Part shown: positions 1 through 64,000 of the stretch, piece by piece
Layout of the letters: each line of letters begins with the position of its first letter
How positions within the stretch are numbered: the stretch's first letter is position 1
Origin: Deltaproteobacteria bacterium
GTDB taxonomy: Bacteria > Myxococcota > JADLHZ01
Direction of reading: 5' to 3'
Assembly: GCA_020848545.1 (NCBI GenBank)
Contig: JADLHZ010000027.1
Coordinates: 62,001 to 126,000 of the forward strand
Length of the DNA: 64,000 bases
Translations under genes and position numbers: made by a program
The notes under the pieces: generated by a model
Seen by the model: only the letters and a program-made list of their open reading frames with translations
Database searches by the model: none
Told to the model about the DNA's origin: nothing

Positions 1-768
1 GACATCGTGAAACTTCCCGTTGGTCGCGAGGGCGTGACCGCTCGTGTGCGTCGGCTTTCCGTCGAGGTCGGTGAAGCGACCGCCGGCTTCTTCGACGAGG
101 ATCTTCAGCGCGGCGAGGTCCCAGATCTGCACGCCGCCTTCGATCCACGCTTCGGCGCGGCCACAGAACAGCATCGCACACGCCGCGAGATCGCCGAAGC
201 AGCGCGCGTTCGCGGCGGTCGAGGCGAGCGCGGCGACGACGTCCTTCTTCGGTCCGCCGAGCAGGCGCTGCAGCTCGCCGAGGCTCAAGGTGGCGTCTTC
301 CCACGCGGCGATGCTCGAGACGTGCATGCGCTTCGCTTCGGACAGCGCGCGGCCTGCCTTGTCGATGCTCACGTGCCAGGTGCCGCCGCCTTTTTCCGCG
401 TAGTACATCTCGCCGAGCGCCGGCATCGCCATCGCGCCGACGACGACTTCGCCTTTGTGCTCGAGCGCGACGAGCGGACCCCAGAACGTCCCGCCGCGCG
501 CGAAGCCGCGGGTGCCGTCGACGGGATCGATGATCCACCTGTGCTCGCTCTGTTTTTCATGGGCGCCACCCTCCTCGCCGAGGATCGCGTGGCTCGGGTA
601 GCGCTCGGTGAGCAGCGCGATGATCGCGAGCTCGGACTCTTTGTCGGCTTGCGTCACCGGCGAGCGATCCGGCTTCGTTTCGACGCGGATGTCGCCCTTG
701 TAGTATTTGAGCGAAGTCTTGACGGCCAGGGCGACGGCGGCTTTGGCGGTGTCGAGGAAGGTGCTCAT
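1..768 (-). CDS. Inositol monophosphatase family phosphatase, HisN-like (3' end cut by window)
   Basis: The minus strand reads open from an ATG at 768 to the window edge, giving 256 residues. The metal-binding motifs of the Mg-dependent inositol monophosphatase superfamily are present: GEEGG near residues 64-68, DPVDGT at 81-86, and IWDLAALKILVEEAGG followed by FTDLDG near the C-terminus. The last visible residues (HALATNGKFHDV) resemble the ATNGxLH ending of histidinol-phosphatases of the HisN type, so only a few residues should be missing. The substrate could be histidinol phosphate, inositol phosphate or PAP; motifs alone do not decide. It is divergent from the lipoprotein gene that follows. 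Confidence 0.88.
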   Translation of the reverse strand, partial: MSTFLDTAKAAVALAVKTSLKYYKGDIRVETKPDRSPVTQADKESELAIIALLTERYPSHAILGEEGGAHEKQSEHRWIIDPVDGTRGFARGGTFWGPLVALEHKGEVVVGAMAMPALGEMYYAEKGGGTWHVSIDKAGRALSEAKRMHVSSIAAWEDATLSLGELQRLLGGPKKDVVAALASTAANARCFGDLAACAMLFCGRAEAWIEGGVQIWDLAALKILVEEAGGRFTDLDGKPTHTSGHALATNGKFHDV

Positions 769-867
769 GCGGCGGTGTTGGCGCATCGCTGCGTGCGAGG
801 CAAGCGCGCGCGAAATCTTTGGCCGGACGTCGCGCTTGCTTCCGTTCATACTGAGAGGGGGGTGTCG

Positions 868-1203
868 GTGCGCGCGCTGCTATGTCTGATCCTCAGTGGG
901 TGCGCCGGCTCCAACGCGCTCGTGGCAAACGCCGTCGCCAACTCGCTGATCGCTGTCACCGCCGCTGCCGTCGAGCGCGCGCGCGGCAATTGTGTCGCGT
1001 CGTGTCCGGTCGGGACGACGTGCAACCACGACACCGGGCTCTGCGACACCCTGCCCTGCCGCGGCGCGTGCCGAGTGATGGAACGCTGCGACACGACCCG
1101 CGTGATCCCGGTCTGCGTCCCAGCCGGATCGCCACCGACCCTGGCTGCCGGAGATCACGGGCAGGCCGCGTCGCAGCCAGAATCGCCGCCGACCGTGTGG
1201 TGA
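868..1203 (+). CDS. Small cysteine-rich lipoprotein, function unknown
   Basis: This 111-residue protein opens with a very short signal ending in a lipobox (LCLILSGC), so it should be lipidated and membrane anchored. The mature part has about eight cysteines in a spaced pattern (NCVASC, TTCN, GLCD, LPCRGACR, ERC, VCVP), suggesting a small disulfide-stabilised module. The GTG at 868 is preferred over the GTG at 862 because the purine-rich GAGAGG at 853-858 then sits about 9 bases upstream. The open frame extends further 5', but that part lies opposite the phosphatase gene and has no signal sequence. No known family is recognised. Confidence 0.6.
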   Translation: MRALLCLILSGCAGSNALVANAVANSLIAVTAAAVERARGNCVASCPVGTTCNHDTGLCDTLPCRGACRVMERCDTTRVIPVCVPAGSPPTLAAGDHGQAASQPESPPTVW

Positions 1204-1272
1204 GCACCGAAAAGGGACCGGGGAGCGTTCGTCCTTGTCGCACTGCGTCGACTCTGCTAACCCCGCGGCGCT

Positions 1273-2718
1273 TTGAAGCATCTTGCGATCGCTTGCGTAC
1301 TCTTGTGCTCGACGGCGCTGGCAGCTCCGGCGTTGGCGCAAAACACCCTCTCGCAGCTCCGCCAACCGGCGACGATGCCGGTCTCGGACAAGCCGCTCGG
1401 AGAGGAAGCGTCGTCGCAGCCGGTGCGCGGCGAGTTCATCTTCGGCTCCTTCGGCCGCATCGGCGTCTTCACGAACCAGCTCGGCAAAGAGATCCAAGAC
1501 GTCGACGTCGTCTCGCGCATCCCGCGCCTGCAAAAGCGCCCGTACCTCGAGCTCTATCTCGGCTACGCCAAGCGCTTCTCCTTCGGCGAGTTCAACGCGC
1601 TCGTCACGCCCGCGATCGCCGGCGATCCCTTCCACTACTCCGGCCAATTTCGCGCTGACTTCGCCCTGCGAAACGCCTACCTCGACGTCTCGAACATCGG
1701 CGGCCTCGGCTTCTTCGTGTGGGCCGGCTCGCGCATGTACAGAGGCGACGACGTCTACCTGCTCGACTTCTGGCCGCTCGACGATCTCAACACCTTGGGC
1801 GGTGGCCTCGGCTGGCGCTACGGCAACGACAGCTTCGGCTGGCTCGAGCTCGCCGGCCACTTCGGCGCGAGCCGCGTGCTCGGCTCGAACTTCTTCGCGC
1901 AGCAAGTCGCCGTCTCGGATCCCACCTTCGGCGCCATCGAGGTCGTCACCAACAACCGCCAGCGGCTCATCGGCTCGGTCAAAGCGTCCTACTATCGCGG
2001 CATCGGCAAGTGGTTCGCGTTCAAGCTCAAGCTCTACGTCGAAGGCCACTCGATCGCCGAGGGCGCGATCGAGCGCCGCAACGACGTGCAGCAGATCCTC
2101 CCGGGCGACGCAGGCTACGTCGTCGGCGGGCAGCTCTCGATGTTCCTCCAGAACACCAAGAACTACCTGCACTTCACCGTGCGCTACGGCGAGAACCTCG
2201 GCGCTTACGGCGCGCTCACGGTGCCCTTCGCGCTCAATCTCCAAGGCACGAGCGCGGGCGCCAAAGAGACGCTCATCGGCCTCAGCGTCTTCACGTTCTG
2301 GTGGGAGCACTTGGGCGTGGTCTTCGGCGGCTACTACCGCGGCTTTCAGAGCGCCCGAAACGACGAGTACGACGCGGCGTCGACCGAGGAGCTCGCCGGC
2401 AGCCTGCGCATCAACGTGAGCTTCCTGCGCTTCTTGCAGCAAGGCATCGAATTCACCGGCCAGCGCGCCTTCCCGAAGGGCATCCACCCGGATCTCTTCC
2501 GCCAGATCAGCCCGGCCGCGTTCAAGCTCAGCCTGATGCCGACGATCACGAGCAGCCCGGAGAACTTCCCCGAGCTCGCCGTGCGCTTCATCTACACTTT
2601 CACGTCGACGAACGCTGACGCACGCTATATGTACGTCGCCGAAGATCCGCGGGCGGGCGTGCGCAACTATCACTTCTTCGGCGTCCAGGCGGAGTGGCTC
2701 TACGAGTTGAGGTTATGA
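1273..2718 (+). CDS. Maltoporin-like (LamB-type) outer membrane porin
   Basis: The 481-residue protein starts at a TTG (MKHLAIACVLL...) with a clean signal peptide cleaved around ALAQN. The mature chain is barrel-like, with alternating aromatic and polar strands. The segment near 155-180 (WAGSRMYRGDDVYLLDFWPL) matches the conserved core of LamB-type maltoporins, which facilitate diffusion of maltodextrins across the outer membrane. The stop codon overlaps the start of the amylase gene, and an ABC ATPase follows, so a role in alpha-glucan uptake is the natural reading. No clear Shine-Dalgarno precedes the TTG, so the exact start is less sure than the family. Confidence 0.85.
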   Translation: MKHLAIACVLLCSTALAAPALAQNTLSQLRQPATMPVSDKPLGEEASSQPVRGEFIFGSFGRIGVFTNQLGKEIQDVDVVSRIPRLQKRPYLELYLGYAKRFSFGEFNALVTPAIAGDPFHYSGQFRADFALRNAYLDVSNIGGLGFFVWAGSRMYRGDDVYLLDFWPLDDLNTLGGGLGWRYGNDSFGWLELAGHFGASRVLGSNFFAQQVAVSDPTFGAIEVVTNNRQRLIGSVKASYYRGIGKWFAFKLKLYVEGHSIAEGAIERRNDVQQILPGDAGYVVGGQLSMFLQNTKNYLHFTVRYGENLGAYGALTVPFALNLQGTSAGAKETLIGLSVFTFWWEHLGVVFGGYYRGFQSARNDEYDAASTEELAGSLRINVSFLRFLQQGIEFTGQRAFPKGIHPDLFRQISPAAFKLSLMPTITSSPENFPELAVRFIYTFTSTNADARYMYVAEDPRAGVRNYHFFGVQAEWLYELRL

Positions 2719-4460
2719 TGGCTCGCGCAATCACGATCGCTCTGTTGCTTCTGCCTCTCGGGGTGGGCTGCCGCGAGCTCAAAGGCCTCGGCGACAAGCC
2801 GGCGCAAAACCTGGTCAGCGACTGGCGCGACGAGGTCGTCTACCAGCTGCTCGTCGATCGCTTTGCGAACGGCGACAAGACGAACGACTACAACCTCGAT
2901 CCGTCGAACATGAACAGCTACCACGGCGGCGACTGGCAGGGCGTCATCGACAAGCTCGAGTACCTGCAGGCGCTCGGCGTCACCACGATCTGGATCAGCC
3001 CGGTGGTGAAGAACGTGGAGAGCGACGCCGGCATCAGCGGCTACCACGGCTACTGGGCGCAGGACTTTACCGAGGTGAACCCGCACTTCGGCAACGTCGG
3101 AAAATTACGCGAGCTCTCGGACAAGGTGCACGCCCGCGGCATGAAGATCGTGCTCGACATCGTGACGAACCACGTCGGGCAGCTCTTCTATTACGACGTC
3201 AACAAGAACGGTCAGCCGGACATTCAGATCGAGGGCTCCGGCACCGAGAGCGACATCACCCGCGTCACCGAGTACGACCCCGACTACAAGCCGGCGGGGA
3301 TTCGATCGTTCACCTCGCTCGGCGACGCCGGCCCCGCGCCGATCGTGTTCTTCGACGAGCCGCAGATCAACCGCGTGAAGCCGATGCCGGCCGCGCTCGC
3401 CGTGCCTGAGGCGTACAACCGCCGCGGCCGCGTCACCGACTGGAACATCGACGAGCAAGTGCTCTACGGCGATTTTCCCGGCGGCTTGAAAGATCTGAAC
3501 ACGATGAACCCGGCCGTGCAGCAGGCGATGATCGAGGTCTACACGCACTGGGCCGAGCTCATCGACTTCGACGGCCTGCGCATCGACACCGTCAAGCACG
3601 TCGAGCACGAGTTCTGGCGCGTGTTCTGCCAAGCGGTGCGCGACCACGCGATCGCGCGCGGCAAGAAAGAGTTCGTCATGTTCGGCGAGATCTTCGACGG
3701 CAACGACGAAAAGGTCAGCGCCTATACGCACGACGGCGAGCTCGACGCGGTCGTGAACTTTCCGGCGAAGTACCAAGTGTTCGAGGACGTGATCAAAAAG
3801 AACACCGAGCCGACGAAGAAGGTGCAGACGTACTGGGAGCTGCGCGCGAAGAACTACCCGGCGTTCCCGCACGAGAACGGTCCGAGCGTGTCCCCGGCGA
3901 ACCTGCCGTTCAACTTCTTGGACAACCACGACGTGCCGCGCTTCTTGTCGGACGCGCCGAGCCAGGCCGCGCTCGAGCAGGCGCTGTTCATGCTGATGGC
4001 GATGCCCGGCGTGCCCGTCATCTATTACGGCACCGAGCAGGGCTACAAAGGCGAGAACGATCCGTCGAACCGCGAGGACCTGTGGCTCTCGCACTACGAC
4101 CAAGCGCATCCTTTATATGTGTGGATCAAGCGCCTCGCGGGCTTCCGAAAGGACCTCGAGCCGCTGCGCCGCGGCGCCATGGTGTTCAAGTGGGTCACCG
4201 AGCGGCGCACGGGCGAGGACGCCGGCATCCTGGCGTTCGCACGCACGACCCAAGGCCAAGAGGTGCTCGTCGTCATGAACACGTTGGACGCCGGCACCTC
4301 GTCGACCTCGTTCGAAGGCGCGGGTATGCCGACCGGGTTCCCCGGGAAGACCACGTTGAAAGACCTCGTCACCGGCCAGACCTACACGACCGACGACAAC
4401 GGAGCCGTGAAGCTCTCGTTGAAGGCGCGCCAGAACATGCTGCTCGTCGTCGCCCCATAA
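2715..4460 (+). CDS. GH13 alpha-amylase family glycoside hydrolase, exported
   Basis: This 581-residue GH13 enzyme carries all four conserved regions: DIVTNH (148-153), GLRIDTVKH with the nucleophile Asp291, FGEIFDG with the acid/base Glu325, and FLDNHD (401-406). It should hydrolyse or transglycosylate alpha-1,4-glucans. The N-terminus is a signal sequence; Cys19 (LPLGVGC) could be lipidated, but Gly at -3 is not a canonical lipobox. The ATG at 2715 overlaps the porin stop as ATGA, typical of translational coupling; an in-frame GTG at 2694 would add seven residues inside the porin gene and is less likely. With the porin and ATPase it forms a maltodextrin-use cluster. Confidence 0.92.
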   Translation: MMARAITIALLLLPLGVGCRELKGLGDKPAQNLVSDWRDEVVYQLLVDRFANGDKTNDYNLDPSNMNSYHGGDWQGVIDKLEYLQALGVTTIWISPVVKNVESDAGISGYHGYWAQDFTEVNPHFGNVGKLRELSDKVHARGMKIVLDIVTNHVGQLFYYDVNKNGQPDIQIEGSGTESDITRVTEYDPDYKPAGIRSFTSLGDAGPAPIVFFDEPQINRVKPMPAALAVPEAYNRRGRVTDWNIDEQVLYGDFPGGLKDLNTMNPAVQQAMIEVYTHWAELIDFDGLRIDTVKHVEHEFWRVFCQAVRDHAIARGKKEFVMFGEIFDGNDEKVSAYTHDGELDAVVNFPAKYQVFEDVIKKNTEPTKKVQTYWELRAKNYPAFPHENGPSVSPANLPFNFLDNHDVPRFLSDAPSQAALEQALFMLMAMPGVPVIYYGTEQGYKGENDPSNREDLWLSHYDQAHPLYVWIKRLAGFRKDLEPLRRGAMVFKWVTERRTGEDAGILAFARTTQGQEVLVVMNTLDAGTSSTSFEGAGMPTGFPGKTTLKDLVTGQTYTTDDNGAVKLSLKARQNMLLVVAP

Positions 4461-4463
4461 GCC

Positions 4464-5501
4464 GTGAGCTTCCTCGCGCTCGACAAGATCCAGAAGAGCT
4501 TCGGCGAGACGCGCGTGCTCGAAGACGTTTCGCTCGCGATCGACGCGGGCGAGCTCATCGTGCTCCTCGGCGCGTCGGGCTCCGGCAAGTCGACGCTCCT
4601 GCGCATCGTCGCCGGGCTCGAAGCGCCGACGTCCGGCAGCGTGCGCCTCGGCGGCGAGGACGTCACCCACAAGGAGCCGAAGGATCGCGGCGCCGCGATG
4701 GTCTTTCAGAGCTACGCGCTTTATCCGCACATGACCGTCCGCGAGAACATGGGCTTCGCGCTGACGCTCGCAAAGACACCGGCCGCCGAGCGCGAAAAGC
4801 GCGTGAACGACGCCGCGGAGATGCTCGGCCTCACAGATCTATTGAATAGACTTCCAAAGCAGCTCTCCGGCGGCCAACGCCAGCGCGTCGCCATCGGTCG
4901 CGCCGTCGTTCGCGAGCCGCGCCTCTTCCTCTTCGACGAGCCGCTCTCGAACTTGGACGCCGGCATGCGCGCCAAGACCCGCGTCGAGCTGAAGCGACTG
5001 CAACAACGCTTGCGGACGACCGCCCTCTACGTCACCCACGATCAGATCGAAGCGATGAGCCTGGCGACGCGCATCTGTTTGCTCTCGAACGGCCGTGTCG
5101 AGCAGTTCGACACGCCCGAAGCGATCTACGCGCGGCCGGCGTCGCGCTTCGTCGGCGCGTTCATCGGCCAGCCGGCGATGAGCTTCTTCGACGCCACGAT
5201 CGCCAGCGGGCGCATCGAGACGAGCGGCGTCGTGTGGCCGCTGCAGGCGCCGGCACACGGCCGCTGCGTGCTCGGCTTGCGCCCGCAGGAGCTCACGCTG
5301 ACGAGTGACGCGAGCAAAGGGCCGCGCATCGAGATCGACGTCGTCGAAGAGCTCGGCACTTCGCGCCTGGTCCACGGCCGCGTCGGGCCGCTCGCGCTGA
5401 CCGTCGAGGCCTTCGCAGCGGTGCCGAGCGGCGCGGCGTTCGTCGATGCTTCGCGCGCGCAGGTGCACTGCTTCGATCAGCAGAGCGGCCGGCGACTCTG
5501 A
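4464..5501 (+). CDS. Sugar ABC transporter ATP-binding protein (MalK/UgpC/MsmK type)
   Basis: This 345-residue ATPase has Walker A GASGSGKST (36-44), Q-loop Gln82, signature LSGGQ (134-138), Walker B LFLFDEP (154-160) and switch His192. A C-terminal extension of about 110 residues corresponds to the TOBE/regulatory region of MalK-like CUT1 ATPases. It starts at a GTG three bases after the amylase stop. No permease or binding-protein gene is nearby, so it may energise sugar transporters encoded elsewhere, as MsmK-type shared ATPases do. It converges with the DTW gene, leaving eight bases between them. Confidence 0.92.
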   Translation: MSFLALDKIQKSFGETRVLEDVSLAIDAGELIVLLGASGSGKSTLLRIVAGLEAPTSGSVRLGGEDVTHKEPKDRGAAMVFQSYALYPHMTVRENMGFALTLAKTPAAEREKRVNDAAEMLGLTDLLNRLPKQLSGGQRQRVAIGRAVVREPRLFLFDEPLSNLDAGMRAKTRVELKRLQQRLRTTALYVTHDQIEAMSLATRICLLSNGRVEQFDTPEAIYARPASRFVGAFIGQPAMSFFDATIASGRIETSGVVWPLQAPAHGRCVLGLRPQELTLTSDASKGPRIEIDVVEELGTSRLVHGRVGPLALTVEAFAAVPSGAAFVDASRAQVHCFDQQSGRRL

Positions 5502-5509
5502 CCCTTCGC

Positions 5510-6106
5510 TCAAAGAACGCCGCGCGCCGCCAGCGTGCGCTCGACGAACATCCGATGCAGCGCGAGCAGCGGCTCTGTCGCATGCGCGTCGCCCAAGATC
5601 GCCAGCGCATGCGCGATCGCCTCGATCGTCGAGACGCCATCCGCGCGGCTGTTCTGCCGCACTTGCAACGGGGCGGCAGCGACCCTTGCCAAGACGACGC
5701 GAGGCAAGGCGGCGAGCACCGCTTCGCGCCGGACGATGCGCGCGGCCTGGTTCCAATTCGCGTCCGGCACGATCAGCGTCACCGGCCGCGGATCCTCGGC
5801 GACGAGCGCGGCGTCGAGCACGCGGGCGTCGTCGCGCGGATAGAGCACGAGGCTCCTGCGCTCCGGCACCACGAACCCGGCGCTCGACATCGGCGCGTCC
5901 TTCACCCCGCGCACGCGCCACTCGCTGCCGGTGAGCGCCAAGCTGGCCAAGCGCCCCGTGTTCGTCGGCTTATCGGCCTCGTTGTGGTGCAGCACGAGGA
6001 TCACCTGCGTGCGCGTCGCGAGCGCCGGAATCTCCGCGCACAAGCAGCGCACAGCGAGCAGACGACAACGCTCACAGCGGGGGGCGAGCGCTCGCCGGTT
6101 GCCCAC
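5510..6106 (-). CDS. DTW domain protein (tRNA-uridine aminocarboxypropyltransferase family)
   Basis: The 198-residue protein shows the DTW-family layout: an N-terminal Cys cluster (CERCRLLAVRCLCAEIP), an LYP segment near residue 111, and the family signature region. Known members (TapT/TuaA type) transfer the aminocarboxypropyl group of SAM to tRNA uridine, making acp3U. The signature is divergent: the usual D-x-T-W reads DANW in PDANWNQAARI. A C-terminal STIEAIAHAL helix also fits. It lies one base after the CAP-domain gene and is probably co-transcribed with it. Confidence 0.82.
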   Translation of the reverse strand: MGNRRALAPRCERCRLLAVRCLCAEIPALATRTQVILVLHHNEADKPTNTGRLASLALTGSEWRVRGVKDAPMSSAGFVVPERRSLVLYPRDDARVLDAALVAEDPRPVTLIVPDANWNQAARIVRREAVLAALPRVVLARVAAAPLQVRQNSRADGVSTIEAIAHALAILGDAHATEPLLALHRMFVERTLAARGVL

Positions 6107-6107
6107 G

Positions 6108-7253
6108 CTACTCCCGCACGAAGTCGACGACGACGACGATGCTCTCGTCGCCGGTCGACAGGCGCTGCTTCACGAAGCCAATGCCCACCTGCATGAAGCG
6201 GGGATTCAGGATGCTGTCGCGATGCCCCGGCGAGCTGAGCAGCGTGTCGTGCGCGTCCTCTACGGTCGCGCTCTCGGCCAAGTTCTCGGCCGCTTCGCTG
6301 TAGCGGATCTTCGCCGCCCACAAGCGCATCGACAGCGTCGTCGTGCGATCCGGCGCGTCGTGGCCGAAGTAGGTCGTGAACATACTCGCGCGCTGCATGG
6401 CCGAGGCGTGCAGCTCGGCGACCGCGGAGAGATCGGGATCGAGCGCCACCGGTAAGAGCCCGTGCGCCGCGCGCGTCAGGTTGATGAGCGAGAGCATGCG
6501 CTGCGCGGGATCGTCCAGCGCGTCACTGCTCTTCATCGGCGGCACCGGGTACTCTGGCGGCGCGCGACCCACGAAGAGCGCGCGGTTGGCGATGACCACC
6601 GGGCCCGTCGGCGAGTGCGCGACGATCTCGAGCTGGCACTTGCCGATCTGCTGCGGCAAGCGCACCGCGCCGGCGAAGGTGCGACCGTCGGGCGTCAGCA
6701 TCGACAGCGGCACGTGTACGACGTCGCCGTTCGGCGTGCTCAGCAACGCGTGCGGGTGATCGTAGTCGAGCGCCAGCGTGCCGGAGAACATCACGTTCGC
6801 GCCGGGCACGAGCGGCAACGTCGCTTGGATGGGATCGTCTTGGTCCGACTCGACCCGCAAGGTGCCGCGCCGGATCGTCGTCAGGATCACGAGGTGCGCC
6901 CAGCCGTCGGCGATACCGATCGCGCTGCCGTAATGGGTGACGCCACGCTTCTTCACCTCGCCGCGCAAGAACTGGCCGGCGCCGTCGATGAGGCCGCGCG
7001 CGCCGCGGTGCATGACGAGCGCCGGGAGGAGCACGTTATCGGCGACGCCTTCCTTCTGTGCGCAGTGGCGGATCGCCGCGCTCGCGAGGCGGCCGTGATC
7101 GATCGAAGCCGCGAGCAAGCAGCGCGCGGCCGCATCGAGCGCGTCGTCGCCGCTGAGCATGGCGGCGTTCCCGGCGATCGCCGTTTCGACGATCCTGCGC
7201 GCGCCCGGGATGTCGTCCGCCAGCAGTGCCAGGGCGAGCCACCACACGACCAT
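6108..7253 (-). CDS. CAP-superfamily (SCP/PR-1-like) secreted protein
   Basis: This 381-residue protein has a C-terminal CAP domain over about the last 130 residues. It begins RMLSLINLTRAAHGL and includes an AENLAES segment and SSPGHRDSILNPRFMQVGIG, which is typical of bacterial CAP proteins. The first 240 residues match no family I recognise. The ATG at 7253 starts a hydrophobic stretch (MVVWWLALALLA) fitting a signal peptide; the longer open frame adds a basic segment inside the divergent promoter region. Bacterial CAP proteins are generally secreted or envelope-associated, with mostly unknown activity. The DTW gene follows after one base. Confidence 0.8.
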   Translation of the reverse strand: MVVWWLALALLADDIPGARRIVETAIAGNAAMLSGDDALDAAARCLLAASIDHGRLASAAIRHCAQKEGVADNVLLPALVMHRGARGLIDGAGQFLRGEVKKRGVTHYGSAIGIADGWAHLVILTTIRRGTLRVESDQDDPIQATLPLVPGANVMFSGTLALDYDHPHALLSTPNGDVVHVPLSMLTPDGRTFAGAVRLPQQIGKCQLEIVAHSPTGPVVIANRALFVGRAPPEYPVPPMKSSDALDDPAQRMLSLINLTRAAHGLLPVALDPDLSAVAELHASAMQRASMFTTYFGHDAPDRTTTLSMRLWAAKIRYSEAAENLAESATVEDAHDTLLSSPGHRDSILNPRFMQVGIGFVKQRLSTGDESIVVVVDFVRE

Positions 7254-7272
7254 GCCCTGAGTGTACCCGACG

Positions 7273-7290
7273 CCGGGAAAACGCTCCCGG
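7273..7290. repeat. Short perfect stem-loop in a divergent intergenic region
   Basis: CCGGGA at 7273-7278 and TCCCGG at 7285-7290 form a perfect 6-bp stem around a 6-base loop. It lies in the 82-base gap between the divergent CAP and holin-like genes. It could be a regulator site or a transcript hairpin; nothing more can be said from the sequence. Confidence 0.4.
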
Positions 7291-7335
7291 TCCGTTTTCG
7301 TTGCCGCCGCTCTGCCGTGCGTTACGCTCGGCCGC

Positions 7336-7707
7336 ATGACCACGTACGATCCGTCGCAAACGGCGCCGCCGCCATCGTCGCCGCCGGGAAATCAACGCCT
7401 CGAGAAATGGGCGCGGCGTCCGAAGTTCGTGACAGAGACCATGCGCCTGACGCCGCTCATCGGCCTCGCCGGCCTCGCGTTCATGCGCGATCTCGAAGGC
7501 CTGCGCGTCGTCCTTTACGTGCTCGGCATCTTGCTGCTCATCGCGGTGACGAGCCACGTGCTGCGCAAGGTGCTCTTTCCGTATTTGGATCTCGGCGCCT
7601 TCGTGGCCAAAGCGCTCGAGGATTCACGGGCGGCGGGCATGGTGTTTCTCGGCATGTCGATCATCATCGCGATGATGATCTTCAGCGCGACGCAATTGTT
7701 GAAGTGA
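7336..7707 (+). CDS. Phage-type putative holin, small membrane protein
   Basis: This 123-residue protein has a Pro-rich polar N-terminus, a moderately hydrophobic stretch around 37-50, and strong membrane segments around 57-77 and 100-121. Between them lies a conserved-looking linker (SHVLRKVLFPYLDLG). Size, topology and linker resemble the putative holins found before muralytic genes in some phages. The ATG at 7336 is chosen because upstream codons fall in the divergent intergenic region. A lytic transglycosylase begins seven bases after its stop, supporting a membrane-lesion/peptidoglycan-degradation pair. No other phage genes are nearby, so it is probably domesticated or a relic. Confidence 0.62.
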   Translation: MTTYDPSQTAPPPSSPPGNQRLEKWARRPKFVTETMRLTPLIGLAGLAFMRDLEGLRVVLYVLGILLLIAVTSHVLRKVLFPYLDLGAFVAKALEDSRAAGMVFLGMSIIIAMMIFSATQLLK

Positions 7708-7714
7708 GCTCTGC

Positions 7715-8647
7715 ATGCGGCTCCTCGAGAACCTCGGCTGGATGGCGCTGATCGTCTCGTTTCCGTTCGCGCTGGCGACGGCCGAAGACGAAGACGCCGC
7801 GCTCAAAGAAGCGCTCGATCGCTGCGCGTTCGTCGCCACCGAGCTGAACCCAAGGACGCGCGCAGAGATTCACCGTGAGTGCATCGCCGTTGCGAAGCCG
7901 AACGGCATGACGCTGCCGGCAAAAGCGGGTGCGCACCTCCCAGCGCTCGTCGCCGAGCTGCAGAGCGTGTGGCCAGACCTGCGCTATCACGCCGCGATCG
8001 CCGCCCAGGTCGAGCAGGAGTCGTGCCTCTCGCTCAGCCACAAGAAGTGCTGGGACCCGCGCGCCGAGCTCAAGACCGATCGCGAGTACGGCTTCGGCTT
8101 CGGACAGATCACCAAGGTGTGGAACCCGGACGGCACCACGCGCTTCGATGTCTTCGAAGAGTTGAAGCGCATGGACGGAAAGCTGAAGGGCTGGAAGTGG
8201 GACGATCGCTACGATGCGGCCATGCAGCTGCGCAGCATCGCCGTGTTGAACCGCAACAACTATAGGAAGCTGCAGTTTCCGATCGCCAACGAGATCGAGA
8301 AGCTGGCGTTCACCTTCGCCGCGTACAACGGCGGCTTCGGCGCCGTGCTGAAGGATCGCGCGCTGTGCACGGGGCGCGACGACTGCGATCCGAGCCGCTG
8401 GTTCGGCAACGTGGAGAAGTACAGCTTCAAGCAGCGCCGCGTGCATCCGGGCTACGGCAAGAGCTTCTTCGAGATCAACCGCGAGTATCCGGTGAACGTC
8501 CTCTTCGTGCGCATGCCGAAGTACGCGGCGCTCTTGCCGCCTGTGCCGCTCCCGACAGAAGCACCCGCCTCGCTTCCGCAAGCGCCCGCGTCGGTCGAGA
8601 CGACCGATGTCGCCGACAGCAACCTTGGAGACTCTTCCCCGCACTAG
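7715..8647 (+). CDS. Lytic transglycosylase (SLT-like muralytic enzyme), phage-type
   Basis: The 310-residue protein begins with a signal-anchor-like segment (LGWMALIVSFPFALATA). Its core has transglycosylase features: an ES pair near residues 102-103 (QVEQESC) as the probable catalytic glutamate region, then REYGFGFGQITK, and FAAYNGGFGAVLKDR further on (the AYNGG motif of the fold). It should cleave the MurNAc-GlcNAc bond of peptidoglycan. The order directly after a holin-like gene mirrors phage lysis modules. The ORF ends TAG, and the following gene reads on from a TAGGAG Shine-Dalgarno that includes this stop. Confidence 0.75.
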   Translation: MRLLENLGWMALIVSFPFALATAEDEDAALKEALDRCAFVATELNPRTRAEIHRECIAVAKPNGMTLPAKAGAHLPALVAELQSVWPDLRYHAAIAAQVEQESCLSLSHKKCWDPRAELKTDREYGFGFGQITKVWNPDGTTRFDVFEELKRMDGKLKGWKWDDRYDAAMQLRSIAVLNRNNYRKLQFPIANEIEKLAFTFAAYNGGFGAVLKDRALCTGRDDCDPSRWFGNVEKYSFKQRRVHPGYGKSFFEINREYPVNVLFVRMPKYAALLPPVPLPTEAPASLPQAPASVETTDVADSNLGDSSPH

Positions 8648-8655
8648 GAGACCAG

Positions 8656-9666
8656 ATGGCCCGTCTGATTTGGTTGTGTCTGCTGCTGACTTCCCCTGCC
8701 CTCGCTGAGCCGCTCGCCGGCGTCTTCGTGCAGAGCGACGAGCACATGCTGATCGAGCTCATCGCGACGCCGTCGGGACGCTACGCGCTCGCGCTGCAGA
8801 TGAAGGGCGATCCCGGAACTGAGCCGACGACGCTCACCGAGACCGGCGAGTACACCTACGACAAGAAGTCGCTGGCGCTCGTGAACGACAGCGGCGAGAA
8901 GATCACCTACGCGACGGAGAAGACCGACGCCGCGCTGATCCTGAAGCACAAGACCATCGGCACGCTGACGCTGACGGACGAGAAGCCCCTGAGCGCCCAG
9001 ATCGCCGCGCGCGCGCAGGCGATGGAAGCCAAAGCGAAGGCGGACGACGACGCCGCCAAAGATCGCATCAAGCTCGGCAAGGCCACGCCGATGCCGGACG
9101 GCGTCGACTTCAGCGACCTCGGCAAAGACCCGACGCCGAAGCAGGTGCTCGCCGGCGCCGAGGTCTTCACCGATCTGCACCTCTACGTGCACTCGCCGGA
9201 AGCGCACGTGCTGACGGTGCTCGACCTCGATCACAAACGCTCGGAAGCGCCGATGACGTACATGTACTTCTTTCCGAACGGGCGCTTCGTCGAGACGAAG
9301 GCGCCGGACATCATGGCGACGTCGCCGAAGCCTGCGCCGAAGCCGATCTGGGGTGCGTACACGGTGAGCGGCGACGGGCTCACGCTCTTACTCCAAGGGA
9401 AGAAGGCGAGCGCGCCGCTGCTCGACGGGCGGCGCACGATCCGGTGGGACGGCATGCGCCTGCAGATCGTCGGCGCGCAGCAGTCGGCGCCGGCGGCGAA
9501 GCCCGACGCGAAACCAGATGCTAAACCAGACGCGAAGCCCGACCCGAAGAAGCCCGAGCCACCGCCAGCGCCGTCCGGAAAGGCGCAGAAGACGAGCGCC
9601 GAAGACGAGATGGAGCAGATGCTCGTCGAGATGCGCGAGCAAACGAAAAAGAAGCTCGGGAAGTGA
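8656..9666 (+). CDS. Secreted protein of unknown function with AKPD repeats
   Basis: This 336-residue protein has a clear signal peptide (MARLIWLCLLLTSPALA). The mature part looks like small beta-rich modules with a helical, charged linker near residue 120. A low-complexity tail from about 280 holds four AKPD units followed by KKPEPPPAP, then an acidic/basic helix ending KKKLGK. Such tails often span periplasm or peptidoglycan. The GGAG at 8647-8650 gives a good start at 8656. It directly follows the lytic transglycosylase and may share its transcript. No family recognised. Confidence 0.7.
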   Translation: MARLIWLCLLLTSPALAEPLAGVFVQSDEHMLIELIATPSGRYALALQMKGDPGTEPTTLTETGEYTYDKKSLALVNDSGEKITYATEKTDAALILKHKTIGTLTLTDEKPLSAQIAARAQAMEAKAKADDDAAKDRIKLGKATPMPDGVDFSDLGKDPTPKQVLAGAEVFTDLHLYVHSPEAHVLTVLDLDHKRSEAPMTYMYFFPNGRFVETKAPDIMATSPKPAPKPIWGAYTVSGDGLTLLLQGKKASAPLLDGRRTIRWDGMRLQIVGAQQSAPAAKPDAKPDAKPDAKPDPKKPEPPPAPSGKAQKTSAEDEMEQMLVEMREQTKKKLGK

Positions 9667-9715
9667 TCGGGCGAGCGCTGACACATCTCTGACGCTGTGT
9701 TAGAGCGGACGGTCA

Positions 9716-11806
9716 ATGAAGATTGCGTTGACGTACAATCTCCGTCTCACCGAATCCGAAGAAGAAGCCGAGTTCGACACCGTGGAAACGGTCGATGCGA
9801 TCGCCAAAGCGCTCGCCGACGCCGGCCACACCGTCGAGCGCATCGAGGTGTCGGGCACCGCGTCGCACTTGCTCGCGCGGCTCGAAGCAAACGATCCGGA
9901 TCTCATCTTCAACACCGCCGAAGGCCGCCGCGGCCGCGCGCGTGAAGCGCTGTACCCGGCGCTCTTCGAAGATCTCGGCGTGCCGTTCACCGGCTCCGAC
10001 GCCTATGTGCTCACGCTCACGCTCGACAAGTGGCTCACGAAGAACGTGCTCTTGAGCCACGGCATCGACTGCCCGCGCGGGCGCGTCGTGACGCCGGTCG
10101 ATCTGCAGCGCGTGCTCGAGCAGGGCGTCGGCGTGCCGTTCCCGGTCATCGTCAAGCCGAACTTCGAGGGCTCGTCGAAGGGCATCGGCGACGATCCGGT
10201 GGCGCGCGATCACAAGACGCTGACCACGCTCCTGAAGGCCGCGCTCGCGCAGTTCCCGCAAGGCGTGCTCGTCGAAGAATTCATCGCCGGCACCGACGTC
10301 ACGGTCGGCTTCATCGAAGGCGTCGGCGACGACGGCATCTTGACGCCGGTCGAGTACGTCATCGACCCGAGCGTCAAGAACAAGCACAACATCTACGACT
10401 ACAAGCTGAAGAACATCGAGCACGACAAGGTCTCGGTGCGCTGCCCGCCGAGCCTCGCGCGCGACGTGCAAGCGCGGCTGAAGGCCCTGGCGAAGACGGT
10501 CTACAAGGCGCTCGCGCTGCGCGATATGGGCCGCATCGACTTTCGCATCGGCGAAGACGGCCGCATCTACTTCTTGGAGGTGAACGCCCTGCCCTCGCTC
10601 GAAAAAGGTGCCGGCATCTTCGCCGCGGCGGAGCTCGAAGGCGTGTCGTACGACGGCGTCATCGCCGCCATCGTCAAGGCGGCGGCGTTGCGCGCAGGCT
10701 TGGCGGCGCCGGAGGCCGCGAGCAGCCGTAAGAAAGCGCAGCCCGTGCGCGTCGGCTTCACCTACAACTTGAAGCGCGCCGACTCGAAGAGCGGCTCGGA
10801 CGACGAGGCCGAGTGGGATCCGCCGGAGACGATCAAAGCGATCACCGAGGCGATCAAGTCGTACGGTCACACCGTCGTGCCGCTGGAAGCGACGGCCGAC
10901 TTGCCCCGCGTCCTCGCTGAGGCCGACGTCGATCTCATCTTCAACATCGCCGAGGGCTTGATCGGCCGGAACCGTGAAGCGCAGGTGCCGGCGTTGTGCG
11001 AGCTCCTCGGCATTCCGTACACGGGATCCGACTCGGCGACGCTCGCGATCGCGCTCGACAAGGCGCTCGCGAAGAAGGTGCTGAAGCAACACGGCATCCT
11101 CACGCCGGAGTTTCAGCTCTTCGAGACCGGCAAAGAGAAGCTGAACCCCGCCTTGAAGTTCCCGGTGATCGTCAAGCCGAACACCGAAGGCTCCTCGAAG
11201 GGCATCGCCGGCACCAGCGTCGTCGACGACGAGGCGGGCATGCGCGCGCTGGTGAAGACGCTGCTGGAAAAATACCGCCAGCCTGCGCTCGTCGAAGAGT
11301 ACATCCCGGGCCGCGAGTTCACGATCGGCCTCTTGGGCGACCGCCGCCCGCGCGCGCTGCCGCCGATGGAGATCGCGTTCAAGGACGACAAGAACGAGCG
11401 GCCGGTCTACGACTTCCAAGTGAAGCAAGAGTGGGAGAAGCACGTCGAGTACGTGTGCCCGGCGAAGGTGACGCAGAGCGAGCACCGCGCGTTGGATCGC
11501 GCCGCCCTCGACACCTTCGAGGCGCTCGATTGCCGCGACGTCGCCCGCGTCGACTTGCGCATGAACAAGGAAGGCAAGGTCTACGTGCTCGAGGTGAACC
11601 CGCTGCCGGGCCTCACGCCGGACTACTCCGACCTCGTGCTCATTTCGAAGGCCGCCGGCATCGAGTACCGATCGCTCATCGGCGACATCCTCGCCGGCGG
11701 CTTGAAGCGCCTCCGCGAAAAACGCCGCGTCGAGAGCCAAGAGCGCGAAGCGCAGAAGATCGAGAACAAGCAGAACGGCCAGGCGCAGCAAACGACCATC
11801 TCATGA
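9716..11806 (+). CDS. Tandem D-Ala-D-Ala-ligase-like protein with two fused ATP-grasp modules
   Basis: The 696-residue protein contains two homologous halves, about 1-335 and 343-690. Each has an N-terminal Rossmann-like part (FNTAEG / FNIAEG, then GxPYTGSD-like), an ATP-grasp lysine segment (VIVKPNFEGSSKGI / VIVKPNTEGSSKGI), a VEEFI or VEEYI strand, and the Mg-binding end (YFLEVNALP / YVLEVNPLP). Family members join carboxylates to amines with ATP, usually making dipeptides such as D-Ala-D-Ala. Both halves keep the key motifs, so both may be active. The start follows a small gap; the stop overlaps the peptidase ATG (ATGA). The true substrate is unknown. Confidence 0.85.
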   Translation: MKIALTYNLRLTESEEEAEFDTVETVDAIAKALADAGHTVERIEVSGTASHLLARLEANDPDLIFNTAEGRRGRAREALYPALFEDLGVPFTGSDAYVLTLTLDKWLTKNVLLSHGIDCPRGRVVTPVDLQRVLEQGVGVPFPVIVKPNFEGSSKGIGDDPVARDHKTLTTLLKAALAQFPQGVLVEEFIAGTDVTVGFIEGVGDDGILTPVEYVIDPSVKNKHNIYDYKLKNIEHDKVSVRCPPSLARDVQARLKALAKTVYKALALRDMGRIDFRIGEDGRIYFLEVNALPSLEKGAGIFAAAELEGVSYDGVIAAIVKAAALRAGLAAPEAASSRKKAQPVRVGFTYNLKRADSKSGSDDEAEWDPPETIKAITEAIKSYGHTVVPLEATADLPRVLAEADVDLIFNIAEGLIGRNREAQVPALCELLGIPYTGSDSATLAIALDKALAKKVLKQHGILTPEFQLFETGKEKLNPALKFPVIVKPNTEGSSKGIAGTSVVDDEAGMRALVKTLLEKYRQPALVEEYIPGREFTIGLLGDRRPRALPPMEIAFKDDKNERPVYDFQVKQEWEKHVEYVCPAKVTQSEHRALDRAALDTFEALDCRDVARVDLRMNKEGKVYVLEVNPLPGLTPDYSDLVLISKAAGIEYRSLIGDILAGGLKRLREKRRVESQEREAQKIENKQNGQAQQTTIS

Positions 11807-12942
11807 CTGAGCCGTACAAGCTGCTCCCGGAGCAGAGGCCACGCTTGCGTGCGCTCGGCCTGAAGATCGGCCACCACCCGCCTGGCCCCCTCAACGCGAT
11901 TACCGACGTGCAAGGCGTGCGCGTGGGCCACGCGACGCTCGTCTCCGGCGAAGGGCCGCTGGTGCCGGGCAAAGGCCCCGTGCGCACCGGCGTCACCGCG
12001 GTGCTGCCGAGCGAGAACGTGTTCTTCGAGCGCGTGCTGTGCGGCGCCTTCGTGCTGAACGGCGCCGGCGAGCTCAGCGGGCTCACCCAAGTGCAAGAGT
12101 GGGGCGTGCTCGAAACGCCGATCCTCCTGACGAACACCATGACCGTCGGCAAGGTGAGCGACGCGACGGTGAAGTGGATGACCAAGCACTTCCCGGGCAT
12201 CGCGCAAGAGTGGGACGTGGTCATCCCCGTCGTCGGCGAGTGCGACGACTCGTTCTTGAACGACTCCGTCGGGCGCCACATTCGCTCGGAGCACGTGTAT
12301 CACGCGATCGAAAAGGCGGCGCCCGGCGAGGTCACCGAAGGCTCGGTTGGCGCCGGCACCGGCATGGTCACGTGCGACTTCAAGTCCGGCATCGGCACCT
12401 CGTCGCGCGTCGTCACGATCGAGACCGAGGAAGGGCCGCTGCAACACACCATCGGCGTGCTCGTGCTGTCGAACTTCGGCGTGCGACGCAATCTGCGCAT
12501 CGACGGCGTACCGGTCGGTGAGATCCTCGAGCCCGAGTTCGATCACTTGTCGAAGCGGCGCAGCAACTACGGCTCCATCATCTGCGTCGTCGCCACCGAC
12601 GCGCCCTTGCTCCCGAACCAGCTCACGCGCCTCAGCAAGCGCGCCGCGCTCGGCATCGGCCGCGCCGGCAGCTACGCCGCGCACGGCTCGGGTGAGATCG
12701 TGTTCGCGTTCTCGACGGCGAACAAGGTGCCGCGCGAGACGAAGCACACCTTCGCCAAGCTCGACGTGTTGCTCGATCGCCATTTGGCGGCGCACTACGA
12801 GGCGGTGATCGAAGCGACGGAAGAAGCGATCGTCAACTCGTTGTGCACCGCCGGCGACATGACCGGCCAAGGGGGCAACTTCGCGCCCGGCCTCCCGCAC
12901 GATCGCATCGTCGCAATCATGAAGAGGTACCGCGGCGGATGA
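11803..12942 (+). CDS. P1-family aminopeptidase, DmpA/BapA type (N-terminal nucleophile)
   Basis: This 379-residue protein fits the DmpA/BapA family of self-cleaving aminopeptidases that release D-amino acids or beta-amino acids from peptide N-termini. The autocleavage/nucleophile site is visible as NYGSIICVVATDAPL, with Ser258 the likely nucleophile after cleavage at Gly257. Other hallmarks are the N-terminal GPLNAITDVxGVxVGH-like segment and EGSVGAGTGM near residues 183-192. No signal peptide is seen, so it is probably cytoplasmic. It overlaps the tandem ATP-grasp gene by four bases upstream and the MscS gene by four bases downstream, a tight co-translated unit. Confidence 0.9.
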   Translation: MTEPYKLLPEQRPRLRALGLKIGHHPPGPLNAITDVQGVRVGHATLVSGEGPLVPGKGPVRTGVTAVLPSENVFFERVLCGAFVLNGAGELSGLTQVQEWGVLETPILLTNTMTVGKVSDATVKWMTKHFPGIAQEWDVVIPVVGECDDSFLNDSVGRHIRSEHVYHAIEKAAPGEVTEGSVGAGTGMVTCDFKSGIGTSSRVVTIETEEGPLQHTIGVLVLSNFGVRRNLRIDGVPVGEILEPEFDHLSKRRSNYGSIICVVATDAPLLPNQLTRLSKRAALGIGRAGSYAAHGSGEIVFAFSTANKVPRETKHTFAKLDVLLDRHLAAHYEAVIEATEEAIVNSLCTAGDMTGQGGNFAPGLPHDRIVAIMKRYRGG

Positions 12943-14441
12943 TCGACCCGCGCCTGATCCTCGCCGCCGTCGTCACCGGGCTCTCGGCGGTGATGCTCGT
13001 GCGCTTCCCGAAGACGCAGCGCAAGCACGTGCTGCGCTCGATCCTCGCGTTCTTCGCCGCCAACGCCGCGCTCTTCCTCGCCGTGCAGCTCACCGACCAC
13101 GGCTACCTGCAGAGCGCGAGCTACCTGCGCAACTTGGCCTACGTCGTCGAAGGTCTCGCCGTCGTCAAGATCTTCGGCGACTTCCTCTTCAAGGTGCTCC
13201 TGCGCATCCCGGGAATGGAGCCGGAGCAGATCTTTCAAGACATCGTCATCCTCGCGGCGAGCGGACTGTGGATCCTCGTGCGCCTGCGCGCGACCGGCGT
13301 CGATCTCTCGCACCTCGTGACGACGTCGGCGGTGCTGACGATCGTCATCGGCTTCTCGCTGCAAGACACGCTCGGCAACGTCATCGGCGGGTTGGCGGTG
13401 CAGCTCGACCGCTCGGTGGTCGTCGGCGATTGGGTGAAGCACGATCAAGTGATGGGCCGGGTGAAGCGCATCACTTGGCGGCACGTCGCCATCGAGACGA
13501 ACAACTGGGAGACCGTGGTCATCCCGAACAGCATCCTCATCAAGAACAAGCTCACCATCCTCGGCCGCCGCGAGGGCGAGGCCGGGCTCTTGCGCCGCTG
13601 GGTCTACTTCAACGTCGACTTTCGCTACTCGCCCGGCGTGGTCATGGACGCGGTCGAGCTCAGCCTGCGCCGCTGCCAGATCCGAAACGTGGCCGAGAAG
13701 CCCGAGCTCAACTGCGTGCTCATCGACTTCGAGGAGAGCTACGCGCGCTACGCGGTGCGCTATTGGCTCACGGATCTGTCGGCCGACGACGGCACCGACT
13801 CGGCGATCCGCGAGCACGTCGTCAACGCGCTCGGCCGAGAAGGCATCTCGCTCTCGATTCCGGCGCACACTGTCTTCGTCACCGAAGACACCGAGGAGCG
13901 AAAGTACAAGCGCGAGCAAAAGCGCATCGAGTCGATCGCGCGCGAGCTGCGCGATGTCGAGCTCTTCCGCAGCTTCACCGAGGACGAGCTGAAGCACTTG
14001 TCTTTGCGCGTGAAGCCGACGCCCTTCGTGCTCGGCGACATCGTCACGCGCCAAGGAGCGAAAGCGCACTGGCTCTACATCTTGGTTGAAGGCCGCGTGC
14101 GCGTGATCTTGGAGGGCGAAGACGGCTCGAAGAAGTACGTCGCCGAGCTCGTCCCGGGGACTTGCTTCGGCGAGATGGGCCTGATGACGGGCGAGCCGCG
14201 GGCGGCGACCATCGAAGCGATCAGCGACATCATGTGCTACCGCCTCGACCGCGAGTCGTTCCTCGACATTCTGCAGTCGCGGCCGGAGGTGGCCGAGGAT
14301 CTGTCGAAGCTCCTTGCACAGCGCCGGCTCGAGCTCGAAGCCGTGCAGGACGATCTCGCGGGTGAAGTATCGGCGAAGCGGCGGGCGCAGACCGAGGCGG
14401 ACTTGCTCGATAAGATTCGCGATTTCTTCGGGTTGTCGTAG
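12939..14441 (+). CDS. MscS-family channel with C-terminal cyclic-nucleotide-binding domain
   Basis: The 500-residue protein has several transmembrane segments in the first 150 residues, then the MscS core (GFSLQDTLGNVIGGLAVQLD, VVGDWV). The C-terminal third is a cNMP-binding domain with the phosphate-binding cassette FGEMGLMTGEPRAATIEA. This is the architecture of bacterial cyclic-nucleotide-gated MscS channels, in which ligand binding, rather than tension alone, may gate the pore. A coiled, charged tail follows. It starts at an ATG overlapping the peptidase stop. Which nucleotide binds cannot be told from sequence. Confidence 0.92.
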   Translation: MIDPRLILAAVVTGLSAVMLVRFPKTQRKHVLRSILAFFAANAALFLAVQLTDHGYLQSASYLRNLAYVVEGLAVVKIFGDFLFKVLLRIPGMEPEQIFQDIVILAASGLWILVRLRATGVDLSHLVTTSAVLTIVIGFSLQDTLGNVIGGLAVQLDRSVVVGDWVKHDQVMGRVKRITWRHVAIETNNWETVVIPNSILIKNKLTILGRREGEAGLLRRWVYFNVDFRYSPGVVMDAVELSLRRCQIRNVAEKPELNCVLIDFEESYARYAVRYWLTDLSADDGTDSAIREHVVNALGREGISLSIPAHTVFVTEDTEERKYKREQKRIESIARELRDVELFRSFTEDELKHLSLRVKPTPFVLGDIVTRQGAKAHWLYILVEGRVRVILEGEDGSKKYVAELVPGTCFGEMGLMTGEPRAATIEAISDIMCYRLDRESFLDILQSRPEVAEDLSKLLAQRRLELEAVQDDLAGEVSAKRRAQTEADLLDKIRDFFGLS

Positions 14442-15479
14442 GTGGGATCCGCGGAGCGCGTCCTCGCCGCCGTGGCGCCGAGCGATCCGACGCGCACACT
14501 GAAGGCGTTGGAGCGGCTGCGACCGATGTTCCTCGCGCATGCGACCGGCGGCGCCGTTTATCTGGACGATCCCGAGCTGCTCGCGGCGTATCGGGCGTTC
14601 TTCTTTCCGCAGACCTTCGCGAAGGTGCGGAGCGTGCTCGAGGAGATCGCGTGGACCGGCGCCAGCGTCTTGGATCTCGGCGCGGCCATGGGCGGCGCGG
14701 CGTTCGCGGCGTGGAGTGCGTCCCCTGCCTCGCGCTTGGAGCTCGTCGATTTTTCCGACGCGGCGTTGCTCGACGGCATGCGCCTCGGCTCCGTCGTTGG
14801 GGCGTCGGTCCGCACGAAGAAGCAGCGGCTCGACGCGCTCACGTTCTCGGCGCGCTACGACTTGGTGATCGCCGCGAACGCGTTGAGCGAGCTGCCGTCG
14901 ATCGAAGCCCGCATCGAGGCCTGCCGCGCGGTGGTCGCTGGCGCGCTGACGCCTGGTGGCCGCTTCTTGCTCATCGAGCCGGCGGATCGCGTGCATGCGC
15001 GGGCGCTGCAGGAGCTGCGGGACCGTTTGCTCGGCGTGGGCCTGCGACCGGTGGCGCCCTGCCCGCACGATGGGCCCTGCCCGGCGAGCGTGCGGCCGCG
15101 GGACTTCTGCCACCAGGCGCGCGAGGTCGCGATGCCGGAGTGGTTCACGGCGCTGCAAGATGGTGTCGGCATCAGCGATCGGCGGATGCGCTTTAGTTAC
15201 TTGGTCTACGGCGGCGAGCCGCGCGCCACGGACGCTTTGGTGCGCGTCATCAGCAATCCGATCAAAGACAAGGGGCGCCTGCGTTTCTTCGGCTGCGCGC
15301 GGAGCGGGCTCACAGAGCTGCTCCGGCAGGACAAGCACGCGAGTGACGCGAATGCCGCGTTCGATACGCTGGGACGCGGCGCGTTGATCCGAATGGCGGC
15401 TCCGGAGCGGGTGACGAAGGTCGGGGCGGAGACTCGGATCGAGATCGTTCGGCAGCTGGATACGGAAGAGAACGACTAA
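14442..15479 (+). CDS. Rsm22-like SAM-dependent methyltransferase (small ribosomal subunit family)
   Basis: This 345-residue protein has a class I methyltransferase fold, with the SAM motif VLDLGAAMGG near residue 75 and LVIAANALSELP later. It is followed by a Cys-rich element PCPHDGPCPASVRP and FCHQAREV. That PCPH...CP...CH signature is characteristic of Rsm22/METTL17-like proteins, which associate with small-subunit rRNA assembly and can bind an Fe-S cluster. The GTG start abuts the MscS stop without a gap, so translation is probably coupled. The role is inferred from the family. Confidence 0.8.
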   Translation: MGSAERVLAAVAPSDPTRTLKALERLRPMFLAHATGGAVYLDDPELLAAYRAFFFPQTFAKVRSVLEEIAWTGASVLDLGAAMGGAAFAAWSASPASRLELVDFSDAALLDGMRLGSVVGASVRTKKQRLDALTFSARYDLVIAANALSELPSIEARIEACRAVVAGALTPGGRFLLIEPADRVHARALQELRDRLLGVGLRPVAPCPHDGPCPASVRPRDFCHQAREVAMPEWFTALQDGVGISDRRMRFSYLVYGGEPRATDALVRVISNPIKDKGRLRFFGCARSGLTELLRQDKHASDANAAFDTLGRGALIRMAAPERVTKVGAETRIEIVRQLDTEEND

Positions 15480-15500
15480 ATTGATCGTGGCCACGATTTA
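15480..15500. terminator. Probable bidirectional terminator between convergent genes
   Basis: The 18-base gap between the Rsm22-like and MBOAT genes contains the perfect palindrome ATCGTGGCCACGAT (15484-15497), flanked by AAATT and TTTA. This gives a stem with A/T flanks usable from either strand. The loop is short, so its strength as an intrinsic terminator is uncertain. Confidence 0.45.
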
Positions 15501-16865
15501 GAACGCGAAGTAAACGAAGTCGTACTTCTGGCCACCGTACCCGAGCGCGACGAGCAGGAAGAACCACGTGATCGCCGCTTGCGCCCACACGGGGAACGCG
15601 AAGAACCTCAGTCGATCGGTCGTCCACTTGGCGAGCAGCGGATGCAGAACGGCAAAACCGATGAGCCAGATCGCCAGCGTCTCCGGCACGATCGGGTTCG
15701 CGGTGTAGGGCGGCAGCAAGAGGCGCGCGTAGTAGGCGAAGGCGACGTCCATCGTCGGCGCGCGGAAGAGCACCCAGAGGAGACAGACGCCGACGAAGAC
15801 GCCGAAGGTGCGCAGCACGCGCAGCGATGGCGATGGCGATGGCGCGAGCCGGCGTTCGATCGCGAGCCACACCCCATGCAACGCACCCCAGAGCACGAAC
15901 GTCCAGCCCGCGCCGTGCCACACACCGGCGATCGTCATCGTCAGGATCAGATTGCGCGCCGCCTTCGCGCGATTGCCGCCAAGCGGAACGTAGACGTAGT
16001 CGCGAAACCACTGCGAGAGCGTGATGTGCCAGCGGCGCCAGAAGCTCTGCAAGCTGTCGGCGAGGTACGGCGCGGCGAAGTTCAAGGGCAGCTCGACGCC
16101 GAACATCTCGCCGATGCCGCGCGCCATCGTCGAGTAGCCCCAAAAGTCCGCGAAGAGCTGGAACGCGAACGCCACCAACGACAGCCACGCATCCGTCGTC
16201 GCCAACCCGGCCGGCGCCTTGAACGCTTCGTCGACGAACTGGCGCAGCACGTCGGCGACGCCGATCTTCAGGAGCACACCGGACGCGAAGAGAAAGACGC
16301 CGTAGTGAAAGCGCTCGGGCTCGAAGCGCGCGAGCTCACGCAGGCGCGGTAACAGCTCCTTGCCGCGCACGATCGGTCCGGCGATCAACTGCGCGAAGAA
16401 GCTCTTGAAGACTGCGAAGACGAGGAGCGATCGCTCGGCCGGGATTTCGCGCCGATAGACGTCGACCTGGTACGCGACGACTTGAAAGGTGAAGAACGAG
16501 ATGCCGAGCGGCAGCCACTGAGACCACTGCGGCTCGGGCAGCGCGAGGCCGAAGAGCGAGAGCCCCCGCACTACCTCGCGGATCGCAAACGCTGCGTACT
16601 TGAACCAAAAGAGCACGCCGAGATCGGCGACGATGACGGCGGTGAGCAGCGCGCGCGATCGCCCGCGTTCCTGCGCCCGCGCCGCCAAGAAGTTCACGCC
16701 GATCGTGGCGAACAACAGGAAGACGCTCGGCCAGTGGTGAAACGCATAGAAGACCGCCGACGCCACGAAGAGCACGAAGAGGCGCACCCGCTGCGACCGC
16801 GCCGCCCAGTAACAAAGCAGCGCCGGCGCGAGGAGCGCGAGGAAGCTGAAGCTATTGAACAGCAC
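15498..16865 (-). CDS. MBOAT family O-acyltransferase (AlgI/DltB type)
   Basis: The 455-residue polytopic membrane protein has the hallmarks of membrane-bound O-acyltransferases: PLGISFFTFQ (119-128), FWRRWHITLSQWFRDYVYVP (275-294), and the active-site His317 in GVWHGAGW. AlgI/DltB proteins receive acyl groups in the membrane and pass them outward to a glycan, with an SGNH partner finishing the transfer. It starts at a GTG (MLFNSFSFL, typical of the family) overlapping the SGNH gene by 14 bases. Three Pro-Ser repeats near residue 340 come from a GCGATG repeat in the DNA. The target is probably an envelope polysaccharide or LPS. Confidence 0.9.
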   Translation of the reverse strand: MLFNSFSFLALLAPALLCYWAARSQRVRLFVLFVASAVFYAFHHWPSVFLLFATIGVNFLAARAQERGRSRALLTAVIVADLGVLFWFKYAAFAIREVVRGLSLFGLALPEPQWSQWLPLGISFFTFQVVAYQVDVYRREIPAERSLLVFAVFKSFFAQLIAGPIVRGKELLPRLRELARFEPERFHYGVFLFASGVLLKIGVADVLRQFVDEAFKAPAGLATTDAWLSLVAFAFQLFADFWGYSTMARGIGEMFGVELPLNFAAPYLADSLQSFWRRWHITLSQWFRDYVYVPLGGNRAKAARNLILTMTIAGVWHGAGWTFVLWGALHGVWLAIERRLAPSPSPSLRVLRTFGVFVGVCLLWVLFRAPTMDVAFAYYARLLLPPYTANPIVPETLAIWLIGFAVLHPLLAKWTTDRLRFFAFPVWAQAAITWFFLLVALGYGGQKYDFVYFAF

Positions 16866-17814
16866 GCGCGACGCTTTCTTTGGCCAACGCCCGTGCGAGC
16901 ATCCGCGAGAAGTGGCTGCCGCCCACGTGGCTCAGGTGAATCGCGTCGCGAAAGTACGCCGGCGGCAGTTGGCAGGTGGAAAAATCGAGCACCGGCGCGC
17001 CGGTCCTCGCGTGCAGCGCCGCCCGCAGCGCGCGGTGGTTCGGATCGATCTCGGTGGCGGTAACCGTGTCTTGCATCGGCGGCACGTAGAAGACGACTTG
17101 CACGCCGCGCGCAGAGAACGCGCCGGCGATGCGCGTGTAGATCTCGAGCTCACCGGCGAAGAGCGAAGGATCTCCGCCTTCAGACGCGACCGGCGCACAT
17201 TCGACCGCCGCGTACGCGCTGCGATCGACGTCAGCGGCGCCGCCGAAGATCTTCGCCGCATAGTCGGTGCCGAACTGCTCGGTGCCGTCGAAGCGTCCGC
17301 CGACCGCGAGGATGGCAAAGAGCCGCGCCAAGCTGTCGAGCACGAGCACCTTGCGCGCCGCCACGAGCGCCGAGTGCGCGACCAACCAGCCGCCCACGCG
17401 CGCATCGAAGTCCGCCCCGGCCGGCGCGTCGCTCCATGGGACGGGCGCGCGCGTCAGCTGGTGCTTCGTCACCTCGACGATCGCGAGGCGCAGGCCGGGC
17501 GCAGCGGCGAAGCGCGTGGCCAGCGCGTCCAAGATCTCGAGCGAGGTGTACTGCACGCTCATGTTGAACGCGCTCATCCGGCGCGCGCCGCCCGCTGCCA
17601 GCTCGTCGCTGAAGCTCATGGGCCGTAACGCCTCGCCGGTGCGTGAGCTGCCGAAGAACACGACGTCCACGGGCAAGCGGCGATCGAGCAACGCCGCTTT
17701 GAACAGCGCGCGGTGCGACGCGTCGATCAACGTCGTGCGAAAGCCACGCGCAAAGAGCTCGAGCGCGGCGCCGATGAGCGCGAGCGCGAGCAGGTAGGCG
17801 CCGAGCCGCCTCAC
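16852..17814 (-). CDS. SGNH-hydrolase-like partner of MBOAT acyltransferase (DltD/AlgX-like)
   Basis: This 320-residue protein has one N-terminal membrane anchor (LGAYLLALALIGAALELFARG), then an SGNH-type domain. The nucleophile region is VVFFGSSRTG (Ser56 or Ser57), and the catalytic D-x-x-H is FRDAIHLSHVGG near residues 290-293. Such proteins act in the periplasm with MBOAT proteins to move acyl groups onto exported glycans. The GTG at 17814 overlaps the Kdo hydroxylase stop as GTGA; longer starts would lie inside that gene and lack an anchor at the N-terminus. Confidence 0.78.
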   Translation of the reverse strand: MRRLGAYLLALALIGAALELFARGFRTTLIDASHRALFKAALLDRRLPVDVVFFGSSRTGEALRPMSFSDELAAGGARRMSAFNMSVQYTSLEILDALATRFAAAPGLRLAIVEVTKHQLTRAPVPWSDAPAGADFDARVGGWLVAHSALVAARKVLVLDSLARLFAILAVGGRFDGTEQFGTDYAAKIFGGAADVDRSAYAAVECAPVASEGGDPSLFAGELEIYTRIAGAFSARGVQVVFYVPPMQDTVTATEIDPNHRALRAALHARTGAPVLDFSTCQLPPAYFRDAIHLSHVGGSHFSRMLARALAKESVARAVQ

Positions 17815-18752
17815 GCCGCTGAACGCGTCTTCGCCGTCGCCGAGCGCATCAAGTGCAAAGGCGAGAGCTCCGGCGCTGCCGCGTGCGAGAGCGGGATGTA
17901 GAAGGTGTTGACCAGGGCATGCTGGCCGCGCAGGCACGCGTGCGACACGCCGTCCGTGAGCACCGCCCACGACGTGAACGGCGGAAACTCGAGATCCAAG
18001 TGACGGCGCGCGTCCTGCTGAAACTCGTCGCTGTCCTTCAGGTAGTCGTGGAGCTTCTTCATCGCGCGATCATAGGGCGAGGTGTCGACGAGCTCCGTCG
18101 GCACGCCGAGCTTCTTCACCCCGCGCAAGACGCCGCTGAACGCCCGCGCAAACGGCCCTTCGGCGATGCGCGCGCCATCGATCGCGGCCAACCCGGCGCG
18201 CTCGCGAAAGTCCTCGTACAGCTCCTGAAACGTGCCGCTCGATCGCCACACGCGCACTTCGCTCGGGTTCACGTTGGTGAAGAAGCGCAGCACGCGGGCG
18301 CCATGGGTGGCGCCGCTCGGGAACGCGTCGACGTGGATGAATTCGTTGCTCGCGTGGCGGCTGAGCGGGCGGCCGTGCTCCTCGATCGGGCGCCAGTTCA
18401 CCTTGCCGAGCGACCAGCCCTCCGCGTAGCGCGGCAGGACGCGGCCGAGAAACCCGCGCACGTGCGCCGAGTGCTCCTTCAAGATCGCGCGCGTGCGTTC
18501 CTTGGCCGCGCGGTCGCCTTTGATCCCGCTGAGCATGTCTTCGGGCGGATGGTACGAGATGTTCTTCAGCGCGAGCATCTTCGCGAGGTCGGTGCGCAGA
18601 AAGTCGAGATCCGGCTCGCTCGGCAGCTGAAACGGGACCTTTGGAAAGAAGAGGATGTGCCCCTCTTCGAGGCGGCGCGCGAGATCGTCGCCGGCCGTCG
18701 CACCATTTTGGATGGCGGCGGGATCGACCGGAAATAAGGCCGGAAGACGCAT
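17811..18752 (-). CDS. Kdo hydroxylase family Fe(II)/2-oxoglutarate dioxygenase (KdoO-like)
   Basis: The 313-residue protein matches the Kdo 3-hydroxylase family: the strongly conserved block HVDAFPSGATHGARVLRFFT is at 140-159. It supplies His140 and Asp142 of the 2-His-1-carboxylate iron site, with His271 (DGVSHACLRGQ) as the probable second histidine. KdoO converts Kdo of the LPS inner core to 3-hydroxy-Kdo (Ko). Co-transcription with an SGNH/MBOAT pair fits LPS core modification. The ATG at 18752 gives MRLPALFPV; the reading frame continues upstream but runs into the divergent lipoprotein gene. It faces the clostripain-like gene across 54 bases. Confidence 0.87.
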   Translation of the reverse strand: MRLPALFPVDPAAIQNGATAGDDLARRLEEGHILFFPKVPFQLPSEPDLDFLRTDLAKMLALKNISYHPPEDMLSGIKGDRAAKERTRAILKEHSAHVRGFLGRVLPRYAEGWSLGKVNWRPIEEHGRPLSRHASNEFIHVDAFPSGATHGARVLRFFTNVNPSEVRVWRSSGTFQELYEDFRERAGLAAIDGARIAEGPFARAFSGVLRGVKKLGVPTELVDTSPYDRAMKKLHDYLKDSDEFQQDARRHLDLEFPPFTSWAVLTDGVSHACLRGQHALVNTFYIPLSHAAAPELSPLHLMRSATAKTRSAA

Positions 18753-18806
18753 GCGGCCGCCATACTGAACATTGACTCGCAGGGCCAGGTCTGGTTCGAC
18801 GGCTGC

Positions 18807-20732
18807 ATGCGCATCATCGCATTGGCCTCTCTGCTCCTGCTCTCCGCTTGCCCGCCGCCGACGAAGTCGGGCGATCCACCGAATCAGAACCAGAACCCGA
18901 CTCAGCCGTCGATCACCGCGCCGACGCCGCTGCCGAGCGCCGACATGCGCGCGCATCCGGCGGCCGGGAGCACATGGACCGTGCTCGTCTACATGGTGGC
19001 CGACAACGATCTCGAGCCGTTCGCCCTGCAGGATCTCACCGAGATGGCGGCGGTCGGCTCCGCGGCCGGCCTCGAGATCCTGGTGCAGGCCGATCGCAGC
19101 ACGGAGTACTCGAGCGCGCCCGTGCTCGGCCTCGCGAACTTCACCTCGACGAAACGCCTGCGCGTCACGGCCGGCGGCCTCACCGAGATCGCCGACCTCG
19201 GAGAGCTCAACATGGGCGATCCGACGGTGCTCTCGGACTTCATCGACTGGGGCGTCAAGCAGAAGGCGAGCGACCGTTATGCGATCGTGTTTTGGGATCA
19301 CGGCGGCGCGTGGCCAGGCTTCGGCGGCGACGGCTCCACAGCGAACCATGATTCGCTCACGCTCGCCGAGCTGCAGAGCGGCTTACAGAACGGTCTAACG
19401 AAGAGCGGCCTCTCTCAGTTTGCTCTGATCGGCTTCGACGCGTGCTTGATGGCCACTTACGAGACGGCGATGGTCGTGCGACCGTTCGGCGAATATTTGC
19501 TCGCGTCGGAAGAGCTCGAGCCCGGCCACGGCTGGGATTGGGCGAAGCTCAGCGTCCTGAAGAACACGCCAACGACTTCGCCGGCGGCATTCGGCGAAGC
19601 GCTGATCGACGGCTTCTTCGCGCAAGCCGCCGCCGAAGACACGCAGGAGTCGGTGACGCTCTCGCTCGTCGATCTCTACGCGCTCGATCCGCTGCACGCC
19701 GCGGTCACCACGCTCGCCGACTCCGTGCGCTCGAACGTCAAGACGCTCGCGCCGGCCCTCGGCCGCGAACGCGCGGGCACGCTGCGCTTCGGCGACAATC
19801 CGGATCCGAAGGCGGCGGCGAACATGGTGGATCTCGGCCTCTTCGTCTCCGGGCTGGCCGCCAAGGAGCCCTCGCTTGCGACCGTGGCGCAGTCGATGAG
19901 CACAGCGCTGACGAAGGCGGTGGTGAAGTCGCGCACGGGCGCCGGCAGAAAAGGCGCCACCGGCCTGTCGATCTACCTGCCGCCGATCGACGCCTACAAG
20001 ACCGACTACGGCGCGCTGTCCGAGGTCATCAAAGGCTGGCAGCGTTTGCTCAGCGAGCTCTCGGGCGCGCCGAGCAGCGGCCAGCTCGGCACCCCGCCCT
20101 CGTTCACCGGCGGCGCGATCGACCAGTGGGCCGCCGGCGGCGTGCGCGTCCACGGCGATCTCAACGCCGGCGGCGGCCCCACAGTCGCGACGGCGACGCT
20201 GACCGGCGGCACCGTCGACGGCACCAACCTCTACGCGCTCGTCGAGATCCCCGCCACGGTCACCGGCGACACCGTGCGCGGCGAATGGGCGGCCTCGGTG
20301 CTGACGCTGACCCAAGGCGGCACGAGCGACTACGGCTTCCTCTCGCTCAGCACGCGCGACGGCTACCAGACTGCGCTCGTCCCGCTCGCTTACACGCGAA
20401 GCGGCGCGACGGAGAGTGATTTGACCGCGATGCTGATCGTCTTCGATCCCTCGGGCAACGAAGCCTCGCGCACCTTCTACTTGTTCTCGGACAGCGGCCC
20501 CGGCGAGCTGACCCCTGAGCCTGGCTCGACGCTCGCCGCGTTGATGCTCGTGCAACCGTTGAGCGGCGGCGCGGCCTCGTGGCAGCTCACGGGCGGCGGC
20601 ACCTTCGACGCCACGCAGCCGATCACGCTCGACGTCGAGCCGCTCGCGCAAGGCACGAACGTCGGCGTCGTCCTCTCGGTGAGCGACGTGGGCGAGCGCG
20701 GCGATCTGTTGTTCTTTTCGCAGGCGCTCTGA
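18807..20732 (+). CDS. Clostripain-family (C11) peptidase lipoprotein
   Basis: This 641-residue protein has a lipobox (LLLLSAC, Cys15) and a Pro/Asn-rich linker to about 50. The C11 peptidase domain covers about 55-420, with catalytic His165 in WDHGGAW and Cys213 in GFDACLMATYE. Family members cleave after basic residues (Arg or Lys) and are often secreted and self-processing. The C-terminal 220 residues are beta-rich and have no obvious family, perhaps a binding or presentation domain. It should be an anchored envelope protease. The ATG at 18807 gives a compact signal peptide. Confidence 0.85.
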   Translation: MRIIALASLLLLSACPPPTKSGDPPNQNQNPTQPSITAPTPLPSADMRAHPAAGSTWTVLVYMVADNDLEPFALQDLTEMAAVGSAAGLEILVQADRSTEYSSAPVLGLANFTSTKRLRVTAGGLTEIADLGELNMGDPTVLSDFIDWGVKQKASDRYAIVFWDHGGAWPGFGGDGSTANHDSLTLAELQSGLQNGLTKSGLSQFALIGFDACLMATYETAMVVRPFGEYLLASEELEPGHGWDWAKLSVLKNTPTTSPAAFGEALIDGFFAQAAAEDTQESVTLSLVDLYALDPLHAAVTTLADSVRSNVKTLAPALGRERAGTLRFGDNPDPKAAANMVDLGLFVSGLAAKEPSLATVAQSMSTALTKAVVKSRTGAGRKGATGLSIYLPPIDAYKTDYGALSEVIKGWQRLLSELSGAPSSGQLGTPPSFTGGAIDQWAAGGVRVHGDLNAGGGPTVATATLTGGTVDGTNLYALVEIPATVTGDTVRGEWAASVLTLTQGGTSDYGFLSLSTRDGYQTALVPLAYTRSGATESDLTAMLIVFDPSGNEASRTFYLFSDSGPGELTPEPGSTLAALMLVQPLSGGAASWQLTGGGTFDATQPITLDVEPLAQGTNVGVVLSVSDVGERGDLLFFSQAL

Positions 20733-20806
20733 GGCGAGCGCTCCGGCTGCGCGATAGAGCACGGTCACGGGGCACCACCGGCCGATGCTCCGCAGACAAT
20801 GATCCC

Positions 20807-21169
20807 ATGATCAGAGGTGCTCGCCCAACCCGTCCCATCACCGAACTCGACAACCCAGCCGGCGATGCCGCCACCATCACCGCGACCGTTCGAGGCGGAG
20901 AAATCGCGCACATCGACATCGGCCGCGCCCGAGGCTGCGCGTTGCGAGCGGCGACGTTCCAAGCGCCCGGCAACAGGGTTGCCCGCGCGCTCGAGGAGCT
21001 CGATCTGCAGCTCGACCAGGTGAACGGCGAGTGGAAGGCAACCATCGACACAGAAGGGCTCGCACCAGGGCGCTATGCGATCGATCTGGCGCTCGGCACC
21101 TTCGGCGCGCGCGGCGGCGCGATGATCGTCACCGCACCCGTCGCGCTCGCGCTCGTCATCGAAGAGTGA
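20807..21169 (+). CDS. Hypothetical protein, 120 residues
   Basis: This short protein (MIRGARPTRPITELDNPAG...) has no signal peptide or membrane segment. Its composition is normal for a globular protein, with alternating beta-like stretches (ATITATVRGGEIAHIDIG). It converges on the FHA gene with only two bases between stops. I do not recognise a family. The in-frame region upstream of 20807 overlaps the clostripain-like gene and has arginine-rich shadow composition, so the ATG at 20807 is preferred. Confidence 0.55.
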   Translation: MIRGARPTRPITELDNPAGDAATITATVRGGEIAHIDIGRARGCALRAATFQAPGNRVARALEELDLQLDQVNGEWKATIDTEGLAPGRYAIDLALGTFGARGGAMIVTAPVALALVIEE

Positions 21170-21171
21170 TC

Positions 21172-21717
21172 TCAGCCCGCCTTCGCCGTCAGCAGCGAGC
21201 CCAAGAGATCGAAAAAATCCGACGACGACAGATAGCGGATCGACAACGATCCGAGCCGCAGCGACTGCTTCGACCACAAGAGCACGGGCTTGTCCGGCAG
21301 CGCGCGCTTGTTCTCGACCCACGTTCCGTTCTTCGAGCCCAGGTCGACGACGAGCATCGACTGATCGGCGCCGACCGAGAGCCGCGCGTGCTGCTTCGAC
21401 ACCGAGCGGTGCGCGAAGACCAGCTCGTTGGTGGAGCCGCGCCCGATCACCCACGTGCTCTCGTCGGTCGGCAGGCGATACACGCGGTAGTCGTGCGCCT
21501 CGGCGATGAGCCGCTTCTTCTGATCTTCCAGCAAGTCGGCGAGCTGGCTCACCGGCTGATCGAGCTTCGTCGTCTTCGTCGAGTCGTTGATCGGGCGTGA
21601 AATGGACCAGCGCTTGTAGAGCAGGACCGGCCCGCCCATGTAGTCAATGAAGCGCTCGCGCGGCATCAGCTCGCTCTGGCGGATGAAGTCGTAGATGAGC
21701 TCGATGTTGCGTGCCAC
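21172..21717 (-). CDS. FHA-domain protein (phosphothreonine-binding)
   Basis: The C-terminal half of this 181-residue protein is an FHA domain with WVIGRGSTNELVF, SVSKQHARL and VVDLGSKNGTWV, the Gly-Arg, Ser-x-x-His and Asn-Gly signatures for phosphothreonine recognition. The N-terminal 80 residues are charged and helical, with no recognised domain. FHA proteins act downstream of Ser/Thr kinases, which are abundant in myxobacteria; no kinase lies in this window. It converges on the small hypothetical gene and is separated from htpG, on the same strand, by 45 bases. Confidence 0.9.
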   Translation of the reverse strand: MARNIELIYDFIRQSELMPRERFIDYMGGPVLLYKRWSISRPINDSTKTTKLDQPVSQLADLLEDQKKRLIAEAHDYRVYRLPTDESTWVIGRGSTNELVFAHRSVSKQHARLSVGADQSMLVVDLGSKNGTWVENKRALPDKPVLLWSKQSLRLGSLSIRYLSSSDFFDLLGSLLTAKAG

Positions 21718-21762
21718 GTCCCTCGTAGCTTGCCCGGGAAATGGTAGCGTTTCGAGCGATTG

Positions 21763-23619
21763 TTAGGCGTGCTCGGCGCGAATGACGAGCTCGCCGACCA
21801 AGCGCGCAAACACCGCGGGCTCCGGGAGCGGCGACCCTTCGGCGAGGAGCGCCTGGCCGTAGAGCAGCTCGGCGTACTGCTTGAGCACGGCGTCGTCGCG
21901 CTTCTCTTTCAAGCGCCGATCGAGCGCGCGGATCTGCTCATGTTCCGGGTTCACTTCCAAGATCCGCTTCTGCGCGGGCACGCCTTTCTGCGCCTGGCGG
22001 AGCAAGCGCTCCATGTGTGGGCTCATGTCTTCCTCGCCGCCGACGAGGCACACGGGTGAGGTGCGCAAGCGATCCGACACGCGCACTTCTTTGACGTGCT
22101 TGTCGAGCGCGCGCTGCAGGTGCTCACAAAGGTGCGACATCTCTTCCTTCGTCTTCGCGTCGCGCTCCGGCGTCTTCAGGTCGCACGCGCCCTTGCTCAC
22201 CGAACGCAGCGCCTTGCCTTCGAACGCGTCGACGTGCGACACGAGCAGCTCATCGACGGCCTCGGTGAAGAACAGCACCTCGAAGCCCTGATCCTTGTAC
22301 GCCTCGAGGTGCGGCGACTGCTCGACCACTTGGCGCGACTCGCCGGAGACGTAATAGATCGCCTCCTGCCCTTCCTTCATGCGCCCGACGTAGTCCTTCA
22401 GCGACGTGGTCTTCCCGGGCTCGGCGCTCGACCCAAAGCGCAAGAGCGTGAGCAGCTTCTCCTTGTTGTCGCCATCGGCCGCGATGCCCTCCTTCAAGAG
22501 CGGCCCCATCTCGGCGTAGAATTTCTCGTAGGTCGGGGCGTCGCTCTCGGCGAGCTGCACGAGGCTGTCGACCACCTTCTTCGCCAGGCGCTTTCGGATC
22601 GCCGCGAGCTGCCGGTTCTCTTGCAAGAGCTCGCGCGACACGTTCAACGGCAAGTCTTGCGAGTCGACCACGCCGCGCACGAAGCGCAGGTACGATGGCA
22701 AGAGCGCCTCGCACTGCTCCATGATCAGCACCTTCTTCACGTAGAGCTGCAGGCCGCGCTTGCCGTCGCGGTAGTAGAGATCGAAGGGCGCGTGCTCGGG
22801 AACGAAGAGCAGCGCCTGATACTCGAAGGTGCCCTCGGCCTTGAACGCGATCGTCTTCAGCGGCGAGCCCCAGTCGTGGGTGATGTGCCGGTAGAACTCG
22901 GCGTACTCGCGCTCGGTGACCTCACTCTCTCGCCGCGCCCAGATCGGCTTCATCGAGTTGAGCGTGCGCTTCTCGGCGCCCTCGCCGATGACGATCGGGT
23001 GCGTGACGAAGTCCGAGTGCTTGCGCACGACGTCTTCGAGCACCGCGGTGTTCGTGTAGTCTTGCACGCCGTCCTCGGTGTCGACCGGCTTCAAGTGCAG
23101 CGTAATCGTCGTGCCGACCTCGGCCTTCTCCGCGGGCTCGATGCCGTAGGTGCCGTCGCCGGTCGACACCCAGCGCGTCGCCGTCGTTTGCCCCGCGCGG
23201 CGCGTGACGAGCTCAACGCGATCGGCCACCATAAACGCCGAGTAGAAGCCGACGCCGAACTGACCGATGAGCTCGGGCGCGTCGCCCTTTCCGTCTTTCT
23301 TGTGCTGCTGCAGCATCTCGCGCGTGCCGCTTTTCGCGATGGTGCCGATGTTGTCGACGACCTCCTGCTGGCTCATGCCGACGCCGTTGTCACTGAGCGT
23401 GAGCGTGCGCGCGGCGGCGTCTGGCTTCAAGGTGATCTCGAGCGGCGTGTCTTTGTCGAGCAGCGCGGGCTCGGTCAGCGCCAAGAAGCGCCGCTTGTCG
23501 AGCGCGTCCGAGGCGTTCGAGACGAGCTCGCGCAGGAAGATCTCCTTGTTCGAGTAGACCGAGTGGATCATCAGGTCGAGGAGCTGCTTGGCTTCCGCAC
23601 CGAAGGTTTTCGTTTCCAT
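21763..23619 (-). CDS. htpG: Hsp90-family chaperone HtpG
   Basis: The 618-residue protein is a full-length HtpG: METKTFGAEAKQLLDLMIHS at the start, the ATPase signatures LRELVSNASDAL, NIGTIAKSGT and GQFGVGFYSAFMV, then middle and C-terminal domains of usual length. It folds or remodels client proteins in the cytosol under stress. The ATG at 23619 is chosen over a GTG at 23628 by family alignment. A possible promoter is TTGCCA (complement of 23652-23657) and TTAGAC (complement of 23630-23635) at 16-base spacing; if real, the leader would be only a few bases. Confidence 0.96.
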   Translation of the reverse strand: METKTFGAEAKQLLDLMIHSVYSNKEIFLRELVSNASDALDKRRFLALTEPALLDKDTPLEITLKPDAAARTLTLSDNGVGMSQQEVVDNIGTIAKSGTREMLQQHKKDGKGDAPELIGQFGVGFYSAFMVADRVELVTRRAGQTTATRWVSTGDGTYGIEPAEKAEVGTTITLHLKPVDTEDGVQDYTNTAVLEDVVRKHSDFVTHPIVIGEGAEKRTLNSMKPIWARRESEVTEREYAEFYRHITHDWGSPLKTIAFKAEGTFEYQALLFVPEHAPFDLYYRDGKRGLQLYVKKVLIMEQCEALLPSYLRFVRGVVDSQDLPLNVSRELLQENRQLAAIRKRLAKKVVDSLVQLAESDAPTYEKFYAEMGPLLKEGIAADGDNKEKLLTLLRFGSSAEPGKTTSLKDYVGRMKEGQEAIYYVSGESRQVVEQSPHLEAYKDQGFEVLFFTEAVDELLVSHVDAFEGKALRSVSKGACDLKTPERDAKTKEEMSHLCEHLQRALDKHVKEVRVSDRLRTSPVCLVGGEEDMSPHMERLLRQAQKGVPAQKRILEVNPEHEQIRALDRRLKEKRDDAVLKQYAELLYGQALLAEGSPLPEPAVFARLVGELVIRAEHA

Positions 23620-23744
23620 ACGTCCCACGGTCTAAACATGAGACGCGGGGTTGGCAAGAGCGCCACGGCATGGAACACTCGGCCGCCGATGTCGTTCCGC
23701 AACCATCCCTTGCGCCGCTCGCTGCGCTCCGATCCGAGGTTCCG

Positions 23745-25202
23745 ATGACCGACATCTCCCTTTCTCAACGCTGGCGCAGCGACGTGCTCGCTTCGCTCGT
23801 CGTCTTTCTCGTCGCGCTCCCACTTTCGCTCGGCATCGCGCTTGCGTCCGGCGCGCCGATCATGTCGGGCGTGATCGCCGCGGCCGTCGGCGGCATCGTC
23901 GTCGGCTTGCTCGCGGGCGCGCCTATGCAGGCGAGCGGCCCCGCTGCCGGCCTGACCGTGCTCGTCTTCGGCTACGTCAAGGAGTTCGGCTTCGCGGCGA
24001 CGTGCGCCGTCACGGTCGCTGCTGGCTTGTTGCAACTCGCTGGCGGGCTCGGCGGGCTCGCGAACTTCGCGATGGCGATTTCGCCTTCGGTCATCCACGG
24101 TATGCTCGCCGGCATCGGCATCGTCATCGCCCTGGCGCAGATCCACGTGGTGCTCGGCGGAGCGCCGAACAGCTCGCCGGTCGAGAACCTCAAGGAGCTA
24201 CCGGCGCAGCTCATGTCCTTGCACGGAACCGCCGCGCTGCTCGGCGCGTTGACCATCGCCATCCTGATCGTCTGGCCGCTGATCCCAGGGAAGGTCGCCA
24301 AGCTCGTGCCGGCGCCGCTCGTCGCGGTGATCGTGGGCACGCTCGCCGCGATCGCGATCGGCGCCGATGTGCAGCGCGTCGATCTGAAGGGCGGCCTCCT
24401 CGACGCCATCGCGCTGCCGAAGCTGCCGGACAACTACCTCCGCTTTGCCATCGCCGCGGTGACCATGGCGATCGTCGCGAGCGCCGAGTCGCTGCTCTGC
24501 GCCGTCGCCACCGACAAGCTCCACACCGGTCCACGCGCGAACTTGAACAAGGAGCTCGTCGCGCAGGGCGCCGGCAACATCGTCTCGGGCGCCATCGGCG
24601 GCCTACCGGTCACCGGGGTCATCGTTCGCAGCACCGCGAACATCATGGCCGGCGCGAAGACCCGCTGGTCGGCGGTGTTGCACGGCGTGTGGGTGTTGAT
24701 CTTCGTCTCGGCGCTCGGCTTCCTCATCGGCCAAGTGCCACTCGCGGTGCTCGCCGGCTTGCTCGTCTATGTCGGCGCGAAGCTCGTGAACCCGAAGCAC
24801 ATCCGCGATCTGAAGAAGCATCGCGAGCTCCTGCCCTACCTCGCGACCGTCGCCGGCATCGTCGGCATCAACTTGCTCGCCGGCATCGGCATCGGCTTCG
24901 GGGTCGCCATCGCGGCCTTGCTCTACAAGCTCACGAACGTGAAGGTGAAGATCGAGCGCGTGGGCGATCGCTACGACGTCGTCATCACCGGAGCGTTCAC
25001 CTTTCTCGGCGTCCCGAAGGTGATGTCGGCGCTCGCGGCCATACCGAGCGGCGCGGTCGTCGAGATCGATCTGGCGGTCGAGATCATCGATCACGGCGGA
25101 ATGGATTTTTTGCAGTCGTGGAAGGGGAACCACGAGAAGACCGGCGGCAGAGTCGACCTCGACGCCGACGGCGACGCCTTCAAGCTCAAACAGAGCGCCT
25201 GA
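23745..25202 (+). CDS. SulP-family anion transporter with short C-terminal STAS region
   Basis: This 485-residue protein has 10-12 membrane segments beginning with SLVVFLVALPLSLGIALASG and the SulP signature-like stretch GPAAGLTVLV. VTGVIVRSTANIMAGAKT near 285-300 is typical of the transporter core. The C-terminal 90 residues form a small STAS-like domain. SulP proteins carry sulfate, bicarbonate, chloride or organic anions; the substrate here is not evident. GAGG at 23736-23739 sits five bases before the ATG at 23745, deciding the start over an in-frame upstream ATG at 23670. It is divergent from htpG. Confidence 0.9.
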   Translation: MTDISLSQRWRSDVLASLVVFLVALPLSLGIALASGAPIMSGVIAAAVGGIVVGLLAGAPMQASGPAAGLTVLVFGYVKEFGFAATCAVTVAAGLLQLAGGLGGLANFAMAISPSVIHGMLAGIGIVIALAQIHVVLGGAPNSSPVENLKELPAQLMSLHGTAALLGALTIAILIVWPLIPGKVAKLVPAPLVAVIVGTLAAIAIGADVQRVDLKGGLLDAIALPKLPDNYLRFAIAAVTMAIVASAESLLCAVATDKLHTGPRANLNKELVAQGAGNIVSGAIGGLPVTGVIVRSTANIMAGAKTRWSAVLHGVWVLIFVSALGFLIGQVPLAVLAGLLVYVGAKLVNPKHIRDLKKHRELLPYLATVAGIVGINLLAGIGIGFGVAIAALLYKLTNVKVKIERVGDRYDVVITGAFTFLGVPKVMSALAAIPSGAVVEIDLAVEIIDHGGMDFLQSWKGNHEKTGGRVDLDADGDAFKLKQSA

Positions 25203-25241
25203 AGTTGATGCCGGCCGCGCTTTCGGCCTAACGACGCCGGC

Positions 25242-26549
25242 ATGATTCCACGCTATCAAGCCAAAGCGATCGCCAAGATCTTTTCGGACGAGACGCGCTA
25301 CGGCCTATGGCTGAAGGTCGAGCTCGAGACCGCCAAGGCCGCAGCCGACGCCGGCTTGATACCGCGCGCCCACGCCGACGCTCTGGCGACGAAGTTGCCG
25401 GCGCTCGACACGCGGAAGCTCACCGAGCGCGCGCTGATATTGGAAGAGACCTTGAAGCACGACGTCATCGCGTTCCTCGCGGCCTGCGAGGAGCACTTGG
25501 ACACCGAGGCGGCGTCCTTGCATTACGGGCTCACCTCGTCCGACGTCGTCGACACGACGCTCGCCGTGCAGCTGCGCGACGCGACGCAGGAAACTTTGAC
25601 GCGCATCGACGCGCTGCTCGAAGCGCTGCACCGGCGCATCGACGAGCACAAGTACACGGAGATGGTCGGCCGCAGCCACGGTATGCACGGCGAGCCGACG
25701 ACCTTCGGCATCGTGCTCGCCGGCCACTACGCCGAGATCGCGCGGCAGCGGCGGCGCGTCGCCGCGGCGCTCACGGAGATCCGCTTCGGCAAGCTGTCGG
25801 GCGCGGTCGGCACCTTCGCGCACTTGTCGCCGGCGATCGAGGCGGCAGTCATGCGCGCGCTCGACCTCTCACCGGAGCCGCTCGCCACGCAGGTCGTGCC
25901 GCGCGATCGCCACGCGGTGTTGTTCACGACGATCGCCGGGCTCGGCGCCTCGATTGAGCGGCTGGCGACGAACATTCGCCATTGGCAGCGCAGCGAATTG
26001 CAGGAGGCCGAAGAGCCGTTCACCGCCGGGCAACGCGGATCGTCGGCGATGCCACACAAACGGAATCCGATCGGCAGCGAGAACCTCTGCGGCGTGGCGC
26101 GGATGCTGCGCGGCTATGCGTTGGCGGCGCTCGAAGACGTGGCCCTCTGGCACGAGCGCGACATCTCACACTCGTCCGTCGAGCGCGTCATCGGACCAGA
26201 CGCGTTTCACCTCGCGGTCTACGCGCTCGAGCGGCTGACCAAGATCGTCACCGGGCTCGCCGTGTATCCGCAGAACATGACGCGCAATCTTGCGTCGACG
26301 CACGGGCTGGTCGCCTCGCAGACGGTGCTCTTGGAGCTCGTGCGGGCGGGCGTGCCGCGGCAGAAGGCGTACGGGATCGTGCAGCGCAACGCGATGGCGG
26401 CGTGGGAGCGCCGGGAAGATTTTCTGACGCTGTGCCTGCGCGACGCGGAGCTCGTGGAAGTCGTGAAGGATCCGGAGGCGCTGCGGGCGAAGGCGAAGGT
26501 GAGCAAAGAAACGGCGGATCTCTTGATCCAACGGGCCTTGAGTCCGTGA
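25242..26549 (+). CDS. purB: Adenylosuccinate lyase
   Basis: The 435-residue enzyme has the fumarase/aspartase superfamily signature GSSAMPHKRNPIGSENL near residue 266, with the flexible-loop catalytic serine, plus HYGLTSSDVVDT and VGRSHGMHGEPTTFG in the first half. PurB catalyses two steps of purine synthesis, converting SAICAR to AICAR and adenylosuccinate to AMP with release of fumarate. Length fits the short bacterial PurB type. It stands 39 bases after the SulP gene and converges on the FecR-domain gene. Confidence 0.96.
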   Translation: MIPRYQAKAIAKIFSDETRYGLWLKVELETAKAAADAGLIPRAHADALATKLPALDTRKLTERALILEETLKHDVIAFLAACEEHLDTEAASLHYGLTSSDVVDTTLAVQLRDATQETLTRIDALLEALHRRIDEHKYTEMVGRSHGMHGEPTTFGIVLAGHYAEIARQRRRVAAALTEIRFGKLSGAVGTFAHLSPAIEAAVMRALDLSPEPLATQVVPRDRHAVLFTTIAGLGASIERLATNIRHWQRSELQEAEEPFTAGQRGSSAMPHKRNPIGSENLCGVARMLRGYALAALEDVALWHERDISHSSVERVIGPDAFHLAVYALERLTKIVTGLAVYPQNMTRNLASTHGLVASQTVLLELVRAGVPRQKAYGIVQRNAMAAWERREDFLTLCLRDAELVEVVKDPEALRAKAKVSKETADLLIQRALSP

Positions 26550-26563
26550 CGAGCAAGTTGCAA

Positions 26564-27343
26564 CTACGGGACGATCTCGATCGTGCCTCTGATCGTCGCT
26601 TCCCGGTTCGACTGCTGCGGATCGATGTTCACCGGTGACTGCTCCTGCTCCGTCGGCGTCGTCGCGACCGGCTCGGTGACCGCAACCGTCGTATCCTCAC
26701 CCTGCGTCAACGCTTGCTCCGCGCTCGACAGCCGATCACCCGCGCCGCTCACGCTGAACGATCCGCCGGTCGAGAAGCCGTTGAGCAAATCGCCGAGCAG
26801 CGCCGGATCCAAAGTGCCGACATCGGACATACCGTCGCTGCCGACCGAGAGCTGCGTCATCGGCGGCAGGATCTTCTCCTTGCCATCCTTGTCCGTGACG
26901 ACGCCCTCGCCGCGCTCGACCGCGACGTCCGTCTTGGTGCCGTCGCTGCCGACGACGATCGACGTGCCGCGCACACCGGCGACCGCGTTCTGCGTCTCGA
27001 CCGTGAACGCAGACCCTTCGCCAAAGAACTTCTGAATCCGCGCCCACACCCGCCCAACCACCAACTTGACGCCGATCTTCGGCCGCTCCGCCGGCTCGAG
27101 CTTCGCCAGCACCAGCTCCGCGCTCGGCCCGAGCGAGACGACGCTGCGGTCGGCGAACAAGAGCTGCACTTGGCCCTGCGCGTCCGTCTTCAGGGTCTCG
27201 CCGTGATAGACGCGATCGCCTTTGTCGAGGCGCCGGCTCGCTTCGCCGGAGACCGCCTTCACCATCCCGGCGATCGACACCACACGCCCGAATTGTGCGG
27301 CATCATCGGCGCTCAACAGCATCACACTCATCATCAGAAGCAT
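26564..27343 (-). CDS. FecR-domain secreted protein, last gene of the beta-helix/TPR-barrel operon
   Basis: This 259-residue protein starts with a signal-like stretch (MLLMMSVMLLS). Residues about 15-140 form a FecR domain: GRVVSIAGMVKAVSG, GDRVYHGETLKTDAQGQVQLLFADRSV and VETQNAVAGVRGTSIVVG are typical. There is no transmembrane anti-sigma anchor, so it is probably periplasmic rather than a classical FecR sensor. The C-terminal 90 residues are Ser/Thr/Gln-rich and probably disordered. GGAG precedes the ATG by eight bases. It begins 15 bases after the TPR/barrel gene; such freestanding FecR-domain proteins often neighbour secretion or surface systems. Confidence 0.82.
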   Translation of the reverse strand: MLLMMSVMLLSADDAAQFGRVVSIAGMVKAVSGEASRRLDKGDRVYHGETLKTDAQGQVQLLFADRSVVSLGPSAELVLAKLEPAERPKIGVKLVVGRVWARIQKFFGEGSAFTVETQNAVAGVRGTSIVVGSDGTKTDVAVERGEGVVTDKDGKEKILPPMTQLSVGSDGMSDVGTLDPALLGDLLNGFSTGGSFSVSGAGDRLSSAEQALTQGEDTTVAVTEPVATTPTEQEQSPVNIDPQQSNREATIRGTIEIVP

Positions 27344-27358
27344 GCTGATCTCCTACCT

Positions 27359-28711
27359 TCAATAAGCCGCGCGCAGCGTGACGCCGGTCAAGTGCCGCAT
27401 GTAGTCGAACTGCACGACGGCCGGCGAAACGTTGCGCACGAAGCGATAATCGACGTCGATGAACAGCCACGGCGTGACCGTCACCGACGCGACGAAACCT
27501 GCGCTCACCCGCTGATCCACACGCATGGTCGAGCTCCGCTGATAGAAACGCCCCATGTAGGCAAGTGTGGCCCCGAAGCTGAAGCGCGAGACCGTGAAGC
27601 GCAGGAGCATGTCGGCTTCCGGCCCGAGCTCGCGCTGCTCTGCGCCGGCGGCGTTCTCGAGCTGAAAGCCGGCGCGCACATGGGCGACGACGTCGTCGCG
27701 CACGAAGTTCAAGCCGAGGCCCACGTTCGTGTGCAGGCCGTCGCGATCGGTAGGCCCCGGCTGGTTGAAGTCGCCGGTCGTGAAGTCGCGGTAGCCGATA
27801 CCCGCGTAGAGCCCCGGCTGCCAAACTTCGCCGAAGATGCGACGGTACTCGGCGACGAGCGCGAAGTCCTGCATGAAGTGCCGCGTGAAGCCCTGCAAGA
27901 ACACCTGGCTGATGAACGCCGCCGCGATCAGCCGATTGTCGCCGACACGGCTGTCGACCGAAAAGCGCGGCAACACCTGGGCGAAGTCGAAGAGCGCGAG
28001 ACGATCGCGGTGCATCAGGTGAATGCCGCCGCTCAAGTCGACACTGAGCGACAAGCGCGTCTCGCCAAAAGACGGCTGCCACGCGACTCCGCCCGAGAGC
28101 AGCAAGCGCAAGCCGCCTTCGTCGCTCGGCGTGGCGTCTTGGATCAGCGTCACGTTCGAGTCGTACTCGGTGGCGATCTTCGCGCGCAGCGCCCAGTTCT
28201 TGCGCGAGCGCTTGCCGATCGGCGGCTTGTCGAGCAACACCCCGAGCTGCTGCGCCTCGCTGTTCGTCGGGTCGAGGGCGAGCGAGCGCTGCACTGCGGC
28301 CTTGGCATCTTCCGTCGCGCGGGCGCCGTCTTTGGTGCGCAGCATCGCCAAGAGGTAGCCGCGTAAGAGGCTCTGCCCCGCGGTCTTTGGCTCTAAGGTC
28401 AAGAAGCGACTGATGTCGGTCGCGAGCGTCGGCAGCTTCCGCTCGAACGAGACGCGCGCGAGGTCGAAGGCGAAGTCGACGTTCGCCGGCACGAGCTCGC
28501 TGGCGCGGGAGAGCAGCCTGCGCGCCTCATCAACGCGGCCGTCGGTCTCGGCGAGCAAGCCTTCTGCGTGCGCGACTTCCGCTTCGTCGGCCTCGCTCCC
28601 TGGCGCTGCAGGTGGAGCGAACACTGGCGCGCTCGTGGCTGCCTGCGCTGACGCCGGCTGCGAGCTCGGGTCTTCGGCTGCGATCGCGATCATGCACAAA
28701 AGAATAGACAT
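27359..28711 (-). CDS. TPR-containing outer-membrane beta-barrel protein (Slam/PgaA-like architecture)
   Basis: The 450-residue protein has a short signal peptide (MSILLCMIAIAA), an Ala/Pro linker, TPR-like helices from about 45 to 160 (ARRLLSRASELVPANVDFAFDLA, with repeats), and a beta-barrel from about 170 to the end. The barrel shows repeated amphipathic aromatic strands and ends in Tyr. N-terminal TPRs plus a C-terminal barrel is the layout of Slam surface-lipoprotein exporters and of PgaA. It lies six bases after a large lipoprotein gene, which would be the obvious client. Barrel strand number and Slam membership need profile searches; the functional proposal is inference. Confidence 0.68.
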   Translation of the reverse strand: MSILLCMIAIAAEDPSSQPASAQAATSAPVFAPPAAPGSEADEAEVAHAEGLLAETDGRVDEARRLLSRASELVPANVDFAFDLARVSFERKLPTLATDISRFLTLEPKTAGQSLLRGYLLAMLRTKDGARATEDAKAAVQRSLALDPTNSEAQQLGVLLDKPPIGKRSRKNWALRAKIATEYDSNVTLIQDATPSDEGGLRLLLSGGVAWQPSFGETRLSLSVDLSGGIHLMHRDRLALFDFAQVLPRFSVDSRVGDNRLIAAAFISQVFLQGFTRHFMQDFALVAEYRRIFGEVWQPGLYAGIGYRDFTTGDFNQPGPTDRDGLHTNVGLGLNFVRDDVVAHVRAGFQLENAAGAEQRELGPEADMLLRFTVSRFSFGATLAYMGRFYQRSSTMRVDQRVSAGFVASVTVTPWLFIDVDYRFVRNVSPAVVQFDYMRHLTGVTLRAAY

Positions 28712-28717
28712 AGCCCC

Positions 28718-31700
28718 TCACTGCCCGGTCGTTGTGAAGCGAAAGAGACGCACGACGCCACCGCCGAGTGAAAACGTTCCGGCAGCGACGAGCGGGCCGC
28801 TGCCCTGATCGGCGCCGAAGTTCGTCGCCACGAGGCAGTCCTCGCCGGCCTCGCAGTAGCCGTTGTCGTTGCCGATGATGTCGTCGTCGATCTCGACCGC
28901 GCCGGCGGCGTAGGTGACGGCGCAGCCAAGGTCCGAGGACGGCAAAAGCGCGATGCTTGCCGTGCCCGGGTAATTCAAGGTGCAGAAAGTCTGATCGGCC
29001 GTCGGGCTGCGAAAGCGCACGAAGCTCAAGGCGTCGGCGGCGCTCAGCGGCGGCAGCGCGTCGTGCAACATGCCGCCGGCCTTCGTGCGGAAGTCGAACG
29101 CCGTGCATTCGCTGGTGCCGCCGCAACGGCCGCGCTGCGTGCTGCTCGGGAAGGCCGCCCCCGGCGCCGGATTCTGCATGTAGCCCCGGCGCGGGTTCTC
29201 GAAGGTCGACCACGGCGGTGCGAGCGCGTCATTCGGGCCGGAGGTATTGATGGCGACGGCTTGCTGATTGTTCGAGGTCGCGAACGCCGGGTTCTTGGTC
29301 TCGCTCGCGACCACGCCCACGAACGCTGGCCCGAGCGGCACGTCGCGCAACGTCGCCGAGCACTGGGTCGGCCCGCACGGCCAATCGGTTGATCCATCGG
29401 TGCCGCTCGTCGTGCAGTTGGCGGCGAGCCGCGACGTGCCCTGGTCGTCGAAGCACGCCGGCGTTCCGTCGTGTGCCGCCACGCGGCGCAGCTCCACCGG
29501 ACCGAGCACCATCGACCACGTGATGAGGTTCGTGTCGATCGCGAAGCCGGCGAAGGACTCGAGCGTGAAGGTGCCCGGGCTGCTGCCGGTGCCGAACGCG
29601 TCGAAACTGTTGAAGGCGAGTAAATTCGAGAACGCCACCGCGCTCGCATTGAGAACGTACGCCGTCACCCCGTTGTTCACGCTCGTCACGTTCGCCACGA
29701 AGAGGTCGCGGCCGTTTGGTGTGGCCTGCACGTGCATGCCGTACGCGTTGTTGTTGAAGGTCGTGACGTCGACGATCGTCGAGCGCTGCAGCTCGTCGAT
29801 CCACACGCCGTGCTGCCCGTTGTTGTAGCTCGTGACGCGACGGACGCGCGCGCGATCGTTGGCGCCGGCCCCGGAGCCTTCGAAGTAGAAGCCGGAGAGC
29901 CCGTTGTTTGCGCTCACGATGTCTTCGAGCACGACGCCGCCGGTTCCGGCCACGCGCACGCCGAAGCCGTTGCTGCTATCGACGCGCACGCGCCGCGCCG
30001 AGACGTCGACGTAGAGCGACGAGCCGTCGTTGTAGCCGATCGAGAGCCCGTCGCCGCCGGAGCCGCGGATCGCCACGTCCTCGACCGTCGAGGCCGACGC
30101 GTCGGGCAGCTCCACCGGGCCGCCCTTGATGTAGCTGTTGCGCAGCGTGAAGCGCCGCCCGACCACGCTCATGAAGGATCCCACCGGCGCACCCTGGGCG
30201 AGCATCGCCGGGGCTTCGATCCAGTCGAGGTCGCCGGCGACGTTGAACGCGGGCGTCGTCGCTTGCACGCCTGGCATCACCACGAGCGCGACGGCGGAGT
30301 TGGCAAAGTAGCTCGTGAGCTGCGTGAGGATCGTGCCGCCGCTGACCGTGATGGTGCCGGCCGCCGTGCCGGCCACGCTGCCCGGCGTGTCGCTGCGGAC
30401 CACCGGGTTATTCCACCACAGCGCGTCGGCGCTGACCCGGGCGCCGTCGCCGTCGTTCACGGCAAGCGCCATCGGCAAGAAGGCACACGTGGCGCCGTCC
30501 GTCGGGCAGCTCGCAAAATCGATGACGCTGAGCAGCCCGCGCTCTGGCATCAGCTCGTGGCTCACGACCTTGATGTGATCGCCGGACGGCTCGCACGACC
30601 AGCGTAGAACACCGCGCGAGTCCGCGGCGCTGACGCCGGCGCAGCTCGTGCGATCGTAGACGTGCGCCTCTTTGTGCACGCCGCCGTGCATGCAGTCGTC
30701 GGGCACTTGCGGAGCGTCGGCGCAGGCCGTGTCGGGCGAAGCGCGCTTCACCCAACCAAGCCAGTCCGGCTTGAGCGTGAAGCTCGCCCGCACGGCGCCG
30801 AGGCAGCGCACCTCGATCGACGCGAGCGCGGCGCCGCTCAGCACCGTGCACTGAAACGCATCGATCTCGCTCGATCCCGGCTGCGCCAGCGTGACGGCCA
30901 GCGGCTGCCCGGCGATGCGGCGCGTGGTGAGCGGAAAGTCGCCGTCGGCGCTGACGCCCACGGTCTCGGTGCCGACCGTGACCAGGAGCGGCGACGTCAA
31001 CGTCCCAGCGAGGCCGCGGACGCGCAGGTTCATCCCGAGATCGCAAGTGATCGACACCGTCGGCGGTTCTTGCACGTCGGCGACGCCGCTCGGCGAAGAG
31101 CTGAAGCTGCACGTCACGCCCGCCGGCGCCGACACCATCTCGACCGCGTAAGTGTTGCCGACTTCGACGCCGAGGCCGAACTCGGATCTGCCCTCGCCCG
31201 CCTTCAGCTCGTCATCGTCGTTCTTCAAGGTCAGCGTCTCGGTGCCGATGCCGGTCACGTTCACCGCGAGCGGCACGCAGCGCGTCGTCAGCTCAGACGG
31301 CACGTTCATGCGGCAACGATCGTTCTTCGCCAGCGCGTAGAGCTGCGCGTGCGTCACCTTCCCATGCTCGACGAGGATCTTTTGCTGCGGCGACGTGGCG
31401 TAAGGTTTCGTCGTCTCGTAGGTCGCCTGCACCGTGCTTTCACCGAGCGGAGCCACCTTTCGGAAGCGTCCGTTGTTGATGACGATGGCGGCGGCCGCCC
31501 AGTCGGAGGTCGCGGGATGCTCGAGGATCGCGTCGAGCTCGAGCGGCAGGTCCGTATGATCGAGGGTGAGCAGCTCGCCCTCGATGACGCCGACCGGGTG
31601 CGCCTGGAGCACGACGTCGACCTCGGCGCCGGCCTCGAGATCGAGCGTCTGCTCGGCGAAGTAGGCCGGGACCTCACGACCGTCGTCGTCGACCATCGCG

Positions 31701-31957
31701 TCGAGTGAGATCTTCCGCGCGGGACCCGGCGCGACGCTGAGCGTGAACGCATCGTCTTCATCGACGTCGGCGAGGATGGGATCGCCGAGATCCGGCGCCT
31801 CGACGCGCACTTGCAGGCGGCTGAGCTCGCGCTCCCCGAGCGCCTGCTTCAGCGCCGTCGCGTCGATGCGCACGCGGGCCTTCTGCCGCGATTCGCAGCC
31901 GAACCAAGCGGCCGACACGACCATCGCGCAAACGACCGGCACCCAACGCGAACCCAT
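28718..31957 (-). CDS. Large lipoprotein with parallel beta-helix repeats
   Basis: This 1079-residue protein has a signal and probable lipobox (SAAWFGC, Cys21). Residues about 30-380 are beta-sandwich-like modules. From about 580 to 830 there are right-handed beta-helix (PbH1-like) rungs with regular N-rich turns such as NNGLSGFYFEGSG, YNNGQHGVWID, FNNNAYGMHV and VNNGVTAYVL. The C-terminus has paired cysteines and a final segment (GNDNGYCEAGEDCLVATN) seen at the end of other large deltaproteobacterial lipoproteins. It is first in an operon with the TPR/barrel and FecR genes. Beta-helix proteins often bind or cut polysaccharide or act as adhesins; no catalytic site is evident. Confidence 0.75.
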   Translation of the reverse strand: MGSRWVPVVCAMVVSAAWFGCESRQKARVRIDATALKQALGERELSRLQVRVEAPDLGDPILADVDEDDAFTLSVAPGPARKISLDAMVDDDGREVPAYFAEQTLDLEAGAEVDVVLQAHPVGVIEGELLTLDHTDLPLELDAILEHPATSDWAAAAIVINNGRFRKVAPLGESTVQATYETTKPYATSPQQKILVEHGKVTHAQLYALAKNDRCRMNVPSELTTRCVPLAVNVTGIGTETLTLKNDDDELKAGEGRSEFGLGVEVGNTYAVEMVSAPAGVTCSFSSSPSGVADVQEPPTVSITCDLGMNLRVRGLAGTLTSPLLVTVGTETVGVSADGDFPLTTRRIAGQPLAVTLAQPGSSEIDAFQCTVLSGAALASIEVRCLGAVRASFTLKPDWLGWVKRASPDTACADAPQVPDDCMHGGVHKEAHVYDRTSCAGVSAADSRGVLRWSCEPSGDHIKVVSHELMPERGLLSVIDFASCPTDGATCAFLPMALAVNDGDGARVSADALWWNNPVVRSDTPGSVAGTAAGTITVSGGTILTQLTSYFANSAVALVVMPGVQATTPAFNVAGDLDWIEAPAMLAQGAPVGSFMSVVGRRFTLRNSYIKGGPVELPDASASTVEDVAIRGSGGDGLSIGYNDGSSLYVDVSARRVRVDSSNGFGVRVAGTGGVVLEDIVSANNGLSGFYFEGSGAGANDRARVRRVTSYNNGQHGVWIDELQRSTIVDVTTFNNNAYGMHVQATPNGRDLFVANVTSVNNGVTAYVLNASAVAFSNLLAFNSFDAFGTGSSPGTFTLESFAGFAIDTNLITWSMVLGPVELRRVAAHDGTPACFDDQGTSRLAANCTTSGTDGSTDWPCGPTQCSATLRDVPLGPAFVGVVASETKNPAFATSNNQQAVAINTSGPNDALAPPWSTFENPRRGYMQNPAPGAAFPSSTQRGRCGGTSECTAFDFRTKAGGMLHDALPPLSAADALSFVRFRSPTADQTFCTLNYPGTASIALLPSSDLGCAVTYAAGAVEIDDDIIGNDNGYCEAGEDCLVATNFGADQGSGPLVAAGTFSLGGGVVRLFRFTTTGQ

Positions 31958-32047
31958 GCACCAGGGTTAGCGGTATCCGGGGCGGCGTTCAAACATTCCG
32001 CACCACATCTTGAGGCATGCGTGCGCTCGCGCTAAGGGCCGGCGCCT

Positions 32048-32485
32048 ATGGTCACCGAGCTCCTGCGCGACATCGATCCCGACAAGTTCCGAGACATCGT
32101 CCTGCAAAGCCCCAAGCAAGTGCGCGAGATGATCTTCGATCGCCTGGCGATCAAGAAGAAGCCGACGAACAGCACGAAGTTCGTCAAGCCGGGTGAGAAG
32201 AATGAAGAGCGCCTGCGCGAGCTCTTCTCGAAGCTGAAGGAAGAAGAGGACGACGAAGTCGCCGAGGAGCTCTTGCGGAACTACTTCCTGAAGCGCCGGG
32301 ATCTCTTGGCCGACGCGCTCGACGCGATCGGCGTGCCGCACCAGCACGGCTTGACCGATCACGAGCTCGACAAGTTCGAGAAGCTGTCGAAGGCGGAGGC
32401 GGAGAAGCTCCTCGCGACGCTGTCGAAGAAGCACGACGCCTTCGATGCGAAGCTCTATCTGAAATACATGAAAGCGCCCGTGTAA
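32048..32485 (+). CDS. Conserved-looking hypothetical protein, charged and helical
   Basis: This 145-residue cytoplasmic protein has no signal or membrane segment. It is rich in Lys, Glu and Asp, and mostly helical (LRELFSKLKEEEDDEVAEELL, LSKAEAEKLLATLSKKH). AAGGG lies about ten bases before the ATG at 32048. It could be a small protein-binding or nucleic-acid-associated factor, but I do not recognise a family. It is divergent from the beta-helix operon, and an inverted-repeat terminator overlaps its stop codon. Confidence 0.7.
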   Translation: MVTELLRDIDPDKFRDIVLQSPKQVREMIFDRLAIKKKPTNSTKFVKPGEKNEERLRELFSKLKEEEDDEVAEELLRNYFLKRRDLLADALDAIGVPHQHGLTDHELDKFEKLSKAEAEKLLATLSKKHDAFDAKLYLKYMKAPV

Positions 32486-32603
32486 AACGCCGATCTTGGC
32501 GCACCTGCTTCGTTGCTCTGTCGCTCCGCTGCTCGACGTAGCTTCGCTACGCCTCCGCTGCTCACTCGGTCGCGCCTTGCATCTGCACCAAGCTCGGCGT
32601 TTT
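32484..32603. terminator. Long imperfect inverted repeat, likely bidirectional terminator or REP-like element
   Basis: The arms AAAACGCCGA-CTTGG-GCA (from 32484) and their complement ending GGCGTTTT at 32603 match at about 21 of 25 positions, with A and T tracts at the outer ends. Inside lies a perfect 6-bp hairpin CGTAGC-TTC-GCTACG (32537-32551) flanked by two direct copies of CTCCGCTGCTC. The element fills the convergent gap between the helical protein gene and the lipoprotein gene at 32625. Its size and nested structure go beyond a simple terminator. Confidence 0.6.
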
Positions 32604-32624
32604 CCAAGATAAGGGTGAGCGTGC

Positions 32625-33116
32625 TTAGCGCTTCATCTCGAAGTTCGCAGCGCGCACCTTCAGCGTGTCATCGTCGTACAGGATCCCGCCGCTCGTCAGC
32701 GCGACTTGGCCTTTGAACGAAAGGTCGAAGTCGCCGCGCACGGTCTTGTCGTCGATCACGTGAAAGCGCACTTTGCCGCTCGCGACGGGCTCAGCGAAGG
32801 CGCCGTCTTTGCCGCCGCAGAAGCAGCCGATGCGCCCGACCGCGACGACGACCCCTTCGCTGAGCGCGATGTCTCGGCCGACCGGCGGCGCCTTGCCTTC
32901 GTCCCAGAGCAGCGTCACGCGCGCGAGCACTTCGTCGTCGACCGCAGAGGCCACCGGATCGCTCTTCAACACGATGTCGACCCCGGTCTTTCCGGCAGGT
33001 GGGCTCGCGACGCGCACAGCGGAGATCTGATCGGCGTTGTAGGAGCGCTGCTGCACGCTGAAGCTGCCGCTCGGACCGCAGGCGACGAGCGCAAACGACA
33101 AGAGAACGTAGCGCAT
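32625..33116 (-). CDS. Small lipoprotein, function unknown
   Basis: This 163-residue protein has a signal peptide with a lipobox (ALVACG, Cys13). The mature part is beta-rich and ends in a charged segment. A Cys-rich turn (GRIGCFCGGKDG) is present near residue 96. The ATG overlaps the stop of the upstream gene by one base (TGATG), so translation is coupled. No family recognised. Confidence 0.7.
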   Translation of the reverse strand: MRYVLLSFALVACGPSGSFSVQQRSYNADQISAVRVASPPAGKTGVDIVLKSDPVASAVDDEVLARVTLLWDEGKAPPVGRDIALSEGVVVAVGRIGCFCGGKDGAFAEPVASGKVRFHVIDDKTVRGDFDLSFKGQVALTSGGILYDDDTLKVRAANFEMKR

Positions 33117-33796
33117 CAGCGATCTGCTTCCTGCGAGAGATAAGAGAGGATCACTTCGTCGAGCGACTTCTCGCTGATGAGATCCTCGCCGAAGATGGTC
33201 CCGGTCGCTGGCGCTTCCTTCGGCTTCGGCGCGACCTTCAGCTTCTGGGCGTCGAGCACTTCTTGCGGCACGGCAACCGCAGCGCCGGCAGCCGCGGCTT
33301 TCGCGGCCGCAGCGGCGACTTGCGGCGCGGTCGTCGGCACCGCGACTTGTGGTATCGGCTTCGCCTGTTGTGCAACCGCCGCCGATGCCGCCGGCGCCGC
33401 CGGGGTCGCCGCTGGCTTCGCTGCCGCGCGCGGCGCTTCCGCCTTGCTCGGGCCGAGCATGCTGACGCGGTTCTGCGCGCCGGCTTCCACGTTGAGCGGC
33501 GCCGGACCGTTCAGGTGACCGGCGTTCGCCGAGCGCTCCTCGATCGATCCGTCGAACGAGCCCGAGAGCAGCTTCTTCAAGATCTCCTTGTGCTGCTCTT
33601 GCATCAGCTCGGAGACGACCTCTTCGAGTCGATCGGTCTTCACGATGTCAGCGTACGACGTCTTCTTCGTCGCCAGGATGTTCCCGCCGACGAACAAGTG
33701 CGTGATGATGTGCGGATTGCCGATGCCCGAATCTTCCGTTTGGCAATGGAAGATCCGCCCACGGTATTTCACGTTGTGGTTAAAGCCTGGAACCAT
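33116..33796 (-). CDS. Conserved protein with structured N-terminus and Ala/Pro-rich linker
   Basis: The 226-residue protein begins MVPGFNHNVKYRGRIFHCQT and continues NPHIITHLFVGGNILATKKTSYADI, a strongly conserved-looking N-terminal domain that I associate with myxobacterial proteins of unknown function. Residues about 115-190 are a low-complexity Ala/Pro linker. A short conserved C-terminal helix (SEKSLDEVILSYLSQ) may bind a partner. There is no signal peptide. It is the first of a two-gene unit with the small lipoprotein. Confidence 0.72.
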   Translation of the reverse strand: MVPGFNHNVKYRGRIFHCQTEDSGIGNPHIITHLFVGGNILATKKTSYADIVKTDRLEEVVSELMQEQHKEILKKLLSGSFDGSIEERSANAGHLNGPAPLNVEAGAQNRVSMLGPSKAEAPRAAAKPAATPAAPAASAAVAQQAKPIPQVAVPTTAPQVAAAAAKAAAAGAAVAVPQEVLDAQKLKVAPKPKEAPATGTIFGEDLISEKSLDEVILSYLSQEADR

Positions 33797-33861
33797 CGTA
33801 CTTCACTCGTAATAGCCGATGGCGGAGGAGAATTCCAAGGTTCGTGGAGGCAGAGCGCGCG

Positions 33862-34517
33862 TCACCAGGCGCCGTCGTTGCGCTTCATGAAGTCGTAAGG
33901 GTAGCCGAGCGGCGGCGCGCTCGCTTCGTCGAGGCGCGTGACGTGCTGCGGCGTGAGCTTCACTTCGGCTGCCTTGGCGTTGTCTTCGAGCTGAGCGACC
34001 GTGCGCGCGCCAAAGATGATGCTGGCGACCGTGTCCTTCGCCAGGAGCCACGCGAGCGCGGTCTGGGACATGCTCGCCCCTACTTCGCCCGACACCGCCG
34101 TCAACGCGTCCAAGATCGCCCAGTACCGATCGTTGTCCCAGCGGCGGCTCTTCCACACCTCGAGGCGCGCGCCTGCGGGCAGCGGCTGGTGTGCAGCCGG
34201 CTCGCGCCCTTGTCGTTCGGCCCCTTGCCCATGGCGAAGCGGCACTTCGTCGCGAGCACGACCTCGTGGCGGCGGCCGGTCTCTTTGAACCACTTGCCGA
34301 TGACGCGCTCGCTGAGCCCGTCTTGGCCGTAGACGTCGGCGGTGTCCCAGAAGTTGATGCCGAGCTCGAGCGCGCGGTTCATGACGGCAAAGCGCTGCTC
34401 TTCGCTCGAGCCAACTTTGTGCATCATCGACTTCTCGTCGGCTTCGCCGAAGGTCATGGTGCCAAGGCAGAGCTCAGAGACGCGGGCGCCGGACGCGCCG
34501 AGGTTTCGGTAGTTCAA
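33862..34517 (-). pseudogene. Aldo-keto reductase pseudogene with internal deletion and frame change
   Basis: The N-terminal part (from a TTG at 34517) reads LNYRNLGASGARVSELCLGT, DTADVYG (catalytic Asp and Tyr) and VVLATKC (catalytic Lys). Near 34188-34194 the reading passes out of frame straight into the C-terminal part PLPAGARLEVWKSRRWDNDRYW, LAWLLAKDTVASIIFGAR and the C-terminal LGYPYDFMKRNDGAW. Intact family members of about 330-350 residues have roughly 150 more residues here, including the active-site His. The joined product could not be functional. The start overlaps the murI stop, so the intact ancestor was in the same operon. Confidence 0.85.
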
Positions 34518-35308
34518 AGGTCTACGCGCTCCGGGTCGGTGTCGGCGCCAAAAAACCTCGCCGCGAGCGTGCGGAACGAGGCCTGGACGTCGGTGAGATA
34601 AAAACGATGCGGTCCGCTCTTCTTCTCTGCGAGCTTGCGCGTGTCGGTGAGCACCGCCTTGACGTCGTCGGTGCACGCTTCGGCGCTGTCGCAAAGCGCG
34701 ACCTGTGAGCCAACGGCCTCTTGGATCACCTCGCGCAAGAGCGGATAGTGCGTGCAGCCGAGGACCAGCGCGTCGATCTCGTGCTCGCGCATGGTCTTCA
34801 AATAGTCGCGAGCGATGAGCTTCGTCGCTTCGTGGCTCGTCATGCCCTCTTCGGCGAGCGGCACGAACATGGGGCACGCTTGCTCGAACACCTCGGCTTG
34901 CGGCTCGAGCGCGTGGATCGCTTTTTTGTACGCGCCGCTGGCGATGGTGCCGGCGGTGCCGATGACGCCGATGCGCTTCGAACGCGAGACGACGAGCGCG
35001 CGGCGAGCGCCGGCCGAGATCACCCCGACCACGGGGATCTCGAGCTTCATCTGCAGATAGTGCAGCGCGTGGGCGGTCGCCGTATTGCAAGCGATGACCA
35101 TCATCTTGATGTCTTGGGTGAGCAGAAAGTCCGCGCAGCGCTCGGCGTAGCGGCGCACCACGTCCGGTGACTTCGATCCGTAGGGCAAGCGCGCCGTGTC
35201 GCCCAAGTACACCAAGCGCTCGTTCGGGAGCGCCCGGGTGATCGCGCCTGCGACGGTCAAGCCGCCGACGCCGGAATCGAACACTCCAATCGCCGAATCA
35301 CTCGCCAT
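34514..35308 (-). CDS. murI: Glutamate racemase
   Basis: The 264-residue enzyme interconverts L- and D-glutamate for peptidoglycan precursor synthesis. FDSGVGG near the start, Cys74 in ACNTATAHAL and Cys185 in LGCTHYPLL are the family's two acid/base cysteines and their contexts. AGGAGGCGG directly before the ATG at 35308 is an almost perfect Shine-Dalgarno and decides the start. An in-frame ATG at 35395 would add 29 basic residues and is less likely. The truncated aldo-keto reductase overlaps its stop. Confidence 0.95.
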   Translation of the reverse strand: MASDSAIGVFDSGVGGLTVAGAITRALPNERLVYLGDTARLPYGSKSPDVVRRYAERCADFLLTQDIKMMVIACNTATAHALHYLQMKLEIPVVGVISAGARRALVVSRSKRIGVIGTAGTIASGAYKKAIHALEPQAEVFEQACPMFVPLAEEGMTSHEATKLIARDYLKTMREHEIDALVLGCTHYPLLREVIQEAVGSQVALCDSAEACTDDVKAVLTDTRKLAEKKSGPHRFYLTDVQASFRTLAARFFGADTDPERVDL

Positions 35309-35414
35309 CCGCCGCCTCCTTAAACTGGACCCCTTGGGAAAAAATAGGGGCTCGGGCGCGGCTTGTCGCGGTCGTTTTTTCTTTGTCTTGGCCAACAGGC
35401 TGGAGCCTATGCCC

Positions 35415-36164
35415 TCAGAACCCCGCGCTCAAGCTGAGCCCGCCGCGCAGCGCTTGGACGGCCTGCGTCGCGCGGCCGCCCATCAGCGCGTAGTCGAGGC
35501 CGCCGAAGGTCGCGTCGAAGTTGGCCCGCACCGTCACGTGGCCGCCGGGGACCACGTACTCGATCGCGCTGCGCAGCATGATGTTGCCGCCGATGACGCT
35601 GAGCTTGTTCTCTTCGTCCTTCCGCTCTCCGGTGTGCGGGTCCTTGTAGATGGCGCGCGCGAAGCCCGTGTAGAGGCTGGCGCCGGCGCCGAGGCGCAGG
35701 TTCAACGCGCCGGCTCTCCCGCTGACGATCGGCTGGATGCGATCGGCGAAGAGGCCGTAGCTCATCAAGCCCTTCGTGAGCTGCAAGAGCTCGAAGGTCT
35801 CGTTGAGATCGACGCGGTGATCCACCTTCTCGTCGCCGATGCGACCCTTGGCATGCACGTCGTGGTTCGCCGGACCCTCCGAGTCGCTGCCGAGCACGAT
35901 CTTCGGGTGGAAGACTTCGACCCCGAACGCCCACTGCTCCTTGTAGCGCGTCTCGAAGAAGAAGTGGTTCGTCGGCTCGTCGACGAAGCGGATCCAGTCC
36001 TTCGGCTGGCGGTTCCACAGCGCGTACATGTTCATGAGCGGCCGCGGGTTGAAGCGCGTGTTCTTGAAGGTCGCGTCGATGGCCGGTGAGCGAATCGTGA
36101 AGTCGGTCGGGGCGTAGGTCTCGATCTGCGGGCCGAAACCCAAGTGGAAGCGCCAGTCTTTCAT
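35415..36164 (-). CDS. Predicted beta-barrel-like protein, no signal peptide seen
   Basis: This 249-residue protein is built of alternating aromatic/polar beta strands (FHLGFGPQIETY, NHFFFETRYKEQWAFGVEVFH, ARAIYKDPHTGERK) and ends GGLSLSAGF, a C-terminal Phe typical of outer-membrane barrels. The best start, ATG 36164, gives MKDWRFHLGF with no signal sequence; longer in-frame starts add only an Arg/Pro/Gly-rich segment antisense to the neighbouring gene. It is divergent from a gene of similar character across a 127-base gap with a nested inverted repeat. Localisation is therefore unresolved. Confidence 0.6.
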   Translation of the reverse strand: MKDWRFHLGFGPQIETYAPTDFTIRSPAIDATFKNTRFNPRPLMNMYALWNRQPKDWIRFVDEPTNHFFFETRYKEQWAFGVEVFHPKIVLGSDSEGPANHDVHAKGRIGDEKVDHRVDLNETFELLQLTKGLMSYGLFADRIQPIVSGRAGALNLRLGAGASLYTGFARAIYKDPHTGERKDEENKLSVIGGNIMLRSAIEYVVPGGHVTVRANFDATFGGLDYALMGGRATQAVQALRGGLSLSAGF

Positions 36165-36186
36165 GGGCCTATGTTCGACGTTTCCC

Positions 36187-36253
36187 GAGTGTCCGACGCG
36201 CGTAAGACACGAGTGTCCGATTTTGGGACACTCCGGTCTTCGTGCGTCGGACA
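36187..36253. promoter_or_regulatory. Nested inverted repeat between divergent genes, probable operator
   Basis: GAGTGTCC (36211-36218) and GGACACTC (36226-36233) form a perfect inner stem with a 7-base loop. Outside it, GTCCGACGC...AAGAC (36191-36208) pairs with GTCTTCGTGCGTCGGAC (36236-36252) with about two mismatches. GAGTGTCCGA also occurs as a direct repeat at 36187 and 36211, 24 bases apart. The site lies midway between two divergent genes, as expected for an operator or a hairpin controlling both; the regulator is unknown. Confidence 0.6.
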
Positions 36254-36291
36254 GTGCCCTTCGCGCCGAAGATAGCGGCGGAGGAAACACC

Positions 36292-37104
36292 ATGCGCGTT
36301 TTGAAAGCTGCTCCCGCCGCCGTCCCCTCGCCTGTCGCGCCGCCCGTCGCCACGCCCGTCGCAGAGCCAAAGTGGGTGCCGCGCATGGAGCTCGAGTGGG
36401 GCTATAACCGCGGCTACTTCACGAACAGCACGATCGCCATCTCGGGCCCGGGCTACGCGTTCACGATCCACGACGTTAGCGCGTCGGATCGGCCGGAGAT
36501 CGGCAAGGCGCTCGACCTCATCAACACGATCGCGCAGTTCAACGCGCGGCTCTCGTTTCGGGTGACGAAGAACCTGTCGATCGGCTTCGGCACCGATCAC
36601 ATGAAGTACGTGCTCGATCAGGGCCAGACGACCACGCTCTCCGGCACGATCATGGAGCAGGCGTCGGCGGAGCACGCGGGGAACTACGATCGCGCTCCGA
36701 CGAAGATCGGCGACGGCATCGTCAACGGCTTCGAGCACACGAACGGCTTGAACCTCGTCGACGTCGACGTCGGCTACGTGCACGAGCTCGCGGCGACGCG
36801 GAGGCGCGAGGTGTCGCTCAGCACGAAGCTCTCCGGTCACGTGGGCGTCGTCGTGCCGAAGTCGGACATCACCTTGTTCGGCCAGCGCCTCGACGCGCCC
36901 TTTCACATCGCGGGCTACGGCTTGTCGGCGAGCGCGGCGGTGCGCGTGACCTTCGTCGATTGGGTGTTCGTCGAGGCGAAGATGAAGGGTGGGTTCATTC
37001 ATCTGCCGGACGTGACGGCGGTCGGAGGGAAGGCGTCGCACATGTTTGGGTACTTCGAACCGATGGCGACGATCGGAGTGTCGATTCCGTTGGGGAAGCC
37101 GTGA
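36292..37104 (+). CDS. Predicted outer-membrane barrel-like protein, Pro/Ala-rich N-terminus
   Basis: The 270-residue protein has beta-strand character throughout (MELEWGYNRGYFTNSTIAISGPGY, ARLSFRVTKNLSIGFGTDHMKY, GFEHTNGLNLVDVDVGYVHEL) and resembles conserved outer-membrane barrels seen in several Proteobacteria. The N-terminus (MRVLKAAPAAVPSPVAPPVA) has no hydrophobic core for export, which is odd for a barrel. The GGAGG-type site at 36280-36284 supports the ATG at 36292. It is divergent from a second barrel-like gene and ends where a dispersed repeat begins. A function cannot be assigned. Confidence 0.65.
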   Translation: MRVLKAAPAAVPSPVAPPVATPVAEPKWVPRMELEWGYNRGYFTNSTIAISGPGYAFTIHDVSASDRPEIGKALDLINTIAQFNARLSFRVTKNLSIGFGTDHMKYVLDQGQTTTLSGTIMEQASAEHAGNYDRAPTKIGDGIVNGFEHTNGLNLVDVDVGYVHELAATRRREVSLSTKLSGHVGVVVPKSDITLFGQRLDAPFHIAGYGLSASAAVRVTFVDWVFVEAKMKGGFIHLPDVTAVGGKASHMFGYFEPMATIGVSIPLGKP

Positions 37105-37260
37105 ACGGGGGACGGGGACGGTCCCGTGCAGGAGCACGAGCACGAGCACGCATCCGAGCACGAGCAGGAGGATCGTGGACGGTTTCCAACGTTCACGCTT
37201 TTCCCTTCACGTGCTCGTCGACCTGCTCGTGCTCGTTGCCGGGCACGGGACCGTACCGGC
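37100..37260. repeat. Dispersed palindromic repeat element, copy 1 (complete)
   Basis: ACGGTCCCGTGC (37118-37129) and GCACGGGACCGT (37243-37254) are a perfect 12-bp inverted repeat. Inside the ends lie GAGCAC-type tandem units on the left (37132-37150) and GTGCTC-type units on the right (37210-37236), so the element can fold into a long hairpin. It begins over the stop of the barrel-like gene and ends next to the ligD stop. The complement of part of it closely matches the sequence at 51491-51560. No open frame is evident in it. Confidence 0.72.
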
Positions 37261-37261
37261 G

Positions 37262-39769
37262 CTACTGATCGAGCTTCGCCAACCGCTCCAACACCGCGAC
37301 GAGATCCGGCTTCTCGTCGAGCAATCCTTCGTGCGGATCCCGCTTCCGCTTCTCGCAGTGCTTCAGCGCGTTTCGCACGGTGAACGCCCGCGCCGTCAGC
37401 CTCTTCCCGACGGCGCTCCACTCTAGCGGCATCGACACCGGCGCTTCGACGAACGGTCGCACGCAGTACGGGCCGGCGATCGTCTTGCCGTGCCCATTCT
37501 GAAAGCAGTCGAGATAGACGCGACCTTTGCGGCGAGACGGCTCGCGCTCCATCGTCGCGATGTCCGGCAGCTGCTCGGCGATCTTGCCGGCGATGAGCAG
37601 CGCGAGCGTCCGCGACTGCGCGTAGGTGCACTGCTTGCCGAGCGGCAGCAGCACATGGAGTCCGCTCGATCCGGTCGTCTTCGCGTACGATGGGATCTCG
37701 ATCGCCTCGCACAGCTTCCGCAACGCTACCGCGATCGCCACGACGTCTGTAAACGGCGCCGTCTTCGGATCGAGATCGATGATCGTGTAGTCCGGGTGCT
37801 CGAGCGATCCGATCCGGCTCGACCACACGTGGATCGGGATCGTCGCCATGTTCGCCACGTAGGCGAGCGCCTCGGCGGTATCGAGCACGAAGTGATCGAT
37901 GTCGCGCTGGGTGCTGTCGCTGAACATGCGCGCGCGGCGCAGCCACTGAGGCGCGAAGTCCGGCGCGTCCTTCTGGAAGAACGACTTGCCAGCGTAGCCG
38001 TCGGGGAAGCGCGTGAGCACCGCCGGCCGCTCGCGGTAGTACGGCAGCGCAAAGGGCGCGATCGATCGATAGTAATCGACGAAGATGCGCTTCGTCACGC
38101 CGGGAAAGAGCTCCTTGTCGGGATTCGATACGACGACCGTCGCCGCCGACGCGCTCGCCCCGGCCGAATACGTCCCCGGTCCCTTTTCCCTCTTCTTCGG
38201 CTCTCCGAAGGTGCACTCCGCTGGCGTCTTGTCGTCGCGCACGCGGACGAACACGGGATGCCGCAGGCGGCCTTCGCCGGAGAGGGTCAGGTAGCGCACC
38301 TCGACGACGAGCTTCGGCGTCACCCAAACGGCGTCGCGGGTGTCTTCGGCCGGCGCCTCCGCGACCGGGCGTTTGCCGATCGCGGTGTCGAGCTCGGCGC
38401 GAATCGCCTGGAGCTGCCGCTGATCGAAGCCACTGCCGACGCGGCCCATGTAGCGCCAGCCGCGCCCTTCCTTCGCCGCGAGCAGCAAGCCGGAAAACCC
38501 GACGCGCGCGCCCGCGGGCCTCCCGTAGCCGATGACAGCGAGATCGGCGGTCTTCGTCAGCCGCACCTTCAGCCAGTCGCGGTGGCGGCCCGAACGATAC
38601 GGCCCGTCCGCACGCTTCGCCATCACGCCTTCGAGGCCGATCGCCTTGACGCGCTCGAGCAGCCCCTCGCCGTCTTCGGCCACGTGATCGGCGAAGCGCA
38701 GCGCGGGATCGGCGTGGGCGAGCAAGCGCTTCAACGCCGCTTTGCGCTCGAGCAGCGGCAGCGCCCGAAGATCGTAGCCATCGAGCGCGAGCAGATCGAA
38801 CGCCATCAAGGTGAGCGGGATCTCGCGGGCCGCCCGTTCGACATCGCGCGCGTTCGTCAGCTGCGCGCGCTGCTCGAGCTGCGAGAAGCGTGGAAAGCCT
38901 TTCGCATCGAGCGCCACCATCTCACCGTCGATGATGACGTCCTTGGCGTCGAGCGCCTTCACCGCGCGCGCGATCTCCACGAAGCGATCGGTGACGTCCT
39001 TGCCGTGCCGGTAGAAGAGCCGCGGCGCGCCGTCCACCTTGCACGCGAGCAGGCGATAGCCGTCGTACTTCAGCTCGAAGACGAACGCTGGATGGGAGAA
39101 GCCACGCGCGCTCGTCTCGGCGAGCATGAACGCCACGTCCTTCGGCCCGAGCGCGCGCTTCGTGACGCCGCGCGCTTCGAGATCGCTCGCGATCGCCTGC
39201 GCCGGCCGCACGTCGCTCGGTGCGGAGGTGCCCTTGTGCTTCGGCTTCCAGTCGGCCGCCTTCTTCATCAAGAGCCACTGGTTCGTCTGCTTGCCGCGGC
39301 TGCCGGTGCGCACCAAGGTGAAGAGCCCGCGCGCCTTTTGCCCGAAGAGCTCGAAGACGATCTTGCCTTCAGCGAGGCCGCGGCCAACGTCGCCCATCGG
39401 CGCGTAGGTGCCCTTGTCCCAGATGATCACGTCGCCGCCGCCGTACTCGCCCTTCGGGATGAAGCCTTCGAAGTCGGCGTAGGGCAGCGGATGATCCTCG
39501 ACGTGCACCGCCAGGTGCTTGTCCTGAGTCGTTTCTGGGATCCCGCGCGGCACCGCCCACGATACGAGCACGCCGTCGTGCTCGAGCCGCAGATCGTAGT
39601 GCATCCGCGTCGCGTTGTGCGCCTGCACGACGAAGAGACGGCCGCTCGCAGGACGCGCGTCGCCGGCGTCGAACGGCTCCGCCGTCTTCGTCGCGTCGCG
39701 CAGCGTTCGATATTTCTTCAGGCGATACTTCGCGAGGCGCTGCTTCGCGACGCGCTTCTTCGGCGCCAC
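37262..39769 (-). CDS. ligD: Multifunctional NHEJ DNA ligase LigD (phosphoesterase-ligase-polymerase)
   Basis: The 835-residue protein has the Pseudomonas-type order. A 3'-phosphoesterase domain (about 30-190) shows HNATRMHYDLRLEHDG and VEDHPLPYADFEG. The ATP-dependent ligase domain (about 220-520) has the nucleotidyl lysine in FELKYDGYRLL. The archaeo-eukaryotic primase-type polymerase domain (about 545-800) has metal ligands in TIIDLDPKTAPF. With Ku it repairs double-strand breaks by end joining, filling and trimming ends before sealing. It is last in a three-gene minus-strand unit after two transglutaminase-like lipoproteins; ku is divergent beyond them. Confidence 0.95.
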   Translation of the reverse strand: MAPKKRVAKQRLAKYRLKKYRTLRDATKTAEPFDAGDARPASGRLFVVQAHNATRMHYDLRLEHDGVLVSWAVPRGIPETTQDKHLAVHVEDHPLPYADFEGFIPKGEYGGGDVIIWDKGTYAPMGDVGRGLAEGKIVFELFGQKARGLFTLVRTGSRGKQTNQWLLMKKAADWKPKHKGTSAPSDVRPAQAIASDLEARGVTKRALGPKDVAFMLAETSARGFSHPAFVFELKYDGYRLLACKVDGAPRLFYRHGKDVTDRFVEIARAVKALDAKDVIIDGEMVALDAKGFPRFSQLEQRAQLTNARDVERAAREIPLTLMAFDLLALDGYDLRALPLLERKAALKRLLAHADPALRFADHVAEDGEGLLERVKAIGLEGVMAKRADGPYRSGRHRDWLKVRLTKTADLAVIGYGRPAGARVGFSGLLLAAKEGRGWRYMGRVGSGFDQRQLQAIRAELDTAIGKRPVAEAPAEDTRDAVWVTPKLVVEVRYLTLSGEGRLRHPVFVRVRDDKTPAECTFGEPKKREKGPGTYSAGASASAATVVVSNPDKELFPGVTKRIFVDYYRSIAPFALPYYRERPAVLTRFPDGYAGKSFFQKDAPDFAPQWLRRARMFSDSTQRDIDHFVLDTAEALAYVANMATIPIHVWSSRIGSLEHPDYTIIDLDPKTAPFTDVVAIAVALRKLCEAIEIPSYAKTTGSSGLHVLLPLGKQCTYAQSRTLALLIAGKIAEQLPDIATMEREPSRRKGRVYLDCFQNGHGKTIAGPYCVRPFVEAPVSMPLEWSAVGKRLTARAFTVRNALKHCEKRKRDPHEGLLDEKPDLVAVLERLAKLDQ

Positions 39770-39772
39770 GGC

Positions 39773-41716
39773 TTACTTCTTCTTCAACGGGATGAGCTCA
39801 CGCCGGCACTGCGAGAACGCCTTCAGCGCGGCCTCGACCTCGCCGCGGCGCGACGCCGGAACATCGCCTTCCTTCACGCGAATCGTGCGGCGAAAGCGGA
39901 TGCTGGCCGTGCTCTTCGTCGCCTCGCACTCGACGTCGACGACCGCGGTCTTCAGCGTCACCGATTTCGGCAGCGCCGTCGCCTCGTAGCTCTTCGCGAG
40001 ATCGATGTTCAGCACGTCCTCGTAGCGCGCGTTCACCCAGCCGTGGAGCGCGCCGGCGGCGAGCTTGCGATCGGGGCTGTCGTAGCTCGAGTACGCGAGC
40101 TCGAGCGGCAAGAGCATGCCGTCACCGTCCGCCACCAAGTGCTGCGCGACCTTGTAGCGCACCTTCTCCACGCATACGGCCTTCTTGCGATCGCACACGG
40201 CTGGCTTCGACTCTACGAGCTCGCCGCTCTTGACGCGCGCCTTCACCCACTTCTCGTGCGCCTCCTTCCAATCGCGCTCGCTCTTGTCGCGGTTGTCGAC
40301 CATGTCGTCGACGGCGTCGGCGCCTTCGTTCGTGATGTCGACGGCGCCCTCCACGTCCTGCCCGCTCACCTTGATCGTGTGCTCGCGCCGGGTGCCGCTC
40401 GGCATCGCCGGCGTGCCGACCAAGCGCTTGAACTCGAGCGTCACAAGGACGCCCTCGTTCACATCGCGGCGCCCGGCGATGATGACGCCTTCCTTGCCTG
40501 AGACCCATGTCGGCAGCTGCCCTGGCGTGCAGTGCTCGCACGAGGGATCGACGAAGATCGGCGCCGCGATGCCTTCTTGTGCGGCCACGTACAAGAGCAA
40601 GTGATCGAACTGGTTCGGCAGCGGGAACTCGCGCTCGAAGACCAAGCCGTCGTCGCGGCCGACGAGCACGTAGCGCACGTCGACGCCGTTGTCGTCGAGC
40701 ATGTGATACGCGAGCATCGCTTTTTCGAAGTTGTTCGCGAGCTTCTCGTCGACCGCTTCCTTCAGCAAGCGCGCCGACGACAAGTTGGAGACGAAGTTCT
40801 TCAGCTCGACCGACTCGTAGAGCTTGTCCATCGCCTTCGTCACGACGCACTTCTTGTCTTTTCCGCACGCCGACGCGTCGAGCAGCTTCGGCGCGCCCTT
40901 CGTCCACTTGCCGGTGTCGGTATAGAGCGAGCTCGCGACGTTCGAGAGCGTGCGCTCCCAGGTGTCGTTCAACAGGCGGTAGTTCGTGCCGTACTGCAGG
41001 CGCGCGACGCGAAAGGCCCACCACGGCTCGTGATCCTGCCAGGGCGTAGGGAACCAGCCCTTCTCGTGCGCCGGCAAGTTCTGCAGCGTGACCTTGAAGT
41101 GGACGACGCTGCCGTCGCGCGTTTGCAAGAAGCTCTCGGGCCGATTGAAGAGAGCGATCGCGCCGACGACGTTCTTGTTCAACGCGAGCTCGAGCTCGTA
41201 GCGATCGATCGGGATGTCGTCGGTGACGCGCTCGGTGTCCCAGGTGATGATGTGCGGCGAGCCCACGGAGTAGGCGTACTCGATGCGGCTGCCGACGCTG
41301 ACGCCCGGGAAGCGAAAGATCTTCTGCTTGTACTTCGTCTTCTCCTTCTTCTTGCCGACCTTGGCGTCGTCTTCGAGCACCTCCTGCGGCGTCACCTTCT
41401 GCTCGGTGCCGTCCGGCGCGATCGTGCGCGCGTGCAGGTACTCGAGCTCGTCCTTCTCACCGAGCCAGATCTTCACTTGCGCGTGATCGAAGCCGGCCTC
41501 GCTCAAGATGTGGATGATGTCGTGGCGGCGATACTGCGTGTAGCCCGTGAGCCCAGGATCGGCGGGCTCGCTGATCGAGAGCTGGCGCAAGAGCACGACC
41601 GCCTCGGCGTCCTTGTGGCGCCCGGCGTCGACCTTCGGCAGCGCGGCGATCGGCTGAAACTCGAACGATGCGCCGGCGCAAGAGACGAGCGAAAGACACA
41701 CGAGCACGCGGCGCAT
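39773..41716 (-). CDS. DUF3857/transglutaminase-like lipoprotein, catalytic Cys lost
   Basis: This 647-residue lipoprotein (LVSC lipobox, Cys13) has a DUF3857-type N-terminal half (YTQYRRHDIIHIL, VGSRIEYAYSV) and a transglutaminase-like core. By eye alignment with its upstream neighbour, the segment that should read YGDCKDKANLL is replaced by KLANNFEKAML, so the nucleophilic Cys is gone while the His (FDHLLLY) and Asp (FVDPS) positions remain. It is probably a non-enzymatic, substrate-binding paralog. Its ATG abuts the stop of the upstream gene, and its stop lies three bases before ligD. Confidence 0.82.
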   Translation of the reverse strand: MRRVLVCLSLVSCAGASFEFQPIAALPKVDAGRHKDAEAVVLLRQLSISEPADPGLTGYTQYRRHDIIHILSEAGFDHAQVKIWLGEKDELEYLHARTIAPDGTEQKVTPQEVLEDDAKVGKKKEKTKYKQKIFRFPGVSVGSRIEYAYSVGSPHIITWDTERVTDDIPIDRYELELALNKNVVGAIALFNRPESFLQTRDGSVVHFKVTLQNLPAHEKGWFPTPWQDHEPWWAFRVARLQYGTNYRLLNDTWERTLSNVASSLYTDTGKWTKGAPKLLDASACGKDKKCVVTKAMDKLYESVELKNFVSNLSSARLLKEAVDEKLANNFEKAMLAYHMLDDNGVDVRYVLVGRDDGLVFEREFPLPNQFDHLLLYVAAQEGIAAPIFVDPSCEHCTPGQLPTWVSGKEGVIIAGRRDVNEGVLVTLEFKRLVGTPAMPSGTRREHTIKVSGQDVEGAVDITNEGADAVDDMVDNRDKSERDWKEAHEKWVKARVKSGELVESKPAVCDRKKAVCVEKVRYKVAQHLVADGDGMLLPLELAYSSYDSPDRKLAAGALHGWVNARYEDVLNIDLAKSYEATALPKSVTLKTAVVDVECEATKSTASIRFRRTIRVKEGDVPASRRGEVEAALKAFSQCRRELIPLKKK

Positions 41717-43660
41717 TTACTTTCCCCCTCTTTGCTTCAACACGATCGCGCGCGCTTCCGCCTTCAGCGCCTCGTCGAAGAAGCGCTTAGCCTCGCCGTA
41801 GCGCTCCTTTGGCACGACCGATTCGTTCAGCGAGAACGAGCGCTCGATGGTCAACGCCGTCTTGTCGCGCTTGTAGCTGATCGCGTAGCGGCCGATCGTC
41901 GACGTCAAAGACACCGGCTCGGGCAGCGTCGAGACGTCGTACTTGTCACCGAGCGCGATGCGGATCTTGTGCTCGATGCGGCGGCGCTGGCGCAAGATCA
42001 GCGGCAGCTTGCGTTCGCCGGCGTCGCTCAACGCCGGCAGGCCGATCGCGAGCACGCCGTCCGGGCGCAGCGCGACGACGCCGCTCAACGACGTCTCCAA
42101 GTCCAACCGCGCGGTGAGCGACAACGGCTCCTCGGCGATCGGCGCCAGCGGGCTCGCGAGCTCGAGCTTCTTCACCTTCGCGCCTTGGAGCTGCAGCGCC
42201 TTGGCCACCTTGCCGCCGCGCTCGCCTTCGGCCGCGTCGATGAGGGCGCCGCGCAGGTTGTCGGCGAGCACACCGTCGCGCTCCAACTTCAACGAGCCGG
42301 TCAGGCCGGGGCCGCCGAAGGAGAGATCGATCTCGACGCGCTCGAAGTTTCGCTCGGGCGGCGACTCCTGCGTGCGCTCCATCGGTGCGCCCGATGTATT
42401 CAAGCGAATACACGGCGATCCCTGATCCATGCCGGGCAGCCGGCCGAAGGGCGCCGTGCGCGAAGTGGGATCGGTGAGGACGTAGTTGCCGTCGAGCTTC
42501 ACCGCCAAGATCGCGTGATTGTAATTGCCGCCGGTGAGCGTGAGGCGCTGGCGCGGAAAGCCGCTGTGCGCGTGGATGAGCACGAGATCGCTCTCGACCC
42601 CGCTCGCTGCGAGCAAGCGCTTCAACAGGTTCGCTTTGTCTTTGCAGTCGCCGTACTTCAAGCGCAGCACGTCTTCGGCGGCGTGGGGCTTGTATCCGCC
42701 GACGCCGATCTCGATCGCGCAGTAGCTCACGTTGTCGCGCACCCAGTTGTAGAGCTTGCGCGCCTTGTCACGCGGCGAGTCCTCGTCGGTGACGACCTTC
42801 TTCGCCTGCTCCAAGATGTGCGCCGGCGTCGTATCGCCGACCGGCGCGAACTGCTGCGTCACGTCGTAGAGCCAGCGCGAGAGCTCGACCTCGTCTTTGA
42901 CCGCTTCGACGAACGCGCCTTTGTCTTCCCAACGCTTCGGGTGCACGGCGATCGCCGGCGCCAGCTCCCACACGCTCGGCGCGGCGTCGTCGTCGTAGGG
43001 CATCGGCGCGACCTTCTTCGCCTCCCACACGAGCTCGCGCACATCGCCGTCGTCCCTCTGCTGCATCGGCGGCACCGGCGCGAGCTCGGACGGGTACTCC
43101 TTGACGAGCATCGTCCACGTCTTTGGGTGCCGGACGCGCAGCGCCACGTGCTCGACCGGGATGGTCGCCGCGAACGTTTGCTTGTGCGGCCACATGCGCA
43201 GCTCTTTGTGGCGCATGACCACGATCCACTCGATGACGCTGCCCGGCGTCGCCGGCACGTCGAGCATCATCACGCGCGAGTCGGCGTAAAGGACGAAGCT
43301 CTCGTGCGAGGGAAGATCCTCGGTGTCGTCGAGCGCGTAGGTCTTCACCTCGCCGCGCGGCGACACGGTGCGCGCGCTGAACGAGGTGATCTGATCGAAG
43401 GTGCGGCTGTAATAGACGCGAATGCGGCCGAAGTGATCTTTGCCCGGCTTCAACACGCGGATGCGCTCGTGGCTCGTCGCCTCGATGTACGGATCGCCCG
43501 CGGTGCTCGTCTTGTAGTCGAGGAGCACGTCGTCGAGCAGGCGCACGGCGTCCGAGTCTGGGTAGTCCCTGCTCGACGGCAAGGTCGCGAGATCGATGGA
43601 AGCGAAGCCACCGGCGCAACCGACAAAAAAGACGAGGACGAAGAGAGAACATGAGCGCAT
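41717..43660 (-). CDS. DUF3857/transglutaminase-domain lipoprotein with intact active site
   Basis: This lipoprotein, also 647 residues (lipobox FFVGC), has a DUF3857 half (HERIRVLKPGKDHFGRIRV, GSVIEWIVVMRH) and a transglutaminase-type core. The core has Cys in KYGDCKDKANLL, His in YNHAILAV and Asp in VLTDPTS, the papain-like triad. Such proteins are predicted to hydrolyse or modify peptides or proteins in the cell envelope; no substrate is established. The ATG at 43660 is chosen because it starts the signal peptide (MRSCSLFVLVFFVGC). It heads the unit leading to ligD and is divergent from ku. Confidence 0.85.
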   Translation of the reverse strand: MRSCSLFVLVFFVGCAGGFASIDLATLPSSRDYPDSDAVRLLDDVLLDYKTSTAGDPYIEATSHERIRVLKPGKDHFGRIRVYYSRTFDQITSFSARTVSPRGEVKTYALDDTEDLPSHESFVLYADSRVMMLDVPATPGSVIEWIVVMRHKELRMWPHKQTFAATIPVEHVALRVRHPKTWTMLVKEYPSELAPVPPMQQRDDGDVRELVWEAKKVAPMPYDDDAAPSVWELAPAIAVHPKRWEDKGAFVEAVKDEVELSRWLYDVTQQFAPVGDTTPAHILEQAKKVVTDEDSPRDKARKLYNWVRDNVSYCAIEIGVGGYKPHAAEDVLRLKYGDCKDKANLLKRLLAASGVESDLVLIHAHSGFPRQRLTLTGGNYNHAILAVKLDGNYVLTDPTSRTAPFGRLPGMDQGSPCIRLNTSGAPMERTQESPPERNFERVEIDLSFGGPGLTGSLKLERDGVLADNLRGALIDAAEGERGGKVAKALQLQGAKVKKLELASPLAPIAEEPLSLTARLDLETSLSGVVALRPDGVLAIGLPALSDAGERKLPLILRQRRRIEHKIRIALGDKYDVSTLPEPVSLTSTIGRYAISYKRDKTALTIERSFSLNESVVPKERYGEAKRFFDEALKAEARAIVLKQRGGK

Positions 43661-43772
43661 GGGCACGGGCTCATTATCGGTCGACGCGGCGAAGGTCCAC
43701 GCCAAGCGTTTGCGCATTTCTGTCATGATTCACCTGGACACGTGTTCAGCGCTGGCTATTTCGGCCGCGTTC

Positions 43773-43801
43773 TTGGGCGACGAAACGCCGAATGTTAGAA
43801 T
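43773..43801 (+). promoter_or_regulatory. Putative promoter for ku, leaderless start
   Basis: TTGGGC (43773-43778) and TAGAAT (43796-43801) are separated by 17 bases and match the housekeeping -35/-10 pattern at four and five of six positions. The expected start point, about seven bases on, falls at or next to the ATG at 43810, so the ku transcript could be leaderless. No Shine-Dalgarno is seen in front of that ATG, which agrees with this reading. Confidence 0.45.
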
Positions 43802-43809
43802 CGCCGTCT

Positions 43810-44673
43810 ATGCCTCCACACGCCATGGCTTCGGCCACGATCTCCTTCGGCTTGGTCTCGATCCCGGTGAAGCTCTACTCGGCGACGCAGTCGGCCAACG
43901 ACGTCTCGTTCAACATGCTGCACAAGTCGTGCGGGTCGCGCCTGAAGCAGCAGTACATCTGCCCGACGCACAACGAGGTCGTCACCCGCGACGACACGGT
44001 GAAGGGCTACGAGTTCGCCAAGGATCGCTACGTCACCTTTACGCCCGAGGAGCTGAAGATCCTCGAAGAGAAGGCGACGCAGACGATCGAGATCACCGAG
44101 TTCATCCCGCAGACGAAGGTGGATCCCATCTACTTCGACAAGGCCTACTACTTGGGCCCGGACAAAGGCGGCGACAAGCCCTACGCGCTGCTCGCCAAGA
44201 CCATGGCGCAGGCCGGCCGCGTCGCGCTCGCGAAGTACGCCGCGCGCGGCAAGCAGTACCTCATTCTCCTGCGCGCCGTCGGCGACGCGCTCGTCATGCA
44301 ACAGCTGAAGTACGCCGACGAAGTGCGTGCGCTCGACGAGGTGCCGACCGGCGACGTCAAGCAAGTGCGCGACGCCGAGATGAAGCTCGCGCTGCAGCTC
44401 GTCGATCAGATCACGAGCAACGAGTTCAAGCCCGAGAGCTACCGCGACGAAGTGAAGGAGCGCGTGCAGGCGGCGATCCAGAAGAAGGTCGAGGGCGAAG
44501 ACATCTCGGCGCCGCCGGTCGAAGGGCCGAAGGCGGAGATCATCGATCTCATGGAAGCGCTGAAGGCGAGCCTCGGTGGCGGGAAAGCTTCGAAGGACGA
44601 AAAAGCCGAACGCAAGCCGGCGAAGCGTGCACCACGGGCGAGCGCGAAGGCAGCGAAAGCGAAGAGCGGATGA
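43810..44673 (+). CDS. ku: Bacterial Ku protein (NHEJ end-binding)
   Basis: The 287-residue protein is a bacterial Ku: ATISFGLVSIPVKLYSATQ at the N-terminus, HNEVVTRDDTVKGYE, and the beta-barrel core ending about residue 250. A Lys/Ala-rich tail (KASKDEKAERKPAKRAPRAS...) is of the kind that binds DNA or LigD. It forms a ring on broken DNA ends and recruits LigD, encoded 4 kb away on the other strand. The start at 43810 fits the promoter; 43825 (MASATISFG) matches the family start equally well. Confidence 0.95.
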   Translation: MPPHAMASATISFGLVSIPVKLYSATQSANDVSFNMLHKSCGSRLKQQYICPTHNEVVTRDDTVKGYEFAKDRYVTFTPEELKILEEKATQTIEITEFIPQTKVDPIYFDKAYYLGPDKGGDKPYALLAKTMAQAGRVALAKYAARGKQYLILLRAVGDALVMQQLKYADEVRALDEVPTGDVKQVRDAEMKLALQLVDQITSNEFKPESYRDEVKERVQAAIQKKVEGEDISAPPVEGPKAEIIDLMEALKASLGGGKASKDEKAERKPAKRAPRASAKAAKAKSG

Positions 44674-44701
44674 GGATGAAGCCCCCCTCGGTCGTCGATC
44701 C

Positions 44702-45535
44702 ATGAGCTACTACGACCTGCGCGCCGTCGCCCGACTGCTCGCGCTCGAGCCGCCGCGGGTGCGGGCGTTCGTGAAGGCCGGGTTCGTGAAGCCGCAGAAG
44801 AACGGCAAAGAGCTCCTCTTCTCCTTTCAGGATCTCGTCGTCCTGCGGACCGCCAAAGCCCTGCGTGACGAGAACATCCCGACCGCGCGCATCAAGCGGG
44901 CGCTCACGAAGCTCGCCGAAGAGCTGCCGCAAGGTCGGCCGCTGACGAGCGTGCGCATCGCGGCCGAAGGCGGGCGCATCGTCGTTCACGACGAAGAGAA
45001 ACGCTATCAACCCGAGACCGGGCAGCTCGTCTTCGACTTCGGCGTCTCCGATCTCGTGAGGAAGGTGGCGCCGCTCGCGCGGACGGCGAAGAAGCGCGCC
45101 GACCTTCAGCCGATGGACGCCGAGCAATGGTACGCGCTCGGCTGCGAGCTGGAAGTGTCGTCGATCGACGAAGCGCGCGATGCGTATCGCCGTGCGATCG
45201 AGCTCGAGCCGATGCACGCCGACGCGCACAACAACCTCGGGCGGCTCTTGCACGAGGCGAAGGAGCACGCCGCGGCGGAGGCCCACTATCGCCTCGCGCT
45301 GGAGGCGCTGCCGCAGCACGCGACGGCGTGGTTCAACTTGGGGGTCGTGCTCGAGGACGCCGGCAAGCACGCCGCCGCCGCGGATGCGTACGAGCAGGCG
45401 ATCAAGCTCGATCGGCAGAGCGCCGACGCTCACTACAACGCGGCGCGCTTGTACCAGAAGATGGATCGGCCGATCCTCGCGCTGAAGCACATCCGCGCGT
45501 ACCAGAAGCTCAACGAGCAGAAGCAGCGCTCGTAG
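44702..45535 (+). CDS. MerR-type HTH regulator fused to TPR domain
   Basis: The 277-residue protein has an N-terminal MerR-like winged helix (YYDLRAVARLLALEPPRVRAFVKAGFV, FSFQDLVVLRTAKALRDENI). A spacer follows, then three to four TPR repeats from about 140 to 265 (ALGCELEVSSIDEARDAYRRA, NNLGRLLHEAKEHAAAEAHY, FNLGVVLEDAGKHAAAADAY). The TPR part would bind a protein partner rather than a small-molecule inducer. It lies 28 bases after ku on the same strand and could be co-transcribed. Its 3' end overlaps the convergent DUF72 gene by 26 bases. Confidence 0.85.
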   Translation: MSYYDLRAVARLLALEPPRVRAFVKAGFVKPQKNGKELLFSFQDLVVLRTAKALRDENIPTARIKRALTKLAEELPQGRPLTSVRIAAEGGRIVVHDEEKRYQPETGQLVFDFGVSDLVRKVAPLARTAKKRADLQPMDAEQWYALGCELEVSSIDEARDAYRRAIELEPMHADAHNNLGRLLHEAKEHAAAEAHYRLALEALPQHATAWFNLGVVLEDAGKHAAAADAYEQAIKLDRQSADAHYNAARLYQKMDRPILALKHIRAYQKLNEQKQRS

Positions 45536-46517
45536 AGATAAGATCGGCGAGCCCGATCGCGGTCAGCGGGGCGCTACCCTCGGCCTTGTTGTTGATGATG
45601 ATGTACGTCGGCAGCGCTTCGGCGCCGGCGATCTCCACGATCTCGCGCACGTCCTCACGCATCGGCAGCGACACCGCGTGCAGGCGATCGAAGGGCGCGT
45701 ACGACTCGACGAGATCCTCGTAGTCAGCGCCGTGCGGCAACAAGAGGCGGACGACCACCGGCGCCCGCAACGATCGCCCGTGCAGGCGGAGCTGCTCTCT
45801 TATCGGCGGCACATGCGACCACTGGTTGAAGCAGTGCGACGCGCCGTGCTCACGCAAGAGCGCGAAGTAGCGTGGCGTCATCAGCCGCTCGTCGCGCAGC
45901 TCGAACGCGTAGTGAAAGCTCCGCGGCGCCTGCGTCAGGAAGCGCTCGAGCTTGTCCTCCAAGAACGCGACGTTCGGCGCGCTCGGCAACGGCGACACCT
46001 CGAAGACGAACGCCGCGACGTGATCGGAGAACGCGCGCGCGTGGGGGGCGAGCACCTCGCGCGTGAACAGGTCGAGATCGAGAAAGGCGCCGTTCACCTT
46101 GCCCGAGCGCTCGCCGTAGCGCGGGTGCTTCGGGAACATGAAGGTGGAGATCTCCTGCCAGACCTTCTCGATGCAGCGAAAACCCGAGGGCAACAGCGCC
46201 GCGTAGTGCGTGAGCTCTTCGGCCGTGAGCGGCGCGTAGAACGAGCGATCAATCCCCACCGTGCGAAAGAGCGGCCAGCGCGCGTACTCGTAGAGCGAGT
46301 CACGCACGAACTGTTTGTCGCTCTTGTACGGCGCGCGGTACACGACGCCCGTCCAGCCGCGAAAGTTCCAGCTCGACGCGCCGAGGTGGAGGTGCTTCGG
46401 CAAGCGTTCCGCCAGCGCGACGATCTTCGGATCCGGCGGCGGCACGGCGGCGAGCGGCGACGCCGCTGGCGCGGGCGCAAAGAGCTCGAGCTGCGCGTCG
46501 CTCTTCTTCTTGCTCAC
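45510..46517 (-). CDS. DUF72 family protein
   Basis: The 335-residue protein has the DUF72 TIM-barrel features: HLHLGASSWNFRGWTG and YARWPLFRTVGIDRSFYAPL near the start, then FVFEVSPLP and FELRDERLMTP later. The family's biochemical role is unsettled. It starts at a GTG overlapping the stop of the MBL-fold gene (GTGA), showing tight coupling, and ends inside the 3' end of the MerR-TPR gene on the other strand. Confidence 0.88.
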   Translation of the reverse strand: MSKKKSDAQLELFAPAPAASPLAAVPPPDPKIVALAERLPKHLHLGASSWNFRGWTGVVYRAPYKSDKQFVRDSLYEYARWPLFRTVGIDRSFYAPLTAEELTHYAALLPSGFRCIEKVWQEISTFMFPKHPRYGERSGKVNGAFLDLDLFTREVLAPHARAFSDHVAAFVFEVSPLPSAPNVAFLEDKLERFLTQAPRSFHYAFELRDERLMTPRYFALLREHGASHCFNQWSHVPPIREQLRLHGRSLRAPVVVRLLLPHGADYEDLVESYAPFDRLHAVSLPMREDVREIVEIAGAEALPTYIIINNKAEGSAPLTAIGLADLISTSAASAR

Positions 46518-47515
46518 GGCACGACCAGCGCGGCGCCCGGCGTCGGGATCCAGAAGCGCTGCGCATCGCGCGTCGTCTCGAGCGCGTACCGAAGCTCCCG
46601 CGGCGCCTGCTCGAACGCTTCGTCAGCGAGGTTGAAGGTGTCGAAGTGCATGGCGATCGCGGTGTCGGCGCCGAGGATCTTGGCCGCTGCGATCGCCTCC
46701 TTCGGCGAGATGTGCTGGCGGTACATGAACCAGCGCGGCAAGTACGCGCCGATCGGCAAGAGCGCGGCGCGCATCGGGCCGAGCTTCTCGCGCACCGCCG
46801 AAAAGTGCGGACCGAAGCCGGTGTCGCCGCCGAAGTAGACGCGGCCGCGCGCGCCGGAAAAAACGTAGCCGGCCCACAGGCTGCGCATCGCGTCGTCGAG
46901 CCCGCGCCGCGAGAAGTGCTGCACCGGCACCGCCGTCACTTCGATGCCCGTGGCGTTGTCCGCCTCCCACCAGTCGAGCTCGCTCACGTTCTTGACGCCG
47001 GCTTCTTCCAAGAGCCGCTTATTGCCGAGGCCGGCGTAGACGCGCGGGGCGAACGCTGCCGACAAGCGCGCGAGCGACGGCAGGTCCATGTGATCGAAGT
47101 GGCTGTGGCTGATGACGATGGCGTCGATCGGCGGCAGATCCTCGAAGCGCACGCCCGGCGCCCGCACGCGCTTCGGCCCGACGCCGGCGAGCGGCCCCAC
47201 AGTGTCGGACCAGACAGGATCGGTCAGGATGTTCTTTCCGTCGAGCTGCACGAGCATCGTCGCGTGACCGACCCAGGTGACGACGAGCTCACCCTCGCCT
47301 ACCCGCTCTCTCGGCTTCGTTGCGGGCGGGTCGGTCACGAAGTCAGGCCAATGCCCTTGCGTGCGCGTCGCTTGCCACTTCACGAGATCGTAGAAGCTCA
47401 CCTCGGCGACGTCGCCCATGTTGTGGAAGCGCTCGCCGTCGAAGTGATCGGACGGCGGGCCTTGGTAGCGGACGCCGGAGCAGGCGATGAGAAAAAGGAC
47501 GAAGAGCGATCTCAC
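46514..47515 (-). CDS. MBL-fold hydrolase lipoprotein (NAPE-PLD/UlaG-like)
   Basis: The 333-residue protein has a lipobox (LFLIACSG) after the GTG at 47515, which leaves eight bases from the upstream stop; a start at 47557 would overlap it. The metallo-beta-lactamase core has VTWVGHATMLVQLDG, the metal motif SHSHFDHMD (H-x-H-x-D-H), YFGGDTGFG and a late His (AIAMHFDTFN). This resembles N-acyl-phosphatidylethanolamine phospholipase-type hydrolases, which release phospholipid-derived products. Membrane anchoring would fit a lipid substrate, but this is inference. Confidence 0.87.
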   Translation of the reverse strand: MRSLFVLFLIACSGVRYQGPPSDHFDGERFHNMGDVAEVSFYDLVKWQATRTQGHWPDFVTDPPATKPRERVGEGELVVTWVGHATMLVQLDGKNILTDPVWSDTVGPLAGVGPKRVRAPGVRFEDLPPIDAIVISHSHFDHMDLPSLARLSAAFAPRVYAGLGNKRLLEEAGVKNVSELDWWEADNATGIEVTAVPVQHFSRRGLDDAMRSLWAGYVFSGARGRVYFGGDTGFGPHFSAVREKLGPMRAALLPIGAYLPRWFMYRQHISPKEAIAAAKILGADTAIAMHFDTFNLADEAFEQAPRELRYALETTRDAQRFWIPTPGAALVVP

Positions 47516-47523
47516 GCCAAGAA

Positions 47524-49791
47524 TCACAACAGCGGAGCAAACAGATATTCGCTGCACTCGGCAAGGTTTTCGAAGCGGACCTTGCGCGCGCCCGCGTTGA
47601 CGTTGACGAAGAGCACTTCACCGATGGCCGCGCTCGAGCCCGGTTGATCGCCGCGGGTCACCTGCGAGACGAGCGACGCGCCGGACGTGCACTGCGGAGG
47701 CCCGGCCATGACGCTCGTCCACGCGCGCGGATCCGGCGTGCACGCGCGCCAGAGCAGCCCGTCGATGCCGCCCGGATCCTGCAGCGTGAGATCGAAGTGC
47801 GGCTGGTAAAGCGCCCCGCGCGTGTTCTCGAAAAACGGCACGCCGGTCGTGGACACCGGCAAGTCGAAGGTGGTCGCGTCGATCAAGACGACTTCGGCGG
47901 TGCCCGTGAGGAGGTCGGCGCTCGCGGCCTTGAGGCTCAAGGTCTCGGCGGCATCGAGCTCGAACACGCCGTAGAAGTCGACGTTCTTGACGTTCGCCGG
48001 AAGCGGGACGCCGGCGCCGCATCCGGTGCCCGAGGTGATCGTCAGCGCGGCCGGATGATCGACGTGGACGAACACGGCGGCGAGCAGCGCGTGCCCCTTT
48101 CCGTTGAACACGAGCGGCTGCTCGGCCGTGACGCCGTTGAACGCACGGCGCAAGATCACGTCGGTCGCGATGATGTTCGCTTGGTGCGCCGCGAGCATCG
48201 CTCTGAAGCGCGCGCTGAGGTCGGCGTAGACGGCGCGATCCGGGCTCACGACCGCCGCGTCCGGCAGCGACTGCTCCGCCGTCTGCACAGAGAGCGCGTC
48301 GATCACGCGCGCGCGCAGGCCGAGGATGCGGTTCGTGCCAGTGCCGAAGCCTTCGGGCAGCACGGTATCGAGCGCCGCCGCCGTGCCAGTGGCCGCGAGC
48401 GGCACGCGCTGGCCAGCGCCGTCGATGTATGAAAATTGATACTTCAGCGGCCCATCGCTGTCAGTCCAGCCGGAGCAGCTCAAGTGAAACATCGTATCGA
48501 ACGCGGCCCCGCTCGCCGGCGTCACGGTGCACGTGCCACCGGACGGCGGAGTATTCGCGGTGAAGCTCACCGTCTTCTCGTCGAAGCCGGCGCAGTTCGC
48601 CGCGCGCGCTTTCAGGCTGTAGGTCGTGCCGGCGACGAGCACCCCCGCCGGTACCATGAAGATCGAGCCGGAGCTGAGCACCTCGGTGGGATCGTTCACG
48701 TCGAGCAGGTTGTTCGCGACGCTCCAGGTGATCGTCGAGCTGCACGCGCTCGCATCGTCGACGTCGGCGTGAATCACGAGCGCTTGGCTCGGATCGACGC
48801 GCGCGCCGTCCGTGAGGCTGAGCGTGTTGGTCGGCGGCGTCGTCGCGTCGCAGCCGACGGTGATCTCGATGGACGTCTGCGTCTGGCGCTCACCGTCGCT
48901 CACGTTGAGCGTCAGCTCGTGCTTGCCCGCAGGGAGCGTGCCGCTGCCGATCGCGATCACCGGCTCTTGCGGCAAGGTCACGCCGCAGCTCACCGGTGTC
49001 GGCCCGACCGTCACGCAATCCCAGCTGTAGCTCAGCGGCAAGCGATCCGGGCTGCTCGACAAGCGCCCGTCGATCGCGATCGTCTGACACACGCCGGCGT
49101 TCCTGCTGCCGCCGGCGATGAGCGCGATCGGGGAGAGGCGCGTGATCTCGACGGCGAACGAGACGCTCCCCGTGAGCGGCGGGTTCGACGCCACGCTCGC
49201 TTGCAGCTCGAAGACGTAGTCCTGGCCGGGCGTGAGGTCGCCGGGCTCGAACGAGATGATGTTGCGCCGCTCGTAGGCGCTCGGGATCGTGACGGGCGGG
49301 CCGGCCGTCTGCACCCAGCGGTAAGCGACGGGCAACATCTCACAGCGCGGCAGCTGCGCGCGCCCGGTGACCGTCAGGCCCTGCGTGCCGTCGATCACAT
49401 ACTGCGAAGGGCCGTCGAGCGAGACGAGCAGCGCCTCGATCTCGGAGCGCTGCACCGTGGCTTCACCGGGACCGCTCACGGATCCGTTGATGGTGACGAC
49501 GACGCGAAATTGATAGGTGGCGCCGGCGCTCAGCAAGTTCGAAGGGATCAGCAGGCGCGGCTTGTTGGCGCGCCCGAGCACCTCGTCGAGCGCCGCCGAG
49601 CTCGGGGTCATCGTCCAGACGAAGGTTTGATCGCCGACCGTCGACGGCACGACGGCGTCGAGGACGAGATCGTCACACGGGCCAATCGTCTCAGGGGCGA
49701 GGATACGGGCGTCGAACTCGGGCCCGCCGGTGCAGGCGAACGAAGCGCCGAGGAAGATGGTCATGAGGAAGCGCAACATCGGTACTTTCAT
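47524..49791 (-). CDS. Large lipoprotein with REJ-like (polycystin-type) and beta-sandwich domains
   Basis: The 755-residue protein has a signal and probable lipid-anchored Cys (LGASFAC). PKD/Ig-like beta modules fill about 25-400. Around 405-455 lies a segment close to the REJ module of polycystins and sperm receptors: CAGFDEKTVSFTANTPPSGG, then TCTVTPASGAAFDTMFHLSC and SGWTDSDGPLKYQFSYIDG. The C-terminal 200 residues (GVPFFENTRGALYQPHFDLT and neighbours) have no recognised fold. It is probably surface or periplasmic. It is upstream of the MBL-fold and DUF72 genes and probably heads that operon. Confidence 0.72.
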   Translation of the reverse strand: MKVPMLRFLMTIFLGASFACTGGPEFDARILAPETIGPCDDLVLDAVVPSTVGDQTFVWTMTPSSAALDEVLGRANKPRLLIPSNLLSAGATYQFRVVVTINGSVSGPGEATVQRSEIEALLVSLDGPSQYVIDGTQGLTVTGRAQLPRCEMLPVAYRWVQTAGPPVTIPSAYERRNIISFEPGDLTPGQDYVFELQASVASNPPLTGSVSFAVEITRLSPIALIAGGSRNAGVCQTIAIDGRLSSSPDRLPLSYSWDCVTVGPTPVSCGVTLPQEPVIAIGSGTLPAGKHELTLNVSDGERQTQTSIEITVGCDATTPPTNTLSLTDGARVDPSQALVIHADVDDASACSSTITWSVANNLLDVNDPTEVLSSGSIFMVPAGVLVAGTTYSLKARAANCAGFDEKTVSFTANTPPSGGTCTVTPASGAAFDTMFHLSCSGWTDSDGPLKYQFSYIDGAGQRVPLAATGTAAALDTVLPEGFGTGTNRILGLRARVIDALSVQTAEQSLPDAAVVSPDRAVYADLSARFRAMLAAHQANIIATDVILRRAFNGVTAEQPLVFNGKGHALLAAVFVHVDHPAALTITSGTGCGAGVPLPANVKNVDFYGVFELDAAETLSLKAASADLLTGTAEVVLIDATTFDLPVSTTGVPFFENTRGALYQPHFDLTLQDPGGIDGLLWRACTPDPRAWTSVMAGPPQCTSGASLVSQVTRGDQPGSSAAIGEVLFVNVNAGARKVRFENLAECSEYLFAPLL

Positions 49792-49839
49792 GTGCGGCGT
49801 AGCTTAGCGCACGATCTGCCTTTGCGGAACGGCTGTGTC

Positions 49840-50676
49840 ATGACTATGTCGGCGGCCGTGAAATCCCGGAAGGTCGCGACGGAGCGCCTCGCGCGCGCCC
49901 ATTACACCGATGCCTGGCTCTACGACCGGCGTTACGGCCGTCGCAGCGTCGACATCGCGTATTATTCGGCGCTCGCCAAGAAGGCCAAGCGCGTGCTCGA
50001 GCTCGGCGCCGGCACCGGCCGCATCACCTTGCCGCTCGCTCGCGCCGGCGTCGAGGTCGTCGCCGTCGAGCGCGAACAAGCGTTGATCGGGCGTTTGCGG
50101 GCCCGCCTCGCTCGGGAGTCTTTGGCGACGCAACGGCGCGTGACCATCGTGCACGACGACTTTCGCACGCTTCGTAAGACGCGCGGCCGCTTCCCGCTGG
50201 TGATCGCGCCCTTCAACGCGCTCTCGCACTGCTACGACGCGCGGACGCTAGCGCAGGTGCTCGCCGTCATCCGCACGCGCCTCGCGCCTGGGGCTTGCTT
50301 CGCGTTCGACGTGCCGCTCCCCTGCCCCGAGACGCTCGCCTACGATCCAGACCGCCGCTACCGCGTGGGCAACGCAACCGGCTCGGACCGCACGCGCTAC
50401 GCCTACTACGAGTCGTTCGAGTACGACGCCGCGGCGCAGACCCTGCTCATCGTCGCGCACTATGATCGTATCGATCCGCGCACGAAGAAGCCGCGGCCGA
50501 ATGATCAGCGAAGCTTCGTCTTGCCGCTCCTGCACCGGATGCACTTTCCGCAGGAGCTCGCGCTCGTGCTCGACGCCGCGGGATTTTCGATCGTGAGCCA
50601 CGCGGGCGACTTCGCCGGTGCGCCGCTCACCGGCGACGCCGACTCGCAGGTCATCGTCGCGAAGAGGGCGAAATGA
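49840..50676 (+). CDS. Class I SAM-dependent methyltransferase
   Basis: The 278-residue protein has motif I VLELGAGTGRITLPLARAG near residue 50, VVAVEREQALI, FPLVIAPFNALSHC and the C-terminal methyltransferase half with PRPNDQRSFVLPLLHRMHFP. The family (methyltransferase domain 25-type) modifies small molecules, lipids or proteins; the substrate is unknown. ATG codons at 49840 and 49846 are both plausible starts. The stop overlaps the next gene's ATG by four bases. Confidence 0.85.
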   Translation: MTMSAAVKSRKVATERLARAHYTDAWLYDRRYGRRSVDIAYYSALAKKAKRVLELGAGTGRITLPLARAGVEVVAVEREQALIGRLRARLARESLATQRRVTIVHDDFRTLRKTRGRFPLVIAPFNALSHCYDARTLAQVLAVIRTRLAPGACFAFDVPLPCPETLAYDPDRRYRVGNATGSDRTRYAYYESFEYDAAAQTLLIVAHYDRIDPRTKKPRPNDQRSFVLPLLHRMHFPQELALVLDAAGFSIVSHAGDFAGAPLTGDADSQVIVAKRAK

Positions 50677-51488
50677 CGATCGCCGAGGCCGCTGACGCGC
50701 AGAAGATCGCGCTCGAAGCGGAGCTGAAGGAGCCGATCACCGTCGACGCCCTGACCGGCGACTGGAAGCTGCTGCAGAGAAAGCACGGCCACCGCTACTC
50801 GACCGACGACCTGTTGACCGCCTGGTATGCGTGCGCGTGCTTTCCGGATCGCACGCCCGCGCTCGATCTCGGCACCGGGATCGGCTCGGTCGGCTTGTCG
50901 TATGCGTGGAAGTTTCCGCGGGCGTCTGTGGTGGGGGTCGAGGCGCAGGCGATCAGCTACCGCTTGCTCATCGAGAACGTGGCGGTCAACGGCGCCGGCG
51001 ATCGCGTGACGACGATCCACGGCGATCTGCGCGAGGTGCCGAAGGGCGCGTACGCAGCGGTGCCAGCGCGACACTTCGCGATCGTCACCGGCAGCCCGCC
51101 CTACTTCGACGTGAAGAAGGGCGTGATGTCAGAAGACTCGCAGAAGGCGCACGCACGCTTCGAGCTGCGCGGCGATGTACGCGACTACTGCCGCGCCGCC
51201 GCTTACGCGATGCGCGACGACGGGCGCTTCGTCTTCTGCTTTCCGACGCCGCAGATCCAGCGCGCGATCGACGCCTGCAGCCAACACGGGCTTGCGATCG
51301 AACGCCGCCGCGACGTGGTGCCGAAGGACGGGATCTCGCCGTTGTTTTCGTTGTTCGCGTGTCGCAAGGACGCGGCGCAGGCGGGCGTCACCGAGACGTA
51401 CGAGGCGCCGCTCATCGTGCGCGATGCGGCCGGTCAGAGGACGGAGGAGATGCAGGAGATTCGGGTGTACCTCGGCATGCCGAAATAA
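50673..51488 (+). CDS. TrmN6-like tRNA adenine-N6-methyltransferase
   Basis: The 271-residue protein resembles TrmN6 (YfiC), which makes m6A37 in tRNA1(Val). It has LTGDWKLLQRKHGHRYSTDD near the start, motif I LDLGTGIGSVGL and the catalytic motif GSPPYFDV, where the usual NPPY reads SPPY. The Asn-to-Ser change may alter specificity, so the substrate base is not certain. It overlaps the preceding methyltransferase by four bases. A dispersed repeat begins right after its TAA. Confidence 0.82.
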   Translation: MTIAEAADAQKIALEAELKEPITVDALTGDWKLLQRKHGHRYSTDDLLTAWYACACFPDRTPALDLGTGIGSVGLSYAWKFPRASVVGVEAQAISYRLLIENVAVNGAGDRVTTIHGDLREVPKGAYAAVPARHFAIVTGSPPYFDVKKGVMSEDSQKAHARFELRGDVRDYCRAAAYAMRDDGRFVFCFPTPQIQRAIDACSQHGLAIERRRDVVPKDGISPLFSLFACRKDAAQAGVTETYEAPLIVRDAAGQRTEEMQEIRVYLGMPK

Positions 51489-51490
51489 AA

Positions 51491-51560
51491 ACCGTGAACG
51501 TGCCCGTGCCCGGTTCGGATGCGTGCTCGTGCTCGTTGCGGTGCACGGGAACGATCCCCG
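51491..51560. repeat. Dispersed repeat element, copy 2 (partial)
   Basis: This sequence contains GGATGCGTGCTCGTGCTCG (51517-51535) and GCACGGGAACGATCCCCG (51543-51560), closely matching the complement of part of the element at 37100-37260. It also shares its leading CCGTGAACG. It lies directly after the TrmN6-like stop and before the convergent moaA region, the same type of position as the first copy. It lacks the second arm of the long inverted repeat. Confidence 0.65.
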
Positions 51561-51563
51561 CTC

Positions 51564-51763
51564 CTACGGCTGCAGGGGATACACGTCGACTTCGTCGTCG
51601 CCATCGACCGTCACGCCCCACGCGTTCGCTTCGGTGAGCGGCCGGATGAGGTGCGAGTCCTGCCGCCGATCACCTCCGCCCGATCGCCGGCGACGACGCA
51701 CTCATAGAAGCACTTCAACTCCGGCGGCTTCACGTGCGCGAGCGCCTCGACGAACGGAAGCAC
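51564..51763 (-). pseudogene. Small frameshifted reading frame after moaA
   Basis: From a GTG at 51763, three bases after the moaA stop, the minus strand reads MLPFVEALAHVKPPELKCFY and goes on to AEVIGGR, then changes composition. One frame over, it continues DSHLIRPLTEANAWGVTVDG and DDEVDVYPLQP to a TAG at 51564-51566. Joined, the two halves make a normal-looking protein of about 66 residues, so a single-base loss near 51655-51665 probably broke it (or the assembly has an error there). The product is not recognised; it could be a small partner of MoaA. Confidence 0.45.
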
Positions 51764-51766
51764 TGC

Positions 51767-52738
51767 TCAGCCGCCGATCGCTGCGAGGTGCTCCGTCGCG
51801 CCCGGGTTGCCTTCGTGCAGGCGATGCGCGGCCGTCTTCAATCGGAGCTGCGCGCGCACGGCCTCGAGCAACGCGGGTTGCTGATCGTCGCGCTGGAGCC
51901 ACGGCCGCAGATCGAGCGCGTCGTCGCCGAACAAGCACAGGCGCAGCTTCGCCGTGCGGCTCACGCGCAAGCGATTGCAAGTGTCGCAGAAGCCGGGCGC
52001 GTAGGCGGCGATGACGCCGATCCCACCGGCGAAGCCTTCGCGACGATACTCTTCCGCCGGTCCGTCGCCGGGCGCACGCGCGCGCAGCGCCCATCCTTCG
52101 CCACGCAAGCGATCCCGCAGCGCCGCCGCCGAGGTGCGCTGGCGGAGAAACACGACGCCGTTGTCCTGCGTCTGCATCAGCTCGATGAAGCGCACTGTCA
52201 CAGGCAGCGCGCGCACCCACTCGGCGAACGCGTCGAAGCCGGCGACCGTCTCCGGCATGAGCACGGCGTTCACCTTCACGGCGATGCCTCGCGCCGCTGC
52301 CGCTTCGATGCCCGCTTTGACCTCGGCCATCTCGTCGCGCCCGGTGATCCGCGCAAAGACCGCCGCGTCGAGCGCGTCGAGGCTCACGTTCAGCTGCGAG
52401 AGGCCCGCGTCGATCAAGTCGTCGAGGCGCTCGCGCAAGCCGTGCCCGTTCGTCGACAAGGCCACGCGCCGCACGCCAGACACGCCCCTGACCGCGCGCA
52501 CGATGTCGATCAAGTCGCGTCGCACCGTCGGCTCGCCGCCGGTGATGCGCACTTTCCAAAAACCGATCGCCGCGAACGCGCGCACGAGCCGCTCGATCTC
52601 CTCGAGCGACAAGTCGGCCTCACGCGCCGCGGGCTTCTGATAGCCATGCGGCAAGCAATAGACACACGCGTAGTTGCAGACGTCGGTGACGCTCAGGCGC
52701 AGGTAGTGAAACGATCGGCCGAAGGCGTCAGTCAGCAC
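51767..52738 (-). CDS. moaA: GTP 3',8-cyclase MoaA (radical SAM)
   Basis: The 323-residue radical SAM enzyme has the N-terminal cluster CNYACVYC, RITGGEPTVRRDL, and the C-terminal cluster CDTCNRLRVSRTAKLRLCLFG that binds GTP, plus the Gly-Gly C-terminus needed for activity. It catalyses the first step of molybdenum cofactor synthesis, GTP to 3',8-cH2GTP. Other moa genes are not in this window. It starts at a GTG (MLTDAFGRSFHYLRLSVTDV) 33 bases after the giant lipoprotein's stop. Confidence 0.95.
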   Translation of the reverse strand: MLTDAFGRSFHYLRLSVTDVCNYACVYCLPHGYQKPAAREADLSLEEIERLVRAFAAIGFWKVRITGGEPTVRRDLIDIVRAVRGVSGVRRVALSTNGHGLRERLDDLIDAGLSQLNVSLDALDAAVFARITGRDEMAEVKAGIEAAAARGIAVKVNAVLMPETVAGFDAFAEWVRALPVTVRFIELMQTQDNGVVFLRQRTSAAALRDRLRGEGWALRARAPGDGPAEEYRREGFAGGIGVIAAYAPGFCDTCNRLRVSRTAKLRLCLFGDDALDLRPWLQRDDQQPALLEAVRAQLRLKTAAHRLHEGNPGATEHLAAIGG

Positions 52739-52771
52739 GGCGCGAACGTTAGCAGGCCGCAGCGAACGCGG

Positions 52772-55700
52772 CTACGGCTCGGTCGGGAACTTGTACTCGA
52801 AGAGCACGTCGTTCATGAACGCGAAGCCCGTATCGCGCGGCGAGCTCGGCTGGCGATAGTGAAAGACGATCCCGAACTTGCCGGTCGCCGGGCTGTAGGA
52901 TCCGATCGGTCCAAAGTGCGTGGCGCCGGAGAGTGTGGCGCCGGTCTCCGGCGCGCGGTTCGTGTATCCCCCGAACCAGTTGTCCGGGTGCCAGCAGCGG
53001 GTGCGGCAGCGCGCCATGCCATGGCCGTCGTTGCCGAGGCCGACGTACGAGAACACACCGTTCGTCAGCGCGAGCATGCCTAGATTCGGGGAGAAGCTCG
53101 CCAGCGACTCCGGCGACCAGAACCCGTGGTTCCAAGCGCGCGACGAGCCAGGGTTGCCGGGTGCGGCGGCGCAATCGTCGCCCGGGCCGAGCGTGCACAT
53201 CGCCATATGACCGAAGCCGCTGGTGACGAGCAACGCCGAGCCGGTGACGGTGATCGTGTACGATAGGCGCTTGGTCGACGGCGCGTCCACCACGGACGGG
53301 AACACTGGTGCCGACGTGGACACGCCGCCGCCACTGCCAGGCCAGTCGCCGACGTTGGTGCACTGCGTGGGTCCGCTCAAATTGCACCGCCACGCGTACG
53401 TGTACATGATGTTGGACGCGCCGTGCAGCTGCCAGATCCAATAGAGATCCGTGCCACTGATCGCGAGCGCGCCACCCATGTAATCGGCCGCGAACGCCGG
53501 GGGACCCGCAAAAGCGCCGCAGGTCGTCCCGACGTTCGTGCACACCGACCGCATGAGCATCATCTCGTTCGGCGCACCGGAAAACTCGTCGTCGTTCTGA
53601 GTGTACGAAATGTAGACGGAATCGTTCAGAGCGCCCTCGTTGATGACCATCGACAAGTAGTTCGCGTTTTGGCTCCCCGGGAGCGGGTACGATCCCACCA
53701 GTGTGTCGTGCGGCGTCGACGTATCCACGGTGCAGTCGGCGCCGACGCTGCGCCAGTCGTGACGCACGTCGCTCGTGCCGCCGTTCCTCACGACATAAGC
53801 GAAGTGAACTCGGTTGTTGATGATCTTCTGCGTCGCGGTCCCATTCAAATCGGTGAAGGCGCCCGCGAGCGTGGTCACCTCCACCGCGGTCGGCGATCCG
53901 TTGCCGATCTTCGGCTTTGTGGCGACCGCGATCTTCGTGCCGCCCGTCGTCACCTTCGCGTAGATCGCGATGTGACATTCGGGCGTCTCGGCGTAGTGGA
54001 CAGCCGATGCGTCGACCACGACGTCACCGCCGTTGAAGCGCCCGCCGGTCGCGGCGTGAAAGCGCGGCTCGGCGAGCCCGAGATCTTGGCCGCGATAGCT
54101 GGCGACGATGCCGTAGCGCTCCGGACCCGGCAGCGACAGCTCGGCGGCCGAGGCGTCCGGCGCCAGCGATTGCTCGAGGGTCGGCGATCCCCAGCCAGTC
54201 GCACCCGTCGGCCCCGTCGTCGCGAAGCCGATGTCGGCGCGGTAGCCGTCGACCGCAGCGAGCGAACGCGGCGTCCAGCTCGCGCGCAGGTTGTCGCCCG
54301 CGAAGTTTGGCAGCAGCGCGCGATTCAGCGGAGCGGGTGTGTCCGGCTCGAGGATGTACGCGCGCGTCGCGTCGCGGCCGACGAAGAGGTGGACGTTTCC
54401 TTGGACGATCCCGAGATCGACCTGACCGCGAATGTCGCCCGCGCGCAGCACGCGCACCGTCGTCCATTTCGAGGTGTCGAGGCAGTTGTTCGTTACCGTC
54501 TCCAAGCAACGCTGCAGGAACACCTCGCCCGTCGCGTAGTCGGTGACGGCGGAGTACAACATGTTGTCCCACGCTTCGAGCTGCAGGCGCGGCGCCTCCA
54601 CCTTGCCGAGGAAGAGGATCGGCTGGCCCATCCCCTTCAAGAGCTCGGGCCCCGTGAAGTCGGAGACGCTCGTGCAATTCGTGCCGGTTGTGAGGTTGCA
54701 GCGCCAAAGCAGCAGACCCGTCTTGTCCGGCCCGTTCGATTTACCGAGCGCTGTGACGTAGACGTAGTTGCCCACTTCGAGAATGCGCGTCGAAAAGACG
54801 AGGCCTTGGTTCGTCGTCAGCCGCAGCTTGTTCCAGGAGCCAGCGTTGTTGCAGTCGCTCGTCGCCGCGTTGCACGAGGCGATCGCGACCGCGCAGTCGG
54901 AGCCGGCGTCGGTGCAGTCGCGCACGCCGTTGCCGTTCGTGTCGACGTCGCCGCCAACGCCGGGCACGCCGAGGTCGTGGATCGCGGCCCACGAGAGCCA
55001 AAAGCGCTGCGAGCCGCCGTCAGCCGACACCATCGACGATTCTTGCGCCAGCCGATAGGTGAGATTCAGCGAGGTATCGATCAGCTGAATCGCGTTCGAG
55101 GTCGCCCCTTCCGAGCGCACCCAGACCCACGGATCGGTCGGGATCTTCGTGTCGTCGAAGCTCGCCTCGCCGAAGCCCGCCAGGAGAACACCGCGCCCGT
55201 TGGCGGCCATCGCCAGTGAGGTGTCGATCGCGAACGAAGGCGTGTTGATTGTGGCGATCTCTGAGGGCCACGGGCCCTCGGCGACGGCGTCGGGCTTGCC
55301 GCGAAGCACGCGGAGCGCCACCTTCGCGGGCGCACTCTCGAAGAGGACGCCGGACCACACTTCGTCGCCGACCGAGGTCATCCCCACGTCCTCGATGCCG
55401 CCGCCGCTCGCAAACGTCACTTGGTCGAAGCCGGCATCGCGGCAGCGATCACGCCGCACGTCACAGGTGTTGAGGATGCCCTGCGTCGGCCCGCCGGCAG
55501 AAGACACCATCAGCAACCCGCGGTAGGCATGCAAGCGGCCCTTGAGCTTGCCGATGCCGTTGGCGTTCTCCATGATCGCGGTCGTCAGGCCCACCTGAGA
55601 CTCGAAGGTCGACGACCAATCGCTGGTGTTCCCAGCGGCGTCGACCGCGCGCACGCGGAAGTAATAGAGGTCGAGCGACGGAAGGCCGGTGACCCAGCCC

Positions 55701-58700
55701 GAGGTCGTCGTCATCGTCGTCGTGCTCGACAGCGGCGGCGTGAAGCTGTTCTCGTTGTCGACCTGCACTTCGTACGAGCTCACGCCGCTACCAGTGAAGG
55801 GCGCGCCCGGATCGTTCGGCGACACGAAGTCGATGAAGATCGACGTCGTCCGCACGGTGGCGCCAGTGATGACCGGCTTCCCCGCGGGCGCCGACTGCGA
55901 GCCCGGCGCCCGCGTGTCCAAGAAGATCTGATCCGAGAACAGCGTCGAGGTGTTGCCGGCGGCGTCTCTGAACTGGACGTGCACGTTCTTGACGCCTTCG
56001 ATCGTCGTCGACAAATCGATCGGCTCGGTCTCGGGCAGAACCGAGCTCGACGAGCACGATCCGCCGCTACAGGCAGTGAACGGCTCGGGCGTCGCGTCGC
56101 CGAGCACGCGGAACTGCACGGCGTCGGTGTCGTCGAGCCAAAAGCGCAGGCGGACGCCCGACGTCTTCGTATACGTCGCGTCTTGCTCGCCGCCCGAGTC
56201 GTCGTCGTCCAAGTACACGTACGCGGTCTGCGGCGGCGTCTGATCGAGCGTGATCGACGCCGAGATGTTGCTCGACTCATTGCCGGCGTAGTCGCGGAAC
56301 TTCGCGTAGACGGTCTTCGATGCGTCGCCGGAGCTCAGCGTGAACGTCGCGACGCCGCCAAAGGGCACCCAGTCGACGCCGGAGAAGCTGTTGTCCTCTG
56401 AGATCTTCATGTCCGCGATCTGATAACCCGTCGGCGGCGGCAAGTTGTCGGTCACGTTGGCGATGGTGACGTCGACCTCCGCGTGGCGTGTGAGTGAGTT
56501 GCTCGATCCGTTCAGGTCTTGGCCGGTGAGCAACATCGCCGCGATCGACACGTTCGGCGGCGTCGTATCGAGCGTGATGGTGTCTGGCGCGAAGAGCACC
56601 GGCGTTTCGTTGCCGGCCGCGTCGCGCAAGCGCACGCCGACCCAGCGCGAACCGTCGACCGCGCTCACGGTGTAGGTCGTCGTCGCGACGTACGCCTCCC
56701 AGGACGTGAGCGTGGCCGGATCTTGCGAGAGCATCATTTGCGTGACGCCGGTGTCGACGTCGATGCCGGCGATGCGCAGGTCGAAGGTGCGATCGGTCGT
56801 ATACAGATCGTTGTCGTTGATCGTCAGAAACGCGGCCGGCGGCGTCACGTCGAGGTAGGTCGAAGCGACGGCCTCGGATTCATTGCCGGCGAGGTCGCGT
56901 ACTTTCACGTAGACGATCTTCGGGCCGTTGATGTTCTGGCAGTCGACGGCGAGCAAGCCGCACGTCGCGCCGTTCACGACGCCCTTGGACGCGCCGGGCG
57001 GCGCGGTGAGGCAGAAGTCGGCGCTCGTGTCGCGATCGAAGGTCGATGACGCCACGCGACCACGCGAGATGTTCGTCGCGCCAGTGAGCGCCGCCGGCTC
57101 GCTCCAACTCGTGCCAGCCGGGGCCGCCTTCGTGCTGCCGTTGAAGCGGACGAAGTCGACCGGGTTGTTGAAGCGATCACGCAGGATGCCGTAGCCGTTG
57201 GCGCCGCCCCACGGGCAGGCAGTGGCCGGCTGATAGAGAAAGCCCGCGGCGCCGTTGCCGGTGAGCGTGCCGGCGCCACCTTCTTGGATCACGAGCGTGA
57301 CATCGGGCGGCAGCGAGAGCGACGGGAACGTCCACGTCACGCTCGTGGCGTCATTGCCGCACTCGAAGGTCCAACCCGCGACGTCGATCGTCATGTCGCT
57401 GGCGTTGAAGAGCTCGACCCAATCGGAAGTCGCGCCGGCACCGGTCTCGAGCTCGTTGATGACGAGCCGCTGATGGCAGGTGAGCGTGCTCGCCGTGACC
57501 AAGTTCCACGCCGGCGCCGCCGAGTACGCCTGCCACGCCGCCGTCGAAAACGCCGAGTCGTAGTCGATCATCAAGGTGTTCGACGCCGAGACGCCCGAGC
57601 CCGAGTGATCGTTCACGTCGAGCGAGAGCGACACGTCGCGTCGCCGCGAGGTGCTCGTCGTCACCGCACCCCCTGCACCCTCGCCTTGCACGGTGAAGCT
57701 GAGGTCCGGCGGCGTCGTGTCGAGCAGGATCGTCCCGCTGATCGCCGAGCTCACGTTGCCCGAGCGATCGCGCGCGCGGACGTAGATCGTCTTCGTCCCG
57801 TCACCGAAGGTCAGCGGCACGCTGAAGCTCGTCGCGTACGGCTGCCACACGGCGCCGAAGAACGCGCTCGATTCGGAGACTTGCATCTCGTAGACGGTCG
57901 TGACGGCGTCGACGAAGCCGGCGCCGTTGATCGTGCCGGTGACCTGCGCGAGGCGCGTGACCGTCGTGCTCGCGCCGCTCCGGTCGGTTCCGGTCAGCGT
58001 GAGCTGCGGCGCACCGACGGCGTTTGTCGGCGCGCTTTCATCCAAGATCACCGACTTCGTGACCGCGTTCGACGTGAGCTTCGCAGCGTCGCGGTAGCGC
58101 ACGGTGATGTCTTTTTGAGCCAGGCCCGTGTTGAGTAACGTCAGCGTGCGCGACCCGACGAAGGGCAGCCAGCCTGCGCTCACCGCGTTGCACGTGGCGT
58201 CGGCCTCGACGATGTTGCCGAGCAAGCAGTACTCGCTCGCGCCCTGCGCCGCGAAGGTGGCGATGATCGGCGTCGTCGCCTTCGCGTAGCCGGCGACGGC
58301 GGGTGCCGCGGCGCCGGTGGCTTCGATCGTCAGCCCTTCGCCGAACGGCGCCTGCGTGTCGCGCGTGATCGTGTCCGATCCGTAGCCGTAGTTGCCGGCC
58401 TCGTCGCGCACGCGCACGTAGACCGCCTTCAGACCTTCGCCGCTCGAGAGTGTGAAGGTGGTGCTGGCGCTGGCCAGCGTCGTGTAGGTCGCGAAGGTGG
58501 GGTCTTCCGACGCGTGGATCACGAGGTTGCCCGCGCTGCTCAAGTTGTCGGAAACGCTGACCACGATCGCGACCGGCGACGTGTTCGTCACGTAGTCAGC
58601 GCCGCTCGCGAGGCTGACCGAGGTGATGACCGGCGCCGTCTGATCGAGCGTCGTCGACAGCGGCGAGACAACGGCCACGTTGCCCGCCGGATCGCGCAGC

Positions 58701-61700
58701 TTCAGGTAGATCGACTTCGCCCCGGGCGTCGCCGTCAGATCCCAGTTGATCGGTGACTCGATCGGCCGCCAGCTCGCACCAGCGTAGCCCGCGTCGTTCG
58801 AGATCATCATCTCGATCGGCGACGCGTCGCTCGCGGCGATCGTCAGCGTCAGGCTCGTCGTGCTCACGGGCGAGCTCGGGCTGGCGCTGAAGGTCGTGAT
58901 CGCTGGCGCCGTGAAGTCGACCTTCACGCTGTCGGTCATGATCGCGGTCGTGTTTCCGGCGCGATCCGAAAACTGCGCCGCGACGGTGCGCGTGCCGGCC
59001 GTCGCCGGGATCACCGCCACGCTCTTCAACGCCGCGAACGCCTCGGGCGTCTCGCTGCTGATCGTGCCGTCCGGCGCGAGCGTCATGAAGTCGGCGCCGA
59101 CCGCCGTCATCGCCAGCGTCACCGTCGCCGAGCTCGAGTACTTGATGCCATCGGTCCACGGCGCGAGGTCGATCGCCATCGTCGGCAGCTGCGGCGCCGT
59201 CACGTCGAAGGTGATCGTATCCGAGACGACCGCGCTCTCGTTGCCGGCGGCGTCCTTGAACTTCACGTGCAGCGTGTAGTCGGCCTCCACCGTCGAGATC
59301 GTCTTGGCGCCGGTCGGGGCGTAGAGGCTCCACACCTCGCTCGTGAAGTCCGCGGTCGGACCCACATGCGTCATCACCCACGCGGCGCCGCTCGCGGTGT
59401 GTTGGAAGGTGAGATCAGGATCGTTCGTGGCCACGCCTTGATCGATGCTGACGAAGGGCGCGGTCGGCGCTTGGGTGTCGAGCGCGATCTCGTCGAAGAA
59501 GGTGCCGGGCGTCGTCTCGTTGCCGGCGGCGTCCTTGAACTGCGCATAAACCCGCTTTGCCGCGCCGTCGCCCGCGGTCAGGGTGAAGGGATAGGCGTTG
59601 GCGCCGACGTCGAGCGCCACGTAGCTCACGGCAGTCAAGCTCGGCGTGACGCCGAAGCGCGCGGCCACGGCGTCACCCGCGAGCATGTTCAAGGTGACAT
59701 TCGGGTTCGTCGTGTCCGGGTTGCCTCCATTGATCGAGAAGGTGACGCCGCTGCCTGATGACGGCGCCACGCGATCGAGCGTGATCGTGTCGCACGCCGC
59801 GCTCAGCGGCGCGACGCAGTTGCCGACGGCGTCGCAGTACTGCACGCACACCGTGCGCAGCCCTTCGGTCGCTTGCAGGAGGTGCGGGCTCACGGTCGTC
59901 GCGTAGGCCGCGGTCGTGTCGGCGCCGTTGAAGGTGGTGTCCTCGTTCGAGATCGTCATGTTGCCCATGCCGCTGTGCGCGTCGCTCGCCGAGAGCGTGA
60001 GCGTGACCAAAGCGGCGGCGTTGTTCGTGTAGAGCGCGGTGCCGTCGATGAGCACCGAGCCGCCGGTCGGCGGCGTCGTGTCGAGCGTGACCGACGAGCT
60101 GAACATCGCCGTCGGGCCGCCGGCGGTGTCGTACCAAATGTAGACCGAGCGCGGGCCGTCAGGACCGGTGCCGTCGATCGCGTGCGCCACGGCGAACGAA
60201 GCACAGCCGCCGCCGCAGCTCGTCGCGGGGCCGCCCGGCATTACCGCAGTGTTCGCCTTCCAATAGCCGGTGGCGCCCGGAAAGCCGAGGCCGAGATTGA
60301 CCGCGACGTCCTTCGTGTACAGGACACGCGTGTTGCATGCGACGTCGGCGGCCGTGCAGATCTTGAAGTCGCCGACCGCCTTCGCGAGCTGCAGCGCGGT
60401 GCCGCCGTTCAACGCGAAGGTCTCGTTGCCGACGAGCGCGTGCGCCGTGTAGCTCTGGCTGATGTAGTCCTCGGCCGACGCTTGCACCGTGTACGTGCCG
60501 ATCGGGATCCGATCGAGAGTCCACGATCCGTCGGGGCCGGTGACCGTCGCGTGCTGCGGCTTCGTCGGATCGGAGATGGTGATGCCGGCGTGGTTGTTGC
60601 CGACCTTGTCTTGGAACTTCGCGACGCCGGTGAGCGTGCCGCGCGCGAGCGCCAGGAGATAATTTCCGCGATCGGGATCGCCGCCGGCGACGACCGAGAC
60701 GTCTTGCTCGACGCGCGTCTCGAAGCCGCCCTTGACCATGCGCAAGACGTAGCCGTCGCCCGCCGGCATCCCAGTGAACGTGAACGCGCCGGCGCCGTTC
60801 GTCATCACGGTCTGGCCAGCGAGCGGGTTCGCGCTCGGCTCCAAGGTCACGGAGATGCTCGCCGGGCTGCCCCCGCCTTCGAGCGACACCGTTCCGTGCA
60901 AGCCACCCGTCGTGTCGAGGTTCACTTGCTGGCAGATCTCTTGGGTCGCATTGCCGGCCGCGTCCGAGAACAGTGCGCAGATCGTCTGCTGGCCATCGCC
61001 GACGTCGAGCAGGTCGTAGAGCTGCGGCGTCGCCAGCGTCGTCTTCGGGCTCGAGGCGTCTAGGCCCGACGCGTGCGCGAGGGCGACGTAGAGCGGCTCG
61101 CCCACACGATCGCCGTTCACGTTGAACGCGAGGCTCACGCGCAAGTCGTGCACAGTCACGGTGCCGCCGGACGCGAGGTTCACGCGCAGCGCCGGGGGAG
61201 TCGTCGTCGGCGCGATGCTGTCTTTGCGCAACGACGCCGTCGACACCGTGGAGACGTTGCCGGCCCGATCGACTGCGCGCACGGACACGGTCTTCATGCC
61301 GTCCGCGCCGAGATCGATCGAACTGTTGATCGTCGCCCCACCCGCCGCCGCGAGCGCGCTGGTCTCGACGGCGCCGGTGAAGTCCATGCCGAGGATCAGC
61401 GAGTAGCCGTGCAGGCCGCTGCCGAGGTCGTTGGTGCGAATCTCGACCGGCACGAGCCCGGTCCGCGCAAACGCGCCGCCATCTGCCACCTTCAACGCGA
61501 TGATGTCCGGCGGCGTGCGATCGAGCGTGATCGTCGTCGAGAAGACGTCGCTCGCGAGGCCCTTGTCGTCGCGAAACTGCGCATAGATCGTGTGGGCGCC
61601 CTCGGCCCCGCTCAGCGCGAACGCGATCGTCGCGGCGAAGTCGCGGTAGCTCACGTCGCCGAGCGTCGCGTCGGTGAACGTCGAGTCCTCGGAGACACGC

Positions 61701-62464
61701 ATGTCCTTCAGCCGCTCCACGAAGGCCAGGAGCTGCACGTCGATCATCTGGCTGTTCGTGTACCGCGCGCCGACGACGCCGGAGACCACGGCCTGCACGA
61801 CGGCGCTCGCAGGGAACAAGGTGATCGGCGGCGCGTCGGCGGTCTTCTCGCCTTCGACCTCGACGGCGTCGCTCGTGTAGCCCGGCGCATAGTCGCGCTT
61901 CGTGCAGCGCACGGTGTATTTTCCGGCGCGCATACCGTCGACGCGAAAGGCGCCGTCCGCGCCGCACGCCGTGACGTAAGTGCCGCCGCTCTCGTGAACC
62001 AAGATGCACTGCGCGTCGGCGGCGGGCGAAGTGTCGCGCGCGGGGCCGCCTTCTAGCAGCACCGAGCCGCGGATCGCGCCCTTGGCGGCAACGAGGCCAA
62101 TGCCGCCGACGTCATATTGTTCGCCAGGGAGCAGCGAGATGCCGGGGATGCGCACGGTCGTGAACGTGGGCGCCGAGATCTCGACGTTGTAGACGTCGGC
62201 CGCGATCTCGAGGAGGAAGCTGCCGTCTTCAGCGGTCGCCGTCTCTTCGCGCCGCGCAGGACCGGAGCGCGCAGCTTGCGCGACGACGGTGACGCCGGCC
62301 GCGGCGCGATCGCCTTCGAGCGTGACGAAGCCGACGATCGTCGCCTTCGCCTGCATCGGCTCTGGCGACTCCGGATCGTAAGGGTTTTGGCGGTTCAACT
62401 TCACGCACGCCGTGATCGACAGAAGCGCGAGACTGGCAAACAACAGACGCGAAGATCTCAACAT
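52772..62464 (-). CDS. Giant Ig-repeat lipoprotein (3230 residues) with lamin-tail and C-terminal repeat region
   Basis: The ATG at 62464, preceded by GGGGAGAG, starts a signal and lipobox (LALLSITAC). Residues about 30-330 hold carboxypeptidase-regulatory-like modules (ATIVGFVTLEGDRAAAGVTV). From about 370 to 2200 there are about fifteen Ig-like units joined by the linker TITLDTTPP and variants (ITLDRTPP, VTLDTTPP, FLDTRAP). A lamin-tail domain (LVINELETGAGATSDWVELF) interrupts at about 1660-1780, and an Fn3-like unit is at about 2190-2290. The C-terminal 900 residues carry repeated C-x(5-7)-C...W/F motifs, perhaps a propeller. It should be a long surface fibre or adhesin. Confidence 0.8.
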   Translation of the reverse strand: MLRSSRLLFASLALLSITACVKLNRQNPYDPESPEPMQAKATIVGFVTLEGDRAAAGVTVVAQAARSGPARREETATAEDGSFLLEIAADVYNVEISAPTFTTVRIPGISLLPGEQYDVGGIGLVAAKGAIRGSVLLEGGPARDTSPAADAQCILVHESGGTYVTACGADGAFRVDGMRAGKYTVRCTKRDYAPGYTSDAVEVEGEKTADAPPITLFPASAVVQAVVSGVVGARYTNSQMIDVQLLAFVERLKDMRVSEDSTFTDATLGDVSYRDFAATIAFALSGAEGAHTIYAQFRDDKGLASDVFSTTITLDRTPPDIIALKVADGGAFARTGLVPVEIRTNDLGSGLHGYSLILGMDFTGAVETSALAAAGGATINSSIDLGADGMKTVSVRAVDRAGNVSTVSTASLRKDSIAPTTTPPALRVNLASGGTVTVHDLRVSLAFNVNGDRVGEPLYVALAHASGLDASSPKTTLATPQLYDLLDVGDGQQTICALFSDAAGNATQEICQQVNLDTTGGLHGTVSLEGGGSPASISVTLEPSANPLAGQTVMTNGAGAFTFTGMPAGDGYVLRMVKGGFETRVEQDVSVVAGGDPDRGNYLLALARGTLTGVAKFQDKVGNNHAGITISDPTKPQHATVTGPDGSWTLDRIPIGTYTVQASAEDYISQSYTAHALVGNETFALNGGTALQLAKAVGDFKICTAADVACNTRVLYTKDVAVNLGLGFPGATGYWKANTAVMPGGPATSCGGGCASFAVAHAIDGTGPDGPRSVYIWYDTAGGPTAMFSSSVTLDTTPPTGGSVLIDGTALYTNNAAALVTLTLSASDAHSGMGNMTISNEDTTFNGADTTAAYATTVSPHLLQATEGLRTVCVQYCDAVGNCVAPLSAACDTITLDRVAPSSGSGVTFSINGGNPDTTNPNVTLNMLAGDAVAARFGVTPSLTAVSYVALDVGANAYPFTLTAGDGAAKRVYAQFKDAAGNETTPGTFFDEIALDTQAPTAPFVSIDQGVATNDPDLTFQHTASGAAWVMTHVGPTADFTSEVWSLYAPTGAKTISTVEADYTLHVKFKDAAGNESAVVSDTITFDVTAPQLPTMAIDLAPWTDGIKYSSSATVTLAMTAVGADFMTLAPDGTISSETPEAFAALKSVAVIPATAGTRTVAAQFSDRAGNTTAIMTDSVKVDFTAPAITTFSASPSSPVSTTSLTLTIAASDASPIEMMISNDAGYAGASWRPIESPINWDLTATPGAKSIYLKLRDPAGNVAVVSPLSTTLDQTAPVITSVSLASGADYVTNTSPVAIVVSVSDNLSSAGNLVIHASEDPTFATYTTLASASTTFTLSSGEGLKAVYVRVRDEAGNYGYGSDTITRDTQAPFGEGLTIEATGAAAPAVAGYAKATTPIIATFAAQGASEYCLLGNIVEADATCNAVSAGWLPFVGSRTLTLLNTGLAQKDITVRYRDAAKLTSNAVTKSVILDESAPTNAVGAPQLTLTGTDRSGASTTVTRLAQVTGTINGAGFVDAVTTVYEMQVSESSAFFGAVWQPYATSFSVPLTFGDGTKTIYVRARDRSGNVSSAISGTILLDTTPPDLSFTVQGEGAGGAVTTSTSRRRDVSLSLDVNDHSGSGVSASNTLMIDYDSAFSTAAWQAYSAAPAWNLVTASTLTCHQRLVINELETGAGATSDWVELFNASDMTIDVAGWTFECGNDATSVTWTFPSLSLPPDVTLVIQEGGAGTLTGNGAAGFLYQPATACPWGGANGYGILRDRFNNPVDFVRFNGSTKAAPAGTSWSEPAALTGATNISRGRVASSTFDRDTSADFCLTAPPGASKGVVNGATCGLLAVDCQNINGPKIVYVKVRDLAGNESEAVASTYLDVTPPAAFLTINDNDLYTTDRTFDLRIAGIDVDTGVTQMMLSQDPATLTSWEAYVATTTYTVSAVDGSRWVGVRLRDAAGNETPVLFAPDTITLDTTPPNVSIAAMLLTGQDLNGSSNSLTRHAEVDVTIANVTDNLPPPTGYQIADMKISEDNSFSGVDWVPFGGVATFTLSSGDASKTVYAKFRDYAGNESSNISASITLDQTPPQTAYVYLDDDDSGGEQDATYTKTSGVRLRFWLDDTDAVQFRVLGDATPEPFTACSGGSCSSSSVLPETEPIDLSTTIEGVKNVHVQFRDAAGNTSTLFSDQIFLDTRAPGSQSAPAGKPVITGATVRTTSIFIDFVSPNDPGAPFTGSGVSSYEVQVDNENSFTPPLSSTTTMTTTSGWVTGLPSLDLYYFRVRAVDAAGNTSDWSSTFESQVGLTTAIMENANGIGKLKGRLHAYRGLLMVSSAGGPTQGILNTCDVRRDRCRDAGFDQVTFASGGGIEDVGMTSVGDEVWSGVLFESAPAKVALRVLRGKPDAVAEGPWPSEIATINTPSFAIDTSLAMAANGRGVLLAGFGEASFDDTKIPTDPWVWVRSEGATSNAIQLIDTSLNLTYRLAQESSMVSADGGSQRFWLSWAAIHDLGVPGVGGDVDTNGNGVRDCTDAGSDCAVAIASCNAATSDCNNAGSWNKLRLTTNQGLVFSTRILEVGNYVYVTALGKSNGPDKTGLLLWRCNLTTGTNCTSVSDFTGPELLKGMGQPILFLGKVEAPRLQLEAWDNMLYSAVTDYATGEVFLQRCLETVTNNCLDTSKWTTVRVLRAGDIRGQVDLGIVQGNVHLFVGRDATRAYILEPDTPAPLNRALLPNFAGDNLRASWTPRSLAAVDGYRADIGFATTGPTGATGWGSPTLEQSLAPDASAAELSLPGPERYGIVASYRGQDLGLAEPRFHAATGGRFNGGDVVVDASAVHYAETPECHIAIYAKVTTGGTKIAVATKPKIGNGSPTAVEVTTLAGAFTDLNGTATQKIINNRVHFAYVVRNGGTSDVRHDWRSVGADCTVDTSTPHDTLVGSYPLPGSQNANYLSMVINEGALNDSVYISYTQNDDEFSGAPNEMMLMRSVCTNVGTTCGAFAGPPAFAADYMGGALAISGTDLYWIWQLHGASNIMYTYAWRCNLSGPTQCTNVGDWPGSGGGVSTSAPVFPSVVDAPSTKRLSYTITVTGSALLVTSGFGHMAMCTLGPGDDCAAAPGNPGSSRAWNHGFWSPESLASFSPNLGMLALTNGVFSYVGLGNDGHGMARCRTRCWHPDNWFGGYTNRAPETGATLSGATHFGPIGSYSPATGKFGIVFHYRQPSSPRDTGFAFMNDVLFEYKFPTEP

Positions 62465-62664
62465 CAGCTCTCCCCGATCAGTGACCACCGTCGTGCAGTG
62501 TGCCGGGCACCTCCGCTCGCGGACGTGGCGCAGCGCACATTGCGCATCACGCTCCGGATTGTCGCCGATGTGTGAGAAAGCGCGATATTTTATGGGCGCC
62601 TGCGTGAGACTTCGATCACACTCTGAAGCGAGCGTTTCGATCACAGTCTTTGCAGAGGTGCCCT
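62465..62664. promoter_or_regulatory. Divergent intergenic region with a 14-base direct repeat
   Basis: This 200-base gap separates the giant lipoprotein and FlgO-like genes and should hold both promoters. TTCGATCACACTCT (62611-62624) and TTCGATCACAGTCT (62636-62649) match at 13 of 14 positions, 25 bases apart. The spacing of about 2.5 helical turns puts them on nearly opposite faces, or could be half-sites of one activator. The second copy ends just before the purine-rich Shine-Dalgarno of the rightward gene. Clear -35/-10 pairs are not evident. Confidence 0.45.
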
Positions 62665-63951
62665 TTGTCCGTCTTCGCCGTCGCGCTCCTCACCGCTGCT
62701 TCGCTCTCCGCCTCCGACTTCTGCCGAGACCTTCAAGTCGATCGGGTCAAAGGCGCGATCGCGATGGCGCCGATCCCTTGCGGCAAGCTCGCCGCGGACA
62801 AGTGCACCGCGCTCCAGAGCCAGCTCACCGCCTGCTTGAAGCGCAGCAAGAACAAAGTGATCGAGCCCGGCGCGGTCAAAGCGCTGCTCGACGAGCACGC
62901 CCTGAAGCAGATGAAGGGAGAGGACGACGACGACAAGCTGCTCGAGCTCGTCGGCGGCCTCGGCGCCGCGTACGTGTTGGTTACCGAGATTGGCCCGGAC
63001 GGCGGCGTCGCGCTCACCCGCATCGTCGCCCTCGAAGAGTCCGGCATCTTCTCGGCTGCCCGCGTGCCGATCGGCGACGCGCCGAAGGGTCCGTTGACCC
63101 ACGACACCGTCGACGCCGCGATGACCCAGCTCGCCGATCGCTTGGCCGGTGCGCTTTCGCGGCTCGGCGGCGGCGCCAAGAAACGCCGCGTCGCCGTCAT
63201 GAAGCTCAGCGAGACGGGCGACATCGCGACGAAGAACGGCATGGGCACGCTGGTCTCGGCCGAGCTCGTCACCCGCTTTCGCCGCGACCACGGCATGCTC
63301 GTCGTCGAGCGCACGCGCCTGGACCAAGTGCTCAAGGAGTTCGAGCTCGGCCAGTCCGGCCTGCTCGATCCCGAGAGCGCGCCGAAGCTCGGCAAGATGG
63401 TCGACGCCGAGGCGATCGTCATCGGCTCGGTGAGTGACGCCGGCGCCGAGGTCAAAGTGAACGCCCAGCTGGTCGACGTGGCGACCGGCGTGACGCTCGT
63501 CGCCGAATCCGTGGCGATGAAGTCCGCGACCATGATCTCGCTCGCGAGCGACGCCGTCGTCTTGCGCACCAAGAGCGGCGCGCTGTTTCGCTCGCTGCTG
63601 ATCCCCGGCTGGGGCCAGTTCTATAACCGCCAGGATCTCAAGGGTGGCATGCTGCTCGGCAGCGTGCTCGCGCTCGCGGGCGCCGGCGCCGCAATGCAGA
63701 TCGCGGCGGCCATGGCCACGTCGGAGTACACCGCCGCCGGCCCTGGCAGCGACTTCAACGCGCTCGCGACCCGCGTCGAGAGCTATCGCATTGCGAGCGT
63801 CGTGCTCTTCGGCGCGATGGGCCTCGTGTGGATTTACAACATCATCGACGCCTACGTGAGCGGCGTCACCTTCGACGGCGCGACCAGCGTGTCAGCGGGC
63901 GGAGGCGCAGCGTTCGGGCTCACGCCGTCAGGGTTCGGCGGAAAGTTCTGA
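62665..63951 (+). CDS. FlgO/CsgG-like secreted protein with C-terminal DUF5683-like region
   Basis: The 428-residue protein begins at a TTG with AGAGG five to ten bases upstream and a signal peptide (MSVFAVALLTAASLSA). Residues about 165-290 form a FlgO/CsgG-like domain (RVAVMKLSETGDIATKNGMG, RTRLDQVLKEFELGQSGLLD, EAIVIGSVSDAGAEVKVNAQ, VDVATG). The C-terminal part (SLLIPGWGQFYNRQDLKGGM, then membrane helices) is DUF5683-like. An in-frame TTG at 62650 is a weaker start. It is divergent from the giant lipoprotein gene and may take part in its surface assembly, but no direct link is visible. Confidence 0.75.
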   Translation: MSVFAVALLTAASLSASDFCRDLQVDRVKGAIAMAPIPCGKLAADKCTALQSQLTACLKRSKNKVIEPGAVKALLDEHALKQMKGEDDDDKLLELVGGLGAAYVLVTEIGPDGGVALTRIVALEESGIFSAARVPIGDAPKGPLTHDTVDAAMTQLADRLAGALSRLGGGAKKRRVAVMKLSETGDIATKNGMGTLVSAELVTRFRRDHGMLVVERTRLDQVLKEFELGQSGLLDPESAPKLGKMVDAEAIVIGSVSDAGAEVKVNAQLVDVATGVTLVAESVAMKSATMISLASDAVVLRTKSGALFRSLLIPGWGQFYNRQDLKGGMLLGSVLALAGAGAAMQIAAAMATSEYTAAGPGSDFNALATRVESYRIASVVLFGAMGLVWIYNIIDAYVSGVTFDGATSVSAGGGAAFGLTPSGFGGKF

Positions 63952-63955
63952 AGCG

Positions 63956-64000
63956 CTACTCGCCGAGCGCGGCCTTCAGGCTCGCGTCGTAAGCGTCCTG
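63956..64000 (-). CDS. C-terminal end of a protein running off the window
   Basis: The minus strand from the window edge reads QDAYDASLKAALGE followed by TAG at 63956-63958, leaving a four-base convergent gap to the FlgO-like gene. Composition fits a real coding end, but 14 residues are too few to identify the protein. Confidence 0.4.
   Translation of the reverse strand, partial: QDAYDASLKAALGE

Follow-up and report, generated by a model that had tools for sequence, protein, structure and literature searches.

A tandem D-Ala-D-Ala-ligase-like enzyme linked to an S58 (DmpA/BapA-type) peptidase in Myxococcota

Genes of the locus

The 64,000-nucleotide stretch of a Deltaproteobacteria bacterium genome analysed here (the window) carries three overlapping genes. 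They encode a double D-Ala-D-Ala ligase (Ddl)-like enzyme, a DmpA-type peptidase and a channel of the MscS type that ends in a cyclic-nucleotide-binding domain. This arrangement raises the question of whether the three genes form one peptide storage, signalling or osmolyte system, as a sequence-only reading had proposed. The source genome (7.99 Mb in 163 contigs) contains ten PF07478 matches and one S58 gene. The same-strand run that includes the locus consists of the following genes:

9716..11806, plus strand: tandem Ddl-like ATP-grasp ligase, 696 aa (PF07478 twice, 7.4e-71); half 1 is residues 1-326, the linker has a low-confidence stretch at 334-340, and half 2 is residues 341-665
11803..12942, plus strand: S58/P1-family (DmpA-BapA type) peptidase, 379 aa (PF03576, 1.4e-112; phmmer)
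12939..14441, plus strand: MscS-type channel with a C-terminal cyclic-nucleotide-binding (cNMP) domain, bCNG-like (PF00924, 9.1e-13; PF00027, 2.7e-22)
14442..15479, plus strand: Rsm22-like methyltransferase (PF09243, 6.4e-21), the last gene of the same-strand run

The ORF coordinates bear out the four-base overlaps described at first sight: the ligase stop TGA (11804-11806) meets the S58 ATG at 11803, and the S58 stop (12940-12942) meets the channel ATG at 12939, in both cases as ATGA. The gene identities originally given (two Ddl-like modules, an S58/DmpA-type peptidase and a cNMP-MscS channel) agree with Pfam. The three-gene stretch 9716-14441 holds for its genes but not as the end of the run, which the Rsm22-like gene continues without a gap. 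Relatives of this methyltransferase were absent from the relatives' loci (tblastn, best 80 of 551 relatives, hereafter the best 80), and it is not part of the proposed system.

The tandem ligase

The two halves of the window ligase are 38 percent alike. An AlphaFold model of the protein (30 rows) had a mean pLDDT of 86.9 and a pTM of 0.52, a value at which the model is no reliable guide to how the two halves are arranged. Half 1 of the model (residues 1-326) matched 4c5a_B (Z 32.9, rmsd 2.4 over 298) and half 2 (residues 341-664) matched 8evy_C (Z 33.2, rmsd 2.6 over 296); the predicted fold of both halves is that of a D-Ala-D-Ala ligase. Nine core positions of our own choosing (in DdlB numbering K97, K144, E180, E187, K215, R255, D257, E270 and N272) are filled in both halves, with E187 replaced by Asp in half 1, and the S150 equivalent is also kept in both. 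The modules had been described as complete, with ATP and Mg motifs, and careful alignment left neither half of the window protein short of catalytic residues, and one dead half is rejected for this ligase. Because the ATP and Mg residues are kept in both halves, ATP-dependent carboxylate activation is expected at each of the two sites. In a wider alignment, a stop interrupts the frame of L105, which leaves 80 of 81 rows readable. Half 2 retains all nine positions throughout (80/80 readable rows) and half 1 in 72/80; five of the eight rows with half 1 changes have D275E, with or without N290D.

In the active site, His63 is replaced by Glu in both halves (30/30 rows). At the Tyr216 position, half 1 usually has Asn, Thr, His or Ser, whereas half 2 has Gln or Leu. 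Half 2 retains Gly276 and Ser281 (30/30 rows), for which half 1 usually has Ser and Ala. Since the acceptor-pocket residues of the two halves are unlike, the pockets should differ, and the two modules probably differ in acceptor. Structure prediction, suggested earlier as a check, gave the Ddl fold for both halves, and residue alignment gave the unlike pockets; substrates are not readable from sequence. The window ligase shares with Ddl (PF07478) the way in which each half folds (Z about 33, rmsd 2.4-2.6), its ATP/Mg residues and the omega-loop lysine, and differs in having two modules per chain, Glu for His63, no Tyr216 and, in half 1, no Gly276 and Ser281 equivalents.

A canonical Ddl is encoded elsewhere in the same genome (L002, with HG, EGKY and NTLPGMT stretches and a match to E. 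coli DdlB), so the cell does not depend on the tandem enzyme for its Ddl activity, and a role of that enzyme as sole Ddl is rejected. This second enzyme weighs against a side path of cell wall metabolism, in which the ligase would make D-amino-acid dipeptides or a D-Ala conjugate for peptidoglycan or recycling and S58 would be a D-aminopeptidase returning the amino acids. The replacement of His63 and the loss of Tyr216 in both halves point the same way, and no mur or fts family is among the first 25 of 84 neighbour families, which were those listed. The path draws on the closeness of the ligase fold and motifs to Ddl, on the D-aminopeptidase names among the S58 structures matched and on the D-Ala activity of DmpA, and we regard it as unlikely.

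Distribution and age of the ligase

The tandem ligase occurs in many Myxococcota families, mostly at 50-60 percent identity (search of 195 genomes). The loci compared below are the best 80 of 551 relatives, and a wider spread is possible; all 80 match both ligase halves, and their titles name Myxococcales, Kofleriaceae, Deltaproteobacteria, Proteobacteria, named myxobacteria and uncultured bacteria. One locus labelled Comamonas sp. KCTC 72670 (L131) resembles Myxococcus and is probably mislabelled. A 72-row tree places the first halves in one clade and the second halves in another (100/99), which indicates one old tandem; seven single modules of other families branch next to half 2. Adjacent unfused ligase modules were found in L148, L149, L150 and L152. 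On a Thioflavicoccus plasmid (L146:1656-7137), a single-module relative is accompanied by a diaminobutyrate transaminase, SbnA, an ornithine cyclodeaminase-like gene and KamA, a setting that resembles a small natural-product cluster, and another plasmid single-module relative adjoins CapA. S58 is not listed in either of these two plasmid stretches.

The S58 peptidase and its linkage to the ligase

The window peptidase scores 376.6 bits against a cut-off of 23.9 and covers positions 1-305 of the 307 of Pfam PF03576. Its phmmer matches are 2drh, BapA 3n2w and DmpA 1b65, and the closest solved chain, 2drh, is a hypothetical D-aminopeptidase of an archaeon. The predicted nucleophile is Ser258 (codon 12574-12576), whose counterpart in the alignment is the serine that in DmpA and BapA becomes the N-terminal nucleophile after self-cleavage; no obvious signal peptide was seen by eye. 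The window protein is like DmpA and BapA (S58/P1) in its full-length match and aligned serine, and unlike them in being coupled to a ligase. Peptidases of family S58 attack peptides that begin with D-, beta- or other unusual residues, a specificity that is predicted for the window enzyme from its family, and we know of no natural substrate for a DmpA/BapA-type peptidase. PMC9235088 deals with DmpA/BapA and carnosine.

Of the best 80 Myxococcota loci, 43 have S58 downstream of the ligase in the same orientation. In 35 it comes directly after the ligase (within about 350 bases), and in 8 at a greater distance of up to about 5.4 kb; one of these 8 is L105, where the broken ligase frame causes the distance to be overstated. 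It was not seen in 29 of the best 80 with at least 1.5 kb of downstream DNA, and another 8 were too short for adjacency to be judged. The same four-base ligase/S58 overlap is possible in L061, L108, L114 and L133, and S58 was matched in 14 of 19 larger stretches from diverse families (L040-L057 and L059). The outer flanks vary, with HemB upstream in 31 of the best 80 and the window's own flanks in none. The upstream HemB, DUF4177 and RDD genes, named from sequence rather than by profile, were rejected as system members and taken as flank. In eight of the best 80, a GshB-like ATP-grasp gene (PF02955 confirmed in three) lies downstream of the pair (L064:12994-14016, L065:11567-12631, L066:8424-9482, L069:5957-6920, L070:11526-12689, L071:11091-12356, L075:10567-11604 and L109:3255-4292).

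Among 195 Myxococcota genomes, counted raw and related by descent, 129 have both genes, 6 the ligase only, 3 S58 only and 57 neither. These counts were compiled by hand from two search outputs: partial ligase pieces (G106, G107, G139, G151, G153 and G184) and half-only ligases (G055 and G165) were scored as present, weak S58 matches (G008, G015, G161, G162 and G175) counted as absence, a truncated S58 in G018 counted as presence, and for the 38 of 195 genomes without individual listing, absence was taken from the search tally. In genome G164, one frame of 738 aa (L157:3253-5469) joins a PF07478 module (142-322) to a full S58 domain (368-698), and the ligase part groups with half 1 in the 72-row tree (100/99, long branch). 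This fusion rests on one MAG, and no second full-length match was present among the matches listed for 57 other genomes. Adjacency, co-occurrence and the fusion confirm the association of ligase and peptidase first noticed in the window as a conserved link, and the pair is real and old. No paper on it was found in a literature search that had most subscription journals outside its scope.

Whole-genome searches found S58 in 57 of the 80 ligase-bearing genomes (21/40, 32/36 and 4/4; best 80) and did not find it in 23, mainly of a Kofleriaceae-like group, in a set whose MAGs are incomplete. Half 1 is mostly intact in this group, which indicates that the ligase is useful even to cells that lack S58. 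Dispersal of the genes in relatives, which had been named as an argument against a shared system, applies in part, namely to these 23 genomes. The half 1 R255 equivalent is changed in L099, L136 and L138, whose genomes have no S58 match (three cases only). Column 227 of half 1 is changed in 0/43 loci with S58 (window included) and 10/37 without, and column 294 in 2/43 and 16/37, respectively; these loci represent few clades, and the alignment pattern carries little weight. In each of two Polyangium genomes, a pair of adjacent S58 genes lies at a site apart from the ligase (G253:C13:147219-149195 in the genome of L121 and G257:C95:576321-578302 in that of L125).

The genomes that have one gene of the pair bear on another reading, in which ligase and S58 are co-inherited neighbours with separate duties and S58 is a general cytosolic scavenger of beta- or D-peptides that never meets the ligase product. 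The 23 of 80 ligase-bearing genomes missing S58 (best 80), the other DNA between the genes in 8 of 80 loci (overstated for L105) and the three S58-only genomes of the 195 fit such a division, which we nevertheless consider quite improbable, because adjacency persists while the flanks change, co-occurrence stands at 129 versus 6 and 3 among genomes related by descent, and one lineage carries both domains in one frame.

The channel gene

The channel protein contains an MscS domain (PF00924, 143-204) followed by a cNMP domain (PF00027, 366-447). From residue 410 onward it has a phosphate-binding-cassette-like stretch, FGEMGLMTGEPRAAT, and by its domains the protein is a sound member of the bCNG type. 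Its proposed membership of the system did not survive comparison and is rejected: no channel relative was found in the best 80 loci (tblastn, E <= 1e-6) or in 48 other relatives' loci (E <= 1e-10), many of which are short and some of which share contigs with the 80. The neighbourhood survey that had been suggested recovers the ligase-S58 pairing but not the channel, with which the osmolyte or ligand-gated reading loses its main ground; osmolyte or signal roles for the peptide are unsupported. We read the channel/S58 overlap as local operon growth and the channel as a chance local neighbour.

An osmolyte or storage system, in which the ligase would make a dipeptide, S58 would break it down and the MscS channel would let it out of the cell, is very improbable, because the channel lies beside the pair in the window genome only (0/80 loci, best 80) and no other osmotic gene is among the neighbour families listed, even though the three genes overlap in the window and the NAGGN osmolyte cluster likewise combines an ATP-grasp ligase with a peptidase. 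The domain order of the third gene is like that of bCNG channels, and in the literature searched, which for these channels comprised reference-list entries of PMC4560390, no functional link to a ligase-S58 pair was found.

A possible make-and-break pathway

With a probability of about 0.5, the ligase and S58 form one functional unit, a two-step cytosolic ligase with its own amidase, inherited together in many Myxococcota. In this unit, half 1 would phosphorylate a carboxylate and join an amine to it, and half 2, with an acceptor site closer to that of Ddl, would add the next amino acid. Two amide bonds would be formed by acyl-phosphate chemistry at separate active sites in sequence, provided that both sites are active and work in this order. 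The product would be a small cytosolic peptide or amino-acid conjugate, of which S58 may hydrolyse (or trans-acylate) an amide made by the ligase, perhaps that of half 1. Action on the half 1 bond is weakly suggested by the half-1-type fusion and by the lack of an S58 match in genomes with a damaged half 1. Making and breaking would set the level of the compound, as in synthetase/amidase pairs. As a clue to the substrate, nothing biosynthetic stood out among the neighbour families (64 of 178 neighbour proteins scanned). More tentatively, and at somewhat less than even odds, the pair may represent a phylum-wide, so far undescribed two-step pathway that makes and breaks one dedicated cytosolic small peptide, with both genes fused in one lineage and a third, GshB-like ligase added in some relatives.

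Glutathionylspermidine synthetase/amidase (Gss) is a single chain in which an ATP-grasp ligase is joined to an amidase that cuts the bond the ligase makes; its ATP-grasp type is not the Ddl-like one, and the amidase is of the CHAP type rather than S58. Unlike Gss, the window ligase and S58 are separate genes, and a single polypeptide occurs only in the G164 fusion. MysD is a single module, whereas the window ligase has two. According to PMC11983340, MysD is a Ddl homologue that couples a small acid with an amino acid, and loop residues set its specificity. By this description, rather than by sequence, the window ligase, a Ddl homologue that probably joins amino acids, resembles MysD and other natural-product Ddl-like ligases. 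The Anbu operon, as presented in PMC6376114, encodes an ATP-grasp protein beside an N-terminal-nucleophile-hydrolase-like protein, its genes being those of a GshB-like ligase, a proteasome-like subunit, alpha-E and a transglutaminase; none of them is among the window's four same-strand genes (Pfam). For graspetides, the main text of PMC8939145 does not mention S58 or DmpA.

A double Ddl-like ligase has been kept across Myxococcota, and its product is not named in the literature searched. Its pairing with S58 in soil and water relatives of Myxococcus hints at a short peptide not yet identified. A dedicated ligase partner would offer a direct route to the natural substrate of a DmpA/BapA-type peptidase, and if the proposed unit is real, its product would be the first natural substrate for the S58 peptidase of these bacteria.

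Follow-up and report, generated by a model that had tools for sequence, protein, structure and literature searches.

An operon of three genes, located in the window (the whole stretch of 64,000 nucleotides analysed here, from an assembly of 7.99 Mb, G000), may encode an outer-membrane translocon that works in the manner of Slam and the T11SS, belongs to a lineage of its own and uses a FecR-domain protein as a dedicated periplasmic subunit, a reading for which we see even chances. It is favoured because the central protein is predicted to join TPR helices to 14 strands, because its family is paired with a FecR gene in 40 loci and the trees of the two are correlated, and because lipoproteins, present in 19 loci, combine a shared N-terminal domain with variable passengers. 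The FecR protein adds a fold similar to that of PupR and a terminal strand that is much rarer in other FecR proteins, and among Slam homologues some 52% are encoded next to a lipoprotein (PMC5449769). We count against this reading the absence of a SlipAM match over the cut-off, the several pairs, notably most of those in Bdellovibrionota, that stand without a lipoprotein neighbour, the lipoproteins of family f4, which were not joined to the N-terminal domain of the window, and a FecR protein (G037) devoid of the terminal strand.

The three open reading frames were found on the minus strand as the initial annotation had placed them, co-directional and separated by gaps of 6 and 15 bases. They specify lipoprotein P0001 (28718..31957, 1079 residues), the proposed cargo; barrel protein P0002 (27359..28711, 450 residues), the proposed translocon; and FecR-domain protein P0003 (26564..27343, 259 residues), the proposed periplasmic subunit. 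Beyond the Proteobacteria in which Slam has been studied, little is established about the route of lipoproteins to the cell surface, and predatory and social bacteria, Myxococcota and Bdellovibrionota for example, rely on their surface proteins. A conserved unit made of barrel, FecR protein and lipoprotein is a concrete, portable gene set, and through it exported FecR proteins, a common class lacking a known function, would acquire a role.

The barrel protein and its likeness to Slam

The AlphaFold2 model of P0002, built on an alignment of 23 sequences (mean pLDDT 86.9, pTM 0.67), begins with seven helices (residues 40-161, positions 28229..28594, minus strand), which Pfam recognizes as TPR (PF14559, E 2.4e-5). 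There follow 14 strands (residues 173-449, 27365..28195, same strand), so that the C-terminal barrel predicted at the outset for the last 280 residues is confidently modelled. When this model was compared with the PDB using Foldseek, OmpG, a 14-stranded porin, came out best, and the TPR-barrel exporters BcsC and PelB were also in the top ten.

DUF560/Slam proteins are described with this same layout, 14 strands preceded at the N-terminus by a TPR domain some 140 residues long, and PgaA with 16 strands (PMC8406197). An architecture common to Slam and PgaA had been proposed for P0002; we find that its layout fits Slam better, with DUF560/SlipAM membership remaining undetectable. P0002 had no match to SlipAM (PF04575) in the Pfam scan, nor did anything exceed the cut-off of that profile in 14 genomes carrying the barrel family, where two of the three sub-threshold matches fell on members of this very family. 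With the TPR_Slam profile P0002 reaches 13.4 bits for a cut-off of 35.2, while a relative (L109) passes with 42 bits. The PgaA profile TIGR03939 gives 9.8 bits, to be compared with a cut-off of 366.65. Another family, PF10082 (BBP2_2, putative beta-barrel porin 2), is matched over its cut-off by a relative from G005, across the last barrel strands, but not by P0002 itself in the Pfam scan. The P0002 system most likely works like Slam, without being demonstrably a Slam.

Further features may separate the operon from the T11SS. The cargo proteins of cluster 1 of that system end in an 8-stranded barrel (PMC12282271), a domain that the Pfam scan, at the level of profiles, did not find in P0001; here the proposed cargo is linked by its N-terminal domain. 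For Slam, Skp has been identified as chaperone (PMC9090332), and FecR is unmentioned in the papers on Slam and T11SS that we consulted (PMC12282271, PMC8406197, PMC5449769). The earlier remark was that a FecR-domain protein without a membrane anchor is not a part of known Slam systems. A literature search for a barrel associated with FecR returned nothing relevant among open-licence papers, so that a description elsewhere is possible.

The FecR protein as constant partner of the barrel

A first scan of contigs with P0002 as single query returned no relatives. Searching 97, then 195 genomes with the barrel recovered full-length relatives in seven families of the host phylum, nearly all of them immediately beside a FecR gene. 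A scan of named genomes with a FecR alignment gave 80 loci; in 24 a full barrel adjoins the FecR gene, co-directionally in 24/24, and these belong to Myxococcota, Deltaproteobacteria, Bdellovibrionales, Desulfarculus, Dadabacteria and Nitrospirae. The relatives in named genomes come mostly from uncultured Myxococcota and Deltaproteobacteria. We count 40 distinct pairs, adjacent and co-directional, spread over Myxococcota/Deltaproteobacteria, Bdellovibrionota, Desulfarculus, Dadabacteria and Nitrospirota, which argues that the gene arrangement is not due to chance. The joint conservation on which the initial annotation depended is found for barrel and FecR in these loci, and a lipoprotein is present, by inspection, in 19 loci.

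The trees of barrels and FecR proteins are correlated over the 40 pairs (Spearman rho 0.67; best of 2000 permutations, 0.21), a correlation which is partly due to common descent. In genomes with several loci (G037, G033, G005 and G020 among them) each FecR protein groups with the group of its own barrel, showing that the two genes travel together. In family f4 (L062, L063, L109, L111, L112) the barrel operon occupies a conserved site, after genes resembling those of phosphopantetheine adenylyltransferase and an aminotransferase.

P0003 has a clear FecR domain (PF04773, 52.9 bits for a cut-off of 24, E 5e-14). Its N-terminus is short and signal-peptide-like and no other anchor is present, as had been noticed at the start. 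Its AlphaFold2 model comprises a folded core (residues 17-168, 26840..27295, minus strand), two helices and a disordered tail (residues 220-259, 26567..26686, minus strand; pLDDT mostly below 50) that closes on a conserved amphipathic strand, ...ATIRGTIEIVP. The core matches the fold of the signalling domain of PupR and that of the surface-anchoring domain of MpAFP, the latter being also matched by the sequence profile (E 1.2e-6). In the PupR-PupB couple a FecR-family domain docks on the periplasmic domain of the receptor barrel. Unlike PupR, P0003 consists only of its signal-peptide-like start, core and tail, with no membrane-spanning segment followed by a cytoplasmic anti-sigma part.

The terminal strand (VRVRVEVRQ for example) is found in 32 of 37 barrel-linked FecR proteins, against 9 of 67 other FecR proteins, 4 of these 9 being second FecR genes within barrel operons. 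Shuffled tails attain the same strand score in 45% and 11%, so that composition accounts for part of the difference, not for all of it. The strand is absent from the FecR protein of G037 (L060/L132); in that of a Bdellovibrionales locus (L171) it is retained at the end of a disordered linker of about 250 residues. Many FecR proteins encoded without a barrel (loci L131-L210) end in another conserved motif, W-x-x-WNxxRD, and form a separate FecR class.

Lipoproteins and their passengers

P0001 was announced as a beta-helix lipoprotein of 1079 residues, and so it is: it has a lipobox, AWFG|C, slightly unusual for the W at -3, and a right-handed beta-helix (residues 624-776, 29630..30088, minus strand; PF13229 Beta_helix, E 1.2e-8). 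Between them, beside the lipid anchor, lies an N-terminal domain (residues 22-205, 31343..31894, minus strand). Residues 8-182 match a lipoprotein of 212 residues belonging to a barrel-FecR locus of G033 (phmmer, E 4e-13), and a profile of the domain (A4) also finds a lipoprotein of 689 residues at G000:C123 (E 0.001). Residues 255-1071 match two lipoproteins that stand alone at other places of the same genome. From these two sets of matches we derive a common element beside the lipid anchor and a passenger that varies: P0001 is a mosaic, the shared lipoprotein domain being fused to a beta-helix. The beta-helix was also considered as a conserved client and rejected, for both paralogues are lipoproteins remote from barrel-FecR pairs and without the shared domain. 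The large lipoprotein, taken at the outset for the natural client, stays the proposed cargo; its beta-helix is a fusion specific to this locus, an interchangeable passenger, and the most constant partner of the barrel is FecR.

By inspection, lipoproteins are present at 18 of the 40 pairs, that of the window included, and at one further locus (G013:C379). They usually have 200-260 residues and are sometimes fusions of 689-2050 residues. The succession barrel, FecR, lipoprotein, with lipoproteins of 212-259 residues, is met in G033, G038, G044, G013:C2, G030, G020 and G005. Elsewhere it is extended, to barrel-FecR-lipoprotein-FecR-lipoprotein in G019 and G003, to barrel-FecR-lipoprotein-lipoprotein-FecR in G034, and to this latter order with one more lipoprotein at its end in G041. 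Three loci (L136, L139, L147) share with the window a lipoprotein gene placed upstream of that of the barrel; their lipoproteins have 1429-1454 residues, with TIG domains in the two that were scanned, and at G013:C379 a lipoprotein of 2050 residues stands between FecR and barrel. Most barrel-FecR loci of Bdellovibrionota, and several others, have no lipoprotein neighbour.

When a strict rule for the lipobox is applied, several of the lipoproteins recognized by inspection are missed; 13 of 46 co-directional neighbours of the pairs pass it, versus 6 of 72 genes next to other FecR genes (p 0.009), and so do 93 of 988 background genes. The small lipoproteins of f4 and f6 were not joined by hhalign to the N-terminal domain of the window type, and for those of f4 the link to it is limited to their position and to a short start motif that is similar.

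The window genome has a second barrel-FecR pair (G000:C73; L065:5881-7209 and 9456-10067), followed by a trypsin-like lipoprotein; the same contig also carries a divergently transcribed lipoprotein of 203 residues of the shared family. Far from barrel-FecR pairs, G000:C44 encodes a lipoprotein of about 1865 residues (L211:3022-8619) with a start motif, CQSGGDRSKVRVDLTSLQRGI, as in the N-terminal domain and a weak match to its profile (E 0.04). It is possibly an orphan client.

Working model and competing explanations

A channel-FecR pair often accompanied by a lipoprotein, in several phyla, looks like an undescribed branch of putative surface-protein export. In such a branch the lipoprotein would be lipidated and delivered to the outer membrane, where the domain beside its lipid anchor would serve as the address by which it is recognized. 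The barrel would then move it to the cell surface together with its passenger, here the beta-helix. FecR might bind the barrel at its TPR mouth, in the way that PupR docks on PupB, while its flexible tail and terminal strand might capture, seal or hold the cargo through beta-strand pairing. In a more ambitious version, which we put forward tentatively, the TPR-14-strand barrel and its periplasmic FecR would form a separate multi-phylum export system that differs from the T11SS and has an adaptor and a targeting rule of its own, the tethered C-terminal strand capturing or anchoring the lipoprotein via its N-terminal domain.

The main rival of the translocon reading, an unlikely one in our opinion that nevertheless deserves attention, is that FecR itself is threaded outwards in the manner of LapA, its folded domain being retained in the periplasm while the tail passes through the barrel and the strand grips a surface lipoprotein or the matrix. 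The match to the anchoring domain of MpAFP, in profile as in fold, argues for it, and so do the linkers of up to about 250 residues in the Bdellovibrionota, where lipoproteins are mostly missing. A protein of 1356 residues encoded directly after a barrel gene in Nitrospirae DP16D_bin.35 (L210:7938-12008) fuses a FecR domain, by way of a linker rich in P, G and M, to a long passenger, and suggests that FecR can be a retention module. P0003, however, is a separate small protein and not an RTX adhesin; it scores 27.3 bits with the LapA retention family NF033682, under the curated cut-off of 50, and no type I secretion genes were recognized nearby. Furthermore, this explanation leaves the lipoproteins unaccounted for.

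Less probable still would be a static outer-membrane complex exporting nothing, in which the barrel serves as a pore, with FecR and a lipoprotein turned towards the periplasm as its structural partners or as partners on the side of the peptidoglycan. The resemblance to OmpG and the PF10082 match of one relative speak for such a porin, while large passengers such as beta-helix and TIG domains are typical of surface proteins (Slam, too, displays large passengers), and TPR domains are typically found in export barrels. Two other explanations fit poorly. Export of a polysaccharide, as by PgaA, BcsC or PelB, has in its favour the combination of TPR and barrel and the fold matches to the latter two, but the barrel has 14 strands instead of 16 and no polysaccharide synthase was recognized next to the pair in the loci mapped, which makes it quite improbable. 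Cell-surface signalling with FecR as anti-sigma regulator is the most improbable of all: the fold of PupR and an ECF-like sigma gene downstream in one locus (L060) would suit it, and yet a sigma gene was seen in that locus only, while P0003 has neither an anti-sigma nor a membrane-spanning part.

The window contains other genes that merit mention. Two overlapping frames at 33862-34517 together encode one aldo/keto reductase-like protein, which has thus been split by a frameshift or a sequencing error. The segments 39773-43717 and 47524-49779 encode DUF3857 proteins in tandem, of which one contains a transglutaminase core, as well as a probable lipoprotein in which a REJ domain is recognized (E 4e-46), and at 52772-62356 a protein of 3194 residues displays carboxypeptidase-regulatory-like, bacterial Ig-like and lamin-tail domains.
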